NCBI GenBank assembly: GCA_900537125.1
Contig: UNRJ01000008.1
Location: 186,001-250,000, forward strand
Direction: 5' to 3'
From: Rhodobacteraceae bacterium Alg238-R152
GTDB lineage: Bacteria > Pseudomonadota > Alphaproteobacteria > Rhodobacterales > Rhodobacteraceae
DNA length: 64,000 nucleotides
The notes under the pieces are model-generated. The model worked only from the letters and a program-made list of their open reading frames with translations. It made no database searches and was not told the origin of the DNA. The stretch's first letter is position 1; each line of letters begins with the position of its first letter. Positions 1 to 64,000 of this stretch are shown piece after piece. A program made the position numbers and the translations under genes.

Positions 1-1
1 C

Positions 2-1744
2 TGCGGCGGTAAGCTGATCTGGGATGAGGCGCAGGCGCATTTCCGTCCCGATCCGGACCGCGCCCCAACCAGCCATGACGGCAATGCGTTTGTTGTGACC
101 GCCGGGTCCGCCAGTGGTCCGCTGAAGCTGGGCGACGTGCTGGTTGATGGTCAAAAAGCCGGTGAAGTCGCGGCGGAGGCGGCTGGATTTGCGGTGACCT
201 CTGCTGAGGCTCCCAAAGGCGAGGTGCATGACGAAGCGCCGCTGGTCCCATGTTGGATGATGCCACAAGGTGCAGGTCCAAAACTGCGCATGAAAGCTTG
301 GTTGGACTATCAGAACGACGTGAAAGTGTCGGATGTAAAGCTGGCGGCCCAAGAAGGCTATGAAAGTGTCGAGCACACCAAACGCTACACCACGTTGGGT
401 ATGGCGACGGATCAGGGTAAGTTGAGCAATATCAACGGATTGGCGGTACTTTCTGATGCGCTCAATCAGCCCATTCCAGCCACTGGGACCACCACCTTCC
501 GTCCGCCCTACACGCCGATCTCAATGGGTGCGATTGCGGGGGAAGCGCGCGATGAAGTGTTCCAACCGCTGCGCCGCACAACCATTCACGACTGGCACGA
601 GGCCAATGGTGCGTTCTTTGAACCGGTTGGCCACTGGAGGCGTCCGTACTGCTTCCCACGTGGCAGAGAAAGCCATGCTGATGCTGTGAAACGCGAAATC
701 AACCAGACCCGCGAAAGCGTTGGCCTGCTGGATGCGTCAACCTTGGGCAAAATCATCGTAAAAGGCCCGAACGCCGGCAAGTTCTTGAACATGATGTACA
801 CCAACATGATGTCCACGCTGAAGGTGGGGAAATGCCGCTACGGCCTGATGTGCAACGAGAACGGCTTCCTGATGGATGACGGCGTTGTAGCCCGCATCGA
901 TGAGGACACTTTCTTGTGTCACACCACCACTGGCGGCGCGGAGCGTATTCACGGCTGGATGGAAGACTGGCTGCAATGTGAATGGTGGGATTGGCAGGTT
1001 TATACCGCCAATGTCACCGAGCAATATGCGCAGATCGCAGTGGTAGGCCCCAACGCCCGCAAAGTAATTGAGAAACTTGGCGGCGAGATGGACGTCTCCA
1101 AAGAAGGCCTCGCCTTCATGGAGTGGAAAGACGGCAAGATCGGCGATTTTGACGCGCGGGCTTACCGGATTTCCTTCTCCGGCGAGCTGTCTTATGAAAT
1201 TGCCGTGCCAGCCAGCCAAGGCCGCGCCTTCTGGGACGCGCTTTTGGAAGCAGGCGCCGAGTTCAACATCATGCCCTACGGTACCGAAGCGCTGCACGTG
1301 ATGCGGGCCGAAAAAGGCTTCATCATGATTGGGGATGAAACTGACGGCACGGTGATCCCGCAAGATCTCAACATGCAGTGGGCGATTTCCAAGAAGAAAG
1401 AAGATTTCCTGGGCAAACGTGCGCAGATGCGTGACCACATGGCCTCGGAAGATCGCTGGAAACTGGCGGGCTTTGAAACCGAAGATGGCTCTGTCATTCC
1501 CGATGGGGCTTACATTGTCGATCATGGCACCAACGCCAACGGCCAGCGCAACACGCAGGGCCGTGTGACCTCGACTTACTATTCGCCCACACTGGACCGT
1601 GGCATCGCCATGGGGCTTATCCACGGCGGCATGAAACGTCTCGGCGATGTGGTTGAGTTCAACAAAGTGGACGGCAGTACGGTGAAAGCCAAAGTGGTGG
1701 ATCCGGTGTTCTATGACAAAGACGGGGAGAAGCAGAATGTCTAA
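2..1744 (+). CDS. soxA: Sarcosine oxidase alpha subunit, C-terminal part (5' truncated by window)
   Basis: The large subunit of heterotetrameric sarcosine oxidase demethylates sarcosine to glycine, passing the one-carbon unit to tetrahydrofolate. The frame is open from base 2, so the gene enters from the left and no true start is visible; about 581 codons remain of a family usually near 1000 residues. The part present covers the end of the dinucleotide-binding half and the C-terminal GcvT-like aminomethyltransferase domain (features such as GLLDAST, GPNAGKFL, GTEALHVMRAEKGF). The stop overlaps the start of soxG by 8 bases, which indicates translational coupling. The beta and delta genes are expected just upstream, outside the window. 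Confidence 0.93.
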   Translation, partial: CGGKLIWDEAQAHFRPDPDRAPTSHDGNAFVVTAGSASGPLKLGDVLVDGQKAGEVAAEAAGFAVTSAEAPKGEVHDEAPLVPCWMMPQGAGPKLRMKAWLDYQNDVKVSDVKLAAQEGYESVEHTKRYTTLGMATDQGKLSNINGLAVLSDALNQPIPATGTTTFRPPYTPISMGAIAGEARDEVFQPLRRTTIHDWHEANGAFFEPVGHWRRPYCFPRGRESHADAVKREINQTRESVGLLDASTLGKIIVKGPNAGKFLNMMYTNMMSTLKVGKCRYGLMCNENGFLMDDGVVARIDEDTFLCHTTTGGAERIHGWMEDWLQCEWWDWQVYTANVTEQYAQIAVVGPNARKVIEKLGGEMDVSKEGLAFMEWKDGKIGDFDARAYRISFSGELSYEIAVPASQGRAFWDALLEAGAEFNIMPYGTEALHVMRAEKGFIMIGDETDGTVIPQDLNMQWAISKKKEDFLGKRAQMRDHMASEDRWKLAGFETEDGSVIPDGAYIVDHGTNANGQRNTQGRVTSTYYSPTLDRGIAMGLIHGGMKRLGDVVEFNKVDGSTVKAKVVDPVFYDKDGEKQNV

Positions 1745-2303
1745 GGCTGTGAGCGCCCTGGATGGCGTAGCATTTGAAGGCTTTGCCAAAGTTGAAGAAA
1801 CCGGCCTGCGTGGCATGATCACCGTGCGTGGTGATTTGGCGTCCAAAGAGATGGCGGCAGCTGTGAAAACGGCAACTGGTGCGGCGGTGCCTGCGCTGCG
1901 GAAAGTGACCTCCGGTGACAAAGCCTCGGTTGCGTGGATGTCACCAGACGAGCTGCTGGTTGTGGTGGACTATGATCAAGCTGAGGCCACCGTTTCCCAG
2001 ATGAATGAGGCGCTAAAAGGTAGCCACGCACTGGTTGCCAATGTGTCTGATGCACGTGCGGTGTTCCGCGTGTCTGGCGATGGCAGCCGTGATGTGTTGG
2101 CCAAACTTGCACCTGTTGATTTTGCTCAAGAGGCCTTTGGTGCAGATGACATCCGCCGGTCCCGGATTGCGCAGGTGCCTGCGGCTGTTTGGGGCAATGA
2201 CGACGGCAGCTTTGAGGTCATCTGCTTCCGCTCTGTGGCGCAATACGTCTTTGATGTGCTGAAAGTCTCGGTGCAATCGGGTGGTGAAGTGGGCTTCCAT
2301 TGA
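1737..2303 (+). CDS. soxG: Sarcosine oxidase gamma subunit
   Basis: Small subunit of heterotetrameric sarcosine oxidase, predicted cytoplasmic, 188 residues. I chose the ATG at 1737, which gives a protein beginning MSKAVSALDG and has a purine-rich GGGGAGAAG just upstream; a longer frame from 1713 would start inside the soxA coding region with no gain. The gene overlaps soxA by 8 bases. The sequence has the low-complexity alpha/beta pattern of SoxG (SPDELLVV, NVSDARAVFRVSG, CFRSVAQYVFDVL), and its place after soxA is the standard operon order. It is the last gene of the operon; the next gene starts 110 bases downstream. Confidence 0.92.
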   Translation: MSKAVSALDGVAFEGFAKVEETGLRGMITVRGDLASKEMAAAVKTATGAAVPALRKVTSGDKASVAWMSPDELLVVVDYDQAEATVSQMNEALKGSHALVANVSDARAVFRVSGDGSRDVLAKLAPVDFAQEAFGADDIRRSRIAQVPAAVWGNDDGSFEVICFRSVAQYVFDVLKVSVQSGGEVGFH

Positions 2304-2413
2304 GGTATTTTAGCACGTGGCCGAAAGGCTGTGTGCTCGTGACAGGGTTTCCACTTGCGGTTGCGCGTTGTACGTCTAATGTCCCGAAAACAACTTTGGG
2401 ACGTTACTGAACT

Positions 2414-2815
2414 ATGTTGAAGACAATTTCTGTTGTGCTTGGCCTTTCTCTCACGGCAACGACATCTGTGCATGCACAAACCTATATTTGCAAATTCCGC
2501 GGTGGCGGAACCAATGGTACCATTTCGCCGGAGGTTCTGGTCGAGTTCGATGGCAAAGGTGGGGCGCAAATCACCGATCGCCTGTCCAAGCACCATGGGC
2601 GCTCGCCAGTGCAGGCGAAGTTTGTTCAGGACAACGGGAAACAAATGCGGGTGCGTTGGCGTTTGGAAGATGTGGTAAGCAGCAAAGGTCAAAAGGCCAC
2701 GCTGGAATGGTCCTTGGTGTATAAAAAGAAACGCAACCGGGCCCATCTTACGTTCAATGCCTTTGGATATCCGAATACCGAAACCGGCAATGGGTCCTGT
2801 GCATTGCAAAAGTAA
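2414..2815 (+). CDS. Small secreted protein of unknown function
   Basis: A 133-residue protein with a clear signal peptide (hydrophobic residues about 5-17, then VHAQ with likely cleavage after Ala21 or so). The mature part has two cysteines (YICKF near the new N-terminus, GSCALQK at the C-terminus) that could form a disulphide in the periplasm. I recognise no family. A short hairpin (GTCCC at 2381 with GGGAC at 2398) ends 11 bases before the ATG and could affect translation, but that is only a guess. The gene is isolated between the sox operon and sodB, all on the plus strand, and is probably transcribed by itself. Confidence 0.75.
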   Translation: MLKTISVVLGLSLTATTSVHAQTYICKFRGGGTNGTISPEVLVEFDGKGGAQITDRLSKHHGRSPVQAKFVQDNGKQMRVRWRLEDVVSSKGQKATLEWSLVYKKKRNRAHLTFNAFGYPNTETGNGSCALQK

Positions 2816-2944
2816 AGCGCTGCGCAGCAGAAGAGGCAAGATGCCCGTAGGCGCAGCATTTTGCCGCTTTGCTCTTGACCTCAAGGGCCATTCGCCCACA
2901 TGTGTCTGGCAAAGACAAATCGCGCAACAGAAGAGGATGCTGCA

Positions 2945-3544
2945 ATGGCTTTTCAACTCCCTGATCTTCCATACGCCCACGACGCACTGGCTGACAAAGG
3001 CATGTCTGCAGAGACGATGGAATTCCACCACGACCTGCACCACAACGCCTATGTGACCAACGGCAACGCCGCCATCGCAGGCACCGAGTGGGAAAACAAG
3101 TCTCTCGAAGAGATCATCGTGGGCACCTACGACGCCAAATCCGTTGCGCAAAACGGCATCTTCAACAACATCTCCCAGCTGTGGAACCACAACCAGTTCT
3201 GGGAAATGATGGGCCCAGGCGCAAACGCCATGCCAGGTGAGCTGGAAAAAGCGCTGGTTGAATCTTTTGGCTCCATTGACGAGTTCAAAAAGCAGTTCTC
3301 CGCCGCAGGCGCAGGTCAGTTTGGATCCGGCTGGTGCTGGCTCGTGAAAAACGCTGACGGTTCTCTGGCAGTGACCAAGACCGAAAACGGCGTGAACCCA
3401 CTGTGCTTCAACCAGACCGCGCTCTTGGGCTGTGACGTATGGGAGCACTCCTACTACATCGACTTCCGCAACAAGCGTCCGGTCTACCTGACCAACTTCC
3501 TGGACAACCTGGTCAACTGGGAAAACGTTGCGTCCCGGATGTAA
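2945..3544 (+). CDS. sodB: Iron (or Fe/Mn) superoxide dismutase
   Basis: Converts superoxide to oxygen and hydrogen peroxide in the cytoplasm. The protein is 199 residues, normal for the family, with no signal peptide. The expected metal ligands are visible: a His near residue 28 (FHHDLHH), His82 (WNHNQFW), Asp164 and His168 (the signature DVWEHSYY). GQFGSGWCWLV is typical of the iron-type proteins, but metal choice cannot be settled by eye. I chose the ATG at 2945, giving MAFQLPDLPY; the longer frame from 2900 adds residues that do not belong to the family. A perfect terminator hairpin begins 25 bases after the stop, inside the next gene. Confidence 0.96.
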   Translation: MAFQLPDLPYAHDALADKGMSAETMEFHHDLHHNAYVTNGNAAIAGTEWENKSLEEIIVGTYDAKSVAQNGIFNNISQLWNHNQFWEMMGPGANAMPGELEKALVESFGSIDEFKKQFSAAGAGQFGSGWCWLVKNADGSLAVTKTENGVNPLCFNQTALLGCDVWEHSYYIDFRNKRPVYLTNFLDNLVNWENVASRM

Positions 3545-3547
3545 GCG

Positions 3548-4450
3548 GTGACCCGACGTGGATTTATCAAAGGCCTGCTGGGAGTGATCCTAGCAGGCCT
3601 TTTTGCAGCCACCTATGGGTTCTTTATTGAGCCCGCGCTGCGGCTGCGGGTAAAAAAGTGGCGTATCAGGCGCGATGACTGGACCGCGCCACCGCTGAGA
3701 ATAGCGCTATTGGCGGATCTGCACGCGGGTAAGCCCTTTCCCGACCTCAAACGGATGAGACAAGTCGTGACACGCACCAACGCATTGGATGCGGATTTGG
3801 TTTTATTGCTGGGAGACTACGCCGCCAGTCACGCTTTCACGACAGAAGCCGTTGATATTGCCGATCTGGCGCCCGTTTTGGCTGAGCTTAAGGCCAAACA
3901 CGGCGTTTTTGGCATCTTGGGAAACCACGACTGGTGGGATGATCCAGAAGCGCAACGCCGTCGTGCAGGTCCTAACTTTTTTGCGCAGACCTTGGCAGCA
4001 AACGGGATACCGATTTTCTCCAATCAGGCGCGTAAGATTGAAGGCGCGGGTGTGTGGCTGGCGGGTTTGGAAGACCAACTGGCTCTGCGCCACAAGGGTG
4101 GGGGCTTTGAAGGCTTGCATGATCTGGAAGGGACATTGTCGCAGGTTGCGCCGGATGGAGCGCCAGTCGTGATGATGGCGCATGAGCCTGATATCTTTGT
4201 AAAAATTCCGGATCGGGTTGGGCTAACGGTCTCTGGTCACACACATGGCGGCCAGGTGCGTTTGTTTGGGTATTCCCCAAGAGTGCCTTCCCGCTATGGA
4301 AATCGATTTGCCTACGGCCATGTGCGAGAAGGTGGGCGAGATCTTGTGGTCTCAGGAGGCATAGGCTGCTCAATTCTGCCCGTGCGTTTTGGTGTGGTTC
4401 CAGAGATCACCGTTGTGGAAATCTCCGGAACCGAAAAGGAGATGGCTTAG
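3548..4450 (+). CDS. Tat-exported calcineurin-like metallophosphoesterase (YkuE/YaeI type)
   Basis: A 300-residue two-metal phosphoesterase. Metal-binding motifs are in order: DLH (57-59), GD (89-90), GNHD (125-128), a His in AHEPD (211-215) and GHTHGGQ (230-236). The N-terminus has a twin-arginine motif (TRRGFIK) and then a hydrophobic stretch, so it should be exported folded by Tat and may stay membrane-anchored. Relatives such as B. subtilis YkuE are Tat substrates; the substrate here is unknown. It begins with GTG only 3 bases after the sodB stop, and a strong intrinsic terminator lies inside the first 20 codons. The 3' end overlaps the convergent LOG gene by 4 bases. Confidence 0.88.
   Translation: MTRRGFIKGLLGVILAGLFAATYGFFIEPALRLRVKKWRIRRDDWTAPPLRIALLADLHAGKPFPDLKRMRQVVTRTNALDADLVLLLGDYAASHAFTTEAVDIADLAPVLAELKAKHGVFGILGNHDWWDDPEAQRRRAGPNFFAQTLAANGIPIFSNQARKIEGAGVWLAGLEDQLALRHKGGGFEGLHDLEGTLSQVAPDGAPVVMMAHEPDIFVKIPDRVGLTVSGHTHGGQVRLFGYSPRVPSRYGNRFAYGHVREGGRDLVVSGGIGCSILPVRFGVVPEITVVEISGTEKEMA
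3569..3604 (+). terminator. Intrinsic terminator hairpin of sodB, inside the following gene
   Basis: A 15-base-pair inverted repeat (3569-3583 with 3588-3602, one G-T pair) closes on a GTGA loop, a GNRA tetraloop, and ends in five T residues (3600-3604). It sits 25 bases after the sodB stop but within codons 8-19 of the metallophosphoesterase, where it encodes part of the Tat signal. It should terminate most sodB transcripts and limit read-through into the downstream gene. Confidence 0.8.
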
Positions 4451-4998
4451 CCAAACGCCCGATCCAGGATCGCTTCCATCTCGGTCACGTCATTCGCTAC
4501 GTGGATGAAATCCTTCAGGCTCTGCTCGGCAAAACCTTGATCGATCACGTGATCCACCAACCCAATCAGCGGGTCCCAGAAGCCATTCACATTCAGCACC
4601 ACAATTGGTTTTTCATGCAGCCCCAGCTGTCGCCATGTCAGCACTTCAAAAAACTCATCAAGTGAGCCTGCACCACCCGGCAGCACCACAATGGCATCGC
4701 TGTTCATGAACATGACCTTTTTGCGCTCATGCATGTTTTCGGTCACGATGAAGTTGGTCAGATCGCGCTTGCCAACTTCCCATTCCAAAAGGTGGGTGGG
4801 GATCACGCCAAAGGTGTCTGCGCCTACTGCCTGTGCAGCATTGGCCACCGCGCCCATCAGACCCACATCACCTGCGCCATAGACCAAACGCCAGTTTTTG
4901 TCGCCAAACCGCGCGCCAAAGGCTTCAGCAGCCTCCTTATACGCGGCATCGCCACCAAAACGTGAACCACAAAAGACACAGATCGAGCGTGTGGTCAT
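4447..4998 (-). CDS. LOG family protein (cytokinin riboside 5'-monophosphate phosphoribohydrolase-like)
   Basis: A Rossmann-fold nucleotide hydrolase of the TIGR00730/LOG family, 183 residues, which releases the base from nucleoside 5'-monophosphates in characterised members. The N-terminus (SICVFCGS) and the diagnostic PGGAGSLDE loop are present, a variant of the usual PGGxGTxxE. I placed the start at the ATG at 4998 because a GGAGA ribosome binding site lies about 6 bases upstream; the open frame extends to 5037 but adds an unrelated N-terminus. The role in a marine bacterium is probably purine nucleotide salvage, not hormone production; this is inference. It is transcribed towards the metallophosphoesterase and overlaps its end by 4 bases. 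Confidence 0.9.
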   Translation of the reverse strand: MTTRSICVFCGSRFGGDAAYKEAAEAFGARFGDKNWRLVYGAGDVGLMGAVANAAQAVGADTFGVIPTHLLEWEVGKRDLTNFIVTENMHERKKVMFMNSDAIVVLPGGAGSLDEFFEVLTWRQLGLHEKPIVVLNVNGFWDPLIGLVDHVIDQGFAEQSLKDFIHVANDVTEMEAILDRAFG

Positions 4999-5096
4999 GA
5001 AAGTCTCCAATATGTTCAAAGCTGTTTTGACCAGCAATATCCAGATTGGTAGGGTCTCTCAACCAAGATGCAGCCGACTTCGGGGGATATTCGGCG

Positions 5097-6989
5097 ATGA
5101 GTGACAAAGCTTCGATTTTTAGTGGAAATGTGGCCTGGGTGGCTGGTGTTGTGGTGGCGATGGGCGTGTCTGTCTTTGCGCTTGTGTCCACTGGCGTGTT
5201 GGACGGTGGCGATCAGCCTGTCGTAGAGGATACCACAACAAAGACCGCCGCGCCTGTTGTGAATACCGAGACAAACCCGTCTGACCTAGCTGGCGAGCCA
5301 GAACAAAATCCGACGTCGGATGCATCTGCCAAAGCTGAAGTCACTGACCAACCTGCTGAAACAGCGGCGGTGTCTCAAGAGAAAACCCCAGCCAAAGACT
5401 CGGCCTCTACGGAAGCTGCTGCGGCTCCAGAAACTTTGGATGAGCAAGCCGCGCCGATCATTGCACCAAGCTTTGATATTGTGCGCGTTGATGCCGAAGG
5501 CAACACTGTTGTGGCAGGGGCCGCTGCGCCGGGCGCTATGCTGGGCATTTTGCTCGATGGCACTGAAGTGGCTTTGGCTCCGGTGGATACCTCCGGTAAA
5601 TTTGCCGCCATTCTTGCGATTGAACCAAGCAATGCTGCCCGCGTTCTGAGCCTTGTGGAGCGGCGTGACGAAGGCGATGTGCTGTCTGATGCTACCGTGA
5701 TAGTCGCACCGGTTGTTGCTGTTGCCAAGACAATGGTGGTGCCTGAGGTTGCAGCCCAGACCGAAAAGAGCACCGCGCCTGAGCCAACACCCACGCAAAA
5801 CGTTGTGGCCGAAACAGAGAGCGTTGTGGAGGCGACTCAGGCCGAGGTAGCATCCAAAGATACATCCACCCAGACCGAAGCGGATGTCGCTGAAATTCAG
5901 GTAAGCAATGCGGTAAAAGATATTGAAGTTGCAGTAAAAAGCACTCCTGATGAAGCTGATCAATCGACAAAGGACGCAGAGACCGAGGTTGTCATTCCCG
6001 CGACAGAACCCAAAGCACCGGCTGTGATTGTCTCGGACTCCGAAGGTGTGCGGGTTGTGCAACCGGCAGCCCCAACAGACGCAACACCTGAGGTGTTGGC
6101 GGCAGTGTCCATCGACTCGATCAGTTACACCGATAGTGGTGCTGTAATGGTGTCTGGTCGTGGCAATCCCAATGCTTTTGTGCGCCTTTATCTGGACAAT
6201 GCACTGGCGGCGACAACGCAGATTGACGACGCGGGCCTGTGGGCCACTCAGCTTGGCGATGTGGCGGGTGGGCTCTACGAACTGCGTGCCGATGAGGTGG
6301 ACGAAGCTGCCAAGGTGCTCTCCCGTGTTGTAACCCCGTTCAAACGGGAAACACCGGAAACCGTGGCACAGGCCCGTGCACAAGCAGAGGCGGTCGCCGC
6401 AGCTGAGAATACCTCCCCGTCTGCAGATGACACAGCAACGGAGAGCGTTAAAGCCGATCAACAACCTGTGGCAAATGCTGAGGCGCCAACAGAAGCCCCA
6501 CAAAGCACAGCCGAAGCTGCACCGGCAACGACCACCACGCCGGACCAATCTGTATCACAAGAAGACAGTGACGCAGCCGAACAGGCAAAATCATCTTCTG
6601 AGGGTCAGGAAGCTGCCTCCGCTCCCGCAGAGCAGCCGGAAGTGATGGCAGACGTGTCGGACACAGCTGTCGACATCCAAACAACCCCTGGTCCGATCCA
6701 GACACCGGAAGCGGCACAAGAAGCAGCGCAGGCGCCTGAAACTGAGCCTGCAAATGCTGACACAAATACAGTTGCTGAGCCTACAACCGCAGTACAAACC
6801 CAGCCGGAAACAGCGCAGCCACCGGTGCGCATCGTCACCGTGCAACCCGGCGCAACCCTCTGGGCCATCGCGCGTGACCGTTACGGTGAAGGGCAATTGT
6901 ACCTGCAGGTTTTTGAAGCCAACAAAGACAAAATCCGCGATCCAAACCTGATTTATCCCGGCCAAGTGTTCACCGTTCCTGAAGAATAA
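5097..6989 (+). CDS. Membrane-anchored LysM peptidoglycan-binding protein with long acidic linker
   Basis: A 630-residue envelope protein. After a short cytoplasmic N-terminus there is one transmembrane helix (about residues 12-32), then a very long Ala/Glu/Thr/Pro-rich region that looks disordered, interrupted by two related beta-rich segments (VRVDAEGNTVVAGAAAPG and IDSISYTDSGAVMVSGRGNP) resembling bacterial Ig-like domains. A LysM domain ends the protein (VTVQPGATLWAIARDRYG through YPGQVFTVP). It should span the periplasm and bind peptidoglycan. I use the ATG at 5097, preceded by GGGGGA; the longer frame starts with an unsupported TTG at 5046. The gene is divergent from the LOG gene, with about 98 bases between the starts. 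Confidence 0.85.
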   Translation: MSDKASIFSGNVAWVAGVVVAMGVSVFALVSTGVLDGGDQPVVEDTTTKTAAPVVNTETNPSDLAGEPEQNPTSDASAKAEVTDQPAETAAVSQEKTPAKDSASTEAAAAPETLDEQAAPIIAPSFDIVRVDAEGNTVVAGAAAPGAMLGILLDGTEVALAPVDTSGKFAAILAIEPSNAARVLSLVERRDEGDVLSDATVIVAPVVAVAKTMVVPEVAAQTEKSTAPEPTPTQNVVAETESVVEATQAEVASKDTSTQTEADVAEIQVSNAVKDIEVAVKSTPDEADQSTKDAETEVVIPATEPKAPAVIVSDSEGVRVVQPAAPTDATPEVLAAVSIDSISYTDSGAVMVSGRGNPNAFVRLYLDNALAATTQIDDAGLWATQLGDVAGGLYELRADEVDEAAKVLSRVVTPFKRETPETVAQARAQAEAVAAAENTSPSADDTATESVKADQQPVANAEAPTEAPQSTAEAAPATTTTPDQSVSQEDSDAAEQAKSSSEGQEAASAPAEQPEVMADVSDTAVDIQTTPGPIQTPEAAQEAAQAPETEPANADTNTVAEPTTAVQTQPETAQPPVRIVTVQPGATLWAIARDRYGEGQLYLQVFEANKDKIRDPNLIYPGQVFTVPEE

Positions 6990-7063
6990 TGCGACCGGGG
7001 CTGGCAAGTCCCGCATCCTGTGATTAGGTTTGCAACGCTAACCAACTCATAGGGCAGGCAAGC

Positions 7064-8884
7064 ATGGCACAATGGCATACGGCTTCGGCTGAGGAACTCG
7101 CGCGCAACGAGCAACGTTCCGGCTGGCGCACAGTTCGCAAGGTTTCCCCATACCTTTGGCCTGATGATAAGCCGTGGGTGAAGTATCGCGTTGTTCTGGC
7201 TTTGTGCATGCTATTGGCCTCTAAGGTGATCGCTGTCTACTCACCCATGCTCTACAAGGGGGCCGTGGATGCGCTTGCCAACGAAGGCGTGCCGCCGCTT
7301 GCGTTGGGGGCCGTTGGTTTGACCGTCGCCTATGGCATGGCCCGCCTAATGACCAACGGGTTTCAGCAGCTCCGAGACGCGGTCTTTGCCAAGGTCGCAC
7401 AACATGCCTTGCGACAGCTGGCATTGGAGACGTTTGAGCACATCCACCGCCTCTCAATGCGTTATCACATCACCCGCAAAACCGGCGGATTGAGCCGCAT
7501 CATCGAGCGCGGTGTAAAAGGTGTGGAGTTCCTTCTGCGCTTCCTGTTGTTCTCCATCGGGCCTTTGGTGCTTGAGCTGTTGATGATCTCGGCGATCTTC
7601 TATTGGCTGTTTGATGCGCGCTATCTGGCTGTGGTCGGGGTCACAATTGCGATCTACATCTGGTTCACATTCAAGGTCACCGAATGGCGTGTGAAATTGC
7701 GCCGCCAGATGAATGACCAGGATACAGATGCCAATCAAAAAGCCATCGACAGCCTGTTGAATTTCGAAACCGTTAAGTATTTTGGCGCCGAAAAACGCGA
7801 AGCTGCGCGCTACGACAGCGCCATGGCTGGATATGAAGAAGCGGCTCTAAAGACTTCATATTCCTTAGCTTTTTTGAATTTCGGTCAGTCGTTTCTGATC
7901 ACCGCAGGCTTGGTTATCGTGATGGTCATGGCTGCCATCGGCGTGCAAAACGGCGACCTGACCGTGGGCGATTTTGTCATGGTCAACGCCTATATGGTGC
8001 AGATCACCATGCCGCTGAATTTCCTAGGCACAGTCTACCGTGAAATCCGCCAAAGCCTTGTCGACATGGGCGAGATGTTTGATCTGCTTGGGCAACCAGC
8101 CGAAGTGTCTGACAAACCGGGGTCTAAACCACTTGTCATCAAAGATGGGTCCATCCAACTCGACAATATCGTCTTTGGCTATGAAGAAGACCGGTCAATC
8201 CTCAATGGTGTGAGTCTGGATGTGCCGGGCGGTCAGACCGTTGCGATTGTCGGTGCGTCTGGATCTGGTAAATCCACTATTGGCCGGCTGCTGTTCCGCT
8301 TTTATGACGTGCAAGGTGGGGCGTTGCGCATAGACGGCCAAGATGTGCGGGAGGTACAGCAGGAAAGCCTACATGAGTCCATTGGCGTGGTGCCGCAAGA
8401 CACAGTGCTTTTCAACGACACCATTCGCTACAACATCGCTTATGGCAAAGATGGTGCAACTCAGGAAGATGTGATTGCCGCCGCCAAAGCTGCACAGATA
8501 CATGATTTTATCACCGCCTTGCCTGATGGCTACGACACCTCCGTTGGCGAACGCGGCCTGAAGCTGTCTGGCGGGGAGAAACAGCGTGTTGGCATTGCTC
8601 GAACACTGCTCAAGAACCCGCCGATCCTGCTTCTGGACGAAGCCACCTCGGCGCTTGATACGGAAACGGAGCAGGGCATCAAAGAAGCTTTGGCGCATGC
8701 TGGCGAAGGTCGCACGGTGATCACCATCGCACACCGGCTCTCCACCATCGCAGAGGCGGATCGGATTGTTGTGCTGGAGAAAGGCCAAGTGGTCGAAGAG
8801 GGCACTCACAATGCGCTGCTCGACAAAAAGGGCCGCTATGCACAGCTCTGGACGCGACAGCTGGCGGATGACGACGCGGCCTAA
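7064..8884 (+). CDS. ABC transporter of the Atm1/HMT1 (ABCB7-like) family, fused permease-ATPase
   Basis: A 606-residue half-transporter that should dimerise in the inner membrane. The N-terminal half is a six-helix exporter domain; the C-terminal half has Walker A (GASGSGKST), a Q-loop (VPQDTVLF), the signature LSGGEKQR, Walker B with ILLLDEATSALD, and an H-loop (IAHRLST). The soluble N-terminal segment ending in YLWP, and the motif NFETVKYFGAE in the membrane domain, are typical of the mitochondrial Atm1 and bacterial homologues that export glutathione-bound species linked to Fe-S metabolism or metal detoxification. The start ATG at 7064 follows a GGGCAGGC site. Substrate is inferred from family only. 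Confidence 0.92.
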   Translation: MAQWHTASAEELARNEQRSGWRTVRKVSPYLWPDDKPWVKYRVVLALCMLLASKVIAVYSPMLYKGAVDALANEGVPPLALGAVGLTVAYGMARLMTNGFQQLRDAVFAKVAQHALRQLALETFEHIHRLSMRYHITRKTGGLSRIIERGVKGVEFLLRFLLFSIGPLVLELLMISAIFYWLFDARYLAVVGVTIAIYIWFTFKVTEWRVKLRRQMNDQDTDANQKAIDSLLNFETVKYFGAEKREAARYDSAMAGYEEAALKTSYSLAFLNFGQSFLITAGLVIVMVMAAIGVQNGDLTVGDFVMVNAYMVQITMPLNFLGTVYREIRQSLVDMGEMFDLLGQPAEVSDKPGSKPLVIKDGSIQLDNIVFGYEEDRSILNGVSLDVPGGQTVAIVGASGSGKSTIGRLLFRFYDVQGGALRIDGQDVREVQQESLHESIGVVPQDTVLFNDTIRYNIAYGKDGATQEDVIAAAKAAQIHDFITALPDGYDTSVGERGLKLSGGEKQRVGIARTLLKNPPILLLDEATSALDTETEQGIKEALAHAGEGRTVITIAHRLSTIAEADRIVVLEKGQVVEEGTHNALLDKKGRYAQLWTRQLADDDAA

Positions 8885-8944
8885 GCGGCGGATGCGTCTG
8901 AGTTGAGACGTACCCAATCGGCCTTGGCGCAAGGGGCCGTCTAT

Positions 8945-9325
8945 TCAGCTGGGCAGAACCGCCACGTAGTCATTCGACATCCAAAGAGAGGATGACCCGG
9001 AAATGGCCAGTAAGGTGCCGTAAGCGATCAGTCCCAGATGCAGTACAACAATTGCATTGAGGAGATGCCCAAACGGCTGCTTTTGCGTTTTGTGACAAAA
9101 ACGACGCTGGGCCATTTTGGCACCAAGGGAGCCGCCACTCAGCGCCAGAAACAGCAGCGTCCGTTCTGAGATTCGGTCGTCGCCATGAATCGCCCGCTCT
9201 TTGTCCGCATGAAAATACGTATATGTGACCAAGTTCAACGCCAGCCAAAATACCACCACCAAACCCGTTAGGATAAGGGCGGGAAGGGCAGGGGATAGTG
9301 AATTTCCAACTGCTATGTCCAACAT
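8945..9325 (-). CDS. DUF1294 family small membrane protein
   Basis: A 126-residue inner-membrane protein with about three hydrophobic helices. The pattern DKERAI, RISERTLLFLALSGGSLGAKMAQ, and CHKTQKQPF matches the DUF1294 consensus (basic helix end, two glycines in the second helix, then HKT-x-K-x-x-F). Function is unknown. I take the ATG at 9325 as start (MLDIAVGNSL); the open frame runs up to 9403 but the extra residues are not membrane-protein-like and the ribosome binding site there is no better. The gene lies downstream of the RND pump terminator and is separate from that operon. Confidence 0.75.
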   Translation of the reverse strand: MLDIAVGNSLSPALPALILTGLVVVFWLALNLVTYTYFHADKERAIHGDDRISERTLLFLALSGGSLGAKMAQRRFCHKTQKQPFGHLLNAIVVLHLGLIAYGTLLAISGSSSLWMSNDYVAVLPS

Positions 9326-9415
9326 AAGAATGCGCCTGTTCAAAATCGTGTCGCGGTGTTGTGCTACACGTATAGGGCGAACTGAATGTAAAAAAAAGAA
9401 CATTATGGATGAATG

Positions 9416-9440
9416 AAAAACGCGCGCCCGAAGGCGCGCG
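9416..9440 (-). terminator. Intrinsic terminator of the RND efflux operon
   Basis: On the minus strand an 8-base-pair G/C stem (9433-9440 with 9421-9428) closes on a TTCG tetraloop and is followed by five T residues (complement of 9416-9420). It begins 25 bases after the stop of the RND pump gene. Confidence 0.9.
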
Positions 9441-9464
9441 CTTTATGGTCACTGTGATGACGCT

Positions 9465-12400
9465 TTACTCTGCGGCTTGAATGCCGCCGGGATCTGGGTC
9501 GTCATTGGCCGCTTTGCCCGATCTGGGGGCCTCCACTTCGGGCGCCAGATCATTTGGATCTACCTTGGCGATGCCTTTGCGGGACGTGCCTTGGCTGGAA
9601 GCGTTTGCCCCTTTGCCACTGGACACAATGTCCAAAGTCTCATCCCACATCAGCACAGGATGTTTCACCTTGCGAGCTGACCGACGCAAGGCCCAGTCCT
9701 GACCTGCGCGCGATGTGCGGCCAAAGGACAGCCGGGCCAGCAGTCGCATCATCCAATTGAAGTAGGTGCTGGCCCAAACCCGCGCAGCAAGCATGGAAGG
9801 GGTGAACACCAGTGTCAGAACCGTGGCAATGCCAAGACCAAACACCACCGCCGTTGCCAGCTGCTTCCACCACAGGGAGGTCGGGCTGTTGATCGAGTAG
9901 CCGCCGTTGATGAAATCAAGGCTGAGGCCAAACATCATCGGCGCCAGACCCGCCATCGTGGTGATGGTGGTCAGCAGCACCGGACGGATACGGCTTTGCG
10001 CTGTGCGCACAATCGCATCGATCCGCGGCATGTATTGGCTGTACTCTTGGTAGGTGTCGATCAGAACAATGTTGTTGTTCACCACAATCCCCGCCAGCGC
10101 CACAATGCCGGTGCCGGTCATGATGATCGAGAACGTTTGATCCATCACCAACATACCGACCAGAACCCCCGCCGTGGACAGGACCACCGCCAGAAGCACC
10201 AGCACCGAGTTGTAGAAGCTGTTGAATTGCGCCAGCAGGATCACAAACATCAATCCCAAAGCTGCCGAGAAGGCGCTCATCAAGAAGGCACCGGACTCGG
10301 CTTGCTCCTCCTGATCACCGGTCCATTCCCAATTGATCGACGTGCCAAACGGGGAGGTTTCCAGCCATTTGGTGAGGATCTCGATGCGCTCTGTTGCGGT
10401 CACGGGCACGCGTCGTGCGCCATCGTCCAGGGCGGCTTGAACCTGATTGACCGTTTCCGCTTCAGCAAGCTCAAAGACCGTGAAAGCATCACCGCTTGCG
10501 GCGGTGATCACCGTTTCATTTGTCGATGCCCCGGCGGGCAGAGATTTCAAAATAGCCAGCATTTTGAGATCGTCGCCTTCTCCAGTCTCAATCTTGACCA
10601 AGCCTGGTTCCACATCCGCTTTCACATCATAAAACCGTTCCTGACCAACGCGACTGATTGAGGCGCGTTTGGGCACTGGGAACCGGGTTACGAAGTTGGA
10701 CAGTGGCACCAGACCATCGTTGGTGCGCACCTTGAGCGTGTCCAGAGTGGACAACACCCGATCCTGATCTGGCAAACGCAGACGGATTTCAATCTCTTCA
10801 TCGGAACTTGCCACGCGCATGGTGTCTAGCAAGATACCACGTGTCACCAGCTGTACCATCGCGCCAACAGTGGCCACATCCGCGCCGTAGCGGCCCGCTT
10901 TGGCAACATCCACGTCAATTTGCCAATCGATGCCGGGCAGGGGCAACGTGTCCTCCACCAACGTCAGCCCTGGCGTTGCTTCAAAGGTTTCGCGCGCGGC
11001 ATTTGCCGCAGCGTTTAGTTCGTCCCAGCCATCGCCGCGAATACGCAGGTGAATTGGCTTGCCGGACCCCGGTCCCTGCTCAATTGGGCTGGTTTCCACA
11101 AAGAAGCCAGGCAACTTTGCCAGTTCCGCATTCAATTCACTCAGCACGCGGTTGCCGCCAAATTCGGGCGCGCTGACGTCTTTCTCTAGCAGATCAAAGA
11201 ACCACTTTTCCCGGGCAGTAGGACGGTCTTCCCAAGGGATGATTTCAAATTGAACCTGACCAACGGTGTCAGGCGGCGAGTTGCCACCACCAGGGCCACC
11301 GGTGTCCAAGCCACCTTTTCCCGCAAAGGAGAACACGTTCACAACCGCAGGGTGGGCCATAATGACTTTTTCCGCTGCGCGGACCATCTCATCTTTTTCG
11401 GTCAGCGAAAGGTTGCCGCGTGCGCGCACATAGGCAGTGGCTTGCTCTGGTTCAGTGGCCACAAAGAATTCAACGCCGTTGTTGTTCTCTCCGAAGTAGC
11501 TCAGCACGGAAATTACGGTGAAAACCACGGCTGCAATTGACACCAGAGGCATCACCGGGTTGCCGACAATAAAGCGCATCAAGTAGCCAAAGCCATTGTG
11601 GCGGAAGCCGGATTTCACCGCCCGACGTTTGCGCGTGATCTCTGCGGCGCTCAGCGTCACAGATGCAGCAAAGGCAGAGAGCACAAATATCACCGGGCCA
11701 ACTATCACGGGGCCCATGCCGGAGGCACCGTCCCCCATCACATAAGTTGGGTTCAGCATCTGCATCACACCAACAAACATGCCGTAGAGCGGGAAGGGCA
11801 CCAAAATTGCGCGGAGAACCCACGGGGTGCGCGACTTGAGCGCCTGTGACGCATGATCAAACACACGGCTCAAACGGCCGGAAATACCGCCCACAACCGG
11901 CAGGTAGATCAGCGCGACCAGCAGCGAAGCTGACAGAACAAAGATCATCGTGACCGGCAACATACCCATAAACTCGCCAGGCACACCTGGCCAAAACAGC
12001 ATTGGCAGGAAGGCACAAAGTGTGGTCGCTGTGGAGCTTACGATGGGCCAGAACATCCGCTGTGCCGCCTCAACATAGGCGTGCATCGGGCCCACGCCCT
12101 CTTTGATGCGCTTGTCGGCATATTCCACCACAACAATCGCACCATCCACCAGCATCCCTACTGCGAGGATCAGGCCAAACATCACCATGTTGGAGATGGT
12201 CACCCCCATCAGGGCGAGGAAGGCAAAACACAGCAAGAAAGATGCTGGAATGGCAAAACCCACCAGCATCGCAGCGCGGCTGCCAAGTGAGGCCAGCACC
12301 ACAATCATCACCAGCGCAATCGCGGTCAGAACAGAGCCCTCTAGCTGGCTCACCATCGAGCCCACAGTGCGGCTCTGGTCATTGGACGTGCCAACATGCA

Positions 12401-13349
12401 CAGCTGCCTGCAGTTCCTCAGGCCATTTTTCCTGTGCCTTGGCCAGTGTCTCTTTGATCTGCTCCACGGTGTCGATGATGTTGTAGCCTTTGCCTTTCAC
12501 CACCTGCAGCGCAACCGTGTTTTCACCATCAAACCGCGCGGTGCCCGCACGGTCTTCAAAGGTGAAGTTGATCTCGGCAAGATCGCCCAGCGTCACAATC
12601 CGCTCGCCGTTGGTTTTGACAGGCAGCTCATAAATGTCGCTGACATCGTTAAACGACGAAGGAATTTTGACCGAGAAAGTACCTTGATTGGTTTCCACCT
12701 CACCAGCAGCAATCAGCTGGTTGTTGTTTTGCACAACACTGATCAACTCAGGCGCGGTGACGTTGTAGGATTCCAACCGCAGCGGGTCGATCACCACCTC
12801 AACCATTTCATCACGGTTGCCCGCGATCGGTGCTTCGAGCACCGCGTCAATGGCCTCAAAGTCGTCCTGAAGATCTTTGGCCAAACGCGCCATAGTGCGT
12901 TCGGGTACATCACCGGACAGGTTGACAATCACAATTGGAAATTCAGAGAAGTTGATTTCCGAGATAGTGTATTGGTCCGCACCTTCCGGGAAATTGGCTT
13001 GCGCCGTGTTCATGGCGTCGCGCACGTCCGCGATGGTCGCGCTTTTGTCCCAGCCAAAATCAAATTCCAAAAGCAGAGAGGCGTGGTTCTCTGATGCGAT
13101 GCCGGTCATCTTGTCGAGGCCATCGAGATCGACGGCCTCGGTTTCCATTGGCTTCACCAGCAGGCTTTCCGCATCTTCGGCGGAAATCCCCGGATAGCTG
13201 ATGGAGACGTAGAGGATCGGAATGTCGATGTCCGGCTCACCTTCTTTTGGCAAGCTCGCGTAAGAGAAGGCGCCAATCACCAGGGAAATTACGATGAACG
13301 CCAAGATCATTCGGGCGCGTTCCGCAGCCCAGGTGATGGCTCCGGTCAT
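9465..13349 (-). CDS. RND-family efflux transporter, inner-membrane pump
   Basis: A 1294-residue proton-driven efflux pump of the HAE1/AcrB-like superfamily. The N-terminus (MTGAITWAAERARMILA, then PDIDIPILYVSISYPG), the DxGxxVD-like segment in TM4 (GMLVDGAIVVVEYAD) and a second set of helices near the C-terminus (GIVALAGIVVNNNIVLID) are clear. It is about 250 residues longer than a typical member: an extra hydrophobic stretch of about 100 residues sits between the two halves (from about ALKSRTPWVLRAIL to TRKRRAV), and there is a polar C-terminal tail of about 85 residues. Its start overlaps the stop of the adaptor gene by ATGA, so the two are co-translated. Substrate unknown. Confidence 0.93.
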   Translation of the reverse strand: MTGAITWAAERARMILAFIVISLVIGAFSYASLPKEGEPDIDIPILYVSISYPGISAEDAESLLVKPMETEAVDLDGLDKMTGIASENHASLLLEFDFGWDKSATIADVRDAMNTAQANFPEGADQYTISEINFSEFPIVIVNLSGDVPERTMARLAKDLQDDFEAIDAVLEAPIAGNRDEMVEVVIDPLRLESYNVTAPELISVVQNNNQLIAAGEVETNQGTFSVKIPSSFNDVSDIYELPVKTNGERIVTLGDLAEINFTFEDRAGTARFDGENTVALQVVKGKGYNIIDTVEQIKETLAKAQEKWPEELQAAVHVGTSNDQSRTVGSMVSQLEGSVLTAIALVMIVVLASLGSRAAMLVGFAIPASFLLCFAFLALMGVTISNMVMFGLILAVGMLVDGAIVVVEYADKRIKEGVGPMHAYVEAAQRMFWPIVSSTATTLCAFLPMLFWPGVPGEFMGMLPVTMIFVLSASLLVALIYLPVVGGISGRLSRVFDHASQALKSRTPWVLRAILVPFPLYGMFVGVMQMLNPTYVMGDGASGMGPVIVGPVIFVLSAFAASVTLSAAEITRKRRAVKSGFRHNGFGYLMRFIVGNPVMPLVSIAAVVFTVISVLSYFGENNNGVEFFVATEPEQATAYVRARGNLSLTEKDEMVRAAEKVIMAHPAVVNVFSFAGKGGLDTGGPGGGNSPPDTVGQVQFEIIPWEDRPTAREKWFFDLLEKDVSAPEFGGNRVLSELNAELAKLPGFFVETSPIEQGPGSGKPIHLRIRGDGWDELNAAANAARETFEATPGLTLVEDTLPLPGIDWQIDVDVAKAGRYGADVATVGAMVQLVTRGILLDTMRVASSDEEIEIRLRLPDQDRVLSTLDTLKVRTNDGLVPLSNFVTRFPVPKRASISRVGQERFYDVKADVEPGLVKIETGEGDDLKMLAILKSLPAGASTNETVITAASGDAFTVFELAEAETVNQVQAALDDGARRVPVTATERIEILTKWLETSPFGTSINWEWTGDQEEQAESGAFLMSAFSAALGLMFVILLAQFNSFYNSVLVLLAVVLSTAGVLVGMLVMDQTFSIIMTGTGIVALAGIVVNNNIVLIDTYQEYSQYMPRIDAIVRTAQSRIRPVLLTTITTMAGLAPMMFGLSLDFINGGYSINSPTSLWWKQLATAVVFGLGIATVLTLVFTPSMLAARVWASTYFNWMMRLLARLSFGRTSRAGQDWALRRSARKVKHPVLMWDETLDIVSSGKGANASSQGTSRKGIAKVDPNDLAPEVEAPRSGKAANDDPDPGGIQAAE

Positions 13350-14590
13350 TGGTCAAGCTCCCGATAGGTCGGGGCAACATGCACCCCTTCAATGACAAAC
13401 TCATGCCCGACCACAATCACGTCTGCTTTCTCTGGCAATCCGCCAACCCAGATCCCGTCCGTGCCATCCCGTAAAAGCGTCACAGCATTGAAAGCAACGA
13501 TGTCGCCAGCTTCAACAATGCGCACGCCCAAGACACCGTCGTCGTTCAAGGTCAAAGAGGACTGCGGCAGGAAGTGCGCTGCTGCGCCGTCCGAGGAGAT
13601 CAAGATTTCTGCAGTTTGACCGTCGCGGATCGACATGTCTTCGTTGGGCACCGTGACTTCCACACGGAACGTACGAGTCTGCGGGTCGGCTGACCGCGAC
13701 ACAAAAGTCACTTGTCCGGTTACTTCTTGACCCGTTGTCAGGCGTGCACCAGCCAAAAAGCCTTCGCTGACGCGGTTGATGTCGGTTTCGGGCACAAAAC
13801 CCACAACCCGAATTGGATCGAGACGCAAAACGGTGCCGCACAGGCTGCCTGGCTGCATCAAGCTTCCGAGTTCGGCAGTCTTGCTTTCCAGCAAACCGTC
13901 AAATGGTGCAACCATGCTCAGGCGCTCTACTTCGCGCTCAGCAGCTGCCACCAGGGCCTGCGCTGATTCGATACCGGCTTGTGTGCTTTCCAACCCTGAT
14001 GTGGCAGACTGGATCGACGCCTCAGCGGCGCGCACACTTGCTGCGGTGCTGGCAACCCGTGTTGAGGAGGCAAAGCCACCTTCTGACAGCTTGCGGGCCG
14101 CATTGTCGTTAATTCTGGCTTCTTCCAGCCGGGCTTCCGCCTCGGCCACCACGGCTTGAGCGCTTGGAACGCGGGCTTGGGCCTCTAACAAGCGTGCCTT
14201 GGCTTCTGCCAAAACGGCGCTGCTCGTGCCGACGTCGAGGCGGCAGAGTTCTTGGCCTGCTGTCACACTTGCTCCGCGTCTCAGCGGCTCAGAGATCACC
14301 AAACCACTGGTTTCCGCGCGAACCTCAACCTCGCGGTCTGCTTCAGTTTCGCCACGCAACACAACGGCGCTATCGATGGTGCGCGCCTCGCTGCGAACGG
14401 CAACGACGCGAATGAGCTGCGCCACCTCTTGTTCAAGCGCGACACTGTCTTTGTCAGCTTCAACAACCTCTTCAGTAGGTTCTGCGCTTGCGCTCCCACT
14501 GGCAAAAGCAAGCAAGCGATCACGCTCAACCACAATGAAATACAATAATGCCGACACGATAAGTGCGGTCAGAACCGGTATAAGCCGCAT
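13346..14590 (-). CDS. RND efflux periplasmic adaptor (membrane fusion protein)
   Basis: A 414-residue HlyD/AcrA-type adaptor that links the RND pump to an outer-membrane channel. It has an N-terminal membrane helix (IPVLTALIVSALLYFIVV), a first half of the lipoyl domain (AETSGLVISEPLRRGASVTAGQELCRLD), a long Ala/Glu-rich coiled-coil hairpin (about residues 120-215), the second lipoyl half (APFDGLLESKTAELG) and beta-barrel segments (RTFRVEVTVPNEDMSIRDGQ). It is the first gene of the operon with the pump; no outer-membrane factor is encoded nearby. The 226 bases up to the divergent yfgM-like gene must hold both promoters. Confidence 0.93.
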   Translation of the reverse strand: MRLIPVLTALIVSALLYFIVVERDRLLAFASGSASAEPTEEVVEADKDSVALEQEVAQLIRVVAVRSEARTIDSAVVLRGETEADREVEVRAETSGLVISEPLRRGASVTAGQELCRLDVGTSSAVLAEAKARLLEAQARVPSAQAVVAEAEARLEEARINDNAARKLSEGGFASSTRVASTAASVRAAEASIQSATSGLESTQAGIESAQALVAAAEREVERLSMVAPFDGLLESKTAELGSLMQPGSLCGTVLRLDPIRVVGFVPETDINRVSEGFLAGARLTTGQEVTGQVTFVSRSADPQTRTFRVEVTVPNEDMSIRDGQTAEILISSDGAAAHFLPQSSLTLNDDGVLGVRIVEAGDIVAFNAVTLLRDGTDGIWVGGLPEKADVIVVGHEFVIEGVHVAPTYRELDQ

Positions 14591-14816
14591 AGTAGGGACC
14601 CTGTTGTTTTACGTGCGCCCTCCCGCGCACAAATATTCAAGGACATATTGGCTCTCGCGCGACGAGAAACAACCTCAGTTTTTAAAATTTGGACTCATCG
14701 GTTCAAAATAGTCTGAAATTTCGGAAACTGTACCTGCCATCATGGTCGGTTGACCACGGTACTTGGCACTTTGAAAACAAAACGATAAGACAAGGCAAAC
14801 CGACAGGAGAGCAGGC

Positions 14817-15497
14817 GTGAGCAATACCGACAGTTTCATTGAAGAAGTCACCGAAGAAGTGCGCCGGGATCGCCTATTTATGTTGATGCGCCGCTTTGGC
14901 TGGATCGCTGTTTTGGTGGTTGTGGCCATCGTCGCTGCGGCGGCCGCAAACGAATACCAAAAGAGCAAAGCCCGTACCGCGGCGGAGAATACGGGCGACG
15001 CATTGATTGCGGCGGTGTCTTCCAGCGACTCAGAAGAGCGTGTGGCTGAGCTTGATGCGCTGACCACTGAGTCGCCTGATGCTCAGGTGGTGGCAGACAT
15101 GCTGTTGGCGACACATCAGATCGAAGTTGGCGCGGGTGCTGATGCGGCGCAAACTCTGACCGGCATCTCAACCAGCGATCTTGAGACACCAGAGATCTAT
15201 CGCCAGATCGCCGCCTTCAAAGCGGTTTTGGCCGGTGCCAAAGACACGCCGATTGCGGATCGCCGGCGTTCACTGGAAGCTTTGGCCGGAGCTGGCATGC
15301 CACTTGCCTTGCCCGCTCAAGAACAACTTGCGCTGCTCAGCTTAGAAGACGGCGACGTCGAGGGCGCCATTGCGCAACTTCAGGCGCTTATTCAAGATGC
15401 AGCGGTCACCTCGGGCTTGCGCAACCGCGCGACGCAGTTGATTGTGGCATTGGGCGGAACACCTGCGGAATCCGCGCCTGTTCTGGCCGATCAGTAA
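14817..15497 (+). CDS. YfgM-like tetratricopeptide protein (ancillary SecYEG subunit family)
   Basis: A 226-residue protein with a short cytoplasmic N-terminus, one transmembrane helix (about 28-46, FGWIAVLVVVAIVAAAAA) and a periplasmic helical repeat region matching the TPR_21/YfgM family. In E. coli YfgM associates with SecYEG and PpiD. The start is a GTG at 14817 with AGGAGA about 7 bases upstream. The order yfgM-bamB-der is the same as in E. coli and supports the assignment; the three genes read as one operon (9-48 bases apart). Confidence 0.85.
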   Translation: MSNTDSFIEEVTEEVRRDRLFMLMRRFGWIAVLVVVAIVAAAAANEYQKSKARTAAENTGDALIAAVSSSDSEERVAELDALTTESPDAQVVADMLLATHQIEVGAGADAAQTLTGISTSDLETPEIYRQIAAFKAVLAGAKDTPIADRRRSLEALAGAGMPLALPAQEQLALLSLEDGDVEGAIAQLQALIQDAAVTSGLRNRATQLIVALGGTPAESAPVLADQ

Positions 15498-15521
15498 TAT
15501 TGCAGGGTGGGGGACTCAGCA

Positions 15522-16826
15522 GTGAAACGTAAGTCTTGGATTTTGTCAGTTGGCGTAGCTGCCGCTGCACTTCTGTCGGCCTGCGCCGAGCCAGAGATCA
15601 TCTTGGTTGGCGATCGTGAGGATTTGATTCCCTCAGAAGAGGCAGTCGAAAACCAAGATCTGGCAATTGGTCTGCCGGCTCAAAGCAAAAACGCCAACTG
15701 GACCGGGCGGATAGGGACGCCCAGTACCCGGACCGCCAACGCAGTGTTGTCGCAACGTCCTGCTGTCTTGTGGTCGACTGCGATTGGCAAAGGCGAGTCG
15801 CGCAAATCCCGTATTACCGCAGACCCTGTGGTCGCTGATGGCCGCATTTTCACCGTTGATGCTGAGGCAACTGTTACGGCGACAACCACCGGCGGGCAGG
15901 TGCTCTGGTCCCGCGATATGACACCTCCAAACGACAAAGCCGGACAGGCCTCGACCGGCGGTCTGGCTTATGGCAAAGGCAAGCTTTTTGTGACCACTGG
16001 CTTTGGCAGCATTCGTGCGCTGAACCCGGCCACTGGTGCCGACCTGTGGGAACAGAAATTCCAATCCGTAGGCAGCGGGACACCCACAATCTATGGGGAT
16101 TTAGTTTATGTTGTGTCCGGAGATGCAACCGCTTGGGCTTTGGAAATTGAGACCGGTAAGATTGCTTGGCAACTTCTATCCATTCCAAATGTGCAAAACG
16201 TACAAAGCCCGGCCGCACCTGCCGTCACAGATCGTTTGGCGATCTTCCCGTATGGATCGGGGGAAATCCAAGCCGCTTTCCGTCGTGGTGGTGTGTCGCG
16301 CTGGACAGCGGGATTGTCGGACACCCGTCCGGGCCGCGCAGTAAACACGGTGGGGGATATTTCCGGCGATCCGGTTGTTGTCGGCGATACAGTTTATGTG
16401 GCCAACCATTCTGGTCGCATGGCCGCAATTGATACTGAAACCGGTGTCCGCAAGTGGACGGCTGATCACGGTTCTCTGAGCCCGGTCTTCCCTGCAGGTG
16501 GCTCGCTTTTCCTGGTGTCTGAAACAAATGAGCTGTTGCGGCTTGATGCCCGAGACGGCACCCGCATCTGGGGTCACACGCTGCCGCAGTTTATCAAGGA
16601 CAACCCAAAGAAGCAGTCCGCTGTGCACGCGCATTACGGCCCGATTCTTGCGGGTGGCCAGTTGGTTGTCGCCTCCACCGATGACGTGGTCCGCTTCTAC
16701 GATCCACGCAATGGGTTGCTGACACACACCGTGGAATTGCCGCATGGCGCGGCCACCAATCCGGTTGTGGCGGGGGGCGTTCTCTACGTGGTGAACCGCA
16801 AAGGCGAATTGTACGCTTTCCGTTGA
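15522..16826 (+). CDS. bamB: Outer-membrane protein assembly factor BamB (lipoprotein)
   Basis: A 434-residue beta-propeller lipoprotein of the BAM complex, which folds outer-membrane proteins. The signal peptide MKRKSWILSVG...LLSAC ends in a lipobox with the acylated Cys. PQQ-like propeller repeats follow, seen as recurring patterns such as G-x-L-x-x-L-x-x-x-T-G (IRALNPATGADLWEQ, AWALEIETGKIAWQ, MAAIDTETGVRKWT). I prefer the GTG at 15522 because it places the basic residues and hydrophobic core as in a normal signal peptide and has GGTGGGGGA 8-16 bases upstream; the frame also opens at a GTG at 15507. It lies between the yfgM-like gene and der. Confidence 0.92.
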   Translation: MKRKSWILSVGVAAAALLSACAEPEIILVGDREDLIPSEEAVENQDLAIGLPAQSKNANWTGRIGTPSTRTANAVLSQRPAVLWSTAIGKGESRKSRITADPVVADGRIFTVDAEATVTATTTGGQVLWSRDMTPPNDKAGQASTGGLAYGKGKLFVTTGFGSIRALNPATGADLWEQKFQSVGSGTPTIYGDLVYVVSGDATAWALEIETGKIAWQLLSIPNVQNVQSPAAPAVTDRLAIFPYGSGEIQAAFRRGGVSRWTAGLSDTRPGRAVNTVGDISGDPVVVGDTVYVANHSGRMAAIDTETGVRKWTADHGSLSPVFPAGGSLFLVSETNELLRLDARDGTRIWGHTLPQFIKDNPKKQSAVHAHYGPILAGGQLVVASTDDVVRFYDPRNGLLTHTVELPHGAATNPVVAGGVLYVVNRKGELYAFR

Positions 16827-16874
16827 CGCATTTATGATGTATCGGGGCGACTTCAGACGTTCCGGAGATCTGTC

Positions 16875-18365
16875 ATGAGTTTTACGCTCGCCATCGTGGG
16901 CCGCCCAAATGTGGGCAAATCCACCCTGTTCAATCGCCTTGTGGGCAAAAAACTGGCGTTGGTTGACGACCAGCCTGGCGTCACGCGGGATTTGCGTGAA
17001 GGGGATGCCAAATTGGCGGACCTGAAATTCACCGTGATTGACACTGCCGGTTTGGAAGACGCCACCGACGACAGTTTGGAAGGCCGCATGCGGCGGTTGA
17101 CCGAACGCGCGGTGGATATGGCGGACGTGTGCCTGTTTATGATTGATGCACGCGCGGGCGTGACACCAACCGATATGATCTTTGCAGAAATCCTGCGCAA
17201 ACGCTCTGCCCATGTGATCCTCGCGGCCAACAAAGGCGAAGGTCGGGCGGCGGATGCCGGCGTGATCGAAGCCTACTCTCTTGGACTTGGCGAACCGATC
17301 CGCCTGTCTGCGGAGCACGGTGAGGGTCTGAATGACCTTTACACACACCTCATGCCAATTGCGGACGATTTTACCAGCAAAGCCGAGGCCTTGTCTGATG
17401 AAGTTGAAGTGGATGTGGAGCTGGATGAGGAGGATGAAGATGAGCATTTTGATCCTGAAAACCAGAAACCGTCCCAACTGATCACCGAGCATCGTCCTTT
17501 GCAAATCGCTGTGGTGGGCCGCCCCAATGCCGGCAAGTCCACCTTGATCAATCAGATCATTGGGGAGGATCGTCTTCTTACAGGTCCGGAGGCTGGCATC
17601 ACCCGCGATGCGATCAGCCTGCGCACCACGTGGAACGACACGCCGATGCGGATTTTTGACACCGCTGGCATGCGTAAAAAAGCCAAGGTGCAGGACAAGC
17701 TGGAAAAGCTCTCCGTAGGAGACGGTCTGCGCGCGGTGAAATTTGCCGAAGTGGTTGTGGTGCTGCTGGACGCGGCGATTCCCTTTGAACAGCAAGACCT
17801 GCGCATTGCCGATTTGGCAGAGCGCGAAGGCCGCGCTGTGGTGGTGGCTGTCAATAAGTGGGACATCGAGGAACACAAACAAGAGAAGCTGCGCGACCTC
17901 AAAGAGTCGTTCAACCGGCTTCTGCCACAGCTGCGCGGTGCGCCGCTGATCACAGTATCGGCCAAAACCGGCCGTGGCTTGGACCGCTTGAACGAAGCGA
18001 TTCTGCGGGCATATGACACCTGGAACCGTCGTATTCCGACGTCCTGGCTGAACCGTTGGCTGGTGGAGATGCTGCAACAGCACCCGCCACCCGCGCCGCA
18101 GGGCAAACGCATCAAACTGCGCTACATGACGCAGGCCAAAACCCGTCCCCCTGGGTTTGTGGTGATGTGTTCGCACCCGGACAAACTCCCGGAAAGTTAT
18201 TCGCGCTATTTGGTGAACGGTCTGCGGGAAACCTTTGACATGCCGGGCACGCCCATTCGCTTGTTTATGCGCGGGCAGGGCGACAAGAACCCCTATAAGG
18301 GCAAAAAGAAGTCGACCCCGTCACGTCTGCGCAAACACCTCAAAGGCCGTGACGCCGGCTTTTAG
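16875..18365 (+). CDS. der: Ribosome biogenesis GTPase Der (EngA)
   Basis: A 496-residue GTPase with two tandem G domains and a C-terminal KH-like domain, needed for 50S ribosome assembly. The first domain has GRPNVGKST (residues 8-16), DTAG and AANK; the second has [13 protein letters not shown] and NKWD. Between them is a strongly acidic linker ([15 protein letters not shown]) as in many Der proteins. The C-terminus has the expected [13 protein letters not shown]. The ATG at 16875 follows CGGAGAT. It closes the yfgM-bamB-der cluster. Confidence 0.97.
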
Positions 18366-18557
18366 GCACGCTCACAGTATTACGCTTAAGTTTTCCGTCG
18401 CCGGGCAGGTATCTGCGCGGCGACTGCGCATTGTGGTGACATAAATTCGCGTTATAGTCTTGTTAGGTGGTCCATACATTCCGGGACTGCGTGTGTCTTG
18501 ATACCCAGGTCTGAAAAGGCCCAGGCGGAAATATTGATTTAAGAAGAGAGGTTTGCG

Positions 18558-19538
18558 ATGGAGATTCGCGAGCGCTTGAAAGAATTCACCGTGCAGGATG
18601 ACCGGATTGGCGCGGTCAGTCTTTTTGGCACATTTATGGTCTATTTTGCCTCGCTTTATGTGGCGATCGCCAATCAGGGCATTTGGTTTGTTCTGATCCC
18701 GATGATGATGCTCAACGGCCTGTCTGCCGTGCGGCTTTATGTGTTGCAGCATGACACCGGACATGCCTCGTTGTTCAAACGCCGCAAACACAACGACTGG
18801 GCTGGGGAGGCGTTGTCCGTAGTGACCTTCGCGCCTTATGCCGCCATGCGCCACAATCACAACATGCACCACAGCCATCTTGGCAACCTGGAGCATCGCG
18901 AAACCGGCGAAATCCACACCATGACGGTTCGGGAGTGGAATGTGGCTGGGTTTTGGCAACGCCTGCAATACCGGCTTTACCGCAACCCGTTTGTGCTGAT
19001 CCCGCTGGGCAGCCTGTTCACTTATTTCATCCGCTATCGTTGGCCCAAGAGCGCGCTTAGCATGTGGAGATCGGTGCTGCTGCACAATCTGGCGATCTTT
19101 GCCTATATGGGCGTGCTCTATGCGCTGGCGGGGTGGACTGGCGTGATGATCTGGTTCCTGGCGTCTTTGTTTGGCGGCATGGTTGGTGTGTTCATGGTCT
19201 ATCTGCAGCACAATTTTGAAGACACCTATTGGGACCGACGTCCTGATCTGGACCCGCGCTTGGCAGCCCTGCAAGGCTCGTCAGCTTTGGACCTCGGCTG
19301 GTGGATGGACTTGGCATCGGCCAATATCGCCTACCACGACATCCACCATTTCAACGCCCGCATTCCGCATTACAACCTGCGTAAATGCCATCAGATGATC
19401 CGCGACGAATACGATCTGCCCACAATTGAATGGCCGGAGGCGATCCGCTCGTTTTCACTGAAGCTGTGGGATGAGGAGCAGGAGCGTTTGGTGCCGTTTC
19501 CGAAAAACCAACCGCAAGGCGCGGTGCCGGCGGAGTAG
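18558..19538 (+). CDS. Membrane fatty acid desaturase
   Basis: A 326-residue di-iron membrane desaturase. The three histidine boxes are present: HDTGH (65-69), HNHNMHH (about 99-105) and HDIHH near residue 265, with four or more hydrophobic helices between them. Such enzymes introduce double bonds into fatty acyl chains or related lipids; the substrate cannot be told. The ATG at 18558 has AAGAAGAGAGG upstream. The 192 bases before it contain no gene and probably its promoter, with a possible GTCGCC/GGCGAC hairpin after der. A bidirectional terminator separates it from the convergent serS. Confidence 0.9.
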   Translation: MEIRERLKEFTVQDDRIGAVSLFGTFMVYFASLYVAIANQGIWFVLIPMMMLNGLSAVRLYVLQHDTGHASLFKRRKHNDWAGEALSVVTFAPYAAMRHNHNMHHSHLGNLEHRETGEIHTMTVREWNVAGFWQRLQYRLYRNPFVLIPLGSLFTYFIRYRWPKSALSMWRSVLLHNLAIFAYMGVLYALAGWTGVMIWFLASLFGGMVGVFMVYLQHNFEDTYWDRRPDLDPRLAALQGSSALDLGWWMDLASANIAYHDIHHFNARIPHYNLRKCHQMIRDEYDLPTIEWPEAIRSFSLKLWDEEQERLVPFPKNQPQGAVPAE

Positions 19539-19539
19539 G

Positions 19540-19557
19540 CCGGGGGCCAGCCCCCGG
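19540..19557. repeat. GC-rich perfect hairpin after the desaturase gene
   Basis: CCGGGGGC (19540-19547) is followed by CA and its exact reverse complement (19550-19557), then by ACCCCCGGGATATTTT. From general memory this type of C/G-run hairpin ending in GATATTT recurs between genes in Rhodobacterales, so it may be a dispersed intergenic repeat that also works as a terminator; only one copy is seen here. Confidence 0.5.
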
Positions 19558-19589
19558 ACCCCCGGGATATTTTGAGACTATGAATGAGA

Positions 19590-19617
19590 AAAGCGCGGTC
19601 CCAGAGGGCCGCGCTTT
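19590..19617. terminator. Bidirectional intrinsic terminator between desaturase and serS
   Basis: A 12-base-pair stem (AAAGCGCGG at 19590-19598 pairs with 19609-19617, extended inwards by three pairs) with a CAGA loop. A-rich on the left and T-containing on the right, so it can stop transcription of the plus-strand desaturase and of the minus-strand serS. Confidence 0.8.
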
Positions 19618-19641
19618 CTAATTTGTTACGGTGCAAGTCGT

Positions 19642-20934
19642 TTAGGCCAACTTACCGTCGGCGGTCAGCGTGGACTTGCCACCCAGGTATGGCACCAGCA
19701 CCTCTGGCAGCACCACGGAACCATCTGCTTGCTGCCCGTTTTCCAGAACTGCAATCAGGCAACGGCCCACAGCCAGACCAGAGCCATTGAGCGTGTGCAC
19801 ATACTCCGGTTTGCCACCATCAGTTGGGCGGAAGCGCGCGTTCATGCGTCGGGCCTGAAAATCGCCGGTGGTGGAAACAGAGCTGATCTCGCGATAGGTG
19901 TCCTGACCCGGAATCCACGCCTCAATGTCAAAGGTGCGGCGCGCGCCAAAACCCATGTCACCGGTGCAGAGCACCACAGTGCGATACGGGATGCCCAGCT
20001 TCTCCAGAATGCCCTCGGCGCAGCCCAACATGCGTTTCTGCTCGTTGTCAGACTCGTCCGGGTGGGTGACCGAGACCATCTCCACCTTTTCAAACTGGTG
20101 CTGACGCAGCATGCCGGAGGTGTCTTTGCCAGCGCTGCCGGCTTCGCTGCGGAAACACAGCGAATGCGCTGTCATGCGGATCGGAAGGGTGCTTTCGTCG
20201 AGAATGTCGGTGGCCACCGAGTAGGTGAGCGGGATTTCAGAGGTCGAAATTAGCCACCAGCCATTGGTGGTCTGATAGCTGTCCTCGGCAAATTTTGGCA
20301 ACTTATCAGTGCCATACATCGCCTCATCCCGCACCAGAACCGGGGTGTTGACCTCGGTCAGCCCGTTTTCATCCACATGGGTGTCGATCATGAACTGCGC
20401 CAAGGCACGGTGAATGCGGGCCACAGCGCCTTTGAGCATCACAAACCGCGCGCCGGAGATTTTGGCAGCGGTTTCAAAATCCATGCTCGCGGCCACGCCA
20501 CCAATTTCGAAGTGCTCAACCGGTGCAAAATCAAAGGTTTTGGGCGTGCCCCATTGCTTGATTTCGACGTTGCCGTCCTCGTCTGCACCGTTTGGCACAT
20601 CGTCAGCCGGCAAGTTGGCAATGCGCGCCAGTGCGTCGGTCAGCTTGGCGTCAATCTCCTTGGCCTCGTTCTGCATCGCGGCCACTTCGGACTTTTTCTC
20701 GCCCACCAGTGCGCGCAGCCGTTCAAATTCTGCCTCGTCGCCTTTGGCTTTGGCGGCGCCGACCTCTTTGGCAGCAGCTTTTTGGGCTGCCTGCGCCGCC
20801 TCCGCCGCGCCAATTTTGGCACGCCGCTCTTCATCCAAAGCCAACAGGGAGGATGACATGGCCTCATCCCCACGGCGGGTCAGGGCGGCGTCAAAAGCGG
20901 CCGGGTTTTCGCGGATCGCTTTAATGTCATGCAT
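19642..20934 (-). CDS. serS: Serine--tRNA ligase
   Basis: A class II aminoacyl-tRNA synthetase of 430 residues that charges tRNA-Ser (and tRNA-Sec where present). The N-terminal long coiled coil for tRNA binding is clear (Ala/Glu/Lys-rich, about residues 30-100). Motif 2 ([25 protein letters not shown]) and motif 3 (NGSGLAVGR) are intact, and the start is at the family-typical [11 protein letters not shown]. It is monocistronic as far as can be seen: the gene upstream (pentapeptide protein) is on the same strand but runs towards it with 75 bases between. Confidence 0.97.
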
Positions 20935-21009
20935 CGGTCATGTCCTTTGGATGGTGTGAATCTGTGGGGCCTTATATGCCGAAGTGATGAACAAAGGGGA
21001 AGGGTGGTG

Positions 21010-22440
21010 TTAGTCAAAAGACTGCTCTGGGATGTCGACACCTTTGCTGGCTGCAAACGCGCGCCATTGGGCGGTATAGTCTTTCTGGCTCAGGTTATCG
21101 CGAGGCCAAGTTTCCGGGCGCGTGATATCTTTGGGCAGTTTGGTTGTGTCGTCGCCAAACAGGTCGTCGACGTGATTGGCAATCTCTGGGATGGCTGAAA
21201 AATCAACATACCTAGCAGACGCACCTGAGAGGACGGAATGTGTGAGATTTGTTGACGCGTCGAGTGATATGTTCCAAAGGTTAGCCCCCTGCAGTTCCGC
21301 GATCGTGAGGTTGGCGCCCTGCAATTCCGCGGACGTGAGGTCAATTCCCTGAAGGTTCGTGCCTACGAGGAGGGTCCCCTGTAGTTTTGCTCTTATAAGG
21401 CTAGCCCCCTGCAATTCCGCGTCTGCGAGGAAAGCTCCTTGCAGATTTGCGTCCCAGAGGTTAGCCCCCGACATTTCCGAGCTCCCGAGGTGTGCCTGCT
21501 GTAGTTCCGCGTACGAAAGGATAGCCCCCTGCAGTTTCGCGCCCGTGAGTTTAGCCCTTTGCAGTTTTGCACCGCTCAATAACGCTTCTCTATAAGAAAG
21601 GCCTGAGAGGTCCATGGCTTGCAAATTGGTGTTGCGCAGATCAATTGCCAGAGTGGCCGCTTTGACGCCCTCGATCTTCGCCAACCGCCCCAGAACCTGC
21701 GCTGCGTTTTGCATGTCCGAGCGGGGAATCGACAATTGTCGGGCCCACTCTTGCAGCTGTTTCACCTCTTCGGTGTCCGGCGCTGGCTGTGCCGGGATTT
21801 CATCAGACAGCTCGCGTACATACACGCTAAGCAGGCGCGACACGCGCGCCGCCTCCTGCGGCTCTTCACGCACCAGCCCCTCAAGCCGGTCAATCGCGGC
21901 GTTGCGGCGCACAATGTCATCTTCCCAAAGGGTTTCCCATTTGCGCACACCAACTTTTTTAGACACCTGCCGTTGTGCATGTAGATCAGCGGCGGCTTCG
22001 GTGATCTTTTGATTGAACAAGGAGGCCGTAGCGGTGGCGGTCTGTTCGTGTGTTAGTCTCAACCGGATAACGGTAAAGGGCAGGGCCACTGTCGCGCCCA
22101 ACGTGGCCGTCAAAGCCGCGAGTTGGATCAGTGGGAAGCGTGCCCCTTTGTCTTCGACCGTTTCCACGCCAACGATTACCAGCTGCGCAATTTTACCTAT
22201 GGTGGCGACAAGTCCCCCAAACAGGCACATCGCCAGTACGATCCACAAAATCACAAGCAGCGCAAACAAGGGGTCCGAAAGTTGCTTCGCCCCAAGCACC
22301 TCTTTGAGGTTCACCTCATCGTCGCGGCCTTCCTGTCGCGGCAAGGCGGCGTAGATCACAAAGCTAAACGCGATGATCCCGACCAGAGTTGCCAGAAGCC
22401 AGAAGACCTCGCGGGTCACGGGAAGGGTGATTTCGTACAT
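21010..22440 (-). CDS. Membrane-anchored pentapeptide-repeat protein
   Basis: A 476-residue protein. Three hydrophobic segments (about residues 11-33, 56-85 and 103-125) are followed by a helical region and then, from about residue 270 to 410, a right-handed beta-helix of A(D/N)LXX pentapeptides. The repeats have a strict ten-residue alternation in which every second unit reads LQGA or similar; at DNA level this appears as 30-base repeats around CCCCTGCAGTTCCGC. Function of this architecture is unknown; it may serve as a cytoplasmic scaffold tied to the membrane. Divergent from yajC with 179 bases between. Confidence 0.88.
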   Translation of the reverse strand: MYEITLPVTREVFWLLATLVGIIAFSFVIYAALPRQEGRDDEVNLKEVLGAKQLSDPLFALLVILWIVLAMCLFGGLVATIGKIAQLVIVGVETVEDKGARFPLIQLAALTATLGATVALPFTVIRLRLTHEQTATATASLFNQKITEAAADLHAQRQVSKKVGVRKWETLWEDDIVRRNAAIDRLEGLVREEPQEAARVSRLLSVYVRELSDEIPAQPAPDTEEVKQLQEWARQLSIPRSDMQNAAQVLGRLAKIEGVKAATLAIDLRNTNLQAMDLSGLSYREALLSGAKLQRAKLTGAKLQGAILSYAELQQAHLGSSEMSGANLWDANLQGAFLADAELQGASLIRAKLQGTLLVGTNLQGIDLTSAELQGANLTIAELQGANLWNISLDASTNLTHSVLSGASARYVDFSAIPEIANHVDDLFGDDTTKLPKDITRPETWPRDNLSQKDYTAQWRAFAASKGVDIPEQSFD

Positions 22441-22619
22441 AATGTCCTCGGCTGACGTGCTTATCGCACCCTAAAGTTGCGCCGCACGCACGTCCACCCG
22501 CCCAACGACATTCTCGGCCTCGCATTTCCCGTCATCTCGCCTTGCAAGTGCCGCCCAAGCCCCATAGGTTCCCTGCGACTTTTACGGGGCAATCCCGCAC
22601 TTACAGAGGACCTGACACC

Positions 22620-22904
22620 ATGGACCAAATCGGCCAGTTTCTGCCGCTCATTCTGATCTTTGCGATCATGTATTTCCTGCTGATCCGTCCGCAGCAGAAA
22701 AAAGTAAAAGAACACCAAGCCATGGTGGCGGCTGTGCGTCGCGGTGACCAGGTTGTGACCCAGGGTGGTCTGATCGGTAAGGTGAGCAAGGTCAAAGACG
22801 ACAATGAAGTTGAAGTTGAACTGGCCGAAGGTGTGAAAGTGCGCGTGGTGAAATCCACCATCGCTCAGGTCACCTCCAAAACCGAGCCGGCCAAAGCCGA
22901 CTAA
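22620..22904 (+). CDS. yajC: Preprotein translocase subunit YajC
   Basis: A 94-residue single-span membrane protein that associates with SecDF-YidC. It has the N-terminal helix (FLPLILIFAIMYFLLI) directly followed by the family signature RPQQKKVKEH and a soluble domain with GDQVVTQGGLIGKV. I chose the ATG at 22620; the longer frame from 22542 would add 26 residues ahead of the membrane helix that are foreign to the family. GAGGACCTGACACC upstream offers a ribosome binding site. First gene of yajC-secD-secF. Confidence 0.96.
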   Translation: MDQIGQFLPLILIFAIMYFLLIRPQQKKVKEHQAMVAAVRRGDQVVTQGGLIGKVSKVKDDNEVEVELAEGVKVRVVKSTIAQVTSKTEPAKAD

Positions 22905-22935
22905 ACCCAACAACAAGACCAATAGGGCATCAAAC

Positions 22936-24597
22936 ATGCTGCAAATTGACCTTTGGAAACGGGTCCTGATCTGGCTCACCTGCGTGGTGGGCCTGCTTCT
23001 GGCCATGCCAAACGCGTTTTATCCGAGGGTTGAGGCCCATAATGATGCTGTTGCTGACCAAGCGGTTGGCATTGTGAATGAGAACACCGAGGCGCTGATT
23101 GCCGGTTGGCCATCCTTCCTGCCGTCGCGCCTGGTGAACCTTGGTCTTGATCTGCGCGGTGGTGCGCATCTTCTGGCCGAAGTGAAGGTCGAAGATGTCT
23201 ATGCCGCGCGCATGACATCCATGTGGCCGGAAGTGCGGGATCTGCTGCGTGGGGAGCGGGCCACCGTTGGCACCATCCGCCAACAGCCAGGGCCAGACAC
23301 TGAGCTGCGCTTCAAAATCTCCAAGCCGGAAGCCATTCAAGAGGCCGCAAGCCTTGTGCGTGGGTTGTCACGTCCAGTGACCTCGATCACCGGGGCCGGG
23401 GCCAGCGACATTGTGGTGCGCACCGATGGCGACACTATCATTGTGGAATTGTCTGATGCGGAGAAACTGGCTTCCGATCAACGGACCGTTCAACAAGCGC
23501 TGGAAATCATCCGCCGCCGGATCGACGAAGTCGGCACACGCGAGCCGACCATTCAGCGCCAAGGGGCAGATCGCATTCTTATTCAGGTGCCGGGCATTGG
23601 CTCCGCGTCTGAGCTGAAAGAGATCATTGGCACCACGGCTCAGCTGACCTTCAATCCGGTTGTTGGCCGTGCCTCTGATCCTGACGCCTCCGCAGGTGTT
23701 GGTAACAAAGTGCTGCCCTCGCTTGACGAAGAAGGTGTATATTACATCGTTGAAGCGGCCCCTGTGGTGACTGGCGAAGAGCTGGTCGATGCGCAGCCAA
23801 GCTTTGACCAGAACAACCGCCCTGCGGTGTCTTTCCGGTTCAACCCAACTGGTGCCCGTAAGTTTGGCGACTACACCGCCGAAAACATCGGCAGCCCGTT
23901 TGCCATTGTGCTCGATGATGAAGTCATCTCTGCGCCGGTCATTCAGGCCCATATCGCGGGTGGCTCTGGTATCATCACCGGTCGTTTCTCCGTTGAGGAA
24001 AGCACCAACCTGGCGGTGCTGCTGCGGGCAGGGGCTCTGCCTGCGGAGCTGACCTTCCTCGAAGAACGCACTATCGGGCCGGAGTTGGGCCAAGACAGCA
24101 TTGAAGCTGGCCGCATTGCCTGTATCGTGGCTTTTGTGGGCGTGCTGGTGTTTATGTTCCTGAGCTACGGCACCTTTGGTGTCTTTGCTAACATTGCCCT
24201 GATCATCAACGTGGGTCTGATCTTTGGCCTGCTGAGCCTGATTGGTGCCACGCTGACCCTGCCGGGCATTGCCGGGATCGTTCTGACCATTGGTATGGCG
24301 GTGGACGCCAACGTGCTGGTGTTTGAACGCATCCGCGAAGAGCTGAAGTCCGCCAAAGGTCCTGCTCGTGCCATTGAGCTTGGCTACGAGAAAGCGCTCT
24401 CTGCAATCTTGGACGCCAACATCACCACCTTCATCACCGCTGTGATCCTGTTCGCGGTGGGTTCTGGCCCGGTGCGCGGCTTTGCCATCACACTCGGCCT
24501 TGGCATTCTCACCTCGGTGTTCACCGCGATCTTTGTGACGCGTGTGTTGATCGTGATGTGGTTTGAACGCCGCCGTCCCAAGACAATCGAGGTATAA
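22936..24597 (+). CDS. secD: Protein translocase subunit SecD
   Basis: A 553-residue RND-superfamily membrane protein that uses the proton gradient to help pull preproteins through SecYEG. The N-terminal helix is followed by LGLDLRGGAHLL, the first periplasmic domain, the P1-head region, and the five-helix C-terminal bundle starting around EERTIGPELGQDSI with TIGMAVDANVLVFERIREE. Length and order are normal. It starts 31 bases after yajC and ends 3 bases before secF. Confidence 0.97.
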   Translation: MLQIDLWKRVLIWLTCVVGLLLAMPNAFYPRVEAHNDAVADQAVGIVNENTEALIAGWPSFLPSRLVNLGLDLRGGAHLLAEVKVEDVYAARMTSMWPEVRDLLRGERATVGTIRQQPGPDTELRFKISKPEAIQEAASLVRGLSRPVTSITGAGASDIVVRTDGDTIIVELSDAEKLASDQRTVQQALEIIRRRIDEVGTREPTIQRQGADRILIQVPGIGSASELKEIIGTTAQLTFNPVVGRASDPDASAGVGNKVLPSLDEEGVYYIVEAAPVVTGEELVDAQPSFDQNNRPAVSFRFNPTGARKFGDYTAENIGSPFAIVLDDEVISAPVIQAHIAGGSGIITGRFSVEESTNLAVLLRAGALPAELTFLEERTIGPELGQDSIEAGRIACIVAFVGVLVFMFLSYGTFGVFANIALIINVGLIFGLLSLIGATLTLPGIAGIVLTIGMAVDANVLVFERIREELKSAKGPARAIELGYEKALSAILDANITTFITAVILFAVGSGPVRGFAITLGLGILTSVFTAIFVTRVLIVMWFERRRPKTIEV

Positions 24598-24600
24598 GCC

Positions 24601-25569
24601 ATGCGTTTGAGACTTGTTCCACAAGAGACCAAATGGGATTTCTTTGCTCGGCCAACACTCTGGCTGGGTATTTCTGGCGCACTGATGGTGGCGGCTCTGG
24701 TGAGCTTCTTCATCCAGGGCCTGAACTTCGGCATCGACTTCCGCGGCGGGACCACCATCCGTACCGAAAGCGCCCAAGAAGTGGTGATCGCAGATTACCG
24801 CCAAGCGATGGAGCCGCTGGAGCTGGGGGACATTTCAATCACTGAGGTGTTTGATGTGACTTTTGAGGAAGATCAACACGTCACCATGATCCGCATTCAA
24901 GCCCAAGAGGGTGAGGAAGCGGTGACTGCTGACATGATCAAAAAAGTGGAAGCACAGCTGCAAACCGTGGCGCCAGACATCACCTTTGTGTCTGTTGAGT
25001 CGGTTGGTCCCAAAGTGTCGGGAGAGTTGATCACCACAGCGGTGATTGCGGTTCTGCTGGCGATTGGCGCGGTGCTTGTCTACATCTGGCTGCGCTTTGA
25101 GTGGCAGTTTGCGGTGGGGGCTGTCATGGCGCTTGTGCACGATGTGGTGCTGACCATTGGCGTGTTCTCCGAACTGCAGATCAAATTTGACCTCGCCATC
25201 ATCGCGGCGCTGCTGACCATCGTGGGCTACTCGCTCAACGATACGGTTGTGGTGTTTGACCGCGTACGGGAAAACCTGCGCAAGTACAAAAAATTGGAGC
25301 TGAAAGAGGTTCTGAACCTCTCGATCAACGAGACTCTGAGCCGGACTGTGATGACGTCTGCCACTACTTTGCTGGCGCTGATTTCGCTGTTTGTGCTGGG
25401 TGGTGACGTGATCCGCGGCTTTGTCTTTGCCATGATCTGGGGCGTGATTGTCGGGACCTATTCCTCGGTCTTCATCGCCTCTGCAGCGCTGTTGAAATTT
25501 GGCGTGAAACGCGATTGGTCGAAACAGGCCAACACCGCCGGCAATAAGTTTGCCGATATCGACGCCTGA
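24601..25569 (+). CDS. secF: Protein translocase subunit SecF
   Basis: A 322-residue partner of SecD. It shows the N-terminal helix, the signature GIDFRGGTTI, the periplasmic loop, and the SecF membrane bundle with VGPKVSGEL, YSLNDTVVVFDRVRENLR and SINETLSRTVMTSATT. It starts 3 bases after the secD stop. Its last 20 bases are shared with the start of the TauE/SafE gene in another frame, so read-through of the whole cluster is likely. Confidence 0.97.
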   Translation: MRLRLVPQETKWDFFARPTLWLGISGALMVAALVSFFIQGLNFGIDFRGGTTIRTESAQEVVIADYRQAMEPLELGDISITEVFDVTFEEDQHVTMIRIQAQEGEEAVTADMIKKVEAQLQTVAPDITFVSVESVGPKVSGELITTAVIAVLLAIGAVLVYIWLRFEWQFAVGAVMALVHDVVLTIGVFSELQIKFDLAIIAALLTIVGYSLNDTVVVFDRVRENLRKYKKLELKEVLNLSINETLSRTVMTSATTLLALISLFVLGGDVIRGFVFAMIWGVIVGTYSSVFIASAALLKFGVKRDWSKQANTAGNKFADIDA

Positions 25570-26323
25570 TCTCCTGACCCAGGCACTGGCCATAGATGGC
25601 CTTGCCTGGGTTGCTCTTGCCGCCTTTGTGGCCGGCATTGTGCGCGGATTTTCCGGTTTTGGCACCGCGCTGATCTATCTCCCCATCGCCGCCCAAGTCA
25701 TGCCGCCCCTCTGGGCGATGGTCTCCTTGGCTGGCTTGGATATCATCGCCCCTTCCGTGCACATTCCCGCAGCAATACGTAACGGCCACAAACGTGACCT
25801 TCTGCGGCTGATGATCGGAGTGGTTTTGATGTTGCCTATGGGTCTCTGGCTGTTGACGCGCACAGACCCCAGCGTCTTTCGCTATCTTGTGTCAGTCTTG
25901 TCCATTGGCATGTTGATCATCCTGCTGACAGGGTTTCGCTATCGTGGCACTGTCACCCGCCCATTGGTCTATGGCATTGGCGGGGCAGGCGGCTTGCTTG
26001 GCGGTGCCGCAGGCCTTCCGGGGCCGCCGGTGATCCTGTTCTACATGGCCAGTCCCCATGGGCCATCGGTGATCCGTGCCAACACCTCCGCCTATCTGTT
26101 TTTCTATGACATTCTGCTGGTGGTTGTTCTGTTGATCCTCGGCCAATTTGATCCCACGCCTTTTGTGCTGGGTTTGCTGCTCTCGATCCCGGCCATGGCG
26201 GGCAATCTTTTGGGCGGCTGGCTCTTCCATCCGCGTTATGAGCGGCTATACCGAGGTGTGGCCTATCTGATCATCGCCAGCGCGGCGGTGTCTGGATTGC
26301 CTTTCCTAAGCGGCGGAGGATGA
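25550..26323 (+). CDS. TauE/SafE family membrane permease
   Basis: A 257-residue multi-helix protein (about eight hydrophobic segments) of the sulfite exporter TauE/SafE family; the N-terminal repeat GIVRGFSGFGTAL and the second-half GLLGGAAGLPGPPVI are the two inverted glycine-rich motifs of this family. It probably moves small organic or inorganic anions, but the substrate is not shown by the sequence. No ATG is available at the N-terminus: the best start is a TTG at 25550 that overlaps secF by 20 bases, so the exact start is uncertain. Co-transcription with secDF is likely. Confidence 0.85.
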   Translation: MPISTPDLLTQALAIDGLAWVALAAFVAGIVRGFSGFGTALIYLPIAAQVMPPLWAMVSLAGLDIIAPSVHIPAAIRNGHKRDLLRLMIGVVLMLPMGLWLLTRTDPSVFRYLVSVLSIGMLIILLTGFRYRGTVTRPLVYGIGGAGGLLGGAAGLPGPPVILFYMASPHGPSVIRANTSAYLFFYDILLVVVLLILGQFDPTPFVLGLLLSIPAMAGNLLGGWLFHPRYERLYRGVAYLIIASAAVSGLPFLSGGG

Positions 26324-26327
26324 CCCC

Positions 26328-26693
26328 ATGCAGATGACCGAAGTGACCTATGCCGACGCGATTCCAATAGACAGCTACGGACCGGGCTTTTTCCGCATTG
26401 GCGGGCAAGTGATCGAAGGTGGCGCGATCATCCATGCCAAAGGCGCGCGCAGCTGGGCTGGCTATGATGACCTCGAATCCGTGTTGGCTTTGAAAGATGA
26501 TATCGACTTCGTTTTGATGGGCACCGGCACCAACATGGGTCCGGTTTTAGCTGCGTTCCGTCAGGCGTTGGAAGAGGCTGGAATAGGGGTAGAGCCAATG
26601 GCGTCACCAACCGCCTGCCGCACATACAACGTCTTGGTCAGCGAAGGGCGCCGCGTGGCGGCTGTGATGTTGCCGGTTGTCGACAAAGGCTAA
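26328..26693 (+). CDS. Mth938-like domain protein (DUF498)
   Basis: A 121-residue protein of the Mth938/NDUFAF3-like family: IDSYGPGFFRIGGQVIEGGAII at the N-terminus, then DDIDFVLMGTGTNM and a C-terminal strand-rich part ending in the MPTACRTYN-like segment ASPTACRTYNVL. The eukaryotic relative is a complex I assembly factor; bacterial function is unknown. It follows the TauE/SafE gene by 4 bases with GGCGGAGGA as ribosome binding site, and its position after secF is a familiar alphaproteobacterial arrangement. Confidence 0.9.
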   Translation: MQMTEVTYADAIPIDSYGPGFFRIGGQVIEGGAIIHAKGARSWAGYDDLESVLALKDDIDFVLMGTGTNMGPVLAAFRQALEEAGIGVEPMASPTACRTYNVLVSEGRRVAAVMLPVVDKG

Positions 26694-26867
26694 AGCAAAA
26701 ATCGTTGCGCAACGCGCGTTTGAGATACATCTTTTGATTTAGGTTAAGGTGCGTATCCCCACCTCCGCGATACAGCCATGATACAGACGTAATACCGACG
26801 TCGAAATTCAGCTGCGCCAAAAGGTTAATCCTTTTGCCAGCCAAGGGGATGGGGTAAGCCTCACAAC

Positions 26868-27488
26868 ATGATTTTACGTGTCAAAGATGTCAGCGTAGCC
26901 CGTGGTGGCGTAGCGGTACTGGAGGGGCTCAGCTTTGAGATCACTCCCGGTCAGGCGCTGATCGTAAAAGGCCCAAACGGCGTTGGCAAAACCACGCTTT
27001 TGCGCACTGTGGCAGGTCTTCAGCCCCCGTTCAAAGGTGCAGTTGAGGCCCCAGAAGAGGCCGTGGCCTATGCCGCGCACAGCGACGGTCTAAAAACCAT
27101 GCTGAGCGTCGAGGAGAACCTGCGCTTCTGGGCAGATGTATTTGGCCAATCTGACATCGAAAAAGCTGTGCAAGCTTTTGATCTTGTTGACTTACGAAAC
27201 CGTCTTGCCGGCAGCTTATCAGCCGGTCAAAAACGCCGTCTTGGCCTTGCGCGGCTGCTGGTAACGGGCCGCCCAATCTGGGTTTTGGATGAGCCAACCG
27301 TGTCTTTGGATGTGGCGTCAGTTGCGCTGTTTGCTGACGCCGTGCGGGCCCATTTGGCGGAAGGCGGCAGCGCCTTGTTGGCCACGCACATTGACCTTGG
27401 TTTGGATGTGACTGTGCTGGATGTGGGGCCTTTCCGCGCCAAACAGGGTGACGCGCCAGTCAGCGGCTATGATGAGGCCTTCTTATGA
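26868..27488 (+). CDS. ccmA: Heme exporter ATPase CcmA
   Basis: A 206-residue ABC ATPase of the cytochrome c maturation system, which with CcmB, CcmC and CcmD controls release of holo-CcmE. Walker A is GPNGVGKTT, the signature LSAGQKRR, and Walker [13 protein letters not shown]. The 174 bases upstream carry no gene and likely the operon promoter. The stop overlaps ccmB by ATGA. Confidence 0.95.
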
Positions 27489-28141
27489 AAGCACTGCTCT
27501 TTCGCGACTTGAAGCTGGCCTTTCGAGCTGGCGGCGGCTTTGGCCTCGGCATCGCGTTTTTCCTTATTGTTGTGATACTTGTGCCGTTCTCGGTCGGGCC
27601 GGAAAGTGGCCTTCTGACCAAGATTGCGCCCGGTGTTTTGTGGCTTGGTGCCTTGCTGGCTTGCCTGTTGTCGTTGGACCGTATTTTGGCGCTGGACTGG
27701 GAAGATGGCACGTTGGATTTGGTCGCCACATCGCCCTTGCCATTGGAAGGCGTGGTGTCGGTGAAAGCACTGGCCCATTGGATCACCACGGGCGTACCGC
27801 TTGTGGTCGCAGCCCCGGTGTTTGGTGTGCTGCTAAATCTTCCACCGCAAGGCTTTGTCTGGCTGGTGGCTTCCCTGGCGCTTGGCACTCCAGCATTGAG
27901 CGTCATCGGCACTTTCGGCGCCGCTTTGACCGTAGGAATAAAACGTGGCGGCTTGCTGCTTTCTCTTTTGATCCTGCCACTTTACGTCCCAACACTGATC
28001 TTTGGCGCAGAGCTAGCCCGTCGCGGTGCGGTTGGTCAGGAAGTGACCACGCCGCTGCTGATGTTGGCTGGGATCACCTTTGGCGTGATTGCGCTTTTGC
28101 CTTTTGCCAGTGCTTTGGTGCTGCGAATGAATCTGCGCTAG
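27485..28141 (+). CDS. ccmB: Heme exporter membrane subunit CcmB
   Basis: A 218-residue six-helix inner-membrane protein, ABC partner of CcmA. The start [14 protein letters not shown], the segment [19 protein letters not shown] and the hydrophobic C-terminal helices ([17 protein letters not shown]) are typical of CcmB. It overlaps ccmA by 4 bases (ATGA), which argues for coupled translation. A 90-base gap precedes ccmC. Confidence 0.95.
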
Positions 28142-28231
28142 CCTGCGCCGGACTTAATCCATATCAAGGCACCTGTGCTGCTCTCATGGAAGTGAGGTGC
28201 ACAACTAACGACGACAAGATAGGACACCCTC

Positions 28232-28984
28232 ATGGGATCGATCTGGGAATATGCCAATCCGGTGAAGTTCAGCCAAACCGTGTCACGGTTTTTGCTGCCG
28301 GTAGCCATCTTAGCCGCAATCGCGACGATTGTGGGATTGATATGGGGATTCTTCTTCACGCCGGATGACTACCGCCAAGGCGCAACCGTAAAAATTATCT
28401 ATCTGCATGTGCCCTCTGCCCTGATGGCGATCAATATTTGGTTCATGATGCTGGTAACGTCGCTGATCTGGCTTGTACGCCGCCACCACGTGAGCGCCTT
28501 GGCCGCCAAGGCCGCCGCGCCCGTGGGCGTTGTCATGACCCTGATTGCCCTGTGGACAGGCGCAGTCTGGGGACAGCCGATGTGGGGCACCTGGTGGGCC
28601 TGGGATCCGCGGTTGACGTCGTTCCTGATCCTGTTCTTGTTTTACCTCGGCTACATCGCGCTTTGGGAAGCGATTGATAACCCGGACACGGCCGCGGACC
28701 TCACTGCTGTTTTGTGTATCGTTGGGTCTGTCTTTGCCATGCTCAGCCGCTATGCGGTGAACTTCTGGAACCAGGGCTTGCACCAGGGCGCGTCGATCAT
28801 GCGGGCAGGGGCCGTGACCGGCGCTGACACTGAAGAGAAAGTCTCCAACGTGTTCTTCTATCCGTTGATGATGTGCATCGTTGGCTTTGTTTTGTTCTTT
28901 GTCGCGCTGGTGCTGTTGCGCACCCGCACGGAAATTCACAAGCGGCGCACCCGCGCGTTGCTGGCTCGGGAGCGTTTGGCATGA
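28232..28984 (+). CDS. ccmC: Heme-handling protein CcmC
   Basis: A 250-residue six-helix membrane protein that loads heme onto CcmE. The tryptophan-rich WWAWDPRLTS motif is intact, and the flanking histidines expected as heme ligands are seen in YLHVPSA and NQGLHQGAS. Normal length. Preceded by AGGACACCCTC. The stop overlaps the start of ccmD (ATGA). Confidence 0.96.
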   Translation: MGSIWEYANPVKFSQTVSRFLLPVAILAAIATIVGLIWGFFFTPDDYRQGATVKIIYLHVPSALMAINIWFMMLVTSLIWLVRRHHVSALAAKAAAPVGVVMTLIALWTGAVWGQPMWGTWWAWDPRLTSFLILFLFYLGYIALWEAIDNPDTAADLTAVLCIVGSVFAMLSRYAVNFWNQGLHQGASIMRAGAVTGADTEEKVSNVFFYPLMMCIVGFVLFFVALVLLRTRTEIHKRRTRALLARERLA

Positions 28985-29130
28985 TGCCTGATCTGGGAAA
29001 ATACGCCGATACGGTGTTGTCGTCTTACGCGGTGTCTCTACTGCTGATTGGCGGCTTGATTTGGTGGAGCCTGCGCGCTGCGCGCAAAGCGCGCGCAGAT
29101 TTGGATGATGTGGAAGGACGCCGGAAATGA
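28981..29130 (+). CDS. ccmD: Heme exporter protein CcmD
   Basis: A 49-residue single-span membrane protein that stabilises the CcmABC-CcmE complex. It is found inside a longer frame, but the real start is the ATG at 28981 overlapping the ccmC stop (or the next ATG at 28984). The helix (about residues 14-31) is followed by the basic stretch RAARKARADLDD, the standard CcmD layout. Its stop overlaps ccmG by ATGA. Confidence 0.93.
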   Translation: MMPDLGKYADTVLSSYAVSLLLIGGLIWWSLRAARKARADLDDVEGRRK

Positions 29131-29678
29131 GCGACACGCCAGCCAAAAAGAAGGTCTCGCCGCTGATGTTCCTGCCACCTCTGCTGTTCGCAGGGTTGGC
29201 GGCGATGTTCCTGCTAGGGATGCAGCGGGAAAACCCCAATGAGCTGCCAAGCGCTTTGGTGGGGGAGCAGGCGCCCGAGGTGCAATTCACCATGTTGGGC
29301 GAGAAAGAGATGTGGGATGCCACAGCCCTGCGCACGGGCAAGCCAACGCTGGTGAATTTCTGGGCCAGCTGGTGTGGACCGTGTCGTGTCGAGCATCCCA
29401 ATCTGATGGAATTGCAGGCCGAAGGGCTGACCATTCTTGGCGTGAACTATAAGGATTCTCCGGGTAATGCTTTGAGTTTCCTTAGTGAATTGGGGGATCC
29501 TTATACCGCTGGCGGAGCCGACACCACCGGCCGTATGGCGCTGAACTGGGGTGTGTATGGCGTGCCGGAAACCTATTTGGTGGACGGTGATGGTAACATC
29601 CTTCTACGCATTGCCGGCCCGGTGACGGAACGCGAAGTGGAAGGGCGCATTCGCCCTGCGCTAGAGGCGCTCAACTAA
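29127..29678 (+). CDS. ccmG: Thiol:disulfide interchange protein CcmG/DsbE
   Basis: A 183-residue membrane-anchored periplasmic thioredoxin that reduces the CxxCH motif of apocytochrome c or its partner. One N-terminal helix (LMFLPPLLFAGLAAMFLLG) is followed by a thioredoxin fold with the active site WASWCGPCRVEHP and the cis-proline loop YGVPETYLVD. The operon ends here with a strong terminator. The other maturation genes (ccmE, ccmF, ccmH, ccmI) are not in this window, so the system is split, as is common in this order. Confidence 0.95.
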   Translation: MSDTPAKKKVSPLMFLPPLLFAGLAAMFLLGMQRENPNELPSALVGEQAPEVQFTMLGEKEMWDATALRTGKPTLVNFWASWCGPCRVEHPNLMELQAEGLTILGVNYKDSPGNALSFLSELGDPYTAGGADTTGRMALNWGVYGVPETYLVDGDGNILLRIAGPVTEREVEGRIRPALEALN

Positions 29679-29699
29679 CGCGCTCAAAAATCAGAAACA

Positions 29700-29735
29700 A
29701 AAGGGCCTCGGTGCAGACATGCGCCGAGGCCCTTT
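29700..29735. terminator. Bidirectional intrinsic terminator between ccmG and rpiB
   Basis: A long stem (AAAGGGCCTCGG at 29700-29711 with 29724-29735, extended inwards by four pairs, one of them G-T, to a GACA loop). A-run on the left and T-run on the right allow it to work for both ccmG and the convergent rpiB. Confidence 0.85.
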
Positions 29736-29756
29736 CGTTCTTTGAGCTGGAGCGGT

Positions 29757-30197
29757 TTAGCTCTCGATCATGTCCACACGTTTGCCGTGGCGACCCCCTT
29801 CGAACTCAGCATCCAAGTATGCGTCCACAATCTCCAGCGCGATACCTTCGCCTACCACACGTGCGCCAATTGACAGCATGTTGGCATTGTTGTGGGCACG
29901 GATCATTGCGGCGGAAAACGTATCCGAGCACACGCCACAGCGAATGCCAGGCACCTTGTTGGCGGCCATCATGATGCCTTGGCCGGTGCCGCAGAGGATG
30001 ATGCCCAGATCGCAGTCACCGGAGGCCACACGTTCCGCAGCTGCCTTGCCGTGCAACGGGTAGTGGGTGCTTTCGGTGGTGGTTGGACCGATGTCGACCA
30101 CCTCATATCCTTTGGCAGTCACATGGGTGGCAACCGCTTGGCGCAGGTCAATGGCGGCGTGGTCGCTGGAAAGCACGATACGTTTGATGTCAGACAT
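29757..30197 (-). CDS. rpiB: Ribose-5-phosphate isomerase B
   Basis: A 146-residue cytoplasmic enzyme that interconverts ribose 5-phosphate and ribulose 5-phosphate in the pentose phosphate pathway. SSDHAAIDLR, the catalytic-Cys loop ILCGTGQGIMMAANK, and the conserved RAHNNANMLSIGAR are present. I use the ATG at 30197 (MSDIKRIVLSS); the frame opens earlier at 30242 but with residues foreign to the family. Some family members act on other aldose phosphates, which cannot be excluded. Confidence 0.94.
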   Translation of the reverse strand: MSDIKRIVLSSDHAAIDLRQAVATHVTAKGYEVVDIGPTTTESTHYPLHGKAAAERVASGDCDLGIILCGTGQGIMMAANKVPGIRCGVCSDTFSAAMIRAHNNANMLSIGARVVGEGIALEIVDAYLDAEFEGGRHGKRVDMIES

Positions 30198-30377
30198 GGC
30201 AGAAAGACCTTGTTGTGAGTGTTGATCTGTCCTTAGGGGCAATGTGGACCAAGTGCAATTGCCGCGATTAGTGTATGTCCTGTGTTGGTGAGGTGACGCT
30301 CACTGTTTCTCGCGAAACGTTGATTGGCATGTCACATCGTCTGCGCTTAAAACAAAAGCGGGGACACACTCAACGGA

Positions 30378-31100
30378 ATGGACCAGGGTATGATCGGACA
30401 GATTGGCATCCGTGCGACAGGCGCAATTGCGGCATTGTGGCTGAGCTTTGCAGCGACTGCGATGGCAGAAACCGCGCCGGTGGTTGTTGAGCTTTATACC
30501 TCCCAAGGCTGTTCTAGTTGCCCCCCCGCGGATGACTATTTCCACAAGGAGCTGGCTGGTCGGGACGACGTCATCGCCTTGGCCTTTCATGTCGACTACT
30601 GGGACTATATTGGGTGGAAAGATATTCACGCTGATCCCGCCTACACCCAGCGACAGCACAGTTACGCCCGTGCCGCTGGACACCGCTCAGTCTATACGCC
30701 GCAGATGATTGTGAACGGCTCCGAGCACGTTGTCGGCACCCATCCGAACAAAGTGGCAGGTCTGATCAAGTCACACCAGAAAAACACCTCTTCAGTGGAC
30801 CTTTCCATAGTTCGCGACGGCAATCAGTTGCGGATCAATGCTCGGGCCGCGCAACCAGCCCCGTTTCAGGTGCATGTCATTCGCTACAAGCAGGCCGAAA
30901 AGGTTTCGATAAAGCGCGGTGAGAATGCCGGGCGTGTTTTGACCTATGCCAACATCGTGTCCGAGTGGAAAACTGTGAAAGATTGGAACGGACGCACCAA
31001 ACTATCCACCAGCGTAAGGGTCAAAGGGGACGCCCCTATTGTGGTGTTGATCCAACATGAAAACGGCGGCCCTATCGAGACCGCCGCACGTATTAAATGA
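30378..31100 (+). CDS. DUF1223 secreted thioredoxin-like protein
   Basis: A 240-residue exported protein of the DUF1223 family. A signal peptide (hydrophobic about 14-27, ending ATAMAE) precedes VVELYTSQGCSSCPPAD, whose CSSC motif resembles a thioredoxin active site, then FHVDYWDYIGWKD and YTPQMIVNG, all family hallmarks. Function is unknown; a redox role in the periplasm is inferred from the fold. The ATG at 30390 is an alternative start. A stem CGGCGG/CCGCCG lies in the last codons but has no T-run. Confidence 0.85.
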   Translation: MDQGMIGQIGIRATGAIAALWLSFAATAMAETAPVVVELYTSQGCSSCPPADDYFHKELAGRDDVIALAFHVDYWDYIGWKDIHADPAYTQRQHSYARAAGHRSVYTPQMIVNGSEHVVGTHPNKVAGLIKSHQKNTSSVDLSIVRDGNQLRINARAAQPAPFQVHVIRYKQAEKVSIKRGENAGRVLTYANIVSEWKTVKDWNGRTKLSTSVRVKGDAPIVVLIQHENGGPIETAARIK

Positions 31101-31119
31101 TCAAGACGCCGGAGTTTGG

Positions 31120-32196
31120 TTACTCCTCTTCGTCTTCCTCTGAAATGAGCTCAATTTCACCAAGTTCCACAAGGTCGCGGACCGCCTTGGTGATCTCGGA
31201 CATGGCTGCTTCTGCGTCTTTGGTTTTCACCTTGCCGCGTTCGCCAATGGCTTCGCGCAGCTGATCAGACATACGGCCCGACATGTTGGACAGGATAAAC
31301 TCTGTCGACATGCCAAAATCGCCTTCGGTGGCAAACGCCATGGCGGTGATGAGGGCGACCTCATCGAGATCTTTCACCAGTTTTGGAATGTCGAGGGCTT
31401 TCACACGTGTCGCGATATGTGCGTAGGTGAAGATACGTCGACGCACCGCGCCTGCAAACTCCGCGTCTTTTTCATCCAACGAGTCCAAAACCTCATCTCG
31501 TGTCGCGGTTGAAGCGCTGTTGAGGATTGCGCCAAGCCGGTCTTCTGGGCCCTGTTTGAACGCTTTGGGAGGGCGGTCTTCAATTTGACAAGCGAGCGTG
31601 AGCCCTATGCGGTCTACAGCCTCGGGCGTGATGCTTTCGGTCATCGACATGGCAAAAGTGATGCGCCGCGCTTTGTCACCGGGAAGCTTGGCCAAAACTT
31701 CAGCCGCCTTTTCAACCGGTAGTTTGGAAATGAGCACAGCGGAAACTTCGATGCTTTCGCTATCCACCATCTGGATAAGTTCTTGCGTCGACAACTCTTT
31801 GATGCGTGCCCAGGGGTTGCCAATTAACCGCACACCCGCTTCTTTGCGCAGGCGAGCCTCCGTCATTGGGCTGATCTGTCCCTGAAGCACACTCAACGCG
31901 CCGGAAATCCCATTTGGGAAGGACAGGCCAATAGATTCAAGTTCTTGAGCAAACTCCATCAACACATCACCCAGCGTTTCGCGGTCGATGTAGCCCATAT
32001 CTCCCATCATATAGGTGAGGTCTGCCTGATGGTTGTCAGACAGTTCGGCAAGCGCAAGCTCCGCGCCTTCGTTGAGCAAAAAACGAACAATAATTGCCGC
32101 TTTCTGCGGGCGGGAGAGATTGGTTTTGCTCATGCCACTGAAACTTGGCATGACATCGACGCCGCCCAGCGGTGCCAAAGGAATCGCATTGTCCAT
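31120..32196 (-). CDS. fliG: Flagellar motor switch protein FliG
   Basis: A 358-residue protein with the FliG layout: an N-terminal domain (SRPQKAAIIVRFLLNEGAELAL), a middle domain with repeated armadillo-like helices (SKLPVEKAAEVLAKLPGDKARR), and a C-terminal domain with the charged torque helix region (KDAEFAGAVRRRIFTYAHI, VALITAMAFA). FliG links the MS ring to the C ring and interacts with the stator. I chose the ATG at 32196, with GGAGA 8 bases upstream. No other flagellar gene lies in the window, so this copy is separate from the main cluster. Confidence 0.9.
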   Translation of the reverse strand: MDNAIPLAPLGGVDVMPSFSGMSKTNLSRPQKAAIIVRFLLNEGAELALAELSDNHQADLTYMMGDMGYIDRETLGDVLMEFAQELESIGLSFPNGISGALSVLQGQISPMTEARLRKEAGVRLIGNPWARIKELSTQELIQMVDSESIEVSAVLISKLPVEKAAEVLAKLPGDKARRITFAMSMTESITPEAVDRIGLTLACQIEDRPPKAFKQGPEDRLGAILNSASTATRDEVLDSLDEKDAEFAGAVRRRIFTYAHIATRVKALDIPKLVKDLDEVALITAMAFATEGDFGMSTEFILSNMSGRMSDQLREAIGERGKVKTKDAEAAMSEITKAVRDLVELGEIELISEEDEEE

Positions 32197-32262
32197 CAAG
32201 GTCTCCATATGTCTTGAGTGCCAATCTTTCACTCAAGCCTAAAGAAACCCTGAATAAGATGC

Positions 32263-32799
32263 CTAATAATTGAAAGTTTTTCCTGTCCGCAGGGCATCAG
32301 AAAGAGAGGTTTCTGGCCAGCTGCCTTCACCGCCGCGATCTCGGATTTCTGTCAGTTGCAACCGCGCCAGATCAAGCCGCCCAGAATCGACATATGCTTG
32401 GCCAAGGTAGGAACGTGCCAAAAGGTTGTTTGGGTTTTGTTTCAATGCTTTGTCGTAGAATACCAAACCCGCATCAACGTCGCCCAATTTGCGACTTGTA
32501 AACCCCCAGTAGGTCAAGGCGCGGTCCGAGCGTTGATCCGTAAGGCTGGTTAAAATATTCTGCGCTTCCAAAGCATTACCAGCATAAGCTAATGCGCGAA
32601 CTTCCTCAAGCCGGTCGTCGTCTGTCAGGGAGCTGTCCTGCTGTGGTACACATTTGCCTTTGCTCTCACTAAACACATTGCCCTTTGTGCAGGTCACTGT
32701 TTTGGGTTTGGGCTCCGACGAGCCGCTTCCGGCAGCAAGCATTGGACTGGCCAAAGATGTCGCCAATGCGATGGAAATCAGGCTGCGTGTCAAAGTCAT
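32263..32799 (-). CDS. Secreted tetratricopeptide-repeat protein
   Basis: A 178-residue protein with a signal peptide (LISIALATSLASPMLAAG), a small region with two cysteines (VTCTKGNVFSESKGKCVP), and about three TPR helices pairs (RALTYWGFTSRKLGDVDAGLVFYDKALKQNP and LLARSYLGQAYVDSGRLDLA). TPRs mediate protein contacts, here in the periplasm; partner unknown. The start ATG at 32799 is preceded by TGGAGTG. It lies between purB and fliG, all on the minus strand; fliG starts 66 bases downstream, so joint transcription is possible. Confidence 0.82.
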   Translation of the reverse strand: MTLTRSLISIALATSLASPMLAAGSGSSEPKPKTVTCTKGNVFSESKGKCVPQQDSSLTDDDRLEEVRALAYAGNALEAQNILTSLTDQRSDRALTYWGFTSRKLGDVDAGLVFYDKALKQNPNNLLARSYLGQAYVDSGRLDLARLQLTEIRDRGGEGSWPETSLSDALRTGKTFNY

Positions 32800-32888
32800 A
32801 AAGCACTCCACTCAAAAATACAGATCGAGCGCACGATAACACGGTCGAGCTGGATGCAAAAATCACGGAGCTGTTAGCGGGACGGGAC

Positions 32889-32919
32889 AAAAAAGGCGCG
32901 CTCCGAAGACCGCGCCTTT
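32889..32919 (-). terminator. Intrinsic terminator of purB
   Basis: Minus-strand stem AAAGGCGCG (complement of 32911-32919) with CGCGCCTTT (complement of 32892-32900), ten-base loop, followed by a run of six T residues (complement of 32889-32894). It starts 21 bases after the purB stop. Confidence 0.85.
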
Positions 32920-32939
32920 CCTCGATATACATTGTTGCG

Positions 32940-34244
32940 TTAGTCTTTGAAGACCCGTGCAAAAATCGTGTCTACATGTTTGGTGTGGTATCCCATGTCA
33001 AACATAGCATTGATGCCATCCACACCCACGGCGGCAACAACATCAGCATCAGCCAGCAGCTGTTCTTGGAAATCCACGCGCTCTTCCCAGACTTTCAAGG
33101 CGTTGCGTTGCACCATGGAATATGCGTCTTCCCGCGACACGCCGGCTTGGGTCAACGACAGCAGAACCCGTTGGGACATCACCAGACCTGGGAACTTGTT
33201 CATGTTGTCGAGCATGTTTTGCGGGAAGATCAGCATCTTTTCGACCACACCAGCCAACCGGTTCAGAGCGAAGTCGAGAGTCACGGTTGCGTCTGGGCCA
33301 ATGGCGCGCTCCACGGAGGAGTGGGAAATGTCCCGTTCGTGCCACAGGGCTACGTTTTCCATCGCTGGAATAACGGTCATGCGCACCAGACGTGCAAGAC
33401 CCGTCAGGTTCTCGGTTAGGACTGGGTTCTTTTTATGTGGCATCGCAGAGGAGCCTTTTTGGCCCATGGCAAAGAATTCCGCGCCTTCCAACACTTCGGT
33501 GCGCTGCATGTGGCGAATTTCCACCGCGACGTTTTCGATCGAAGAGGCAATCACACCCAGCACTGCAAAGAACATGGCGTGCCGGTCACGTGGGATCACT
33601 TGGGTGGAAATTGGCTCTGGTGTCAGGCCAAGCTGCGCACACACGTGCTCTTCAACAGCAGGGTCAATGTTGGCAAACGTGCCTACTGCGCCGGAGATTG
33701 CACCGGTGGCAATTTCTTCACGCGCTTGTTGCAGGCGCGCTTTGTTGCGGTCCATCTCGGCGTAGAAGCGCGCAAAAGTTAGGCCCATGGTGGTTGGCTC
33801 AGCGTGAATGCCGTGAGAGCGACCAACACGCAGAGTGTCTTTGTGCTCCAAAGCCCGTGTCTTAAGCGCTGCAAGCAGGCGATCCATATCCGTCAGGAGA
33901 ATATCTGCTGCGCGGACCAGTTGCACATTCAAGCAGGTGTCCAGCACATCAGATGAGGTCATGCCCTGATGCACAAAACGCGCTTCGTCAGAGCCTACAT
34001 GCTCGGCAAGGTGGGTCAGAAAAGCAATCACGTCATGTTTGGTAACAGCTTCGATTTCGTCGATCCTCGCCACATCGAACTCAACATCTTTGGCGTTCCA
34101 GACGGCGTCTGCGTTTTCCTGCGGGATTACACCCAATTTGGCCTGTGCGTCACAGGCGTGCGCCTCGATCTCGTACCAGATTTTGAATTTGGTTTCAGGC
34201 GACCAAACGGCAACCATATCGGGGCGGGCATAGCGCGGGATCAT
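32940..34244 (-). CDS. purB: Adenylosuccinate lyase
   Basis: A 434-residue fumarase/aspartase-superfamily enzyme that acts twice in purine synthesis (SAICAR to AICAR, adenylosuccinate to AMP). The signature GSSAMPHKKNPVL is present, with HDVIAFLTHLAEH, TSSDVLDT and GRSHGIHAEPTT, which hold the catalytic His and Ser neighbours. Normal length and start (MIPRYARPDM). Followed by its own terminator. Confidence 0.97.
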   Translation of the reverse strand: MIPRYARPDMVAVWSPETKFKIWYEIEAHACDAQAKLGVIPQENADAVWNAKDVEFDVARIDEIEAVTKHDVIAFLTHLAEHVGSDEARFVHQGMTSSDVLDTCLNVQLVRAADILLTDMDRLLAALKTRALEHKDTLRVGRSHGIHAEPTTMGLTFARFYAEMDRNKARLQQAREEIATGAISGAVGTFANIDPAVEEHVCAQLGLTPEPISTQVIPRDRHAMFFAVLGVIASSIENVAVEIRHMQRTEVLEGAEFFAMGQKGSSAMPHKKNPVLTENLTGLARLVRMTVIPAMENVALWHERDISHSSVERAIGPDATVTLDFALNRLAGVVEKMLIFPQNMLDNMNKFPGLVMSQRVLLSLTQAGVSREDAYSMVQRNALKVWEERVDFQEQLLADADVVAAVGVDGINAMFDMGYHTKHVDTIFARVFKD

Positions 34245-34409
34245 AATCTCAGCCTTGCATTGTTAGATATTGGGGTCGCGGCCCGTTTAGACGGTGCAAC
34301 CCAAAACAGCAAGGTTTTCACGCTGCAATGCGGCGATTTCCCCCAGAAATCCCTATACAACCGTTTAGATTGCGTGTCCTATTGCCAGGAATTTTGACAG
34401 GAGGCATTT

Positions 34410-34967
34410 ATGCAAAAGACGTTGAGGCTTGGCAGCATGCTCTTAAGTGCAGCGCTCTGTGTTGCGCCTATGTTGGCGCAAGCGGATACGCAGGTGGTCT
34501 ATCGCGACCAAACGCGCAATGTGTTTCAGGTGGATGTACCTGATTTTTGGAAGTTACGCGTGGGTGGTCCACGTGACCTTGCGCCAACAGATGGCGATGA
34601 AATTCGCGCGGTCGAGCGGGTCTTCGGACTGGAACCGGAAAGCGACCACGGCGTTTGGATTGGGCTGATTTCACCGCCGAAATTCCGCACTCTGGAGGAT
34701 GCCAAAGAATACGCGAGGGGTTTGAGTGGGCAACTGGCGAAAACCACCGAAATCCTGAGTGTCGAAGACCGCCGCATTGGCAATTACGCCGCCACGGTGA
34801 TCACCGGTACTGGTCGGCGGGATGGCCGTCCTGTGTCGTTCAACGTGACCCTGCTCGACATCAAAAACGGTCGGGTGGTGGTGGCGTTGACCATCATGTC
34901 GCAGGGCTTTGATCAAAGCGCCTTGGCTGACGTGAACGCCATTCTGAACTCGATCAAAGCACGCTAA
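34410..34967 (+). CDS. Exported protein of unknown function
   Basis: A 185-residue protein with a signal peptide (LLSAALCVAPMLAQAD, cleavage near residue 25). The mature part has a beta-rich pattern (VYRDQTRNVFQVDVPDFWKL, HGVWIGLISPP, NYAATVITGTGRRDGRPVSF, VVVALTIMSQG) that superficially resembles PsbP/DUF1795-type periplasmic proteins, but I cannot name the family. AGGAGGC lies 6 bases before the ATG. It is divergent from purB (165 bases between starts) and probably co-transcribed with the next lipoprotein gene, 12 bases away. Confidence 0.8.
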   Translation: MQKTLRLGSMLLSAALCVAPMLAQADTQVVYRDQTRNVFQVDVPDFWKLRVGGPRDLAPTDGDEIRAVERVFGLEPESDHGVWIGLISPPKFRTLEDAKEYARGLSGQLAKTTEILSVEDRRIGNYAATVITGTGRRDGRPVSFNVTLLDIKNGRVVVALTIMSQGFDQSALADVNAILNSIKAR

Positions 34968-34979
34968 GGAGGCCGGATT

Positions 34980-35285
34980 ATGATGTCTTTTCAGAGACCT
35001 TTGAAACTTCTGACCGCATTGGCGATGGGTGTGACGTTGCTGAGTGCCTGTGAGAATACGGGCGGTGGTAGCTCTTCGGCCTATTACGACTCGATGATGT
35101 GGAACGACTATTACTATCGTCCATATCCGCCACGTCCGGAGCGCCCACCAAGACCAGAACACCCCATTGAGCGCCCGCCGGAACGTCCTGTGCATCCAAT
35201 CGCGCCACGTCCACCGGTTACGCGCCCGACGCCTGCGCCACGGCCGACTCCTCGGCCAGCGCCACGTCCGTCGCCGCGGCGTTAA
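34980..35285 (+). CDS. Proline/arginine-rich putative lipoprotein
   Basis: A 101-residue protein with a lipoprotein signal (LTALAMGVTLLSAC, lipobox LSAC) followed by a short Gly/Ser segment, a Tyr-rich part (AYYDSMMWNDYYYRPYP) and about 50 residues made almost only of Pro, Arg, His and Glu in RPxPRP-like units. The basic proline-rich tail should be extended and could bind peptidoglycan, nucleic acid or other anionic partners; this is inference. AAGGAGGC precedes the ATG (a second ATG follows directly at 34983). Low complexity limits homology-based naming. Confidence 0.75.
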   Translation: MMSFQRPLKLLTALAMGVTLLSACENTGGGSSSAYYDSMMWNDYYYRPYPPRPERPPRPEHPIERPPERPVHPIAPRPPVTRPTPAPRPTPRPAPRPSPRR

Positions 35286-35294
35286 TGGGCGCGG

Positions 35295-36506
35295 TTACGC
35301 CAGTTGCGTGACCACCTCGCTGGATTGCTCCAACGTGCGATGCACAGGGCAGCGGTCAGCAATCTCCAACAAACGGGCGCGCTGCTCTTGCGTGAGCGCG
35401 CCCTCAAGGTGGATCACTCTGCGGAACTGATCCACTTTTTGCCCTGCTGGCGCCTCGGCATCTGCTGCGTGTATTTTGTCGTGGCACACATCCACCCAAA
35501 TATGCTCCAACGGCCAGTTTTTCCGCCGCGCATACATGCGAATGGTCATCGACGTACAGGCCCCGAGGCCAGCTGACAAAAAGCCATAGGGTGTCATGCC
35601 CCGGTTGCTTCCGCCATACGCCAACGGCTCATCGGCCAAAGCGTGGTGAAGCGGCCCGGCGTTTACATCTTGTAAGAACCCATCGGCATTGGCCTCTGAC
35701 ACACGCACAACCCCTTCTGGCGCTCCAGGCGGCGGGGCAGGCGGGGACAGGTCAAGATACCGCCCAACCCAGGATGCAATCACCTCCGCTGCATATTCTG
35801 CGTCTTTGGCATCGGTGATCAGATGGTCTGCGTCATCCAATGTCACAAAGCTTTTGGGGTGTTTTGCTGCTTCAAATATTCTTGCAGCATTTTCAACACC
35901 AACAGTGTTGTCGCGTGGCGCATGTAGTACCAGAAGCGCCTTATCCAGATTGGCGATGCAGGCGTTCAGATTCTGATCTGAAATATCATCCAAGAAGGCC
36001 TTCTTGATTTCAAAGGGCCGTCCTCCCAGGGATACTGTGGCTTGGCCCTGTGACGAAATTTCGTCCGTATGGGCGTGAAATTGGTGCGAAACATGCGCGG
36101 GATCGGACGGCGCCCCAAGAGTGACAACAGCTTTGGCAGATCCAATTTGTGTCGCCGCGCGCAAGACGGCAGCTCCCCCCAAACTGTGTCCAATCAGAAG
36201 GCTTGGGGTCATATCGCGACTGTCTAAATAGTCTGCTGCTGCAACAAGGTCACCAACGTTGCTCGAAAAATGCGTGTTGGCAAATTCTCCCTCAGAATGT
36301 CCAAGACCGGTAAAGTCAAACCGCAACACCGCGATGCCCATCGTTGCCAGACGTGCTGCGATGCGCCGTGCCGCTGGGATATCTTTGGAGCATGTAAAAC
36401 AATGCGCAAACACTGCCGTTGCCAGATGTGGTCCTTCCGGCAAATCCAACCGTGCGGCCAAGATGTCTCCGGCGTGTCCGGGAAATGTGATGCGTTCGAT
36501 TGGCAT
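35295..36506 (-). CDS. Alpha/beta hydrolase fused to OsmC family protein
   Basis: A 403-residue two-domain protein. Residues about 1-255 are an alpha/beta hydrolase with nucleophile elbow GHSLGG (Ser108), an oxyanion segment AHCFTCSKD, and a C-terminal His in DDADHLI. Residues about 265-403 are an OsmC-type peroxiredoxin with the two cysteines in GACTSMTI and DVCHDKI. OsmC domains reduce organic hydroperoxides; the role of the fused hydrolase is not known, perhaps freeing a lipid-bound substrate. This fusion is a recurrent architecture in proteobacteria. It stands alone, divergent from the DUF3445 gene. Confidence 0.9.
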   Translation of the reverse strand: MPIERITFPGHAGDILAARLDLPEGPHLATAVFAHCFTCSKDIPAARRIAARLATMGIAVLRFDFTGLGHSEGEFANTHFSSNVGDLVAAADYLDSRDMTPSLLIGHSLGGAAVLRAATQIGSAKAVVTLGAPSDPAHVSHQFHAHTDEISSQGQATVSLGGRPFEIKKAFLDDISDQNLNACIANLDKALLVLHAPRDNTVGVENAARIFEAAKHPKSFVTLDDADHLITDAKDAEYAAEVIASWVGRYLDLSPPAPPPGAPEGVVRVSEANADGFLQDVNAGPLHHALADEPLAYGGSNRGMTPYGFLSAGLGACTSMTIRMYARRKNWPLEHIWVDVCHDKIHAADAEAPAGQKVDQFRRVIHLEGALTQEQRARLLEIADRCPVHRTLEQSSEVVTQLA

Positions 36507-36681
36507 TGGGGCGCTCCTTGTGTGACCGCATCAATGTGAGTGCGATTGTGATTTCCTCAAAGGGCAAAGCAACGTTTGTCACGGCAAGGTGACCAGTTGC
36601 GAGATGTGGCGACCATCCCTCAACGCAACGGAACAAAAAAATTTTGGTGCCACATGTGTCCAGCTTCGCTAGCACGTACCT

Positions 36682-37440
36682 ATGAAAGAGATTCTACAGA
36701 CCTCCATTCCATATGATGCGCTAGCCAATCGCCCGCTTCCGGGGATATCGCCATTGTCTATCGAAGATTGGCTGATCGTTGATGAGGCCTATGCTGCGCA
36801 AATGTCTTTGCGGTGCAATTTGTTGTCGGATAGCCCCCAACTGGTCACCGCGCTCTCAGAGAGTGCGCTTCCGGCCGCGCAGGAAGTCTTGCAGCTGGCG
36901 TTGGACCAGTTATCACAGCGCGTCGACTTTTCCGTGACGGTGGCAGCAGTCAGCTGCCCAGACGGTCGGCTTGTGCCGTTGGATTGGGACCACCCATTAC
37001 ACACGCTTGGTCAGCTCATTCAGGAGGATATTTGCCTGCTGCAAAAGGTCGGGGACGAGCATCTGTTGACCGGGTCGGTGCTCTGTTTCCCGGCAAGCTG
37101 GACCTTGTCAGAGAAATTTATGCGACCTCTGATAGGCATTCATGTGCCCGTGCCAGAGTATGACGCCAACATCGCCAAACGTGTGCAACGTTTGTTTGAC
37201 GGGGTACGGGTGGGGCAACCCCTCTGGCGCAAAAACGCTCTTTGGTATGACGACCCGTCGTTGTTTACGCCGCGTCCAGAGGCGGCTCCAAGAGACCCGG
37301 TGACAGCCACCACTGGCACCTATTTACGCTCGGAAAAACAATGTGTTCTGCGCTTGCCACAAACAGACGCTGTGGTGTTCTCCATTCACACATTTATGGT
37401 GCGGCGGGAGCAGGTTTTGAGCGCGCCTGCAGAACAATAA
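36682..37440 (+). CDS. DUF3445 (heme-dependent oxidative N-demethylase-like) protein
   Basis: A 252-residue protein matching DUF3445: IEDWLIVDEAYAAQMSLR near the start, LGQLIQEDICLLQK, VLCFPASWTLSEKFMRPLIGIHVPVPEY in the middle, and RSEKQCVLRLPQT near the end. A characterised relative is a heme-dependent N-demethylase of dimethylamine; the HxPVP segment is near the expected heme-binding part. In this order the family is often found with methylated-amine metabolism, and here the sarcosine oxidase genes are far away, so no direct link is claimed. It appears monocistronic. Confidence 0.85.
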   Translation: MKEILQTSIPYDALANRPLPGISPLSIEDWLIVDEAYAAQMSLRCNLLSDSPQLVTALSESALPAAQEVLQLALDQLSQRVDFSVTVAAVSCPDGRLVPLDWDHPLHTLGQLIQEDICLLQKVGDEHLLTGSVLCFPASWTLSEKFMRPLIGIHVPVPEYDANIAKRVQRLFDGVRVGQPLWRKNALWYDDPSLFTPRPEAAPRDPVTATTGTYLRSEKQCVLRLPQTDAVVFSIHTFMVRREQVLSAPAEQ

Positions 37441-37461
37441 AGCAGCAGGCGCGTCGTTGAG

Positions 37462-38508
37462 TTAGCCTTTGGCACGCTGCAGCATGCCAAACAGATCACG
37501 CGGATCATCGGGGTCGGCCAGCATGTCCAAGTCTTCGTGAAACGGCGTTTGAGCCACTTTGTCACGGATGTAGCGGAGGGCGGAAAAATCCTCTATGGCA
37601 AAACCAACGCTGTCAAACAGGGTGATCTGGCGCGCATCGGTTCGCCCTTGTTTCTCTCCGGTGATAACTTGCCACAACTCAGTCACCGCGAACTCCGGGG
37701 CCATCTGTTGGATTTCCCCTTCAATGCGCGTTTGCTCTGGAAATTCCACAAACACCGTTGAGCGTTCCAAGATGCCTTTGGCAAGCTCGGTTTTGCCTGG
37801 GCAATCGCCGCCAATCGCGTTGATGTGCACACCAGCGCCCACCATGTTGTCGCTCAGGATTGTCGCGTTTTGTTTGTCCGCAGTACAGGTGGTCAGAATC
37901 TGCGCCCCTTCAATGGCCTCTTCGGGCGACGCGCAGACAACAACTTCAAGACCGCAATCCGCCAAGTTTGCCGAGCATTTTTGAGTGGCTGCAGAGTCTT
38001 TGTCATACAGGCGCACGGATTTTAGTCCGAGGATGGCTTTCATCGCGAGTGTTTGGAATTCGGACTGTGCCCCGTTGCCAATCATCGCCATGGTGTCTGC
38101 GCCTTTGGGCGCGAGGTATTTTGCGGCCATTGCCGAGGTTGCTGCGGTACGTAATGCTGTCAGTATGGTCATCTCAGTCAGCAAGACCGGATAGCCAGTG
38201 TAGACGTCTGCCAGCAGGCCAAACGCTGTTACGGTCTGCAAACCTTCTGAGGTATTTTTTGGGTGGCCATTCACGTATTTAAAACCATAGGCCTCTCCGT
38301 CGGACGTTGGCATCAGCTCGATCACGCCGACGTCTGAGTGGCTTGCGACACGTGGGGTCTTGTCAAACAGCTCCCATCGGCGGAAGTCTTCCTCCACATA
38401 GTCTGCGAGGTCGTTGAGCATTTGCTCGACTCCGACATGATGCACCAGCCGCATCATATTGTCGACGGAAACGAATGGAACAAGTGCTTTATCAGAGGGT
38501 TGCGTCAT
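37462..38508 (-). CDS. Ornithine cyclodeaminase
   Basis: A 348-residue NAD-dependent enzyme of the ornithine cyclodeaminase/mu-crystallin family, converting L-ornithine to L-proline and ammonia. The dinucleotide-binding motif IGNGAQSEFQ, the N-terminal substrate part (GEAYGFKYVNGHP with the conserved Lys) and GGDCPGKTEL are visible. It lies 98 bases downstream of the arginase gene on the same strand, so the pair should convert arginine to proline through ornithine. Confidence 0.93.
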   Translation of the reverse strand: MTQPSDKALVPFVSVDNMMRLVHHVGVEQMLNDLADYVEEDFRRWELFDKTPRVASHSDVGVIELMPTSDGEAYGFKYVNGHPKNTSEGLQTVTAFGLLADVYTGYPVLLTEMTILTALRTAATSAMAAKYLAPKGADTMAMIGNGAQSEFQTLAMKAILGLKSVRLYDKDSAATQKCSANLADCGLEVVVCASPEEAIEGAQILTTCTADKQNATILSDNMVGAGVHINAIGGDCPGKTELAKGILERSTVFVEFPEQTRIEGEIQQMAPEFAVTELWQVITGEKQGRTDARQITLFDSVGFAIEDFSALRYIRDKVAQTPFHEDLDMLADPDDPRDLFGMLQRAKG

Positions 38509-38606
38509 CTAGTTAATCCTCGAGTTGCGACCGGATTCTGGGATTCTCGACGGTCGTAGAGATATTGGGGAACCAGTTTTCCATTTTCTTGGTGGCGCTG
38601 GGGATA

Positions 38607-39533
38607 CTAAGAGAAGCTCCGCGTCGTGCGATCAAAGACGCGCCGACCAAGAGCAGAAGCCGCAAGATCCACCATCAGTTTGGCCGTGCGTCCGCGTTCA
38701 TCCAGAAAGGGGTTGAGTTCGACCAAGTCAAGCGATGTCAGTAGGCCGCTATCGTGCAGCATTTCCATAACCAGATGTGCTTCACGCACAGTTGCGCCGC
38801 CCGGTACAGTGGTGCCAACAGCAGGGGCAACAGACGGGTCAAGGAAGTCGACGTCAAGCGACACGTGCAACATACCGTTTTGGTCGGCCACATGTCTTAA
38901 GAAGTCTGCGAGCGGGCGGGCAATGCCATTTTCGTCAATCTCACGCATGTCGTGGCGGCGGATTTTGGTGGCCTGCAAGGTTTCTCGCTCGGCGCTATCT
39001 ACGGATCGCAATCCAATCATACAGATATTTTCTTCGGGCACCGGATTTTGAACTTTCGGAAAGGCGTCAAACCCATCACGTCCTGCAAAGTACGCCACTG
39101 GCGTGCCATGTAAATTACCGCTGCCGGTGCTTTGTGGGGTGTGGAAATCCGTGTGCGCGTCCAACCACAACACAAATTGCGGCCGACCAAGAAAGGCTGC
39201 GTGATTGGCAACACCCGCCACGGTCCCAGCGGAGAGACTGTGATCCCCTCCCAGGAAGATTGGAAAGCCATTTTTCACGGCGTCTTCGGCGGCTTTTGTC
39301 AAAGCTATGGTCCAGGCCACAGTTTCATTTAGGGCGTGCAGATCAGTATCCTGTGATTCTGGCTCAAACGGGGCAGGGGGCAAATTGCCTAGGTCGTGAA
39401 CCGCGTGGCCCAGACTCTGGAGTGTTTCCCCCAAACCGGCGGTCCGGTACGCATCTGGTCCCATCAAGCACCCACGGCGGCGTTTTCCGCTATCTACCGG
39501 TGCGCCTACCAATAGGCAATTTTTCTGTGTCAT
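38607..39533 (-). CDS. Arginase
   Basis: A 308-residue binuclear manganese ureohydrolase that cleaves arginine to ornithine and urea. Metal-binding motifs are present in order: GGDHSLSAG, DAHTDFHTP, and SLDVDFLDPSVAP. I chose the ATG at 39533 (MTQKNCLL), with GGGAAACAAC upstream; MGNNMTQ at 39545 is a close alternative, and the open frame to 39692 would run into the divergent regulator gene. Its partner is the ornithine cyclodeaminase gene, and the divergent Lrp-type gene is the likely regulator. Confidence 0.93.
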   Translation of the reverse strand: MTQKNCLLVGAPVDSGKRRRGCLMGPDAYRTAGLGETLQSLGHAVHDLGNLPPAPFEPESQDTDLHALNETVAWTIALTKAAEDAVKNGFPIFLGGDHSLSAGTVAGVANHAAFLGRPQFVLWLDAHTDFHTPQSTGSGNLHGTPVAYFAGRDGFDAFPKVQNPVPEENICMIGLRSVDSAERETLQATKIRRHDMREIDENGIARPLADFLRHVADQNGMLHVSLDVDFLDPSVAPAVGTTVPGGATVREAHLVMEMLHDSGLLTSLDLVELNPFLDERGRTAKLMVDLAASALGRRVFDRTTRSFS

Positions 39534-39650
39534 GTTGTTTCCCATGTTCGCCGATTTTGAAAAAATGGTTCCGAAATGGGTTGATTTGCACCCTACAATT
39601 TGCACATAACGGGCAGTGATTTCTCGAAATGACCTGGAAGGCTGCGCAAA

Positions 39651-40076
39651 ATGGACGATATTGATCGAAAGCTGATCTCGGCTCTGCGCCACGATGCACG
39701 GGCCTCATTGTCAGATCTTGCTATTGATCTGGGAGTGTCACGTACCACAGTGCGGGGCCGCATTGAACGTTTACGTCAGCGTGGTGACATTGTTGGCTTT
39801 ACAGTGGTGCTTCAGGATGACGCCAAGAGCGATCCTGTACGCGGGCTGATGATGTTGGGCATTGAGGGGCGTGGCACCGACCGGATTGTGCGCCAACTGA
39901 CAGGGCTGACAGCTGTCCGAGCGATCCACAGTACCAATGGGCGCTGGGATCTCATTTTGGAGCTTGGCACGGATACTCTGGATCATCTGGATGAGGTGCT
40001 CACCCAAATTCGCCGTTTGGACGGTATTGCCACCAGCGAGACTAATTTGCTGCTGTCCACACGCAAATCGGGATGA
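39651..40076 (+). CDS. Lrp/AsnC family transcriptional regulator
   Basis: A 141-residue amino-acid-responsive regulator: N-terminal winged helix-turn-helix (LISALRHDARASLSDLAIDLGVSRTTVRGRIERL) and a C-terminal RAM/AsnC ligand-binding domain (GIEGRGTDRIVRQLTGL, RWDLILELGTDTLDHLDEVL). It is divergent from the arginase gene with 117 bases between the starts, the usual arrangement for a local regulator. Arginine or ornithine is the likely effector; this is inferred from context. Confidence 0.92.
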   Translation: MDDIDRKLISALRHDARASLSDLAIDLGVSRTTVRGRIERLRQRGDIVGFTVVLQDDAKSDPVRGLMMLGIEGRGTDRIVRQLTGLTAVRAIHSTNGRWDLILELGTDTLDHLDEVLTQIRRLDGIATSETNLLLSTRKSG

Positions 40077-40099
40077 GGTTTTTCGTTCTAAGCCTATAT

Positions 40100-40567
40100 T
40101 TATGTTAACTTTCTCACGGCGTAGACCCATAAAATGGCGGCGCCAATTGAAAACAATGCATTGTAGTTGGCCATCGACAGACCAAACATCTGCCAAGGAA
40201 TTTCGTCGCAACGCACCAGTGGGGCTGTCATGATCTGATCAAACAGATCGTCGGCGCTCATGCTGGAGACATCGGAACTGGTGCAGGTTGTTGGACCTTC
40301 CCACCATTTGCGCTCTACCCCAGTGTGGTAAAGACCCACAAGGCCGGACGCTGCGGCTCCAGCACCTGCCAAATAGGCAAAAAGAGAAAGGCCTGTCACA
40401 ATAGCCAAAAGCCCGGCTCCTGTGGCCAACCAATGTGGATAGCGTTGGTAGTAACACAGCTTGCAGGGTGGCATTTCGCCAATGAATTCAAAGCCCCAAG
40501 CGCCAAGGATCATGGCGGCTGAAAAACCGGTCAATAAAATAAACGCAAGTCGCTGTGTGAGTGTCAT
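40100..40567 (-). CDS. dsbB: Disulfide bond formation protein B
   Basis: A 155-residue four-helix inner-membrane protein that reoxidises DsbA and passes electrons to quinone. The first Cys pair (PCKLCYYQRYP, Cys35 and Cys38) and the second pair (TTCTSSD and LVRCDEIPW) are visible on the two periplasmic loops. Shorter than E. coli DsbB but normal for alphaproteobacteria. Overlaps the upstream YqaA-like gene by 4 bases (ATGA). No dsbA is nearby. Confidence 0.93.
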   Translation of the reverse strand: MTLTQRLAFILLTGFSAAMILGAWGFEFIGEMPPCKLCYYQRYPHWLATGAGLLAIVTGLSLFAYLAGAGAAASGLVGLYHTGVERKWWEGPTTCTSSDVSSMSADDLFDQIMTAPLVRCDEIPWQMFGLSMANYNALFSIGAAILWVYAVRKLT

Positions 40568-41142
40568 AGATATTTCACCGCTAAAAATCCGCCAAACAGC
40601 AGAATGAGGAAGAGGGCTGAGACAAGACCCAGGCGCCGCTCAATGAAGTCGCGTACAGGTTCGCCAAATTTGCGGAGCAAAGCAGCCACAAGAAAGAAGC
40701 GAATGCCGCGGGCCAATACAGAGGTCGCCATAAACGTTGCCAATGGCATATGGGTGAAGCCCGACATAATGGTGATCACTTTGTAGGGGAACGGCGTCAC
40801 ACCTGCGCCCAGCACGGCCCAGAATCCAAAGTCGTTGAAACGGGTTGAGAACTCTGCCACCGCGTCCGTTTTCCCGAGAGACTGCAGAATTGGCTCCCCA
40901 AGTTGTTCAAATGCAAAATAGCCAATTGCATAGCCAAACAGCCCACCAATCACCGATGAAACAAGAGCGACCAAAGCGATCACCCAAGCTCGGCTTGGAC
41001 GTGCAAGAATCATCGGAATCATCAACACGTCAGGGGGAATCGGGAAAAAAGAACTTTCAGCAAAACTGACAATCGCCAGTGCCCACAACGCGCGTGGATG
41101 GTCTGCCAGACGCATGGTCCAATCGTAGAGGCGTTGCAGCAT
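40564..41142 (-). CDS. YqaA/DedA-type membrane protein (SNARE-associated family)
   Basis: A 192-residue inner-membrane protein of the YqaA branch of the DedA-like (VTT domain) superfamily: SFAESSFFPIPPDVLMIPM near the start, GGLFGYAIGYFAFEQLG, and the re-entrant-loop motif GAGVTPFPYKVITIMSGF. Members are linked to membrane homeostasis and lipid transport. Start ATG at 41142. It is first in a two-gene unit with dsbB. The 169 bases between it and the tRNA hold no gene. Confidence 0.9.
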   Translation of the reverse strand: MLQRLYDWTMRLADHPRALWALAIVSFAESSFFPIPPDVLMIPMILARPSRAWVIALVALVSSVIGGLFGYAIGYFAFEQLGEPILQSLGKTDAVAEFSTRFNDFGFWAVLGAGVTPFPYKVITIMSGFTHMPLATFMATSVLARGIRFFLVAALLRKFGEPVRDFIERRLGLVSALFLILLFGGFLAVKYL

Positions 41143-41311
41143 AAAGTGTCTCTTTGGCCTTAGTCTATGGTTGTGACCTGCGTAGGCATTTGCCTCTGAA
41201 GTGCAAGCAAATTAGTTGTGATCCCCTCTGATTAAACAATTTCTCATATACGAAAAACATTTCGTTTTGTGTCTGGACCTTCCTCACAACCTTGTCTAAA
41301 TCAGGGTCGTG

Positions 41312-41397
41312 GCCCAAGTGGCGGAATGGTAGACGCAGGGGATTCAAAATCCCCCGCCTTCACGGGCGTGAGAGTTCGAGTCTCTCCTTGGGCACCA
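41312..41397 (+). tRNA. tRNA-Leu (anticodon CAA)
   Basis: A complete cloverleaf: acceptor GCCCAAG (41312-41318) pairs with CTTGGGC (41387-41393); anticodon stem 41338-41342 with 41350-41354 and a loop TTCAAAA giving anticodon CAA; a long class II variable arm (CGCC...GGCG); T arm GAGAG-TTCGAGT-CTCTC; discriminator A and an encoded CCA (41395-41397). It decodes UUG. The intact 3' end is followed directly by the integrase gene, so this is the likely integration site of the neighbouring element. Confidence 0.97.
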
Positions 41398-41424
41398 CAT
41401 ACCTCCGTAAAAATGAGTAGATCG

Positions 41425-41537
41425 GCGTAAAACCGCGTAATAGCAACGGCTTCTAAGATGAGGTTGTTGCGAGAGATCAGCCCTGACTGCCAGTATTGCG
41501 TAACCACTTACGCATTTCTTACGCAATCGGTTACGCA
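41425..41537. repeat. Repeated GCGTAA/TTACGC hexamers upstream of the integrase gene
   Basis: The hexamer GCGTAA occurs at 41425-41430, 41435-41440 and 41498-41503, and its complement TTACGC at 41508, 41519 and 41531. The last three are direct copies of TTACGCA spaced by 11 and 12 bases, about one helical turn, and the last ends just before the integrase ATG. The spacing suggests integrase arm-type or excisionase binding sites, or an operator for the integrase gene. Confidence 0.6.
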
Positions 41538-41539
41538 TC

Positions 41540-42502
41540 ATGGCTACGTTCAGAAAGCAAAATTCAGGGTATCGAGCTGAGGTCGCTCGTAAGGGTCGGC
41601 GCAAGTCGAAGGTCTTGCCAACGTTGCAGCAGGCAAAAGACTGGGCTGCTCGCGCGGAGTTTGAAATTCTCCATAGTGATAAGGTCGCGGCCCAGACCCC
41701 GTTCGGAGATGTCCTAGATCGTTATGCCAGGGAAGTGAGCCCTGCCAAAAAAGGGCATCGTTGGGAGGTCGTGAGGCTGGAGAAGATCCAACGAGACAAA
41801 ATCGCATGTATCAGCTTGGGGGAACTGAACCCCAAAGACCTGGCTGATTATCGGGATCGTCGGCTTCGTGAGGTGACAGGGGCATCTGTTCGGCGCGAAA
41901 TGGTTCTGCTGTCTTCTGTGTTCAATGTGGCACGAAAAGAGTGGGGCCTGATGTCCGAAAATCCACTTCAGGATGTTCGCAAGCCGCCCCAGTCTGCGGC
42001 CAGAGACAGGCTGCCTTCAGCTGAAGAAATTGAGCGCATGCTGTACGTCGCGTCCGGCGACTTGACTAAAGCAACGGCGAGAGCGTTTCACGCCTTTCTG
42101 TTTGCCGGGGAGACGGCCATGCGGGCTGGGGAAATCGTTGGATTGACCTGGGATCTGGTTGACCTGGATCGCAAGGTCGCCACATTGCCTGTGACCAAGA
42201 ACGGAACGTCCAGAGAGGTGCCACTGTCGTCTGCGGCGATCGAGCTACTGCGGGATTTGCCGAAACAGGATCCGGTCTTTGGGCTTACGTCGCGCCAGCT
42301 TGATGTTCTATTCCGCAAATCCCGCGACACCGCGGGTGTGGACGATCTAACTTTCCATGACTCACGGCACTACGCAATTACGCGCCTGGCCAAAAAGCTT
42401 GATGTGATGGATCTGGCTCGGATGGTCGGCCACAGGAACCTGTCCCAGCTTCTGACCTACTACAATGAAAGTGCGGAGAATTTGGCCCAGCTTTTGGACT
42501 GA
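41540..42502 (+). CDS. int: Tyrosine-recombinase integrase
   Basis: A 320-residue phage-type site-specific recombinase. The N-terminal arm-binding part (about 1-50) is followed by a SAM-like core-binding domain and the catalytic domain with Arg195 (TAMRAGEI), Lys220 (VTKNG), His273 and Arg276 (HDSRH), His298 (GHRN) and the nucleophile Tyr307 or Tyr308 (TYYNES). All catalytic residues are intact, so it should be active. It lies 142 bases from the tRNA-Leu 3' end and reads into the element. Its likely excisionase partner is 5.4 kb away, with cargo between. A GC-poor inverted repeat (CTTGCCAA at 42507 with 42551-42558) follows the stop. Confidence 0.95.
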   Translation: MATFRKQNSGYRAEVARKGRRKSKVLPTLQQAKDWAARAEFEILHSDKVAAQTPFGDVLDRYAREVSPAKKGHRWEVVRLEKIQRDKIACISLGELNPKDLADYRDRRLREVTGASVRREMVLLSSVFNVARKEWGLMSENPLQDVRKPPQSAARDRLPSAEEIERMLYVASGDLTKATARAFHAFLFAGETAMRAGEIVGLTWDLVDLDRKVATLPVTKNGTSREVPLSSAAIELLRDLPKQDPVFGLTSRQLDVLFRKSRDTAGVDDLTFHDSRHYAITRLAKKLDVMDLARMVGHRNLSQLLTYYNESAENLAQLLD

Positions 42503-42565
42503 CACCCTTGCCAAAATTGAGAGTGTTTGGTCGAAACCAATTTGGCGAAATTGGCAAGATCCCAC

Positions 42566-43024
42566 CTAGTCAACTTTGTAGCACTTGCTGATCAGATTGC
42601 CTGGGGTGCGGTAGGTCTGGAACCCCAACGCATCGTAATACTCGAGAGCTTCCGGATTATCCGCTGCGATAGTGGCCTCGAGCATAGGAAGAGAAGCGAT
42701 CGAAGCGGCTTTGTGGGTTTCGTTGAACAGAATGCGCCCGATGTCCCTTTTCGCAACGAGAGGACTGACGTGGGTCCCGACAATGCCCCAGCCGGGTTTG
42801 ACACCCCAAGGGTTGTCAAACTCGGCTCGTTGAAGCGATTGAAAGCCCAACAACTCTCCTTTTTCTTCAGCGACATAGCAGAGGACCTTGTTGGTGTTCT
42901 GGAGGTAGTAGTGGAGAACTAAAGCAGCGGGATCCGAGCTCTTGTGTTTTTCAGAAACAGTCATTTGTTTCTGGATTTTGCTCAAACTCTCTGTGTCGCA
43001 TTGTTTGGCGAGTCTGATGATCAT
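42566..43024 (-). CDS. GNAT family N-acetyltransferase
   Basis: A 152-residue GNAT-fold protein: IIRLAKQCDTESLSKI at the start, the acetyl-CoA loop region VSPLVAKRDIGRILFNET (a weak version of the Q/RxxGxG/A motif, here KRDIGRI), and the C-terminal NPEALEYYDALGF that is typical of GNATs. The acetyl acceptor is unknown. It is the first cargo gene after the integrase, convergent to it. Confidence 0.85.
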   Translation of the reverse strand: MIIRLAKQCDTESLSKIQKQMTVSEKHKSSDPAALVLHYYLQNTNKVLCYVAEEKGELLGFQSLQRAEFDNPWGVKPGWGIVGTHVSPLVAKRDIGRILFNETHKAASIASLPMLEATIAADNPEALEYYDALGFQTYRTPGNLISKCYKVD

Positions 43025-43137
43025 ACAGCTGCTCTCGTTTAGTCACTTGCTCTGCGCAATGAATTGGATTGGTGGAAAGGGTCCAGGCTATGCCTTCTGT
43101 TCGTTTAATCGATCTAAGGTGGCTGGAGTAAATGCGC

Positions 43138-44076
43138 TCAGACGCGGTTCAATTGGCATAGATTTGAGGCCTTTGGAGACTGTTTACGTAGCTCCGGGAA
43201 AAACAGGAATAGTTCGTCACTCTGCGAGTTGCTAAGGCCCTGCAGCGATGGATCGTTCGGTTGGAAGCTTTCAATCCAGATGCCATCAATCAAGACCAGT
43301 TCGTGACGATCGAACATGAAATGCGTCCAGCAAAAGCTGTTGCAATCTGCAATGCTAACGCCCGCAAAACTGGTCAGGTAGCGCGCTGAAACCAATAATC
43401 CTGGCTTTCGATGTCCAGGTTTTTTTAGGTGGTTTGTGACCAGGACGCGTGTGTTCGACCCTACCAAGACATCTCGTTCAGGAAGCCCATGACCCATGGC
43501 ACCTTGCCCTATCAAAACCGGAAGGGATTTGGGAAAAAACTGCAGTTCGCGTTCGCAAATCTTTCGATGGCCAATCCAAGAAATCTCTTTGATCCCGTGG
43601 CCTCGAGTAATCACTTGATCGCCTTTTTGAAGTTCGGTGACGGGCCTTTGCCCCGTCGGCGTTGCAACCAACTTACCTGGGGTGGAGCTTGGAACGGCTA
43701 TTTGACCAATTCTAACTTGTTCCAAAGCAGAACGAGTTTTTATGGAGGACCATAGGAACTTAGCCCCCTGCAAGATGCTACCGTCCGTTGGTGCAAACAG
43801 GTAGCGAGCGCCGACTTTGCTGCATAAAACGAAGGAGATGCCTTTGACCTCCACGTAGTTACCTCCGACTTCTAGACCTACGGTGTCACCCTCAAAGATT
43901 TGGGTGAGCTTCATGCCGAGAAGAAGGTCATCATTGCCATTTGGTGCAATGGCCGCAACTGTGCCATCGTTCTCGGAGACAGAAACGTGCATATTGATTG
44001 GCACAAGGAAGTCGCCGGGTGGAACACCGTTACGGGGATCTAGGCAGTAAAATTTGACGGTGTAACTCGTTTTCAT
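43138..44076 (-). CDS. Hint-domain protein with Ser in place of the catalytic Cys
   Basis: A 312-residue protein. The C-terminal part from about residue 130 matches the Hint_2 domain found in many Rhodobacterales proteins (TPTGQRPVTELQKGDQVITRG, SWIGHRK, HFMFDRHELVLIDGIWIESF). Aligned with the neighbouring paralogue, its nucleophile position is Ser130 (SSTPGK) where the other has Cys125 (CFTLGT). The N-terminal 125 residues are beta-rich (VKFYCLDPRNGVPPGDF) and unlike the paralogue. There is no signal peptide. GAGG lies 9 bases before the ATG. Whether the domain still self-processes is not known. Confidence 0.8.
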   Translation of the reverse strand: MKTSYTVKFYCLDPRNGVPPGDFLVPINMHVSVSENDGTVAAIAPNGNDDLLLGMKLTQIFEGDTVGLEVGGNYVEVKGISFVLCSKVGARYLFAPTDGSILQGAKFLWSSIKTRSALEQVRIGQIAVPSSTPGKLVATPTGQRPVTELQKGDQVITRGHGIKEISWIGHRKICERELQFFPKSLPVLIGQGAMGHGLPERDVLVGSNTRVLVTNHLKKPGHRKPGLLVSARYLTSFAGVSIADCNSFCWTHFMFDRHELVLIDGIWIESFQPNDPSLQGLSNSQSDELFLFFPELRKQSPKASNLCQLNRV

Positions 44077-44252
44077 TTAAACCTCATTTTGCAGCTTGTT
44101 CGATCAAGCGCGTCCCCAAACGTTGTCTTTGTCTGAGAACTGCTTTTTGATTTTTTGTTTGCCGAATTGTTAATTGGGCGCTGATGGGCTTCCCTTCGAC
44201 GCTCTGGTGAAGGCGCCCGAATGTAAGGGGTAGTCCAAGCCCTTGCTTGCGC

Positions 44253-45224
44253 TCAAAGAAGCGAAGTTCCCTGGGTAAGAAGCAAGTCCGCCTCAGATCT
44301 ATTTAGTGAGCGATAGTTGGGCGCATATTTTCTTTGGCCGGTATCGGTCGAGAGAGCTGGGAATATTTCTAGGACTTCGGTTCGTTGGCGATCGTCCATG
44401 CCGCAGAGAGCTTGAAGGCATGGCTGAAAGCTCTCGCTCCACAGTCCGTTCGAAAGCACTAGTTCGTGCCTTTCAAACATCAAGTAAATGTAAGTAACCT
44501 GATCACATTCCGCTCTCTCAACACCTTTCAGTTGGGTGAGATGTTGGGCCGCCACCAAGACTTCACGTTCTTCAAAAAACACTTGAGCTTCCGCACAGGA
44601 GAAAAGTATCCGATGTTGTGGCGAGACCCACGTGTCGCGATCTGGCAAGTAGTTTGCCAAAGAGCCTTCTTTGATCAGAAGTGGATAATGATGCGGGTTG
44701 AGCTCCAGATCTTCGCCAGTCAGGTTCTTTCGACCAATCCAGCTAATGTCGAGTGTGCCGCTGTCTCTAGTGATGACGCTGTCGCCGACGTCGAGGTCTT
44801 CAATTGGACGCTCTCCAATCGGCGTAAGTATTTGAGTGCCTAGTGTGAAACACGCTGGCGGATATTTACCTTCACCAAGGGAAGTGCTCAGCACATTCGG
44901 GACCAGGTCGCTTGTGTCCCCTTTACCGGAGCTGGCGGCGTTTAGCGTGGGCTGACGTGTTGAAGCGGAGTTTTGAGAGCCGTTTGGACCGCCTAGTGGA
45001 TCTATGGACGCGAGATATCTGTCGAAGCGTTCAATTATTGGGATCTGTTTACGTGACATTTTTGTGTTTTCACCAGCTGAAAGCGCTCCTGCCTCGTTCA
45101 AGAAAGAAGAGCTTGGTATTTGCATCGCCAATTCAGGCGTTCGTTGCTCAGTTTGATTTGAGAACGAGTGGCTTTGTTTGCGCCAGTACTCTGCCGTTAG
45201 ATCGGGGTACTTAACGCTTGGCAA
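44253..45224 (-). CDS. Hint-domain protein with intact catalytic Cys
   Basis: A protein of up to 323 residues. The Hint_2 domain begins at Cys125 (PPACFTLGTQILTPIGERPIEDL) and continues with GDSVITRD, SWIGRK, HHYPLLI, SPQHRILF and LMFERHELVLSNGLWSESFQP. The conserved His in SPQHRIL fits the Hint catalytic pattern. The N-terminal 120 residues are Ser/Thr/Asn-rich and may be disordered. The start is uncertain: the frame opens with TTG at 45224 (GGAGAG upstream), with ATG alternatives at 45125 and 45059. It lies upstream of the Ser-variant paralogue, same strand, 176 bases apart. Confidence 0.8.
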   Translation of the reverse strand: MPSVKYPDLTAEYWRKQSHSFSNQTEQRTPELAMQIPSSSFLNEAGALSAGENTKMSRKQIPIIERFDRYLASIDPLGGPNGSQNSASTRQPTLNAASSGKGDTSDLVPNVLSTSLGEGKYPPACFTLGTQILTPIGERPIEDLDVGDSVITRDSGTLDISWIGRKNLTGEDLELNPHHYPLLIKEGSLANYLPDRDTWVSPQHRILFSCAEAQVFFEEREVLVAAQHLTQLKGVERAECDQVTYIYLMFERHELVLSNGLWSESFQPCLQALCGMDDRQRTEVLEIFPALSTDTGQRKYAPNYRSLNRSEADLLLTQGTSLL

Positions 45225-45844
45225 AAACTGTTCACTCTCCGGCTTGACCGCAGTCGCTGACGGCGATCTGCCGATGGAGCGCTAGCCGGCTACAAAGTAT
45301 GTTCGGAATGAGGATGGGCTTTGCATCCAGGCAAGGCTTGGTTGTGCTGGCGGTTCGTCTTCGGGTTGCGCTGCTCGATCCTGCACAACTTGGCCTGCTT
45401 TAAAGGCTCTACAGGCATTGAGCTAAAACAGCGGTGCCAATTTGCCAGATTGTCGCACAAAGTCACGCTAATGTCGGTAGTACGTACCTGTTAGTCGCAA
45501 TCTAGTCGCCCACAACGCACCAGATTGGCTTTACCAAGCGGCAACATCGTATCAGGTTGCAGGCTAGTTTGGTCGCCCGTCCACTGGGTAGGTTCGAGTG
45601 AACGGGGCAGGCGAAGCTATGTTCGCTTTGACTGGTCCGTATTCTTGAGTGCCCGGTTGATAGCTGTGTGGAAGCCGAACTTACAATGAATCGTAGTACG
45701 ACAAATATGACGTGCTTTGTTTGAGCATCAAAAGAAGATGCCACTTTCGTTGAACCGGAAAGTGGTCTGCAGGTAGGCCCCTTGGACATGGGGAAATCGC
45801 CTCGCGGGTGCCCAAACGAGTCGTTCCAAGCAAGGCCTCGCGCT
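45225..45844. other. Stretch without a convincing gene
   Basis: About 620 bases between the divergent Hint gene and the TPR regulator. Open frames here give unlikely proteins. A perfect hairpin CCACTTTC/GAAAGTGG (45741-45748 with 45758-45765) lies 80 bases before the regulator start and has no T-run, so it could be an operator rather than a terminator. I see nothing else recognisable; it must contain the two promoters. Confidence 0.5.
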
Positions 45845-47428
45845 ATGAAGACACCTTTTTCAGACGAACAAATAGCTGCGATAAAAGAACATCTTGCGGT
45901 CTTGCGGAGCACCAAGGAATTTGCCGAAAGATCTAGAAAATACCGGATCCTGGAATACCTGGTGGCAGCAGAAACCGAAGGAAATGGGGACCGTCTAAAA
46001 GCATATGCGATTGGCGTCGATGTGCTGGATCGCCGTACTGATTTTGATCCTTCAGAAGACAGTATTGTTCGGGTTGAAATGGCGCGTCTTCGAACCGCTT
46101 TGAGTATCTTTTATCACACCCACCAAACAGGTCTCAGGATTGAGATACCAAAGGGCACCTATCGCCCGGAGTTTAACGAAATTTGCACGTTGGACGAAAG
46201 CGCCTCAAACAAAGATGAACGCGGCCGATGGCACCGACTTTGCATGAGAGCCTATTTGGTTTGTTCTGCCGTTCTGATCGTTGGGTCGTTCGCTTTCCTG
46301 TTATCTCACTTTCGATCGATGGACGCTCAGCGCGTAGTCCCTGATCGTCCGGTCGTGCGTGTTTCTGGCGACTTCACATCCGAAGAGATGTCCCATGTCT
46401 TAGAAACGCTTTCCGGCTTCAAAAACATCTACACTGTCCTCGACAAGTATTCGAGTGACACATCCGATTACAGGGTTGTGTTTTTGATGGGTGACAACGG
46501 CACAACCTTACAAGGGAAGGTTATTCATTCCTTGAGCGGTCAAGTCGTTTCGTCGGCAGTTTTCGGTCCGGACCATCACGACAACGACGGCGATTTTGAG
46601 AACTGGCTCTCCGGTGTCGCTCAGGTGAATGGATTGATTGAAAAGGACTACATGCGTCGGGGGACATTCAGTCCGGTTTTTCGCTGTCGCTACCTGTCTG
46701 AGACCTATTTTGGACATCAAACGGATGCCGCACATTTGGAGGCGCGTGATTGCCTTTTGGATCAGATAAACAGTGGCGCGCGCAGTGCAACTCTCTTCGC
46801 GAATCTCGCTCTGATCTATCGGGAAGAACACAGCGACAAGCGCAATGCCATGCAGGGCGATCCTTTGTACCGTGCGATGGAGGCGGCTAGAACAGCCATC
46901 GACATTGATCCATTTGATGCAAGCAACCACTATGCCCTGATGACAGTTCTTTTTGCCATGGGAAGCGTACCTGAAGCGATAAATGCCGGGAAACTGGCTG
47001 TGAAGCTCGCGCCGCTTGATGGAAGTATTCTCGGTGGATTTGCTTCTCGCTTGGTGACAGTTGGGCGGTACGAAGAGGCGCTGGAGATGTTTGATAGGTC
47101 GATGAACCAAAACCCTGGGCAACTGCACTGGAGAAACTACGGGGTTTTCCTTGCTCAAATAGGTATCGGAAATAGGGCTAGGGCAGCAGAGATTAGTCCC
47201 ACGCTGGAAGGGGCAGACAACCCGTTGCTCCTAGCGGCCACTGCCATTGGCATGAACATAGTGGGCCGCAGTGAAGAGGCTCAGGTACGATATGAGCAGC
47301 TTTTGGCCCAGGAGAGCGACGTTAGAGACATGTACGAGCGGAGAAAGTACGACACCGATTTGGTGAGCGCTCTAATGACGGAAATCCAACGCTTGGAAGA
47401 CACGCGGCTGAGCCTCCAAAGACAGTAG
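45845..47428 (+). CDS. Membrane-spanning winged-helix regulator with TPR domain
   Basis: A 527-residue protein of ToxR-like layout. Residues 1-115 match the winged-helix domain seen at the start of many alphaproteobacterial transcriptional regulators and adenylate cyclases (RILEYLVAAETEGNGDRLKAYAIGVDVL, FDPSEDSIVRVEMARLRTAL, IPKGTYRPEF). A transmembrane helix follows (about 135-156), then a large, probably periplasmic part ending in TPR repeats (FDASNHYALMTVLFAMGSVPEAINAGKLAVKLAP and the next two units). I chose the ATG at 45845, giving the family-typical short lead-in; the frame opens at a TTG at 45782. It may regulate the adjacent Hint genes; this is inference from position. Confidence 0.8.
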   Translation: MKTPFSDEQIAAIKEHLAVLRSTKEFAERSRKYRILEYLVAAETEGNGDRLKAYAIGVDVLDRRTDFDPSEDSIVRVEMARLRTALSIFYHTHQTGLRIEIPKGTYRPEFNEICTLDESASNKDERGRWHRLCMRAYLVCSAVLIVGSFAFLLSHFRSMDAQRVVPDRPVVRVSGDFTSEEMSHVLETLSGFKNIYTVLDKYSSDTSDYRVVFLMGDNGTTLQGKVIHSLSGQVVSSAVFGPDHHDNDGDFENWLSGVAQVNGLIEKDYMRRGTFSPVFRCRYLSETYFGHQTDAAHLEARDCLLDQINSGARSATLFANLALIYREEHSDKRNAMQGDPLYRAMEAARTAIDIDPFDASNHYALMTVLFAMGSVPEAINAGKLAVKLAPLDGSILGGFASRLVTVGRYEEALEMFDRSMNQNPGQLHWRNYGVFLAQIGIGNRARAAEISPTLEGADNPLLLAATAIGMNIVGRSEEAQVRYEQLLAQESDVRDMYERRKYDTDLVSALMTEIQRLEDTRLSLQRQ

Positions 47429-47713
47429 TCACATGAAGCGTTTTCCATGAAGTATCCGGTGTTCTCGGATGGCTTTGACCAGGAGCAACACAACGGGAAG
47501 GGCGCCCCCGATCAGAACAAATGAGATAAAGGCCTCCATGAGCCCGATGCCAAGCGTAAGTTGGAACCCTGAATAGAAAATGGCCAAAACTCCAAAAACA
47601 AAAAAGACGCACAATGCCATCGTGCCAACTCCCAATATTTCCTGTCGAGTTTGCTTCCGGTCCAGAAGGCACCAATTACAGTTAGGTGGAGACCGGAACT
47701 GTGTGTCGATCAT
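47429..47713 (-). CDS. Small two-helix membrane protein with CxxC motif
   Basis: A 94-residue protein of unknown family. A polar N-terminus contains a CNWC motif (residues 12-15) that could bind a metal or form a disulphide; two hydrophobic helices follow (MALCVFFVFGVLAIFY and FISFVLIGGALPVVLLLV), and a basic C-terminus (KAIREHRILHGKRF). It is transcribed towards the TPR regulator and ends exactly next to its stop, so the two are convergent with no spacing. Confidence 0.6.
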   Translation of the reverse strand: MIDTQFRSPPNCNWCLLDRKQTRQEILGVGTMALCVFFVFGVLAIFYSGFQLTLGIGLMEAFISFVLIGGALPVVLLLVKAIREHRILHGKRFM

Positions 47714-47909
47714 GGCCTGCTAGGTTTCACCCAGTTCATTGGCGTGAGTGGCGGCGGTTCCGCCCTTGTTCCGAGTTATAAGAACCGCCTCGGTTGAGTT
47801 GAGCAACCGAGCTCATTCCAATTGGCCATGATCGACAATTGAACATTCTCACTTGGCGGATGGTCATGGCAGTACGTACAGAGCACGGACATGGTAACTG
47901 TAGGTACCA

Positions 47910-48155
47910 TCAGCTGATGCGAACGCGTTTGCTCTTTCCGTTCCCTTTGGCTTGAAACTCCCCCAACGCAATTTTGCGACGGATGGTGCTCTCGGAGCAT
48001 TCGAGATGGTTTGCCGCGGCGGAAACGGACATCCATTCAGGTTGTGGCGTAACGGTTGAGGTGGATAACATGCGTTCCAGACTGTCCAGTCGGTCATGCA
48101 GTCGTTCTAGCGCGTCCGCGTCGACTGCGATCAGTTGTGGCGTTTGAGCGTTCAT
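47910..48155 (-). CDS. Excisionase-like helix-turn-helix protein
   Basis: An 81-residue DNA-binding protein. After a short helical N-terminus (ALERLHDRLDSLERML) it carries a MerR/excisionase-type winged helix (WMSVSAAANHLECSESTIRRKIALGEFQAKGNGKSKRVRIS). The start at the ATG 48155 is set by GAGGACTAGAG directly upstream; the open frame runs to 48290 but without reason. It is the last gene of the leftward early operon and the best candidate for the recombination directionality factor of the element's integrase. Confidence 0.75.
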   Translation of the reverse strand: MNAQTPQLIAVDADALERLHDRLDSLERMLSTSTVTPQPEWMSVSAAANHLECSESTIRRKIALGEFQAKGNGKSKRVRIS

Positions 48156-48186
48156 CTCTAGTCCTCTTGTTGGCGTTCGTGGAAGG

Positions 48187-48387
48187 TCACCAGCCTTCGC
48201 TGTGTGCTTGTGCGTGGGCTTCAGCTTTCTGAGCCGTCGCAACGATCTGTGGGAGAGCCTTGTTGGCCAGATAGACGGTGAAGATGCCAAAGCAGACTGC
48301 GAAGGTCAGCAAGGATCGTGTGTGCGGGGCCGGTCTCCGTTTGGGCTTGTGCTCCCATGGGCCGGATGATGGTCTGTTACGGCTCAC
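48187..48387 (-). CDS. Small single-span membrane protein
   Basis: A 66-residue protein with a basic proline-rich N-terminus (RNRPSSGPWEHKPKRRP), one hydrophobic helix (LLTFAVCFGIFTVYLAN) and an Ala/His-rich C-terminus. It starts with a GTG whose last three bases plus A overlap the stop of the upstream 42-residue gene (GTGA), which supports translation. Function unknown; small membrane proteins of this type are common in phage early regions. Confidence 0.55.
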   Translation of the reverse strand: MSRNRPSSGPWEHKPKRRPAPHTRSLLTFAVCFGIFTVYLANKALPQIVATAQKAEAHAQAHSEGW

Positions 48388-48512
48388 CGCGCGTTCCAGT
48401 CTTGGCCGCGCTTTTGATCGCCCCTTACCAATCGGTAAGATGCCGGAATGTGCCTTCTGGGTAGCTCAATGAGGCCTGTTTGAAGGCGGAAGTGATGCTT
48501 GAAGGTGGTCAT
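48384..48512 (-). CDS. 42-residue early-region protein
   Basis: A short basic protein (MTTFKHHFRLQTGLIELP at the start, ending RGDQKRGQDWNAR). It is too short for recognition by sequence, but two facts support it: AAGGAGAAGC lies 8 bases before the ATG at 48512, and it overlaps both neighbours by ATGA/GTGA. The frame stays open upstream to 48617, but that part would lie inside the DUF1364 gene. Confidence 0.6.
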   Translation of the reverse strand: MTTFKHHFRLQTGLIELPRRHIPASYRLVRGDQKRGQDWNAR

Positions 48513-48868
48513 GCTGCTTCTCCTTTCAGAACGATCAGACCGGAGGCGCGTCTCCGCTGTTGAGACAGCATCAGGGCTCTTAGGACATCGTCCCAACCAA
48601 GCGCGGCGTCGGCCCACTTGCTGCGCTGGTCGAGAATGCTGTGACAGGCGTCGCAGCCATCGATCAGGAAGAGATCATCGACCTTTTGAGCCGCTCCGGC
48701 GAAGTTGAAGAAGCGCGCGTGACAGCCGGAAGACCGCGACGGGTCAAACGTGCAGATGCCAGGAATGCGCAAGGTACACTCAGCCTGCGCCGAGGCATTG
48801 CGGATCGGCATGGACTTGGCTGGCTTCAAACCCTTCTGATAGATTGGCCGGCCGCACAGGTTGCTCAT
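48509..48868 (-). CDS. DUF1364 family protein (YbcO-like putative nuclease)
   Basis: A 119-residue phage-type protein. CTLRIPGICTFDPSRSSGCHARFF, then DDLFLIDGCDACHSILDQR, match the DUF1364/YbcO family, a zinc-finger nuclease related to HNH enzymes found in lambdoid prophages. The metal-binding Cys/His set is visible (C35 area, CHAR, CDACH). The ATG at 48868 is favoured by a GGGGTGG site; the longer frame to 49060 lies inside the upstream gene. It overlaps both neighbours by 4 bases. Confidence 0.8.
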   Translation of the reverse strand: MSNLCGRPIYQKGLKPAKSMPIRNASAQAECTLRIPGICTFDPSRSSGCHARFFNFAGAAQKVDDLFLIDGCDACHSILDQRSKWADAALGWDDVLRALMLSQQRRRASGLIVLKGEAA

Positions 48869-49350
48869 GCCGCCACCCCAAGAATGCTGTGACCCCAATC
48901 CAGTACGGCTTGCTTGCTGGCCTGAAAGCGTTCTTTGCCCATGGCCTTGTAGCTTTGGCTGTGGGGAGTGGAGCAGATCACGAAGTTTTTGCGCACAATG
49001 ACGAGGGCGTAGCCATGCGCCTTGCGCGCCAGATTGGCGATCACAGGCGCTGCTGCACACGCCGCAGCCTTGCTTTCAAAAACGATGGTGTCCGTATCGC
49101 AATAGCCAGTGGCAATCAGGCCGTGCTTGCGAAACGCGTCGGCGCTTTTTGCGTAGGGTGCGCTTGCTTGGTGATGGGGGAGATTGGCCCACAGGTCATT
49201 GATTTCTGCAAACTGTTGGTTGTGGCTGGCGCGGCTGCGCTGCTGTTCGCGCAGTTTCTCAGCAAGGGCATCGGCGTAGGTCTTAGGAACCCATTCCTCA
49301 CCGTCGATGATCATACTGGCTGGGCGCAGGTTTAGTGGGTGCTGGCTCAT
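48865..49350 (-). CDS. Phage early protein of unknown function
   Basis: A 161-residue protein. The first 40 residues (ASMIIDGEEWVPKTYADALAEKLREQQ) look like a short domain with a coiled coil; the middle and C-terminal parts (GLIATGYCDTDTIVFESKAAACAAAPVIANLARKAHGYALVIVRKNF) are alpha/beta with no motif I can name. GGGAG lies 7 bases before the ATG. The start overlaps the stop of the 40-residue gene (TAATG) and its own stop overlaps the DUF1364 gene (ATGA). Confidence 0.7.
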   Translation of the reverse strand: MSQHPLNLRPASMIIDGEEWVPKTYADALAEKLREQQRSRASHNQQFAEINDLWANLPHHQASAPYAKSADAFRKHGLIATGYCDTDTIVFESKAAACAAAPVIANLARKAHGYALVIVRKNFVICSTPHSQSYKAMGKERFQASKQAVLDWGHSILGVAA

Positions 49351-49472
49351 TAGTTTGCTCCCATGATTGTTTTTTCAAGGACCGCGTTAGACAGGTTATC
49401 CGGATCAATTCCGTAGGCTTTTCCAACCTCCTCAAAGAGCGCGGCATGATCGGCGCCGCGCGGGGATTTCAT
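49350..49472 (-). CDS. 40-residue early-region protein
   Basis: A very small gene: ATG at 49472 preceded by AGAGGA about 9 bases upstream, stop TAA at 49350-49352 overlapping the next ATG by one base (TAATG). The product begins MKSPRGADHAALFEEVGKAY and has an acidic middle (GIDPDNLSNAVLE). No family is recognised. Coupling to the next gene and the ribosome binding site are the evidence for it; codon pattern cannot be tested on this length. Confidence 0.55.
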   Translation of the reverse strand: MKSPRGADHAALFEEVGKAYGIDPDNLSNAVLEKTIMGAN

Positions 49473-49645
49473 GGCCGCTTCCTCTCGCGAGAGGTATTCA
49501 TCAACTGCTTTAAATGTGTTTTCTAAAGTCGTGACTTTAAACCTTAAAACGTGATTGATCTTTGCCGGACCGATACACGGTACTCGCGAAACACTCCGTC
49601 GTGATCCGGGCTGCCAATGAGAATGGAATTTGACGGCGACGACGA

Positions 49646-50518
49646 TTATTCGCGCGACTTTTCGATACGCTCTTCGTCCAACTGGTGGCGACGATGCTCG
49701 TAGGTTTCGATCACGGCTTCCCAGAGGTCGAAGTGCTTGGATTCAAGCTCGCCAATGATTGCCGCGCGGCGGTCCCATTCGTTGTCGATCTGGCGACTGC
49801 CTTTCATGCGGCCGAATTGAGCGCGCAACGCATCAGCAATTGCTTCCGCCTTTTCGCGTGGTGTGGCGTTCTCTGGCAGGTTCTCGGTGACTGTGTTTGC
49901 CCAAGAGTATTGCTTGTTGGACGGGCGTTGTTGCTGGCCGTTGCCATCGTTGTCGTCATCGGTGGCGATGTTGAACAAATTGCAGATCAGGTAACGGCGC
50001 GCATAGGTCATAGTGCTGCCCATGGCCTGAATGCCGGTCTTGTTTGTTTTCCCTTGAGAGCCTGCGGCATCCAGCGGGAAGGCCGCTTGCCCTTCTTCGG
50101 TGTGCCCGTTCTCGTGCATCACGGACCAATTGACCAAGAGATTGTCTTTGTCGTCTTTGCCGCCCGGATTGAAGCTTACAGAAAAGCCGTGGCTGTAGGC
50201 GATTGGCATTGCCTGCTCTTCAATGTCGGAGAGGTCGGCGTAGGTGCTGCGCGTGTGGGTGTTCTGCTTGCTCTTGGCCACAGTTGGCATGTGGGCCTGC
50301 GCCTTTGCCATTGCGCTGTTGTAGGCGCGTTTTGCCTCGCGGTGTTCTTCCTCACGTTGGTTGGTGTCGTGCCGGTCCTTCAGGTCCATCATACGCTCTA
50401 GGCGTTCGATCGGGACGTTTGGGTCCATCGCGACCCGCTCAATCATGCTCACCATAGGATCGGCTGGTAGCATCGGTGCTGCGCCTTGATCCTCAACCTG
50501 TGCAATTTGGTTGTTCAT
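49646..50518 (-). CDS. ERF family single-strand annealing protein
   Basis: A 290-residue recombination protein of the ERF superfamily (P22 Erf-like), which anneals complementary single strands in phage recombination. Family features: FNSAMAKAQ-type segment (here YNSAMAKAQAHMPTVAKSKQN), RSTYADLSDIEEQAMPIAYSHGFSVSF, and the conserved QAMGSTMTYARRYLICNLFNI. The start at the ATG 50518 has GAGGAGC upstream; the frame extends to 50581 without support. It is the core of the leftward early operon; 173 bases without a gene follow it. Confidence 0.9.
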   Translation of the reverse strand: MNNQIAQVEDQGAAPMLPADPMVSMIERVAMDPNVPIERLERMMDLKDRHDTNQREEEHREAKRAYNSAMAKAQAHMPTVAKSKQNTHTRSTYADLSDIEEQAMPIAYSHGFSVSFNPGGKDDKDNLLVNWSVMHENGHTEEGQAAFPLDAAGSQGKTNKTGIQAMGSTMTYARRYLICNLFNIATDDDNDGNGQQQRPSNKQYSWANTVTENLPENATPREKAEAIADALRAQFGRMKGSRQIDNEWDRRAAIIGELESKHFDLWEAVIETYEHRRHQLDEERIEKSRE

Positions 50519-50552
50519 AATTTGCTCCTCTAAAATCGGAGCGGGCAGGGGC

Positions 50553-50828
50553 TTATGCAGCCTCTTGCTCGCTTTCCTCAATGCGGTTGATTGCGCCGAA
50601 ACCGATCATCTTTTCTGTCCACTCGCGGGAGCGGTAGATCTTGGTCACGCCATCGTCGATGCTGATGCCATCTACGGAGATGAAGCCGCTGGTGTTGGTG
50701 GAGAGGTAGGCAATGACTTCTTCGCCGTTTTCGTTTTCCGGATCGCATTCTTCGACCCAGATATCGGTCACATCGACCTCGAGTTCGGCGTTAGTCCAAG
50801 ATGGTGTTTTGATCGATTGATACTGCAT
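50553..50828 (-). CDS. First gene of the leftward early operon, unknown function
   Basis: A 91-residue acidic protein (ELEVDVTDIWVEECDPENENGEEVIAYLSTN, then DGISIDDGVTKIYRSREW), probably beta-rich. No family recognised. The ATG at 50828 is supported by GGAGGGG 10 bases upstream; the frame continues to 50894 but crosses the operator region. It is the first gene after the operators at 50888-50936, so it should be the first translated from the repressor-controlled left promoter. Confidence 0.65.
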   Translation of the reverse strand: MQYQSIKTPSWTNAELEVDVTDIWVEECDPENENGEEVIAYLSTNTSGFISVDGISIDDGVTKIYRSREWTEKMIGFGAINRIEESEQEAA

Positions 50829-50832
50829 TTCA

Positions 50833-51264
50833 CTACCCCTCCAGATGCCGAGGTTCGCAAGTGCGTCTTCGGCGGCATTTGAGAAAATTAGCAAATAGCG
50901 AATACTGTGTAAAGTAAAAAATTAGCAAATAGCGAATAAGTGCGACTTCCGCAAACTTGCTGGCTCGAGGTGAAGGAGTTTTGCGCCATGCCACGTGGTG
51001 TTGGTTTCGCGGGGAGTTTATCTTTAGAACCAGATTCTTACGTGGTCGCCGTGCTGATAGCTTATCCTGGGATCGCATGATTTCGCGTATTTGATGCACC
51101 AAGAAAGGCGCGCAAATCAGTTTTAACGGAAATGCCTTCGTACAATCATCTCGCCAAGCTTGGCTAAGCGCCGTTGCGATTTTTTTGTAGCCGAGGTTTT
51201 CCCCACACTTTGGGCAATCCTTCGACGGGCTCAAGTGCGCGTAAAGGCGACAAAAGGCGGACAT
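50833..51264 (-). CDS. Doubtful zinc-ribbon-like frame between operators and repressor gene
   Basis: A 143-residue frame with a CPKCG motif near the N-terminus and a basic middle (SARRPRKNLVLKIN). Its last 25 codons run through the two operator repeats and give a strange hydrophobic/basic end, and no convincing ribosome binding site is seen. It may be a real short gene whose true end was lost, or not a gene at all. Without it this 400-base stretch would be empty. Confidence 0.25.
   Translation of the reverse strand: MSAFCRLYAHLSPSKDCPKCGENLGYKKIATALSQAWRDDCTKAFPLKLICAPFLVHQIREIMRSQDKLSARRPRKNLVLKINSPRNQHHVAWRKTPSPRASKFAEVALIRYLLIFYFTQYSLFANFLKCRRRRTCEPRHLEG
50888..50936. promoter_or_regulatory. 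Two repressor operators before the leftward early operon
   Basis: Two identical 15-base sites, TTAGCAAATAGCGAA at 50888-50902 and 50922-50936, 34 bases apart. Each is an imperfect palindrome TTAGC-N5-GCGAA. The same pattern occurs twice between the CI-like and Cro-like genes. They lie 60-108 bases upstream of the first leftward gene, the place of a left operator (OL). Confidence 0.75.
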
Positions 51265-51339
51265 AAGAAAGCGATGGCGCCTTCGCCGCCTTCGCTAACA
51301 ATTTAACGTTATAGAGAGTTACGTACCTTGCACGTAACG

Positions 51340-51645
51340 TCAGTTACTTTGGGATATTTTGAGGCTGTCGGCGAAAGCTACAACTCTGGCTTGGTCAGTT
51401 GAGCTCAGCTCATCGAGCGTCTTCAAAAGATTGGACCATTTGGCCTCTGCTTCAGACGCGATGAGGTCTTTCTCCTCCACCTCCAAAGCTTCTGCAATTC
51501 GCTCAAGCAAATGGTTATTAACATTCTTTTTCCCGCGCTCGACTTCGGAGAGGTGTGGCGCAGACACGCCCACGATTGCAGCCAGCTCTTTACCTGACAA
51601 ACCCTTGTCTTCTCGAAGTTCTCTGATGCGAAGTTTCAATGCCAT
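51340..51645 (-). CDS. CI-like XRE-family repressor
   Basis: A 101-residue regulator. A lambda-repressor-type helix-turn-helix covers about residues 5-60 (LRIRELREDKGLSGKELAAIVGVSAPHLSEVERGKKNV), followed by a short helical C-terminus (WSNLLKTLDELSSTDQARVVAFADSL) that may dimerise. It lacks a LexA-like self-cleavage domain, so induction by RecA-driven autoproteolysis is not expected. It is divergent from the Cro-like gene across a 93-base region holding two operators. A GTTACGT/ACGTAAC inverted repeat (51318-51338) lies at its 3' end. Confidence 0.85.
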   Translation of the reverse strand: MALKLRIRELREDKGLSGKELAAIVGVSAPHLSEVERGKKNVNNHLLERIAEALEVEEKDLIASEAEAKWSNLLKTLDELSSTDQARVVAFADSLKISQSN

Positions 51646-51680
51646 GCTCAGTTGTAACCTAACGGAGTGCTTTAGCGCGA

Positions 51681-51729
51681 TTAGCTAATGGCGAAGTTTG
51701 TGCTTGCGAAGTAAATAGCAAATAGCTAA
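51681..51729. promoter_or_regulatory. Two operators in the divergent CI/Cro intergenic region
   Basis: TTAGCTAATGGCGAA at 51681-51695 and ATAGCAAATAGCTAA at 51715-51729, again 34 bases apart and of the form (T/A)TAGC-N5-GC(G/T)AA. The second ends 9 bases before the Cro-like ATG, so a bound repressor would block that promoter and ribosome binding. Together with the sites at 50888-50936 they form an OR/OL-like pair of operators. Confidence 0.75.
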
Positions 51730-51738
51730 TGTCCAGCT

Positions 51739-51948
51739 ATGTCAAAACTCAGATCATATCTAAAAAACAAAGGTGCACGCCAAGACGAGTTTGCACGTCT
51801 CGTTGGGATTAGCCCTGCCTATCTAAGCCAGATTATCTCGGGCGAGCGGACGCCGAGCCTCGGCGTTGCTGTTTTAATCGAAGATGTAACTGGCTCTGAG
51901 GTGCCAGCCCGAATTTGGGTCGAGAATACCCAGAGTTCTGGGCGATGA
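51739..51948 (+). CDS. Cro-like XRE-family regulator
   Basis: A 69-residue helix-turn-helix protein (LRSYLKNKGARQDEFARLVGISPAYLSQIISGERTPSLGVAVLIEDVTG), little more than the DNA-binding domain, as in Cro or DicC-type proteins. It starts 9 bases after an operator and has only a weak ribosome binding site, so the message leader must be very short. It should be the first rightward early gene and compete with the CI-like protein for the same operators. 135 bases without a gene follow. Confidence 0.85.
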   Translation: MSKLRSYLKNKGARQDEFARLVGISPAYLSQIISGERTPSLGVAVLIEDVTGSEVPARIWVENTQSSGR

Positions 51949-52083
51949 ATTTCATGTTCTTTGTTTGGCGGGTTGGTGAGGCGGGGTTCTTGTTTGATCA
52001 ACCAAATGGGTCCTCATGCGAGTTCATTCATGTCGAAGAAATGAATTCAGTTGCTTCCAACTACAACAAAAACGGGTTTTAAA

Positions 52084-52515
52084 ATGTCTGATCTTCTGTA
52101 CGCCAATATGTTTCGTCGCCTTGTCAGCAAAACTGGTGGGGTAGAGGCCGCCTGTGCCACGGTTTCTGCGTTGCTAGGGCATGAAATCTCCAAAGGGACG
52201 ATCTCTCGGATCCAAAACGGTTTCGCCGCCGTGCCGATGTTGTACGTCTACGCTCTAGAGGACGCGACGGGCGACTATCGTTTTACAAAACTTCGCGTCA
52301 AGGAAGTCGAAGACCGCGTTGCCGCAAAAGAAGGTCCGTCAATTACACGGCTTGCCGGTGAAGTCGGCAAGGAGGCCGGTGAGGCTGTAAACGCTCTGAT
52401 CCTTGCGGCTGAAACCGGCGATCCCAAAGCCATGGCGTCAGCTCGAGTTGAAGTGGAAGAAATGCTTCACGCGGGAGAGACCGCTCTTTCTACTATTGAG
52501 AAGTTGAAGGCGTAA
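52084..52515 (+). CDS. Phage regulatory protein, possibly CII-like
   Basis: A 143-residue protein with a helix-turn-helix-like N-terminal part (FRRLVSKTGGVEAACATVSALLGHEISKGTISRIQNG) and a helical C-terminus (EVGKEAGEAVNALILAAETGDPKAMASARVEVEEML). Position after the Cro-like gene and before the initiator gene equals that of CII in lambda; the resemblance to phage CII-family (CP76-like) proteins is only general. I use the ATG at 52084. Its stop overlaps the next ATG by one base (TAATG). Confidence 0.65.
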   Translation: MSDLLYANMFRRLVSKTGGVEAACATVSALLGHEISKGTISRIQNGFAAVPMLYVYALEDATGDYRFTKLRVKEVEDRVAAKEGPSITRLAGEVGKEAGEAVNALILAAETGDPKAMASARVEVEEMLHAGETALSTIEKLKA

Positions 52516-52703
52516 TGTCGGAGCCGCTGCGCCCCAAACTCACTTCAGAAGACGGGTATGCCGTAATACGCATCCCGTTGGACGAAGTGCATGGGTTACG
52601 CGTAGCGCTCAATGAATGCCAGTGTGTGGCACCCAAATCCTCCAGAACAAAATCGATCAGAAAGCGGCTTGCGATAGCCCTTGGAAGACTGGAGGCGAGG
52701 TAA
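52515..52703 (+). CDS. Small protein in replication operon
   Basis: A 62-residue protein with a beta-strand-like N-terminal half (DGYAVIRIPLDEVHGLRVAL) and a basic C-terminus (SSRTKSIRKRLAIALGRLEAR). No family recognised. It overlaps the previous stop by one base (TAATG), which argues that it is translated with the upstream gene. Confidence 0.6.
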   Translation: MSEPLRPKLTSEDGYAVIRIPLDEVHGLRVALNECQCVAPKSSRTKSIRKRLAIALGRLEAR

Positions 52704-52755
52704 TGGAAATCTTCTGTGTCGTCATCGGACTGAGAACATCACGACGGGTGGCCTT

Positions 52756-53730
52756 ATGAGCAACCTCGTCACCTCACTTCTTCGAAGCAAAAACCTCGGC
52801 GTCGGGCTGACTGCCAAGTCAGTTATCCTGTTGATGGGCGATATCGCCAGTGACGAAGGGCAGGGGATATGGGCTGCGAAGGGTACGATGGCCAGAGAGT
52901 TGGAGACGACTGAGCGGACTGTTCAGCGACAAATCTCTGCACTCGAAAACGCTGGCTTCATCCAAGAAGTCGGCAAGCGGAAACACCGCAATGGCTTCAC
53001 TGTCGAGTACCGAATTTGCCTGAGTGTTGTGTCCAGCTGTCCAAATGCAGGGGGCGTGTTGGTGAAGGGGCGGCATTCGACCCCCGACAGTGTGTCACCT
53101 CAAGACCCGACAGACTGTCACCCCATGGCTCACACCCCCGACAGTGTGTCGCCCCAAGATACGACAGGCTGTCACCTCAAGGCCCAGACCCCCGACGGGC
53201 TGTCACCCCAAGATACGACGGTGTGTCACCCCAAGGCGGTAACCCCCGACAGAGTGTCACCGGTACCCCCGACAGACTGTCACCCCACCCCCGACAGTGT
53301 GTCACCCCAAGATACGACAGTGTGTCACCCAAACCAAAGTAAACCATCCAAGGAACTTAATAAGAATAGTGAAGGGCAACAGATCAGCGACGCGCTAACG
53401 CGGTTCGCTGGCCTCGATGCGGTGTCTAGTTTCGTCGCCTATCGCCGGAAGATCAAAAAACCACTCACGGTCACGGCGGCCAAGCGACTGGCCGAGCAGC
53501 TACGCCAAATCGAGGCCAGAGGTGGCGACGCCTCCGACGCCCTAGGACTCGCCGAAGAACGCGGCTGGCAGGCCGTGAAAGCCGATTGGTACTTCAACGA
53601 AAAAGGGCAGGGCAATGACCAACGCTCCCGCAGTAATTTCAAAGCTCCCAACACCGACCCCACGTCTGACGCAATCGCTATTGCCGCACGAAGTCGAAGA
53701 CCATCGGGCCCGGATCGCGTTCGAGGTTGA
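52756..53730 (+). CDS. Lambda O-like replication initiator containing an origin with iterons
   Basis: A 324-residue protein. The N-terminal part (residues about 1-95) is a winged-helix domain like that of phage initiators (LGLTAKSVILLMGD-like start, then AAKGTMARELETTERTVQRQISALENAGFIQEV). Residues about 109-192 are 18-residue repeats (TPDSVSPQDTTVCHP) that arise from ten DNA iterons. The C-terminal part (KKPLTVTAAKRLAEQLRQIE, then GWQAVKADWYF) resembles the tail of phage replication proteins that bind the helicase loader. I chose the ATG at 52756. It overlaps the next gene by 116 bases, which is large and suggests the next start may lie further in. Confidence 0.8.
   Translation: MSNLVTSLLRSKNLGVGLTAKSVILLMGDIASDEGQGIWAAKGTMARELETTERTVQRQISALENAGFIQEVGKRKHRNGFTVEYRICLSVVSSCPNAGGVLVKGRHSTPDSVSPQDPTDCHPMAHTPDSVSPQDTTGCHLKAQTPDGLSPQDTTVCHPKAVTPDRVSPVPPTDCHPTPDSVSPQDTTVCHPNQSKPSKELNKNSEGQQISDALTRFAGLDAVSSFVAYRRKIKKPLTVTAAKRLAEQLRQIEARGGDASDALGLAEERGWQAVKADWYFNEKGQGNDQRSRSNFKAPNTDPTSDAIAIAARSRRPSGPDRVRG
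53085..53329 (+). repeat. Ten iterons forming a putative replication origin inside the initiator gene
   Basis: Ten copies of the 15-base core CGACAGTGTGTCACC (variable middle) start at 53085, 53108, 53139, 53162, 53193, 53216, 53247, 53270, 53292 and 53315. Spacings alternate 23 and 31, ending 23, 22, 23. Each core has a GACA-N3-TGTC dyad. Odd copies are read in one frame (PDSVSP) and even copies in another (TTVCHP), so the DNA word itself is conserved. An AT-rich segment (53331-53380) follows, as in the lambda origin. Confidence 0.85.
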
Positions 53731-54055
53731 AATCATCATGCAGGGCTACTGGCAGGCCGCTCTCTCGCCCGAAATGAAGGGTGCCGTTCTCGCCGATTGG
53801 TGCGACGAGCTGGAGGACTGGCCGCAAGATCAGGTGCGGGCAGCGCTGCGCGATTGGCGGCGACGCAATCCATCGAAGAAGCCGAACCCAGCGCACATCT
53901 CTGAAATCCTCAAAGCATGGCGGGGCAGGGACTACGTGGCCAGCCTGCCGCCCAAACAGGAAGCGCCTCGAGGAGAGCGATGCGGAAAGAAACGCGCCGA
54001 GGAAATCATTGCCGAGGTCGGTTTCCAGCTGAAGAAATTTGGAGGTGAGCAATGA
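53615..54055 (+). CDS. Phage replication-associated protein, possible helicase-loader position
   Basis: A 146-residue protein following the initiator gene, the place of lambda P. The middle (LADWCDELEDWPQDQVRAALRDWRRRNPSKKPNPAHISEILKAWRGR) is a compact helical segment common in Rhodobacterales prophages; the rest is basic. It lacks Walker motifs, so it is not a DnaC-like ATPase. The ATG at 53615 has AGGGCAGG upstream but causes a 116-base overlap with the initiator gene; an ATG at 53738, after that gene's stop, would give 105 residues. The 3' end overlaps the next gene by ATGA. Confidence 0.65.
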   Translation: MTNAPAVISKLPTPTPRLTQSLLPHEVEDHRARIAFEVEIIMQGYWQAALSPEMKGAVLADWCDELEDWPQDQVRAALRDWRRRNPSKKPNPAHISEILKAWRGRDYVASLPPKQEAPRGERCGKKRAEEIIAEVGFQLKKFGGEQ

Positions 54056-54264
54056 GACTGGTCTCAACGATCTACAGCAAGGGGCCGGACGAACGCGATC
54101 ACGCCCAGCTGCTGAAGAACCGCGACAAAGCCCGCGTGGCGCTCTGGCACAAGGAAGGCATCGCCGCAATCGACCCAAAAGAAATCAACGATGATTGGAT
54201 CAAGCAGATGGTGATCAACATCGCAACTGAGCAGTACGGAGCGCGCAAAAATGGGAAAGGGTGA
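54052..54264 (+). CDS. Small phage protein of unknown function
   Basis: A 70-residue protein (RLVSTIYSKGPDERDHAQLLKNRDKARVALW, then DDWIKQMVINIATEQYGARKNGKG), charged and mostly helical. Unrecognised. It is coupled to both neighbours: ATGA overlap with the gene before and a 14-base overlap with the gene after. Confidence 0.6.
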   Translation: MRLVSTIYSKGPDERDHAQLLKNRDKARVALWHKEGIAAIDPKEINDDWIKQMVINIATEQYGARKNGKG

Positions 54265-54880
54265 CCGCCGCAACAAATCCAAGAAGCAGCCGCTGGGTTT
54301 GCCTGAATTGGCCGCAACACCACGCCCGAAAAAGCGAGGCAAGGCGCGTATGGCGGAGATTAGCCAGGAACGCGATCCGCAGCGTACCGTGCTGTCCGCA
54401 CGAGCGCGCATGATGGGGCAGGAAGACACCGTACAGAACCGCCAGAACATGCGCAGCCAAGCGCTAGGAGAGGCCGCAGGGCGCGCCATTTACCTGGCGT
54501 GTGACGAGGAGGAATCTGCCAAGCTTTGGAGCATCTACGCGGCGTTTACGGCGACCGAGGCGCGCTATGCCAAAGTTGTTCTCTGTAAGAGCCTTCACGC
54601 GAAGGGCACTAGGATCGAAATGATGCCGGAACGGTTTGAAACGCGCGCGGACGACAAGCCGGGTTTGCGGAGCGAAGACGAGCGCCATCGCGACGCCGTG
54701 AACGACTGGATGCGCTGGAGAGGGTACATCGGGCAGCTGCGGAGCGATCAGCAGTTCGCGCTTTTTGAAGTTGTGAGGGGGCGGGTTGAGCCGGGTGTTG
54801 ATGCTGAGCTTACGCGGGTAGGGGAGCGATTTGTGGGCGCGTTGCGGTCGCTTTCGGTGATTGTTGATGCAAGGGGGTAA
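54251..54880 (+). CDS. Phage protein of unknown function whose 3' end is duplicated downstream
   Basis: A 209-residue protein. The N-terminus is very basic (GKGDRRNKSKKQP, then RPKKRGKARM), the middle helical (SKLWSIY-like AKLWSIYAAFTATEARYAKVVL), and the C-terminus (RHRDAVNDWMRWRGYIGQLRSDQQFALFEVV) well defined. No family is recognised; the position at the end of the early rightward operon suggests a late-transition or DNA-metabolism role. The last 249 bases recur, diverged but without gaps, at 57243-57491. Cargo genes lie between the two copies. Confidence 0.7.
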   Translation: MGKGDRRNKSKKQPLGLPELAATPRPKKRGKARMAEISQERDPQRTVLSARARMMGQEDTVQNRQNMRSQALGEAAGRAIYLACDEEESAKLWSIYAAFTATEARYAKVVLCKSLHAKGTRIEMMPERFETRADDKPGLRSEDERHRDAVNDWMRWRGYIGQLRSDQQFALFEVVRGRVEPGVDAELTRVGERFVGALRSLSVIVDARG

Positions 54881-54893
54881 GTTTGCTCTCAGC
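54632..54893 (+). repeat. Left copy of a diverged direct repeat flanking cargo
   Basis: The last 249 coding bases of the phage gene plus a shared GCTCTCAGCCCG just after the stop. The right copy is at 57243-57504. The copies align without gaps, with perhaps one difference in six or seven bases by eye, so they are not a recent duplication. Confidence 0.8.
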
Positions 54894-55047
54894 CCGAAGC
54901 GGAAGTTGTGTAGAATTGTAAGATTGAGGAAAGCGGACCTTCAGAGGTGCGGACACGAAAAGCTCGGTCAACAGAAGGAACGGTCTTGAAGTTGATTGTC
55001 GCCAACTAACGCAACCGGACCATCTCTGCCGCCAAATCATCCTTTCC

Positions 55048-55335
55048 ATGCCGCGTCGAAAAGCTCGAAAGGGTCAATTGTCACAAGACAGGCTTCTTGA
55101 TGAGGCACGACCGCTGTTCATCACGGTTTTGATGTCAGGTGCACCAATAGATGACGAAATTGGCATCATCTTTGACTCAGCAGGTCGGCTATGCTTGGAT
55201 TTGGGGGTGCCGACAGAACAGAGTGGCGCGGAATTTTTATTATCTCTGCCAATTAGTTCAAGGATAGATTTATGTCGAAGAAAGCCGGAACCGTTCGCCT
55301 GCCCGAAGTCAATCAGAAGAGACGCGACCTTTTGA
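55048..55335 (+). CDS. Doubtful small open frame before the dimethylformamidase-like gene
   Basis: A 95-residue frame. The first 70 residues are plausible (GQLSQDRLLDEARPLFITVLMSGAPIDDEIGIIFDSAGRLC), but the end overlaps the next gene by 64 bases and looks like its shadow (LCRRKPEPFACPKS). No ribosome binding site of note and no family. It may be a remnant carried in with the cargo gene. Confidence 0.3.
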   Translation: MPRRKARKGQLSQDRLLDEARPLFITVLMSGAPIDDEIGIIFDSAGRLCLDLGVPTEQSGAEFLLSLPISSRIDLCRRKPEPFACPKSIRRDATF

Positions 55336-57038
55336 AAGGGTCCGCCGCTGCCGTGGGTGCGGCGGCTGCCGCCGTTGGGGGAGCTTCCATGCTGGGGGGA
55401 AGCGGTGCCAACGCCAGTAGCCTCCCGTCAGGTGACGCTGCTCGATATGTGCCGCCCGGGCAGTGGTGGCAGCATTTCGGTGTGGAGTTCTGGGAGTTTC
55501 CCAGTGACGACCCCGAAGCGGTCGAGGTTTGGGCATATACCGACAAGCTGTCGTACGCACCTGGTGAAACCGTGTCATTCCACGTCAACTCGAGCGCTCC
55601 TACTTTCGATGTAACGATCTATCGGGATGGCTTAAAGTTAGAGGAAGTCCACGCCACTAACGGGATCGCCGGACGGCGGTCTCCCACGCCGGCAGATTGC
55701 TTCTCAGTCGGTTGTGGTTGGCCCGCGTTGCACACTTGGAGTTTGCCGAGCGATCTACGGTCAGGTTTTTACCTTGCTGTGTTCAGTTTTATGCGTGGCG
55801 AGGAACGCATCGAACACGAAGCAGGGTTTATTTTGCGTGCGGCCAAACCGACAGCGCCGATCATATTCATGTGCGCGACGCAGACATGGATGGCCTACAA
55901 CGATTGGGCCGGCGGCAACTACTACGGCAAGCCGGGTGGCGGATCGAGCACGGGCACGGAACTGGGGTTCATCCCAAAGCTTCACATCCACCGGCCATGG
56001 GCTCGCGGTTTCTTGCGTCTGCCAAAAGGTACCCCGCGAGCCAATGACGTCGCTTATCGGACTCGTGAGGCCGGCGCGCATGCGCATTACCTCAATTTCG
56101 AGTTCTCTATGGCAAACGGCTATTCTAAGTGGGCGGCCGGCGCGGGCTGGGCGCATTATGACCGCCACATGGCGATCTGGTGCGAGAAAAACGGGTACGA
56201 GCTCGACTATATCGCCCAACAGGACCTTGCGGCAAACCCCGACCTTCTTAAGGACTACAAGTGCCTGCTCACCACGGGCCATGACGAGTACTACACGTGG
56301 GAACAACGCGACTCGATTGATACGTTCATGGAGAACGGCGGCGGGTTCGCGCGGTTCGGGGGCAACAGCAACTGGCAGAGTCGCCTTGAGAGTGATGGAC
56401 AGGTTCTGGTCACCTACAAGAGCAATGCAGAAACTGATGATCCCTTGAAAGACGAGCGGATCCGGACTGGCAGTTGGGTGCACCCCAAAACGAACCGAAA
56501 TTCGGCAACGACATTCGGAGTGGATTCAATGTTTGGCCATCTGGTCGGCATACCAGCCGCAGCACCGCGAACACCGGGATTCATTACCCTGAGACCGGAT
56601 CATTGGATGCTCAAGGATACCGATCTGTATTATGGCGATGCGTTTGGCTCGATTGCCGCAGGGTATGAATGTGACGGGTTGCCGGTCACGTTCCGCGATG
56701 GGCTTGCCTATTCGACGGGTGAGTTTGGAAGCCCGACCAATGTGGAAATCGTGGCATTCCTCTTCGCCCGCGCCGGCGAAGAGAAGCGAGATCATACCGC
56801 TCGGGTATTTGCCGATGAGGCATACCTGCTATCAACGCCCCAGGGCTTTTATGGTCGGCGCGACGTGTCAGAAGCGGAAGTCGCGAAGCACACGCGTGGA
56901 AATGGTCTGGTCCTTTGGATGCCAAAAGGCAAAGGAGGCGTCGCGACTGGACCGACCTGCGACTGGTGTTATGCGCTGGGGCGAGATGAATTCGTCGACA
57001 AAGTTACACAGAACGTCCTCGATCGTTTCACGTCCTGA
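55272..57038 (+). CDS. Tat-exported N,N-dimethylformamidase large-subunit-like protein
   Basis: A 588-residue protein. The N-terminus carries a Tat signal (KRRDLLKGSAAAVGAAAAAVGG). The rest matches the family of the beta (large) subunit of N,N-dimethylformamidase, an iron amidohydrolase: QWWQHFGVEFWEFPSDDPEAVEVWAYTDKLSYAPGETV, YNDWAGGNYYG, and the iron-site region TTGHDEYYTWEQRDSIDTFMENGGGFARFGGN with a Tyr pair. The known enzyme is cytoplasmic and has a small alpha subunit; here there is a Tat signal and no alpha gene, so the substrate is likely different. It sits between the two copies of a phage gene end. Confidence 0.8.
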   Translation: MSKKAGTVRLPEVNQKRRDLLKGSAAAVGAAAAAVGGASMLGGSGANASSLPSGDAARYVPPGQWWQHFGVEFWEFPSDDPEAVEVWAYTDKLSYAPGETVSFHVNSSAPTFDVTIYRDGLKLEEVHATNGIAGRRSPTPADCFSVGCGWPALHTWSLPSDLRSGFYLAVFSFMRGEERIEHEAGFILRAAKPTAPIIFMCATQTWMAYNDWAGGNYYGKPGGGSSTGTELGFIPKLHIHRPWARGFLRLPKGTPRANDVAYRTREAGAHAHYLNFEFSMANGYSKWAAGAGWAHYDRHMAIWCEKNGYELDYIAQQDLAANPDLLKDYKCLLTTGHDEYYTWEQRDSIDTFMENGGGFARFGGNSNWQSRLESDGQVLVTYKSNAETDDPLKDERIRTGSWVHPKTNRNSATTFGVDSMFGHLVGIPAAAPRTPGFITLRPDHWMLKDTDLYYGDAFGSIAAGYECDGLPVTFRDGLAYSTGEFGSPTNVEIVAFLFARAGEEKRDHTARVFADEAYLLSTPQGFYGRRDVSEAEVAKHTRGNGLVLWMPKGKGGVATGPTCDWCYALGRDEFVDKVTQNVLDRFTS

Positions 57039-57233
57039 TTGCCGAGCTGACAATAGGGGAAATCAGGGCCTCCTCGGGCCTGGTTTCCAACTTAACTCAA
57101 GCCTTCTCTCCGATCATTGAGAACTCCCCTTGCTGGTGTCCGCTTTAGCCGCGAACGTACGCTTGAGGTAAACCGCTCCGACTTTGCAAAGGTCGCAACC
57201 TGCGCTTGCCAGCCATTAATCAACTCCGCAGAG

Positions 57234-57491
57234 ATGGAGGAGCGGTTTGAAACGCGGGAGGACGACAAGCCGGATTTGCGGAGTGAAGACGAGCGCCACC
57301 GCGACGCCGTGAACGACTGGATGCGATGGCGCGGGTACATCGGGCAACTGCGGAGTGATCAGCAGTTTGCGTTGTTTGAGGTTGTGAGAGGGCGGGTTGA
57401 GCCGGTTGTGGATGCGAGCCTTTCGCGGGCGGGAGAGCGATTTGTGGGCGCGTTGAGAATGCTTGCTGTTGTTGTTGGTGAAAGGGGGTGA
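57234..57491 (+). pseudogene. Truncated second copy of the phage gene at 54251-54880
   Basis: Encodes a C-terminal fragment of 85 residues (from MEERFETREDDKPD) that aligns without gaps with residues about 126-209 of the upstream gene (RHRDAVNDWMRWRGYIGQLRSDQQFALFEVV in both). The N-terminal half is missing; upstream sequence is unrelated. The frame is intact to its stop, and the shared GCTCTCAGCCCG follows, so it may still be translated as a short protein, but it has no good ribosome binding site. Confidence 0.75.
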
Positions 57492-57504
57492 CGGCTGCTC
57501 TCAG
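57243..57504 (+). repeat. Right copy of the diverged direct repeat flanking cargo
   Basis: Partner of 54632-54893. Same length, no gaps, similar distance to GCTCTCAGCCCG after the stop. The defence-type operon begins 160 bases after it. Confidence 0.8.
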
Positions 57505-57665
57505 CCCGGATCAGACATGGTCCCGGGGTATCGGAAGCGGAACGCGCGGATTTGCAGTAGAACGCTGACATTTCTTCGAAATTCAACGTTTCCACCTGAT
57601 CTTTCTCAAGTATAGGTTGAAAGTCAGTCGTTGCGCCGCAATGATCGCCCTCGACGCGCTAGAAT

Positions 57666-60239
57666 ATGTTTGGATTCAAAATGCCCGAAAATACAATCAA
57701 ATCGGTAGGCAACGAAGTCGGTCAAGTCAGTGTACAAATTGGGCCACAGTTTCTGAACCTATTCAGTAAGCAGCTGTATTCATCACCCAACAAAGCTTTT
57801 GAGGAGCTGATCAGTAACTCCTGGGACGCGGATGCCGAAAACGTCTATGTTAGTGTCCCGGAGGACCTTGATAGTTCCGACGCAAAAATTTGGATTCTTG
57901 ATGATGGTATCTCTATGGATGTGTCCGGGTTCAAGGATCTTTGGTCGGTCGCCACATCCAAAAAACGGCAGCCGGAATATAAGGCCAAACGTAAGCCAAT
58001 TGGAAAATTTGGCGTCGGTAAGCTAGCAACTTATCTTCTGGCAAATGAACTCACCTATATTTGCAAGGCTTCTGACGGAAAAATACGCGCAGTTACTTTA
58101 GACTACCGAGATATTGATGCCGAAAAAAACCGTGAGAAACTGCACATTGACGCCTTGCCTTTGCCTGTGCGGGAAGTGTCGATGGCTGAAGTAAAAAACC
58201 TGCTGTCCGACACATCAGAGGGCGCTAGATTGCATGATCTGTTGTCCAACGACGTACCTGACATTGTTGCGGCAGATTATATCGATGAATTTGGTGGCCC
58301 CAAGGAAAAGCCGTCAACACGAAATCAAACTTGGACTGTTGCAATTCTTTCCGAGTTAAAGACGGAGGGGACCCAACTGAAGCTAGGCTGGGTCAAACAT
58401 CTGCTAAAGACATCCCTGCCTCTTGGCGATTCCATTCGTATTTCAGTAAACAATGAAACCATTGTGCCAAGGAAGGTTGAAACCAAAGTTATTCGACAAT
58501 GGACGCTCGGAGAGGATTATGAATTCGAGAGTGTTGTCGTTGGTGACGAATTGATCCAAGTTTCCCACCATAAGACGCCTCATCCGCATATCAAAATTGA
58601 TGGCATAGGGGAATTATCGGGAACTGTGAGGCTTTTTGCAGACAAAATTTCTGGGGGCCGCAGTGATGAAAAAGAAAGCTCAAATGGCTTTATCGTAAAT
58701 GTTCTAGGACGAAATATTCTACCAGAGGATCCCTATTTTGGGCTTGAGAACCTAAGCCACTCAACTTGGGCTTCTTTCAGATGTGCCGTCAGAGCTGATT
58801 ACCTTGATGGGAAAATTTCTGTGGATCGAGAAGGGGTAGCAGCAAGCCGCGAACTACTCGCAACTCGTGCTATCCTTATGCGTTTCTTTAATGACGCCAG
58901 AAGTGCGGCAAACAAAGCAGCACAGGAAAGCTGGCCAACCGAAGGAGACGCCGTAGCCGGCGACTTTGGTGCGCGAATGCCATTTCAACCTCTTGAACGC
59001 CTCGTTGAGGAATACCTTGTCGACATAAATGATACTCCAGACTTCATTGATGCGCGAAATGTCGAAGACTCCGTTTCGTTTCGCAACAAGTGGCGTGAAG
59101 AAATCATTGGAAAGCCTGAAAACCTGGTCCGAAAAATGCCGATGGTCGAGCTGGAGCCTTCCGAAAAATTGGTCAGGTATGATGTTTCTAAACAAGAGAT
59201 AGTCATAAACAAGAGCCACCCGTTTAGCGTTGAATACTCTGACAATCCCGAGCAGCTTCGAATGCTGCAAGACACTGCATTGGTCGAATTTCTCACTGAC
59301 ACTTACATGCTGGACAGCGGTTTGCCGGAAGACCGACTGACAGAAATAAGCGATTATAGAGACAGAATGCTGCGTCTTGTTGCGACTCTTCGGCGACGAA
59401 CAGCGCCGCAAATTGTCAAGCTTCTGAGCGAAACGACAGATCATGTTAAGGGGTTTGAAGTCATTGTTGGCGACGCATTGGACTACCTTGGTTTTGTAGT
59501 CGAGCGCATGGGACAGTCTGGTAAGCCAGAGGGGGTCGCATCCGCCATCATCTCAAGAGAAAAAGATGAGCAAAAACAAGATTATAAACTGACCTACGAC
59601 GCAAAATCTTCCATTCATAAAAGGGCGTCGGCTGGCAACGTTGGTGTCTCGGGCCTGGCGCGGCACAAGAAAGACTTCGACGCCGACTATGCCTTGGTCG
59701 TTGCTCAGGGCTTCGCCAAGGGTGCGCTTCAGAAGGAATGCAAGGCAAACAGAGTTACTCCAATGACGGCTGAAGCACTCGGTCGATTGGTTTCGGTCAC
59801 GCTGCAGCAAGGGCCACTCGATCTGCGAAAATTGAAACCTCTCTTTGATCTTCACTCGCCTGAAGACACGACCAAGTGGGTGGAAGACTTTGAGAAGAAT
59901 CTTAGTCATGACCAAACGCTTACAATCAGTGTGATCATGCAGGCCTTGGATCAGATAGTATCCAAGAACCCCAAACTGCCAGATGTTATCCATGCCACAC
60001 AGATTGCGGCGAGTTGCCGTGAAATTCTTAACAGCGAAAGTTTCCCGCAAAAGCAAAACATTATAGCGGCTATGCGTGGACTTCAGTTGATGGTTCCAAA
60101 CGTGATTTCAGCGAATATGAGCGGCGATGTTTATCTGCTTACGACACCCAAGAAAATCGGAGAAGCTCTGCAACTGCAACTGGACGCGATACCCGAAAAG
60201 TATCAAAAGGGACAGGTCAACTTGCCCCTTGGAAAATAG
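57666..60239 (+). CDS. GHKL ATPase fused to PD-(D/E)XK nuclease domain (candidate restriction component)
   Basis: An 857-residue protein. The N-terminal GHKL (MutL/Hsp90/MORC-like) ATPase has the N box EELISNSWDADA (Glu46/47, Asn51, Asp54), the G1 box LDDGISM (Asp79-Gly81) and the G2 loop GKFGVGKLAT (113-121). A transducer-like region follows to about residue 420, then a helical linker. Near residues 596-650 lies a restriction-endonuclease-like motif: GFEV (Glu598), KPEG (Glu622 in the usual PD position) and TYDAKSS (Asp645-Lys647). MORC-like GHKL proteins with nuclease domains have been predicted in restriction-modification loci. The stop is directly followed by the methyltransferase ATG. 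No Walker-type helicase is present. Confidence 0.8.
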   Translation: MFGFKMPENTIKSVGNEVGQVSVQIGPQFLNLFSKQLYSSPNKAFEELISNSWDADAENVYVSVPEDLDSSDAKIWILDDGISMDVSGFKDLWSVATSKKRQPEYKAKRKPIGKFGVGKLATYLLANELTYICKASDGKIRAVTLDYRDIDAEKNREKLHIDALPLPVREVSMAEVKNLLSDTSEGARLHDLLSNDVPDIVAADYIDEFGGPKEKPSTRNQTWTVAILSELKTEGTQLKLGWVKHLLKTSLPLGDSIRISVNNETIVPRKVETKVIRQWTLGEDYEFESVVVGDELIQVSHHKTPHPHIKIDGIGELSGTVRLFADKISGGRSDEKESSNGFIVNVLGRNILPEDPYFGLENLSHSTWASFRCAVRADYLDGKISVDREGVAASRELLATRAILMRFFNDARSAANKAAQESWPTEGDAVAGDFGARMPFQPLERLVEEYLVDINDTPDFIDARNVEDSVSFRNKWREEIIGKPENLVRKMPMVELEPSEKLVRYDVSKQEIVINKSHPFSVEYSDNPEQLRMLQDTALVEFLTDTYMLDSGLPEDRLTEISDYRDRMLRLVATLRRRTAPQIVKLLSETTDHVKGFEVIVGDALDYLGFVVERMGQSGKPEGVASAIISREKDEQKQDYKLTYDAKSSIHKRASAGNVGVSGLARHKKDFDADYALVVAQGFAKGALQKECKANRVTPMTAEALGRLVSVTLQQGPLDLRKLKPLFDLHSPEDTTKWVEDFEKNLSHDQTLTISVIMQALDQIVSKNPKLPDVIHATQIAASCREILNSESFPQKQNIIAAMRGLQLMVPNVISANMSGDVYLLTTPKKIGEALQLQLDAIPEKYQKGQVNLPLGK

Positions 60240-61430
60240 ATGCTTCACTCACGATCATATCTGCACCCCTTTCCCGCTCGAATGGCTCCAAGCATAGCGC
60301 TTGAGGAGATTGAACGCTTTGACGCAGGCAGTGTCGTGGTTGACCCAATGGTCGGATCGGGCACCGTTGCCTTGACCGCTGTAGCCGCTGGGCATCAGTT
60401 CTACGGTTTTGATCTTGATCCCTTGGCAGCTTTGATTGCCTTGGTTTCAACAAGTCGATTAAATCACGACCGAGTGCGCCGCCTGTCAAAAACAATCGTG
60501 CAACTGGCGAGGTCGAACTCAGCGTCGCCTGTCGATCTGCCCTGGGTGAATGCGGAGGACGAAACCCACAAGTTCATGGAGTTTTGGTTCGCAGACAAGC
60601 AGCGGCAAGCGCTGTCCAGCATTGCGATAGAACTGGACCGTCTCAATCAAGATGAGCCGAGTAAGGAAGTCGACGCTCTCAAAGTTGCATTAAGTAGAAT
60701 TATTGTGACAAAGGAGAGCAAGGCGTCGCTTGCCCGCGATACATCTCATAGCAGACCGCATAGAGTAGCAACGACTAGCGACTACGATGTCTTCAAGGGG
60801 TTTGAGCAATCAGTTAACCAAATACTGCAGCGGCATTCAAAATTGAGAATTATCGGAGATGCTACAATTGAAAGAGGCGACGCTAGAAAGATTGGATCAA
60901 TCGGCGACGGTTTTTGTGATGCAATTGTCTCCTCCCCCCCGTACCTCAATGCTATCGATTACTTACGTGGCCACAAGTTGTCTCTGGTTTGGCTAGGCTT
61001 CACTATTCCTCAAATACGCCAATTGCGATCAATGAGTGTAGGCGCTGAACGAGCAACGACAGAGTCAGCGGAGCTGGCTTCCAGAGTTCTTGATGGTTTT
61101 GGCGACATATCCAATCTGGCGCCTCGCCAGAAAGCCATGATCACAAGATACGCAATTGATCTCCACAGAATATCAAAGGAGGCAGAACGTATTTTGAGAC
61201 CCAACGGAACCGCTCTATACGTCATGGGAAACTCTTGTCTAAAGAGTGTGTATGTGGACAATGCATCCGCACTTACCAATGCCGCTGAACTGGCAGGTTT
61301 GACACTTTTAGGGCGCTCAGAGCGCGAAATTCCGCTGGGTAGCAGATACCTACCTACACCGAAAGACAACAACGCGCTCTCCTCAAGAATGCGAAAAGAG
61401 ATTGTTTTGAAATTCCAAAAGGTAGCATAA
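60240..61430 (+). CDS. DNA methyltransferase (N4-cytosine/N6-adenine type), partner of the GHKL nuclease
   Basis: A 396-residue methyltransferase. AdoMet motif I is DPMVGSGT (residues 35-42) after the lead-in HPFPARMAPSIA, with an acidic residue at the end of the next strand (GFDLDP). The catalytic motif IV is SPPY (232-235), in SSPPYLNAIDYLRGHKLSLVWLG, which is typical of amino-methylating enzymes of the beta/gamma orders. Between them lies a region of about 170 residues that may hold target recognition. It starts with no gap after the ATPase-nuclease gene. It should protect host DNA from that nuclease; sequence specificity is unknown. Confidence 0.85.
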   Translation: MLHSRSYLHPFPARMAPSIALEEIERFDAGSVVVDPMVGSGTVALTAVAAGHQFYGFDLDPLAALIALVSTSRLNHDRVRRLSKTIVQLARSNSASPVDLPWVNAEDETHKFMEFWFADKQRQALSSIAIELDRLNQDEPSKEVDALKVALSRIIVTKESKASLARDTSHSRPHRVATTSDYDVFKGFEQSVNQILQRHSKLRIIGDATIERGDARKIGSIGDGFCDAIVSSPPYLNAIDYLRGHKLSLVWLGFTIPQIRQLRSMSVGAERATTESAELASRVLDGFGDISNLAPRQKAMITRYAIDLHRISKEAERILRPNGTALYVMGNSCLKSVYVDNASALTNAAELAGLTLLGRSEREIPLGSRYLPTPKDNNALSSRMRKEIVLKFQKVA

Positions 61431-61478
61431 AATAGGCTAGAATTTCTAATGCATGTAGGGAACTGGCTTGCCCTGTCC

Positions 61479-62081
61479 CTAGGCGTTCACGAGGTTATCC
61501 AGATAGCCATCGGTTCCAGTGAAATAGCCAAAGACCCCATCCATCACATCCTTGAGTGTCTCTAGGTTCATCTTATCTTGAACAAGCGGAATGGGATTAC
61601 CGAAGCGGTCACAAGGGTATCGATGAGAAAACGAGCCAGGATCGACATTGCCGAACTGTGCGATAACGCCGCCAACGATCTGATCCGCACGATCGGGATC
61701 ATCGGTTCCAAATCCTTCAAGAACCTTAAGAAAATGGTTCCACAGCGTGTTGAAGTCATGCGAATTCCAAACAGGATCGACTCCAACATGGTGGCCATAA
61801 ACATTGACGATATACTTCAGGTTCAGCTCAAGTGCGTGACGATACAAGAACAGGATAGGATAGATCAGTAAATCTGCCTCGTTCCAGTCTTCTAAGGCTC
61901 GGGCTACGAGAACATCAGCTGATTTTCGGTAGCCTTCAAACATCAACACGAAGCGTGTGAAATCGTTGTCGGCCAGTTCCGCATGTTTGCCGTCTTCATC
62001 TACTTCGAATGGATCATCGCCAGGCTCAGGCCAGCGAAACTCTTTGCCCACTAATTCTTCAAATTTCAATCGCTTGGCCAT
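61479..62081 (-). CDS. Helical protein of unknown function next to the defence operon
   Basis: A 200-residue acidic protein (DDPFEVDEDGKHAELADNDFTRFVLMFEGYRKSA), with a long helix FLYRHALELNLKYIVNVYG and a following SHDFNTLWN segment. This RHALEL...LK pattern recurs in uncharacterised bacterial proteins, sometimes near defence genes, but I cannot assign a family; a HEPN-type fold is possible yet the Rx4-6H motif is not evident. It is convergent to the methyltransferase with 48 bases between. Good start at ATG 62081 (MAKRLKFEELVG). Confidence 0.65.
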   Translation of the reverse strand: MAKRLKFEELVGKEFRWPEPGDDPFEVDEDGKHAELADNDFTRFVLMFEGYRKSADVLVARALEDWNEADLLIYPILFLYRHALELNLKYIVNVYGHHVGVDPVWNSHDFNTLWNHFLKVLEGFGTDDPDRADQIVGGVIAQFGNVDPGSFSHRYPCDRFGNPIPLVQDKMNLETLKDVMDGVFGYFTGTDGYLDNLVNA

Positions 62082-62505
62082 ATGAAACTCCCTATTTCAA
62101 TTACAGATATCCTTTCAAATATTCGAGAAATTCGGCTTATTGCCGAGCTCTCAATTGGGCTGAAAAACTGTCAACCATCTCTCAAGGATCGCTTTGGGAG
62201 AGTTATAGTGCAGGATCAACTTCACATGCAAAAGGCCGCTCTGGGCCGTTAACATCACTTTGCAAAGCCCGCTTTCTGCGCTTCGCTGACATTGGTGACT
62301 ACTGCAGCATGGGCTTAGGCTGCCTTGGCCCTCTGTTCGCCTGCTGTCGAAACTTTCGCCATTGTACCGAAAGCGCTTGTAGCCGTTGCTGTTGGCACTT
62401 TTGTGCACTCAGCGTCTTACCCTGCCTTGGTAATGCAGCTGTTTGCTGCCAAAGTCCGATGGTGGATTTTTTTACATAGGCTCAATCGTAAAACGGGGTG
62501 AGATT
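62082..62505. other. Stretch without a convincing gene near the right end of the element
   Basis: About 420 bases. A plus-strand frame of 156 residues crosses it (62009-62479), but the product is Cys/Ser/Arg-rich and unlike a real protein. I found no copy of the tRNA-Leu 3' end here. The base composition is mixed and it may be decayed sequence marking the element's former right end. Confidence 0.4.
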
Positions 62506-62811
62506 GTGGACGACGACGAAGCAAAGATTGAAGGCCGCCTGCATGGCGAACAGATTGAACCCGAGCAACCAGACAATATGCTCCAACGTTTCATTTACAT
62601 GGTGCTCATCGCCATCATGATCTCAGTTGCACAAACGGTGCTAGGGGTAGCGACGATTGTTCAGTTTGTTGTCATGATGGTCAACAATCAGCAGCCCAAT
62701 GAGCGGTTGGCCGATTTTGGAACCGACTTGGGAGTTTGGATAGCCAAGGCGGCAAGGTTCCAAACGGCTGCGAGCAACGTAAAGCCTTGGCCGTGGACTG
62801 AGCTGGACTAG
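62506..62811 (+). CDS. DUF4389 family membrane protein
   Basis: A 101-residue protein with one or two hydrophobic segments (FIYMVLIAIMISVAQTVLGVATIVQFVVMMV) preceded by NMLQR and followed by NERLADFGTDLGVWIAKAARFQT and KPWPWTELD, the layout of DUF4389 proteins. I chose the GTG at 62506 with GGGGTGAG upstream; the longer frame from 62443 adds an implausible N-terminus. Function unknown. The type is common in chromosomes of proteobacteria, so the gene may already lie outside the element. Confidence 0.75.
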   Translation: MDDDEAKIEGRLHGEQIEPEQPDNMLQRFIYMVLIAIMISVAQTVLGVATIVQFVVMMVNNQQPNERLADFGTDLGVWIAKAARFQTAASNVKPWPWTELD

Positions 62812-62881
62812 GCCCGGGCTTTGCGTTCCTTACCGCATCTGGATTTGAACGCGCCGCATTCCCCCATAATACTAGAGCAGT

Positions 62882-62901
62882 ATCCCGACCACTGTCGGGA
62901 T
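62882..62901. repeat. Perfect hairpin between DUF4389 and hydrolase genes
   Basis: ATCCCGAC (62882-62889), loop CACT, GTCGGGAT (62894-62901). No T-run on either side, so a terminator is not certain; it lies between two convergent genes. Confidence 0.5.
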
Positions 62902-62970
62902 CGGCCGTCCTGCCGCGCGCAGAAATGCCAGAGTGTTCTGAATCTCGCAAAGGCGACAGGCCGGATATTG

Positions 62971-63921
62971 TTACTCAGGATCCGGAAGAGACGACAGGAA
63001 CTTGAGGAACTCTGACGCCACCGCAGTGGGCTTATCCAACATTGGAACATGGCCACAGTTATCCAGCGTCGCCAGATGTGAGGCTGGCAAACTCTGATCG
63101 AGTAGTGCAGCCCCGCTGATATGAAAAATCCGGTCTTCTTGACACCAGATTATCAGCGTCGGCATCTCAAGCGAGGGCGCAAGATCCAAGACCGTAGGCA
63201 CGTCGGACTTGCTATGCACGACATCCCAAATGCGGGCGTTGTGATCGGCCTGGGCCACCTCATCCTCCGCCCAAGTCCGAAGGATCGGCCCCGGGACATA
63301 TGGAATATTGGGGGACAGCCACTCGTTACGTTCAGCAAAGTCTTCGGTTGTTTGAACGACCAGTGGGGTTATCCCGAGATCTCGCGCCTTATCCATGTCA
63401 CTTGGTGTTGGGGTAGGGACCCCGAGTGGGCTGCCGATAAAGGAAAGGCTTGCGATTAGTTCCGGATGCTCTTTGGCCAAGAGTGCGGCAACATAGGCCC
63501 CCATGGAGTTTGCCCCAACGTGAACAGCCTTCAGATCAAGCGCCTGCATCACGGTCAGTAAGTTTGCCTGCTGTTGATCTAACAAATAGTCGTCGTCTGC
63601 GCGCAGGGCGTTATCACCAAACCCGGGTAGATCAACGGCGATGACGCGGTAGTCCTTGGCAAGCACACGGGCCACTTCGACCCAGTGTTCTTTGCGCGCA
63701 TAGATGCCGTGCACCAGCAAAACCGTTTCGCCTTGGCCACCTTCCAAATAGTGGATATCTCCAACGTCAGTTGAAATCACTTTGGAGCTCAGGCCAGCTG
63801 AAGCGTTGTTTAGGGATATCAACCCTTTTGCGACCTGCGATGGGAGCACATGCCAAGCCACCACGCCGCAGAGAATTAGCAGGCCAAATGCAATGGCCAG
63901 CTTTCGAAAAATGTGTGTCAT
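62971..63921 (-). CDS. Membrane-anchored alpha/beta hydrolase
   Basis: A 316-residue hydrolase with an N-terminal membrane helix (LAIAFGLLILCGVVAWHVL). The fold is clear: LLVHGIYARKEHW (oxyanion HG), AVDLPGFGDN, nucleophile elbow GANSMGAY (Ser in GxSxG form GANSMG), acid in WCQEDRIF, and His in NCGHVPMLD. Substrate unknown; it resembles lipase-like or haloalkane-dehalogenase-like esterases. Start at the ATG 63921, with GAGGAC 5 bases upstream; the frame runs on to 63969. It is probably chromosomal. Confidence 0.87.
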   Translation of the reverse strand: MTHIFRKLAIAFGLLILCGVVAWHVLPSQVAKGLISLNNASAGLSSKVISTDVGDIHYLEGGQGETVLLVHGIYARKEHWVEVARVLAKDYRVIAVDLPGFGDNALRADDDYLLDQQQANLLTVMQALDLKAVHVGANSMGAYVAALLAKEHPELIASLSFIGSPLGVPTPTPSDMDKARDLGITPLVVQTTEDFAERNEWLSPNIPYVPGPILRTWAEDEVAQADHNARIWDVVHSKSDVPTVLDLAPSLEMPTLIIWCQEDRIFHISGAALLDQSLPASHLATLDNCGHVPMLDKPTAVASEFLKFLSSLPDPE

Positions 63922-64000
63922 ATGTCCTCGGATTAGATAGTCAGAGCCAGAAAGCCTTACTAAGCACATCTTCCAGACGCCTCTCTTGAAGAAACGTGTA

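Follow-up and report, generated by a model that had tools for sequence, protein, structure and literature searches.

A predicted Type II-like restriction-modification cassette pairing a GHKL ATPase-nuclease fusion with an amino-methyltransferase

Two abutting genes in the window (the whole 64,000-nucleotide stretch of Rhodobacteraceae bacterium Alg238-R152 DNA analysed here) encode a GHKL ATPase fused to a putative PD-(D/E)XK nuclease and an SPPY amino-methyltransferase. We propose, with a probability of about 0.7, that they would act as a Type II-like restriction-modification system, in which ATP-driven dimerisation would control the nuclease. The proposal builds on domain content, co-conservation, coupling in one cassette and constraint on the domains, all of which are evident in the sequences compared.

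A mobile two-gene cassette in a prophage

The original prediction had placed two ORFs end to end on one strand, and they do abut with zero gap. These genes and their setting are:

57666..60239, + strand: GHKL ATPase-nuclease fusion, 857 aa (ORF)
60240..61430, + strand: SPPY amino-methyltransferase (N4-cytosine or N6-adenine), 396 aa (ORF, Pfam, PADLOC)
57588..61426, + strand: mobile two-gene cassette (blastn, E<=1e-5, whole window as query, L002 and L036 as targets)
41312..41397, + strand: tRNA-Leu(caa), adjacent to the integrase of the prophage
41540..42502, + strand: tyrosine-type integrase of the cassette-carrying prophage (PHROG integrase, E 4.4e-55)
49646..50581, - strand: Erf-like ssDNA-annealing protein, prophage early region (PHROG, E 5.1e-50)
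52681..53730, + strand: O-like replication initiator, prophage early region (PHROG, E 3.5e-24)

An alternative start of the fusion lies at 57681 (MPEN), where the ORF of the homologue on a Sneathiella contig (L002) begins; it fits this homologue better than 57666 and is possibly the true start. Homology between the window and the Sneathiella contig is confined to 57588-61426, at 85% DNA identity (blastn, E<=1e-5). Because it spans the cassette only, the fusion and the methylase, judged by this alignment, travel as one mobile unit. In the same single pairwise comparison dN/dS was 0.047 for the nuclease gene and 0.09 for the methyltransferase gene, and it stayed below 0.1 in each of five parts of the 857-aa protein, a pattern of purifying selection on both genes and of constraint on every domain.

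The nuclease and methyltransferase genes are separate and coupled, as in Type II restriction-modification, and the pair is matched by PADLOC models for a Type II REase and an MTase, with the PADLOC and NCBIfam matches to the 857-aa protein covering its ATPase only. No helicase lies within the two-gene unit, as had been proposed, and the restriction-modification-like logic ascribed to the pair is supported.

The prophage that carries the cassette adjoins tRNA-Leu, and the cassette itself falls between its early and its head genes, a location that goes beyond the original prediction. A search for an attachment site in the form of a duplicated tRNA-Leu end found no exact repeat of at least 14 nt on either strand of the window and its right flank.

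Domain composition of the two proteins

The 857-aa protein divides into five parts:

57723..58205, + strand: GHKL ATPase domain, residues 20-180 (HATPase_c_3, conserved boxes)
58206..58985, + strand: S5/middle domain, residues 181-440 (hhalign to BbrUII-type proteins)
58986..59435, + strand: linker region, residues 441-590 (dN/dS comparison with L002)
59436..59810, + strand: PD-(D/E)XK nuclease domain, residues 591-715 (conserved residues, C-terminal model, Foldseek)
59811..60200, + strand: helical, winged-helix-like region, residues 716-845 (predicted secondary structure, models)

The GHKL ATPase is intact, as first described. Pfam HATPase_c_3 matches residues 39-164 (E 6e-20), and the N box (EELISNSWDA, residues 46-55, 57801-57830), G1 box (ILDDGIS, residues 77-83, 57894-57914) and G2 box (IGKFGVGKLA, residues 112-121, 57999-58028) are joined to an S5-type middle domain, the profile alignment running through residue 421. 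E47, N51, D79, G81, G113, G116 and G118 are invariant in all seven family members, as is Arg388 in SVDREGV (58818-58838), which may correspond to the catalytic Arg of Hsp90. The linker has the lowest dN/dS of the five parts (0.011 for residues 441-580, window against L002). The label "MORC/MutL-like" proved too loose. The MORC S5-domain motif is printed as GhXhhpXXRhl (PMC2292703), and the window sequence GFIVNVLGRNI keeps its Gly and Arg and differs, by eye, at several polar and hydrophobic positions; for MutL, TIGR00585 scores 11 bits against the required 180. Also bearing on this label, the full-length model matches Hsp90 chains best and SMCHD1 next, the model being of low confidence (mean pLDDT 57.5; of the 44 blocks of ten residues that make up residues 1-440, 29 fall below 50).

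The nuclease motif that had been predicted, with Glu as the first acid, is present: E598, E622 (GKPEGVA, 59520-59540), D645-x-K647 (YDAKSS, 59595-59612) and H667. E598 and K647 are invariant in the seven members, position 645 is Asp in six and Glu in one, and position 622 is Glu in four, whose methylases are of one type, and Asp in the remaining three. Modelled separately (pLDDT 81.6, pTM 0.81), the C-terminal region runs helix-strand-strand-strand-helix-strand, and all seven PDB chains that Foldseek matched at E < 1e-3 are restriction enzymes: HindIII (three chains, best 2.7e-5), FokI (three, 1.7e-4) and, below both, AspBHI (one). These matches are loose, with TM-scores of 0.32-0.45, 13-16% identity in the aligned stretches and, for HindIII over the two-domain model, an rmsd of up to 19.5. 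Residues and model together place a predicted PD-(D/E)XK fold in residues 591-715, a stretch that takes in residues 596-700, where the original prediction had looked for it. On its own the window nuclease is recognised by no Pfam model; one of five family members scanned matches Mrr_cat directly (E 0.002), and two plasmid proteins that match the nuclease region (tblastn E 2e-4 and 5e-3, whole plasmid collection) themselves exceed the Mrr_cat cut-off. A PDB sequence search with the C-terminal profile returned six matches up to E 1, the best being an ESAT-6-like protein (E 0.008) that we judged unrelated. The winged-helix-like tail, a feature outside the original prediction, is from its predicted secondary structure a possible DNA-recognition part.

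The second protein is an amino-methyltransferase with SPPY, as anticipated. It matches Pfam N6_N4_Mtase and PADLOC MTase_II, with motif I (DPMVGSGT) at residues 35-42, from 60342, and SPPY at residues 232-235, from 60933; by motif convention we assume N4-cytosine to be a likelier target than N6-adenine.

A rare family and its relation to known systems

We found seven distinct fusion members (window, L002, L076, L119, L077, L078 and L006). In the search for co-occurring homologues that had been suggested, an amino-methyltransferase directly adjoins the fusion in all except L006, where it lies 2.9 kb away. The adjacent methyltransferases fall into three different types, and therefore no single shared site is implied for the whole family. 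The member in L119 neighbours Type ISP genes, that in L078 a C5-methyltransferase, a FokI-type nuclease and Vsr. Besides the genome of the window, one further member occurred among 385 class genomes, one among 394 family genomes and none among 388 phylum genomes; G365, whose locus agrees with L002, was taken as the same genome and counted once, and a 75-residue match in G528 (two internal stops, E 1.5e-4) was dropped. Among viral contigs, single-sequence scans, run with each of the two proteins, confirmed no relative, a three-sequence profile confirmed relatives, and a five-sequence profile gave 25 loci and no further full-length member; a phage search with the L078 protein returned none. Of the plasmid records, 48 matched the ATPase (one examined, Salarchaeum) and 39 the methylase (five examined). 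No new member emerged from a DNA-level plasmid search with the cassette or from plasmid searches with L077, which found the Salarchaeum ATPase half only, and L006, which found itself only. Three Staphylococcus/Priestia plasmid records match the nuclease part only and were not counted; the search that gave them missed Salarchaeum and so was not exhaustive.

BbrUII-type enzymes cut DNA. Their GHKL and S5 half aligns with that of the window protein (hhalign probability 99.6, E 9.5e-24, residues 21-421; the profile combines five proteins, of which two exceed the cut-off of the curated BbrUII/HgiDII model NF050001 and three fall short of it), and they too have a C-terminal nuclease and a neighbouring methylase. 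The nucleases fail to align (hhalign probability 0.1), which is weak evidence because the profiles are shallow; the family shares the BbrUII-type ATPase half and apparently not the nuclease half. Ten other GHKL proteins were scanned with NF050001, and two passed (L035 and L088, both with HATPase_c_3), whereas the window protein scores 64.3 against a cut-off of 550 bits, over residues 30-159 only, and with its unalignable nuclease is not placed in this group. The partners differ as well: an N6_N4-type amino-methyltransferase in the window, C5-methyltransferases there, M.HgiDII and M.BbrUII being 5mC enzymes (PMC5867850). A C5-methyltransferase lies within 4 kb in 41 of 56 other GHKL loci (near-duplicates included; one C5 query; 58 loci minus L036, a family member, and L054, which lacks an ATPase match in the list used).

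The N-terminal GHKL ATPase and C-terminal PD-(D/E)XK nuclease are also those of VcSduA, Shedu type I-D and paraMORC3. As originally stated, GHKL proteins had been predicted in such loci, paraMORC3 having been described in 2008 (PMC2292703); compared by description, it has the same architecture (GHKL, S5 and a C-terminal restriction-enzyme-fold nuclease), with a RecB-related nuclease, whereas that of the window resembles HindIII, FokI and Mrr. The statement that no mechanism had been characterised for this pairing needs narrowing. The general idea of a GHKL ATPase-nuclease defence is already known from VcSduA and BbrUII/HgiDII, the latter with a curated model, and a phage block by VcSduA needs both ATPase (E27A) and nuclease (K557A) residues, gating being put forward there as a hypothesis (PMC12137116); the combination of the present cutting domain with an amino-methylase looks new. 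HEF_HK architecture includes a second, C-terminal HATPase_c (PMC8011034), whereas the window protein has a single HATPase domain in the Pfam scan. Two loci that are HEF_HK-like by architecture only (Allorhizobium L028 and G766 L046; no HEF_HK at E<=0.1) begin with HATPase_c_3 and encode two methyltransferases, one of them 46% and 48% identical, respectively, to the window enzyme over its length, but at its C-terminus their GHKL protein carries a second HATPase_c in place of a nuclease; a 409-aa neighbour in L028 matches no Pfam family at E<=0.1. HindIII, FokI and AspBHI share the predicted fold of residues 575-857, and we know of no GHKL ATPase fused to any of them.

Proposed mechanism and alternatives

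In the Type II-like system that we propose, the SPPY methyltransferase would place an amino-methyl mark on a host DNA site, and the 857-aa protein would be its cognate nuclease. The winged-helix-like part and the linker may recognise the site, which the HindIII/FokI-like domain would cut when unmethylated, methylation protecting the host and cleavage presumably serving phage defence. Hsp90 and MutL dimerise on ATP; the GHKL-S5 module could do the same and thereby join two nuclease domains or license them. Sensing of unmethylated sites in pairs, or movement along DNA by sliding, as first suggested, is hypothetical. Against this reading stands the motif-II acid, Glu where Asp is usual.

That substitution is the starting point of a very improbable alternative, a phage-borne methylation cassette in which Glu622 inactivates the nuclease and the fusion is structural or regulatory. 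The prophage setting and the three other members on contigs of a viral collection would suit it, but the window shares Glu622 with three relatives (37, 48 and 93% identical to it), the acid at 645 and K647 are kept in all seven members, and nuclease-domain dN/dS is 0.026 (window against L002). Were the nuclease active, it might instead cut foreign methylated DNA in a Type IV-like manner, and the methylase next to it would then act independently, for protection or in competition. Mrr is modification-dependent, as is AspBHI, so that the AspBHI match and the two Mrr_cat-matching plasmid relatives speak for this option; we consider it improbable, since AspBHI ranks below the conventional restriction enzymes HindIII and FokI, and an abutting methyltransferase would mark host DNA for attack unless the specificities differ.

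A Shedu/VcSduA-like effector is also unlikely, if somewhat easier to entertain: the ATPase would sense a phage feature and the nuclease would cut phage DNA without a strict site, with the methylase marking self or adding little. VcSduA has the same domain order and, in the part of the source available, protects without a named methylase (PMC12137116); the ATPase half is common to BbrUII-type proteins, and SduA_C matches, all below cut-off, occur in four of ten GHKL relatives scanned. The window protein, however, has no DUF4263/SduA_C match at E<=1 (Pfam) and is not assigned to Shedu, its nuclease does not align with the BbrUII-type nucleases, for what shallow profiles can tell, and an amino-methyltransferase, though of three types, adjoins the fusion in six of seven members.

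More tentatively than the Type II-like reading itself, we suggest that the family may be a separate restriction-enzyme lineage, in which an Hsp90-type ATP clamp, not a helicase or translocase, would control a HindIII/FokI-like nuclease, closing on DNA and cutting only once two protomers encounter unmethylated sites. In that case the ATPase might be a swappable chassis, combined in nature with no fewer than two dissimilar nuclease modules and with different methylase classes. The wider question is by what means a GHKL ATPase governs a nuclease in bacterial defence. Here is a two-gene system whose ATPase half is common with the BbrUII type, whose nuclease half is apparently different and whose methylase may mark the DNA to be spared. 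With defined DNA, this combination opens the contribution of the ATPase to direct test, and it touches on how clamps of the MORC and Hsp90 types acquired a role on DNA.

The ATPase–nuclease gene and its methylase

The original prediction held that two reading frames, with no gap between them, encode a GHKL ATPase protein and an SPPY amino-methyltransferase, and both are present:

57666–60239, fusion gene, 857 aa, GHKL ATPase by HATPase_c_3 (E 6e-20)
60240–61430, methylase gene, 396 aa, matching the N6_N4_Mtase and Type II MTase models

The fusion stop codon lies directly against the methylase start codon, and in the methylase motif I precedes SPPY. Back-to-back homologues occur in Sneathiella sp. 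HT1-7 (contig locus L002), the nuclease protein being 93% and the methylase 87% identical. Comparison of the whole window with this 14.6-kb locus gave a single blastn match (57588–61426, 85% identity) and, because homology is limited to this interval, the two genes were transferred together without their flanks. In this one pairwise comparison, dN/dS was 0.047 for the nuclease gene, 0.09 for the methylase and 0.011 to 0.089 across five parts of the large protein. Judged from these sequences, both proteins, and every part of the large one, are under purifying selection.

Distribution of the family and its methylase neighbours

A three-sequence profile matched 32 loci on viral contigs. Three of them match across most of the fusion, L076 at 48% and L077 and L078 at 30% identity to the window protein, the matches of the remaining 29 being confined to residues 17–234; L076 also holds a transposase and a terminase. 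Repeating the viral contig search with a five-sequence profile gave no additional full-length member. Among 394 genomes of the bacterial family, the full architecture was found in the own genome and in one other (G966, locus L119, 37% identical). A Salarchaeum japonicum plasmid protein (L006) has identical domain order at lower identity, and the distinct fusion members thus number seven. In the reading frames of the loci collected before L119, a C-terminal-half profile recovered these members and two Staphylococcus/Priestia nuclease-only proteins, and nothing else at E ≤ 0.01. The full architecture was restricted to the own genome among 25 genus genomes (two others match within the ATPase), 398 phylum genomes (22 others match within residues 8–183) and 388 phylum genomes searched with the C-terminal profile; one partial match in the last set, interrupted by stop codons, was dropped. 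Among 385 class genomes, queried with the C-terminal part of one sequence, it was found in the own genome and in G365, counted as one with the Sneathiella locus. The 50,697 phage records held no full-architecture match and two ATPase-only matches.

An amino-methyltransferase gene abuts, overlaps or lies 2 nt from the fusion gene in six of the seven members. One methylase family is common to the window, L002, L076 and L119 (42–87% identical to the window methylase); the L078 methylase, upstream of the fusion, belongs to another SPPY family, and the adjacent methylase of L077 has SPPY first. In L006 the methylase lies 2.9 kb off, with four annotated genes in between. By contrast, other GHKL loci mostly have C5-methyltransferase neighbours: in a BLAST survey of 56 loci fetched by the ATPase domain, near-duplicates included, at least 41 have one within 4 kb and at least two have a methylase similar to those of the fusion family, both counts being lower bounds because only one C5- and four amino-methyltransferases served as queries. 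L078 has a C5-methyltransferase 0.4 kb downstream in addition to its amino-methyltransferase.

Several neighbourhoods deserve separate mention. The L078 cassette is followed by genes for a C5-methylase, a FokI-type nuclease and Vsr (10850–13933), and a Type ISP restriction-modification enzyme directly adjoins that of L119 (43–3927). L028 (4530–7176) and L046 (7791–10700) each encode a two-HATPase GHKL protein and two methylases, one akin to the window's (46–48%) and the other to that of L078 (44–48%); both types also occur singly beside a GHKL-nuclease fusion. Plasmids of Moraxella (L030, 4797–10324) and Bradyrhizobium (L032, 4854–10167) carry similar four-gene sets, a possible defence locus, of an SPPY methylase and three annotated hypotheticals, one of which has, by eye, a P-loop-like N-terminus.

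The nuclease and ATPase halves

A Pfam scan of the window nuclease domain alone gave no recognition, and Mrr_cat was reached by one of five members (E 0.002). The domain is matched by plasmid proteins named restriction endonuclease, which themselves exceed the Mrr_cat cut-off; E is 2e-4 and 5e-3 across the entire plasmid collection, and 2e-10 and 3e-9 when five sequences are compared. When the seven members are aligned, E598 and K647 do not vary, and position 645 is Asp in six and Glu in one. Glu as the first acid, noted in the original prediction, is borne out: position 622 is Glu in four members (window, L002, L076, L119) and Asp in the other three (L077, L078, L006). Since the alignment shows it in three relatives (37, 48 and 93% identical), Glu622 is a retained feature where others have the ordinary Asp.

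Residues 575–857, folded with four relatives, gave a model with pLDDT 81.6 and pTM 0.81. All seven PDB chains matched at E < 1e-3 were restriction enzymes (three HindIII, three FokI, one AspBHI). TM-scores were modest (0.32–0.45 by query length) and HindIII superpositions loose (rmsd 15–20), as expected if two domains sit differently. The original prediction would have failed on a model lacking a nuclease fold at residues 596–700; the C-terminal model has one, and together with the plasmid homologues and conserved residues it supports a predicted nuclease fold in the fusion. Residues 716–845, for which the prediction gives helices, then two short strands and one helix, are possibly winged-helix-like and a candidate DNA-recognising part.

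Residues 21–421 align with a profile built from five proteins of the BbrUII/HgiDII type, of which two pass the family cut-off (prob 99.6, E 9.5e-24), whereas the nuclease halves gave no profile alignment (prob 0.1, both profiles being shallow). For the whole protein the predicted model is of low quality (mean pLDDT 57.5); its best 45 structural matches are Hsp90-family chains, with SMCHD1 next. Arg388 (SVDREGV), which resembles the Hsp90 catalytic arginine, is invariant among the seven members.

Prophage setting, known relatives and proposed function

The cassette lies in a prophage of a 4.27-Mb genome:

41312–41397, tRNA-Leu, directly preceding the integrase
41540–42502, integrase

Erf-like, repressor-like and O-like replication protein genes follow, and the contig beyond the window carries terminase, portal and head protease genes, which places the cassette between early and head genes. 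The right end of the prophage is beyond the contig end; no attachment repeat (exact, 14 nt or more) was found in the window and its right flank. Five 54-nt repeats within the O-like gene (53080–53340) are perhaps origin iterons. An ORF immediately before the cassette (55272–57038), with N,N-dimethylformamidase-type likeness by eye, is bracketed by a 257-nt direct repeat whose two copies (54622–54878 and 57233–57489) are 85% identical. Just right of the window, between cassette and terminase, lie ZorB-like (E 1.5e-7), ZorA-like and HNH genes (L115, 1869–5496, minus strand; HNH by a Type IV-like model, E 2e-17). These genes may form an additional, Zorya-like defence locus of the same prophage; the ZorA-like match is weak (E 5e-4) and ranks second to a DruC match (E 1.3e-4).

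Iyer and colleagues placed MORC and paraMORC GHKL proteins within restriction-modification neighbourhoods, paraMORC3 being fused to a restriction-fold nuclease (Iyer et al., 2008, PMC2292703). VcSduA, like paraMORC3 and the window protein a GHKL-nuclease fusion, blocks phage in dependence on both catalytic residues (PMC12137116), and HEF_HK proteins, most with HATPase_c_3, lie near Type II methylases (Bellieny-Rabelo et al., PMC8011034). BbrUII/HgiDII is a restriction-enzyme family in NCBI naming; its methylases are 5mC enzymes, and M.HgiDII recognises GTCGAC (PMC5867850). The general idea of a GHKL-nuclease fusion is already known, and the cassette appears to be a variant with a HindIII/FokI-like nuclease and an amino-methylase, a combination undescribed among the matches listed in the GHKL/HATPase-restriction literature, mostly at title or abstract level.

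On the parts, conservation and linkage of the pair, which are directly observed, the restriction-modification function originally proposed is likely, and the most probable identity of the cassette is a Type II-like system whose nuclease is under ATP control. ATP-driven dimerisation would gate the nuclease, the fusion would recognise a DNA site and cleave, and methylation by its partner would protect from cleavage. The main interest of the cassette is as a clean system in which to study the control of a nuclease by a GHKL clamp.
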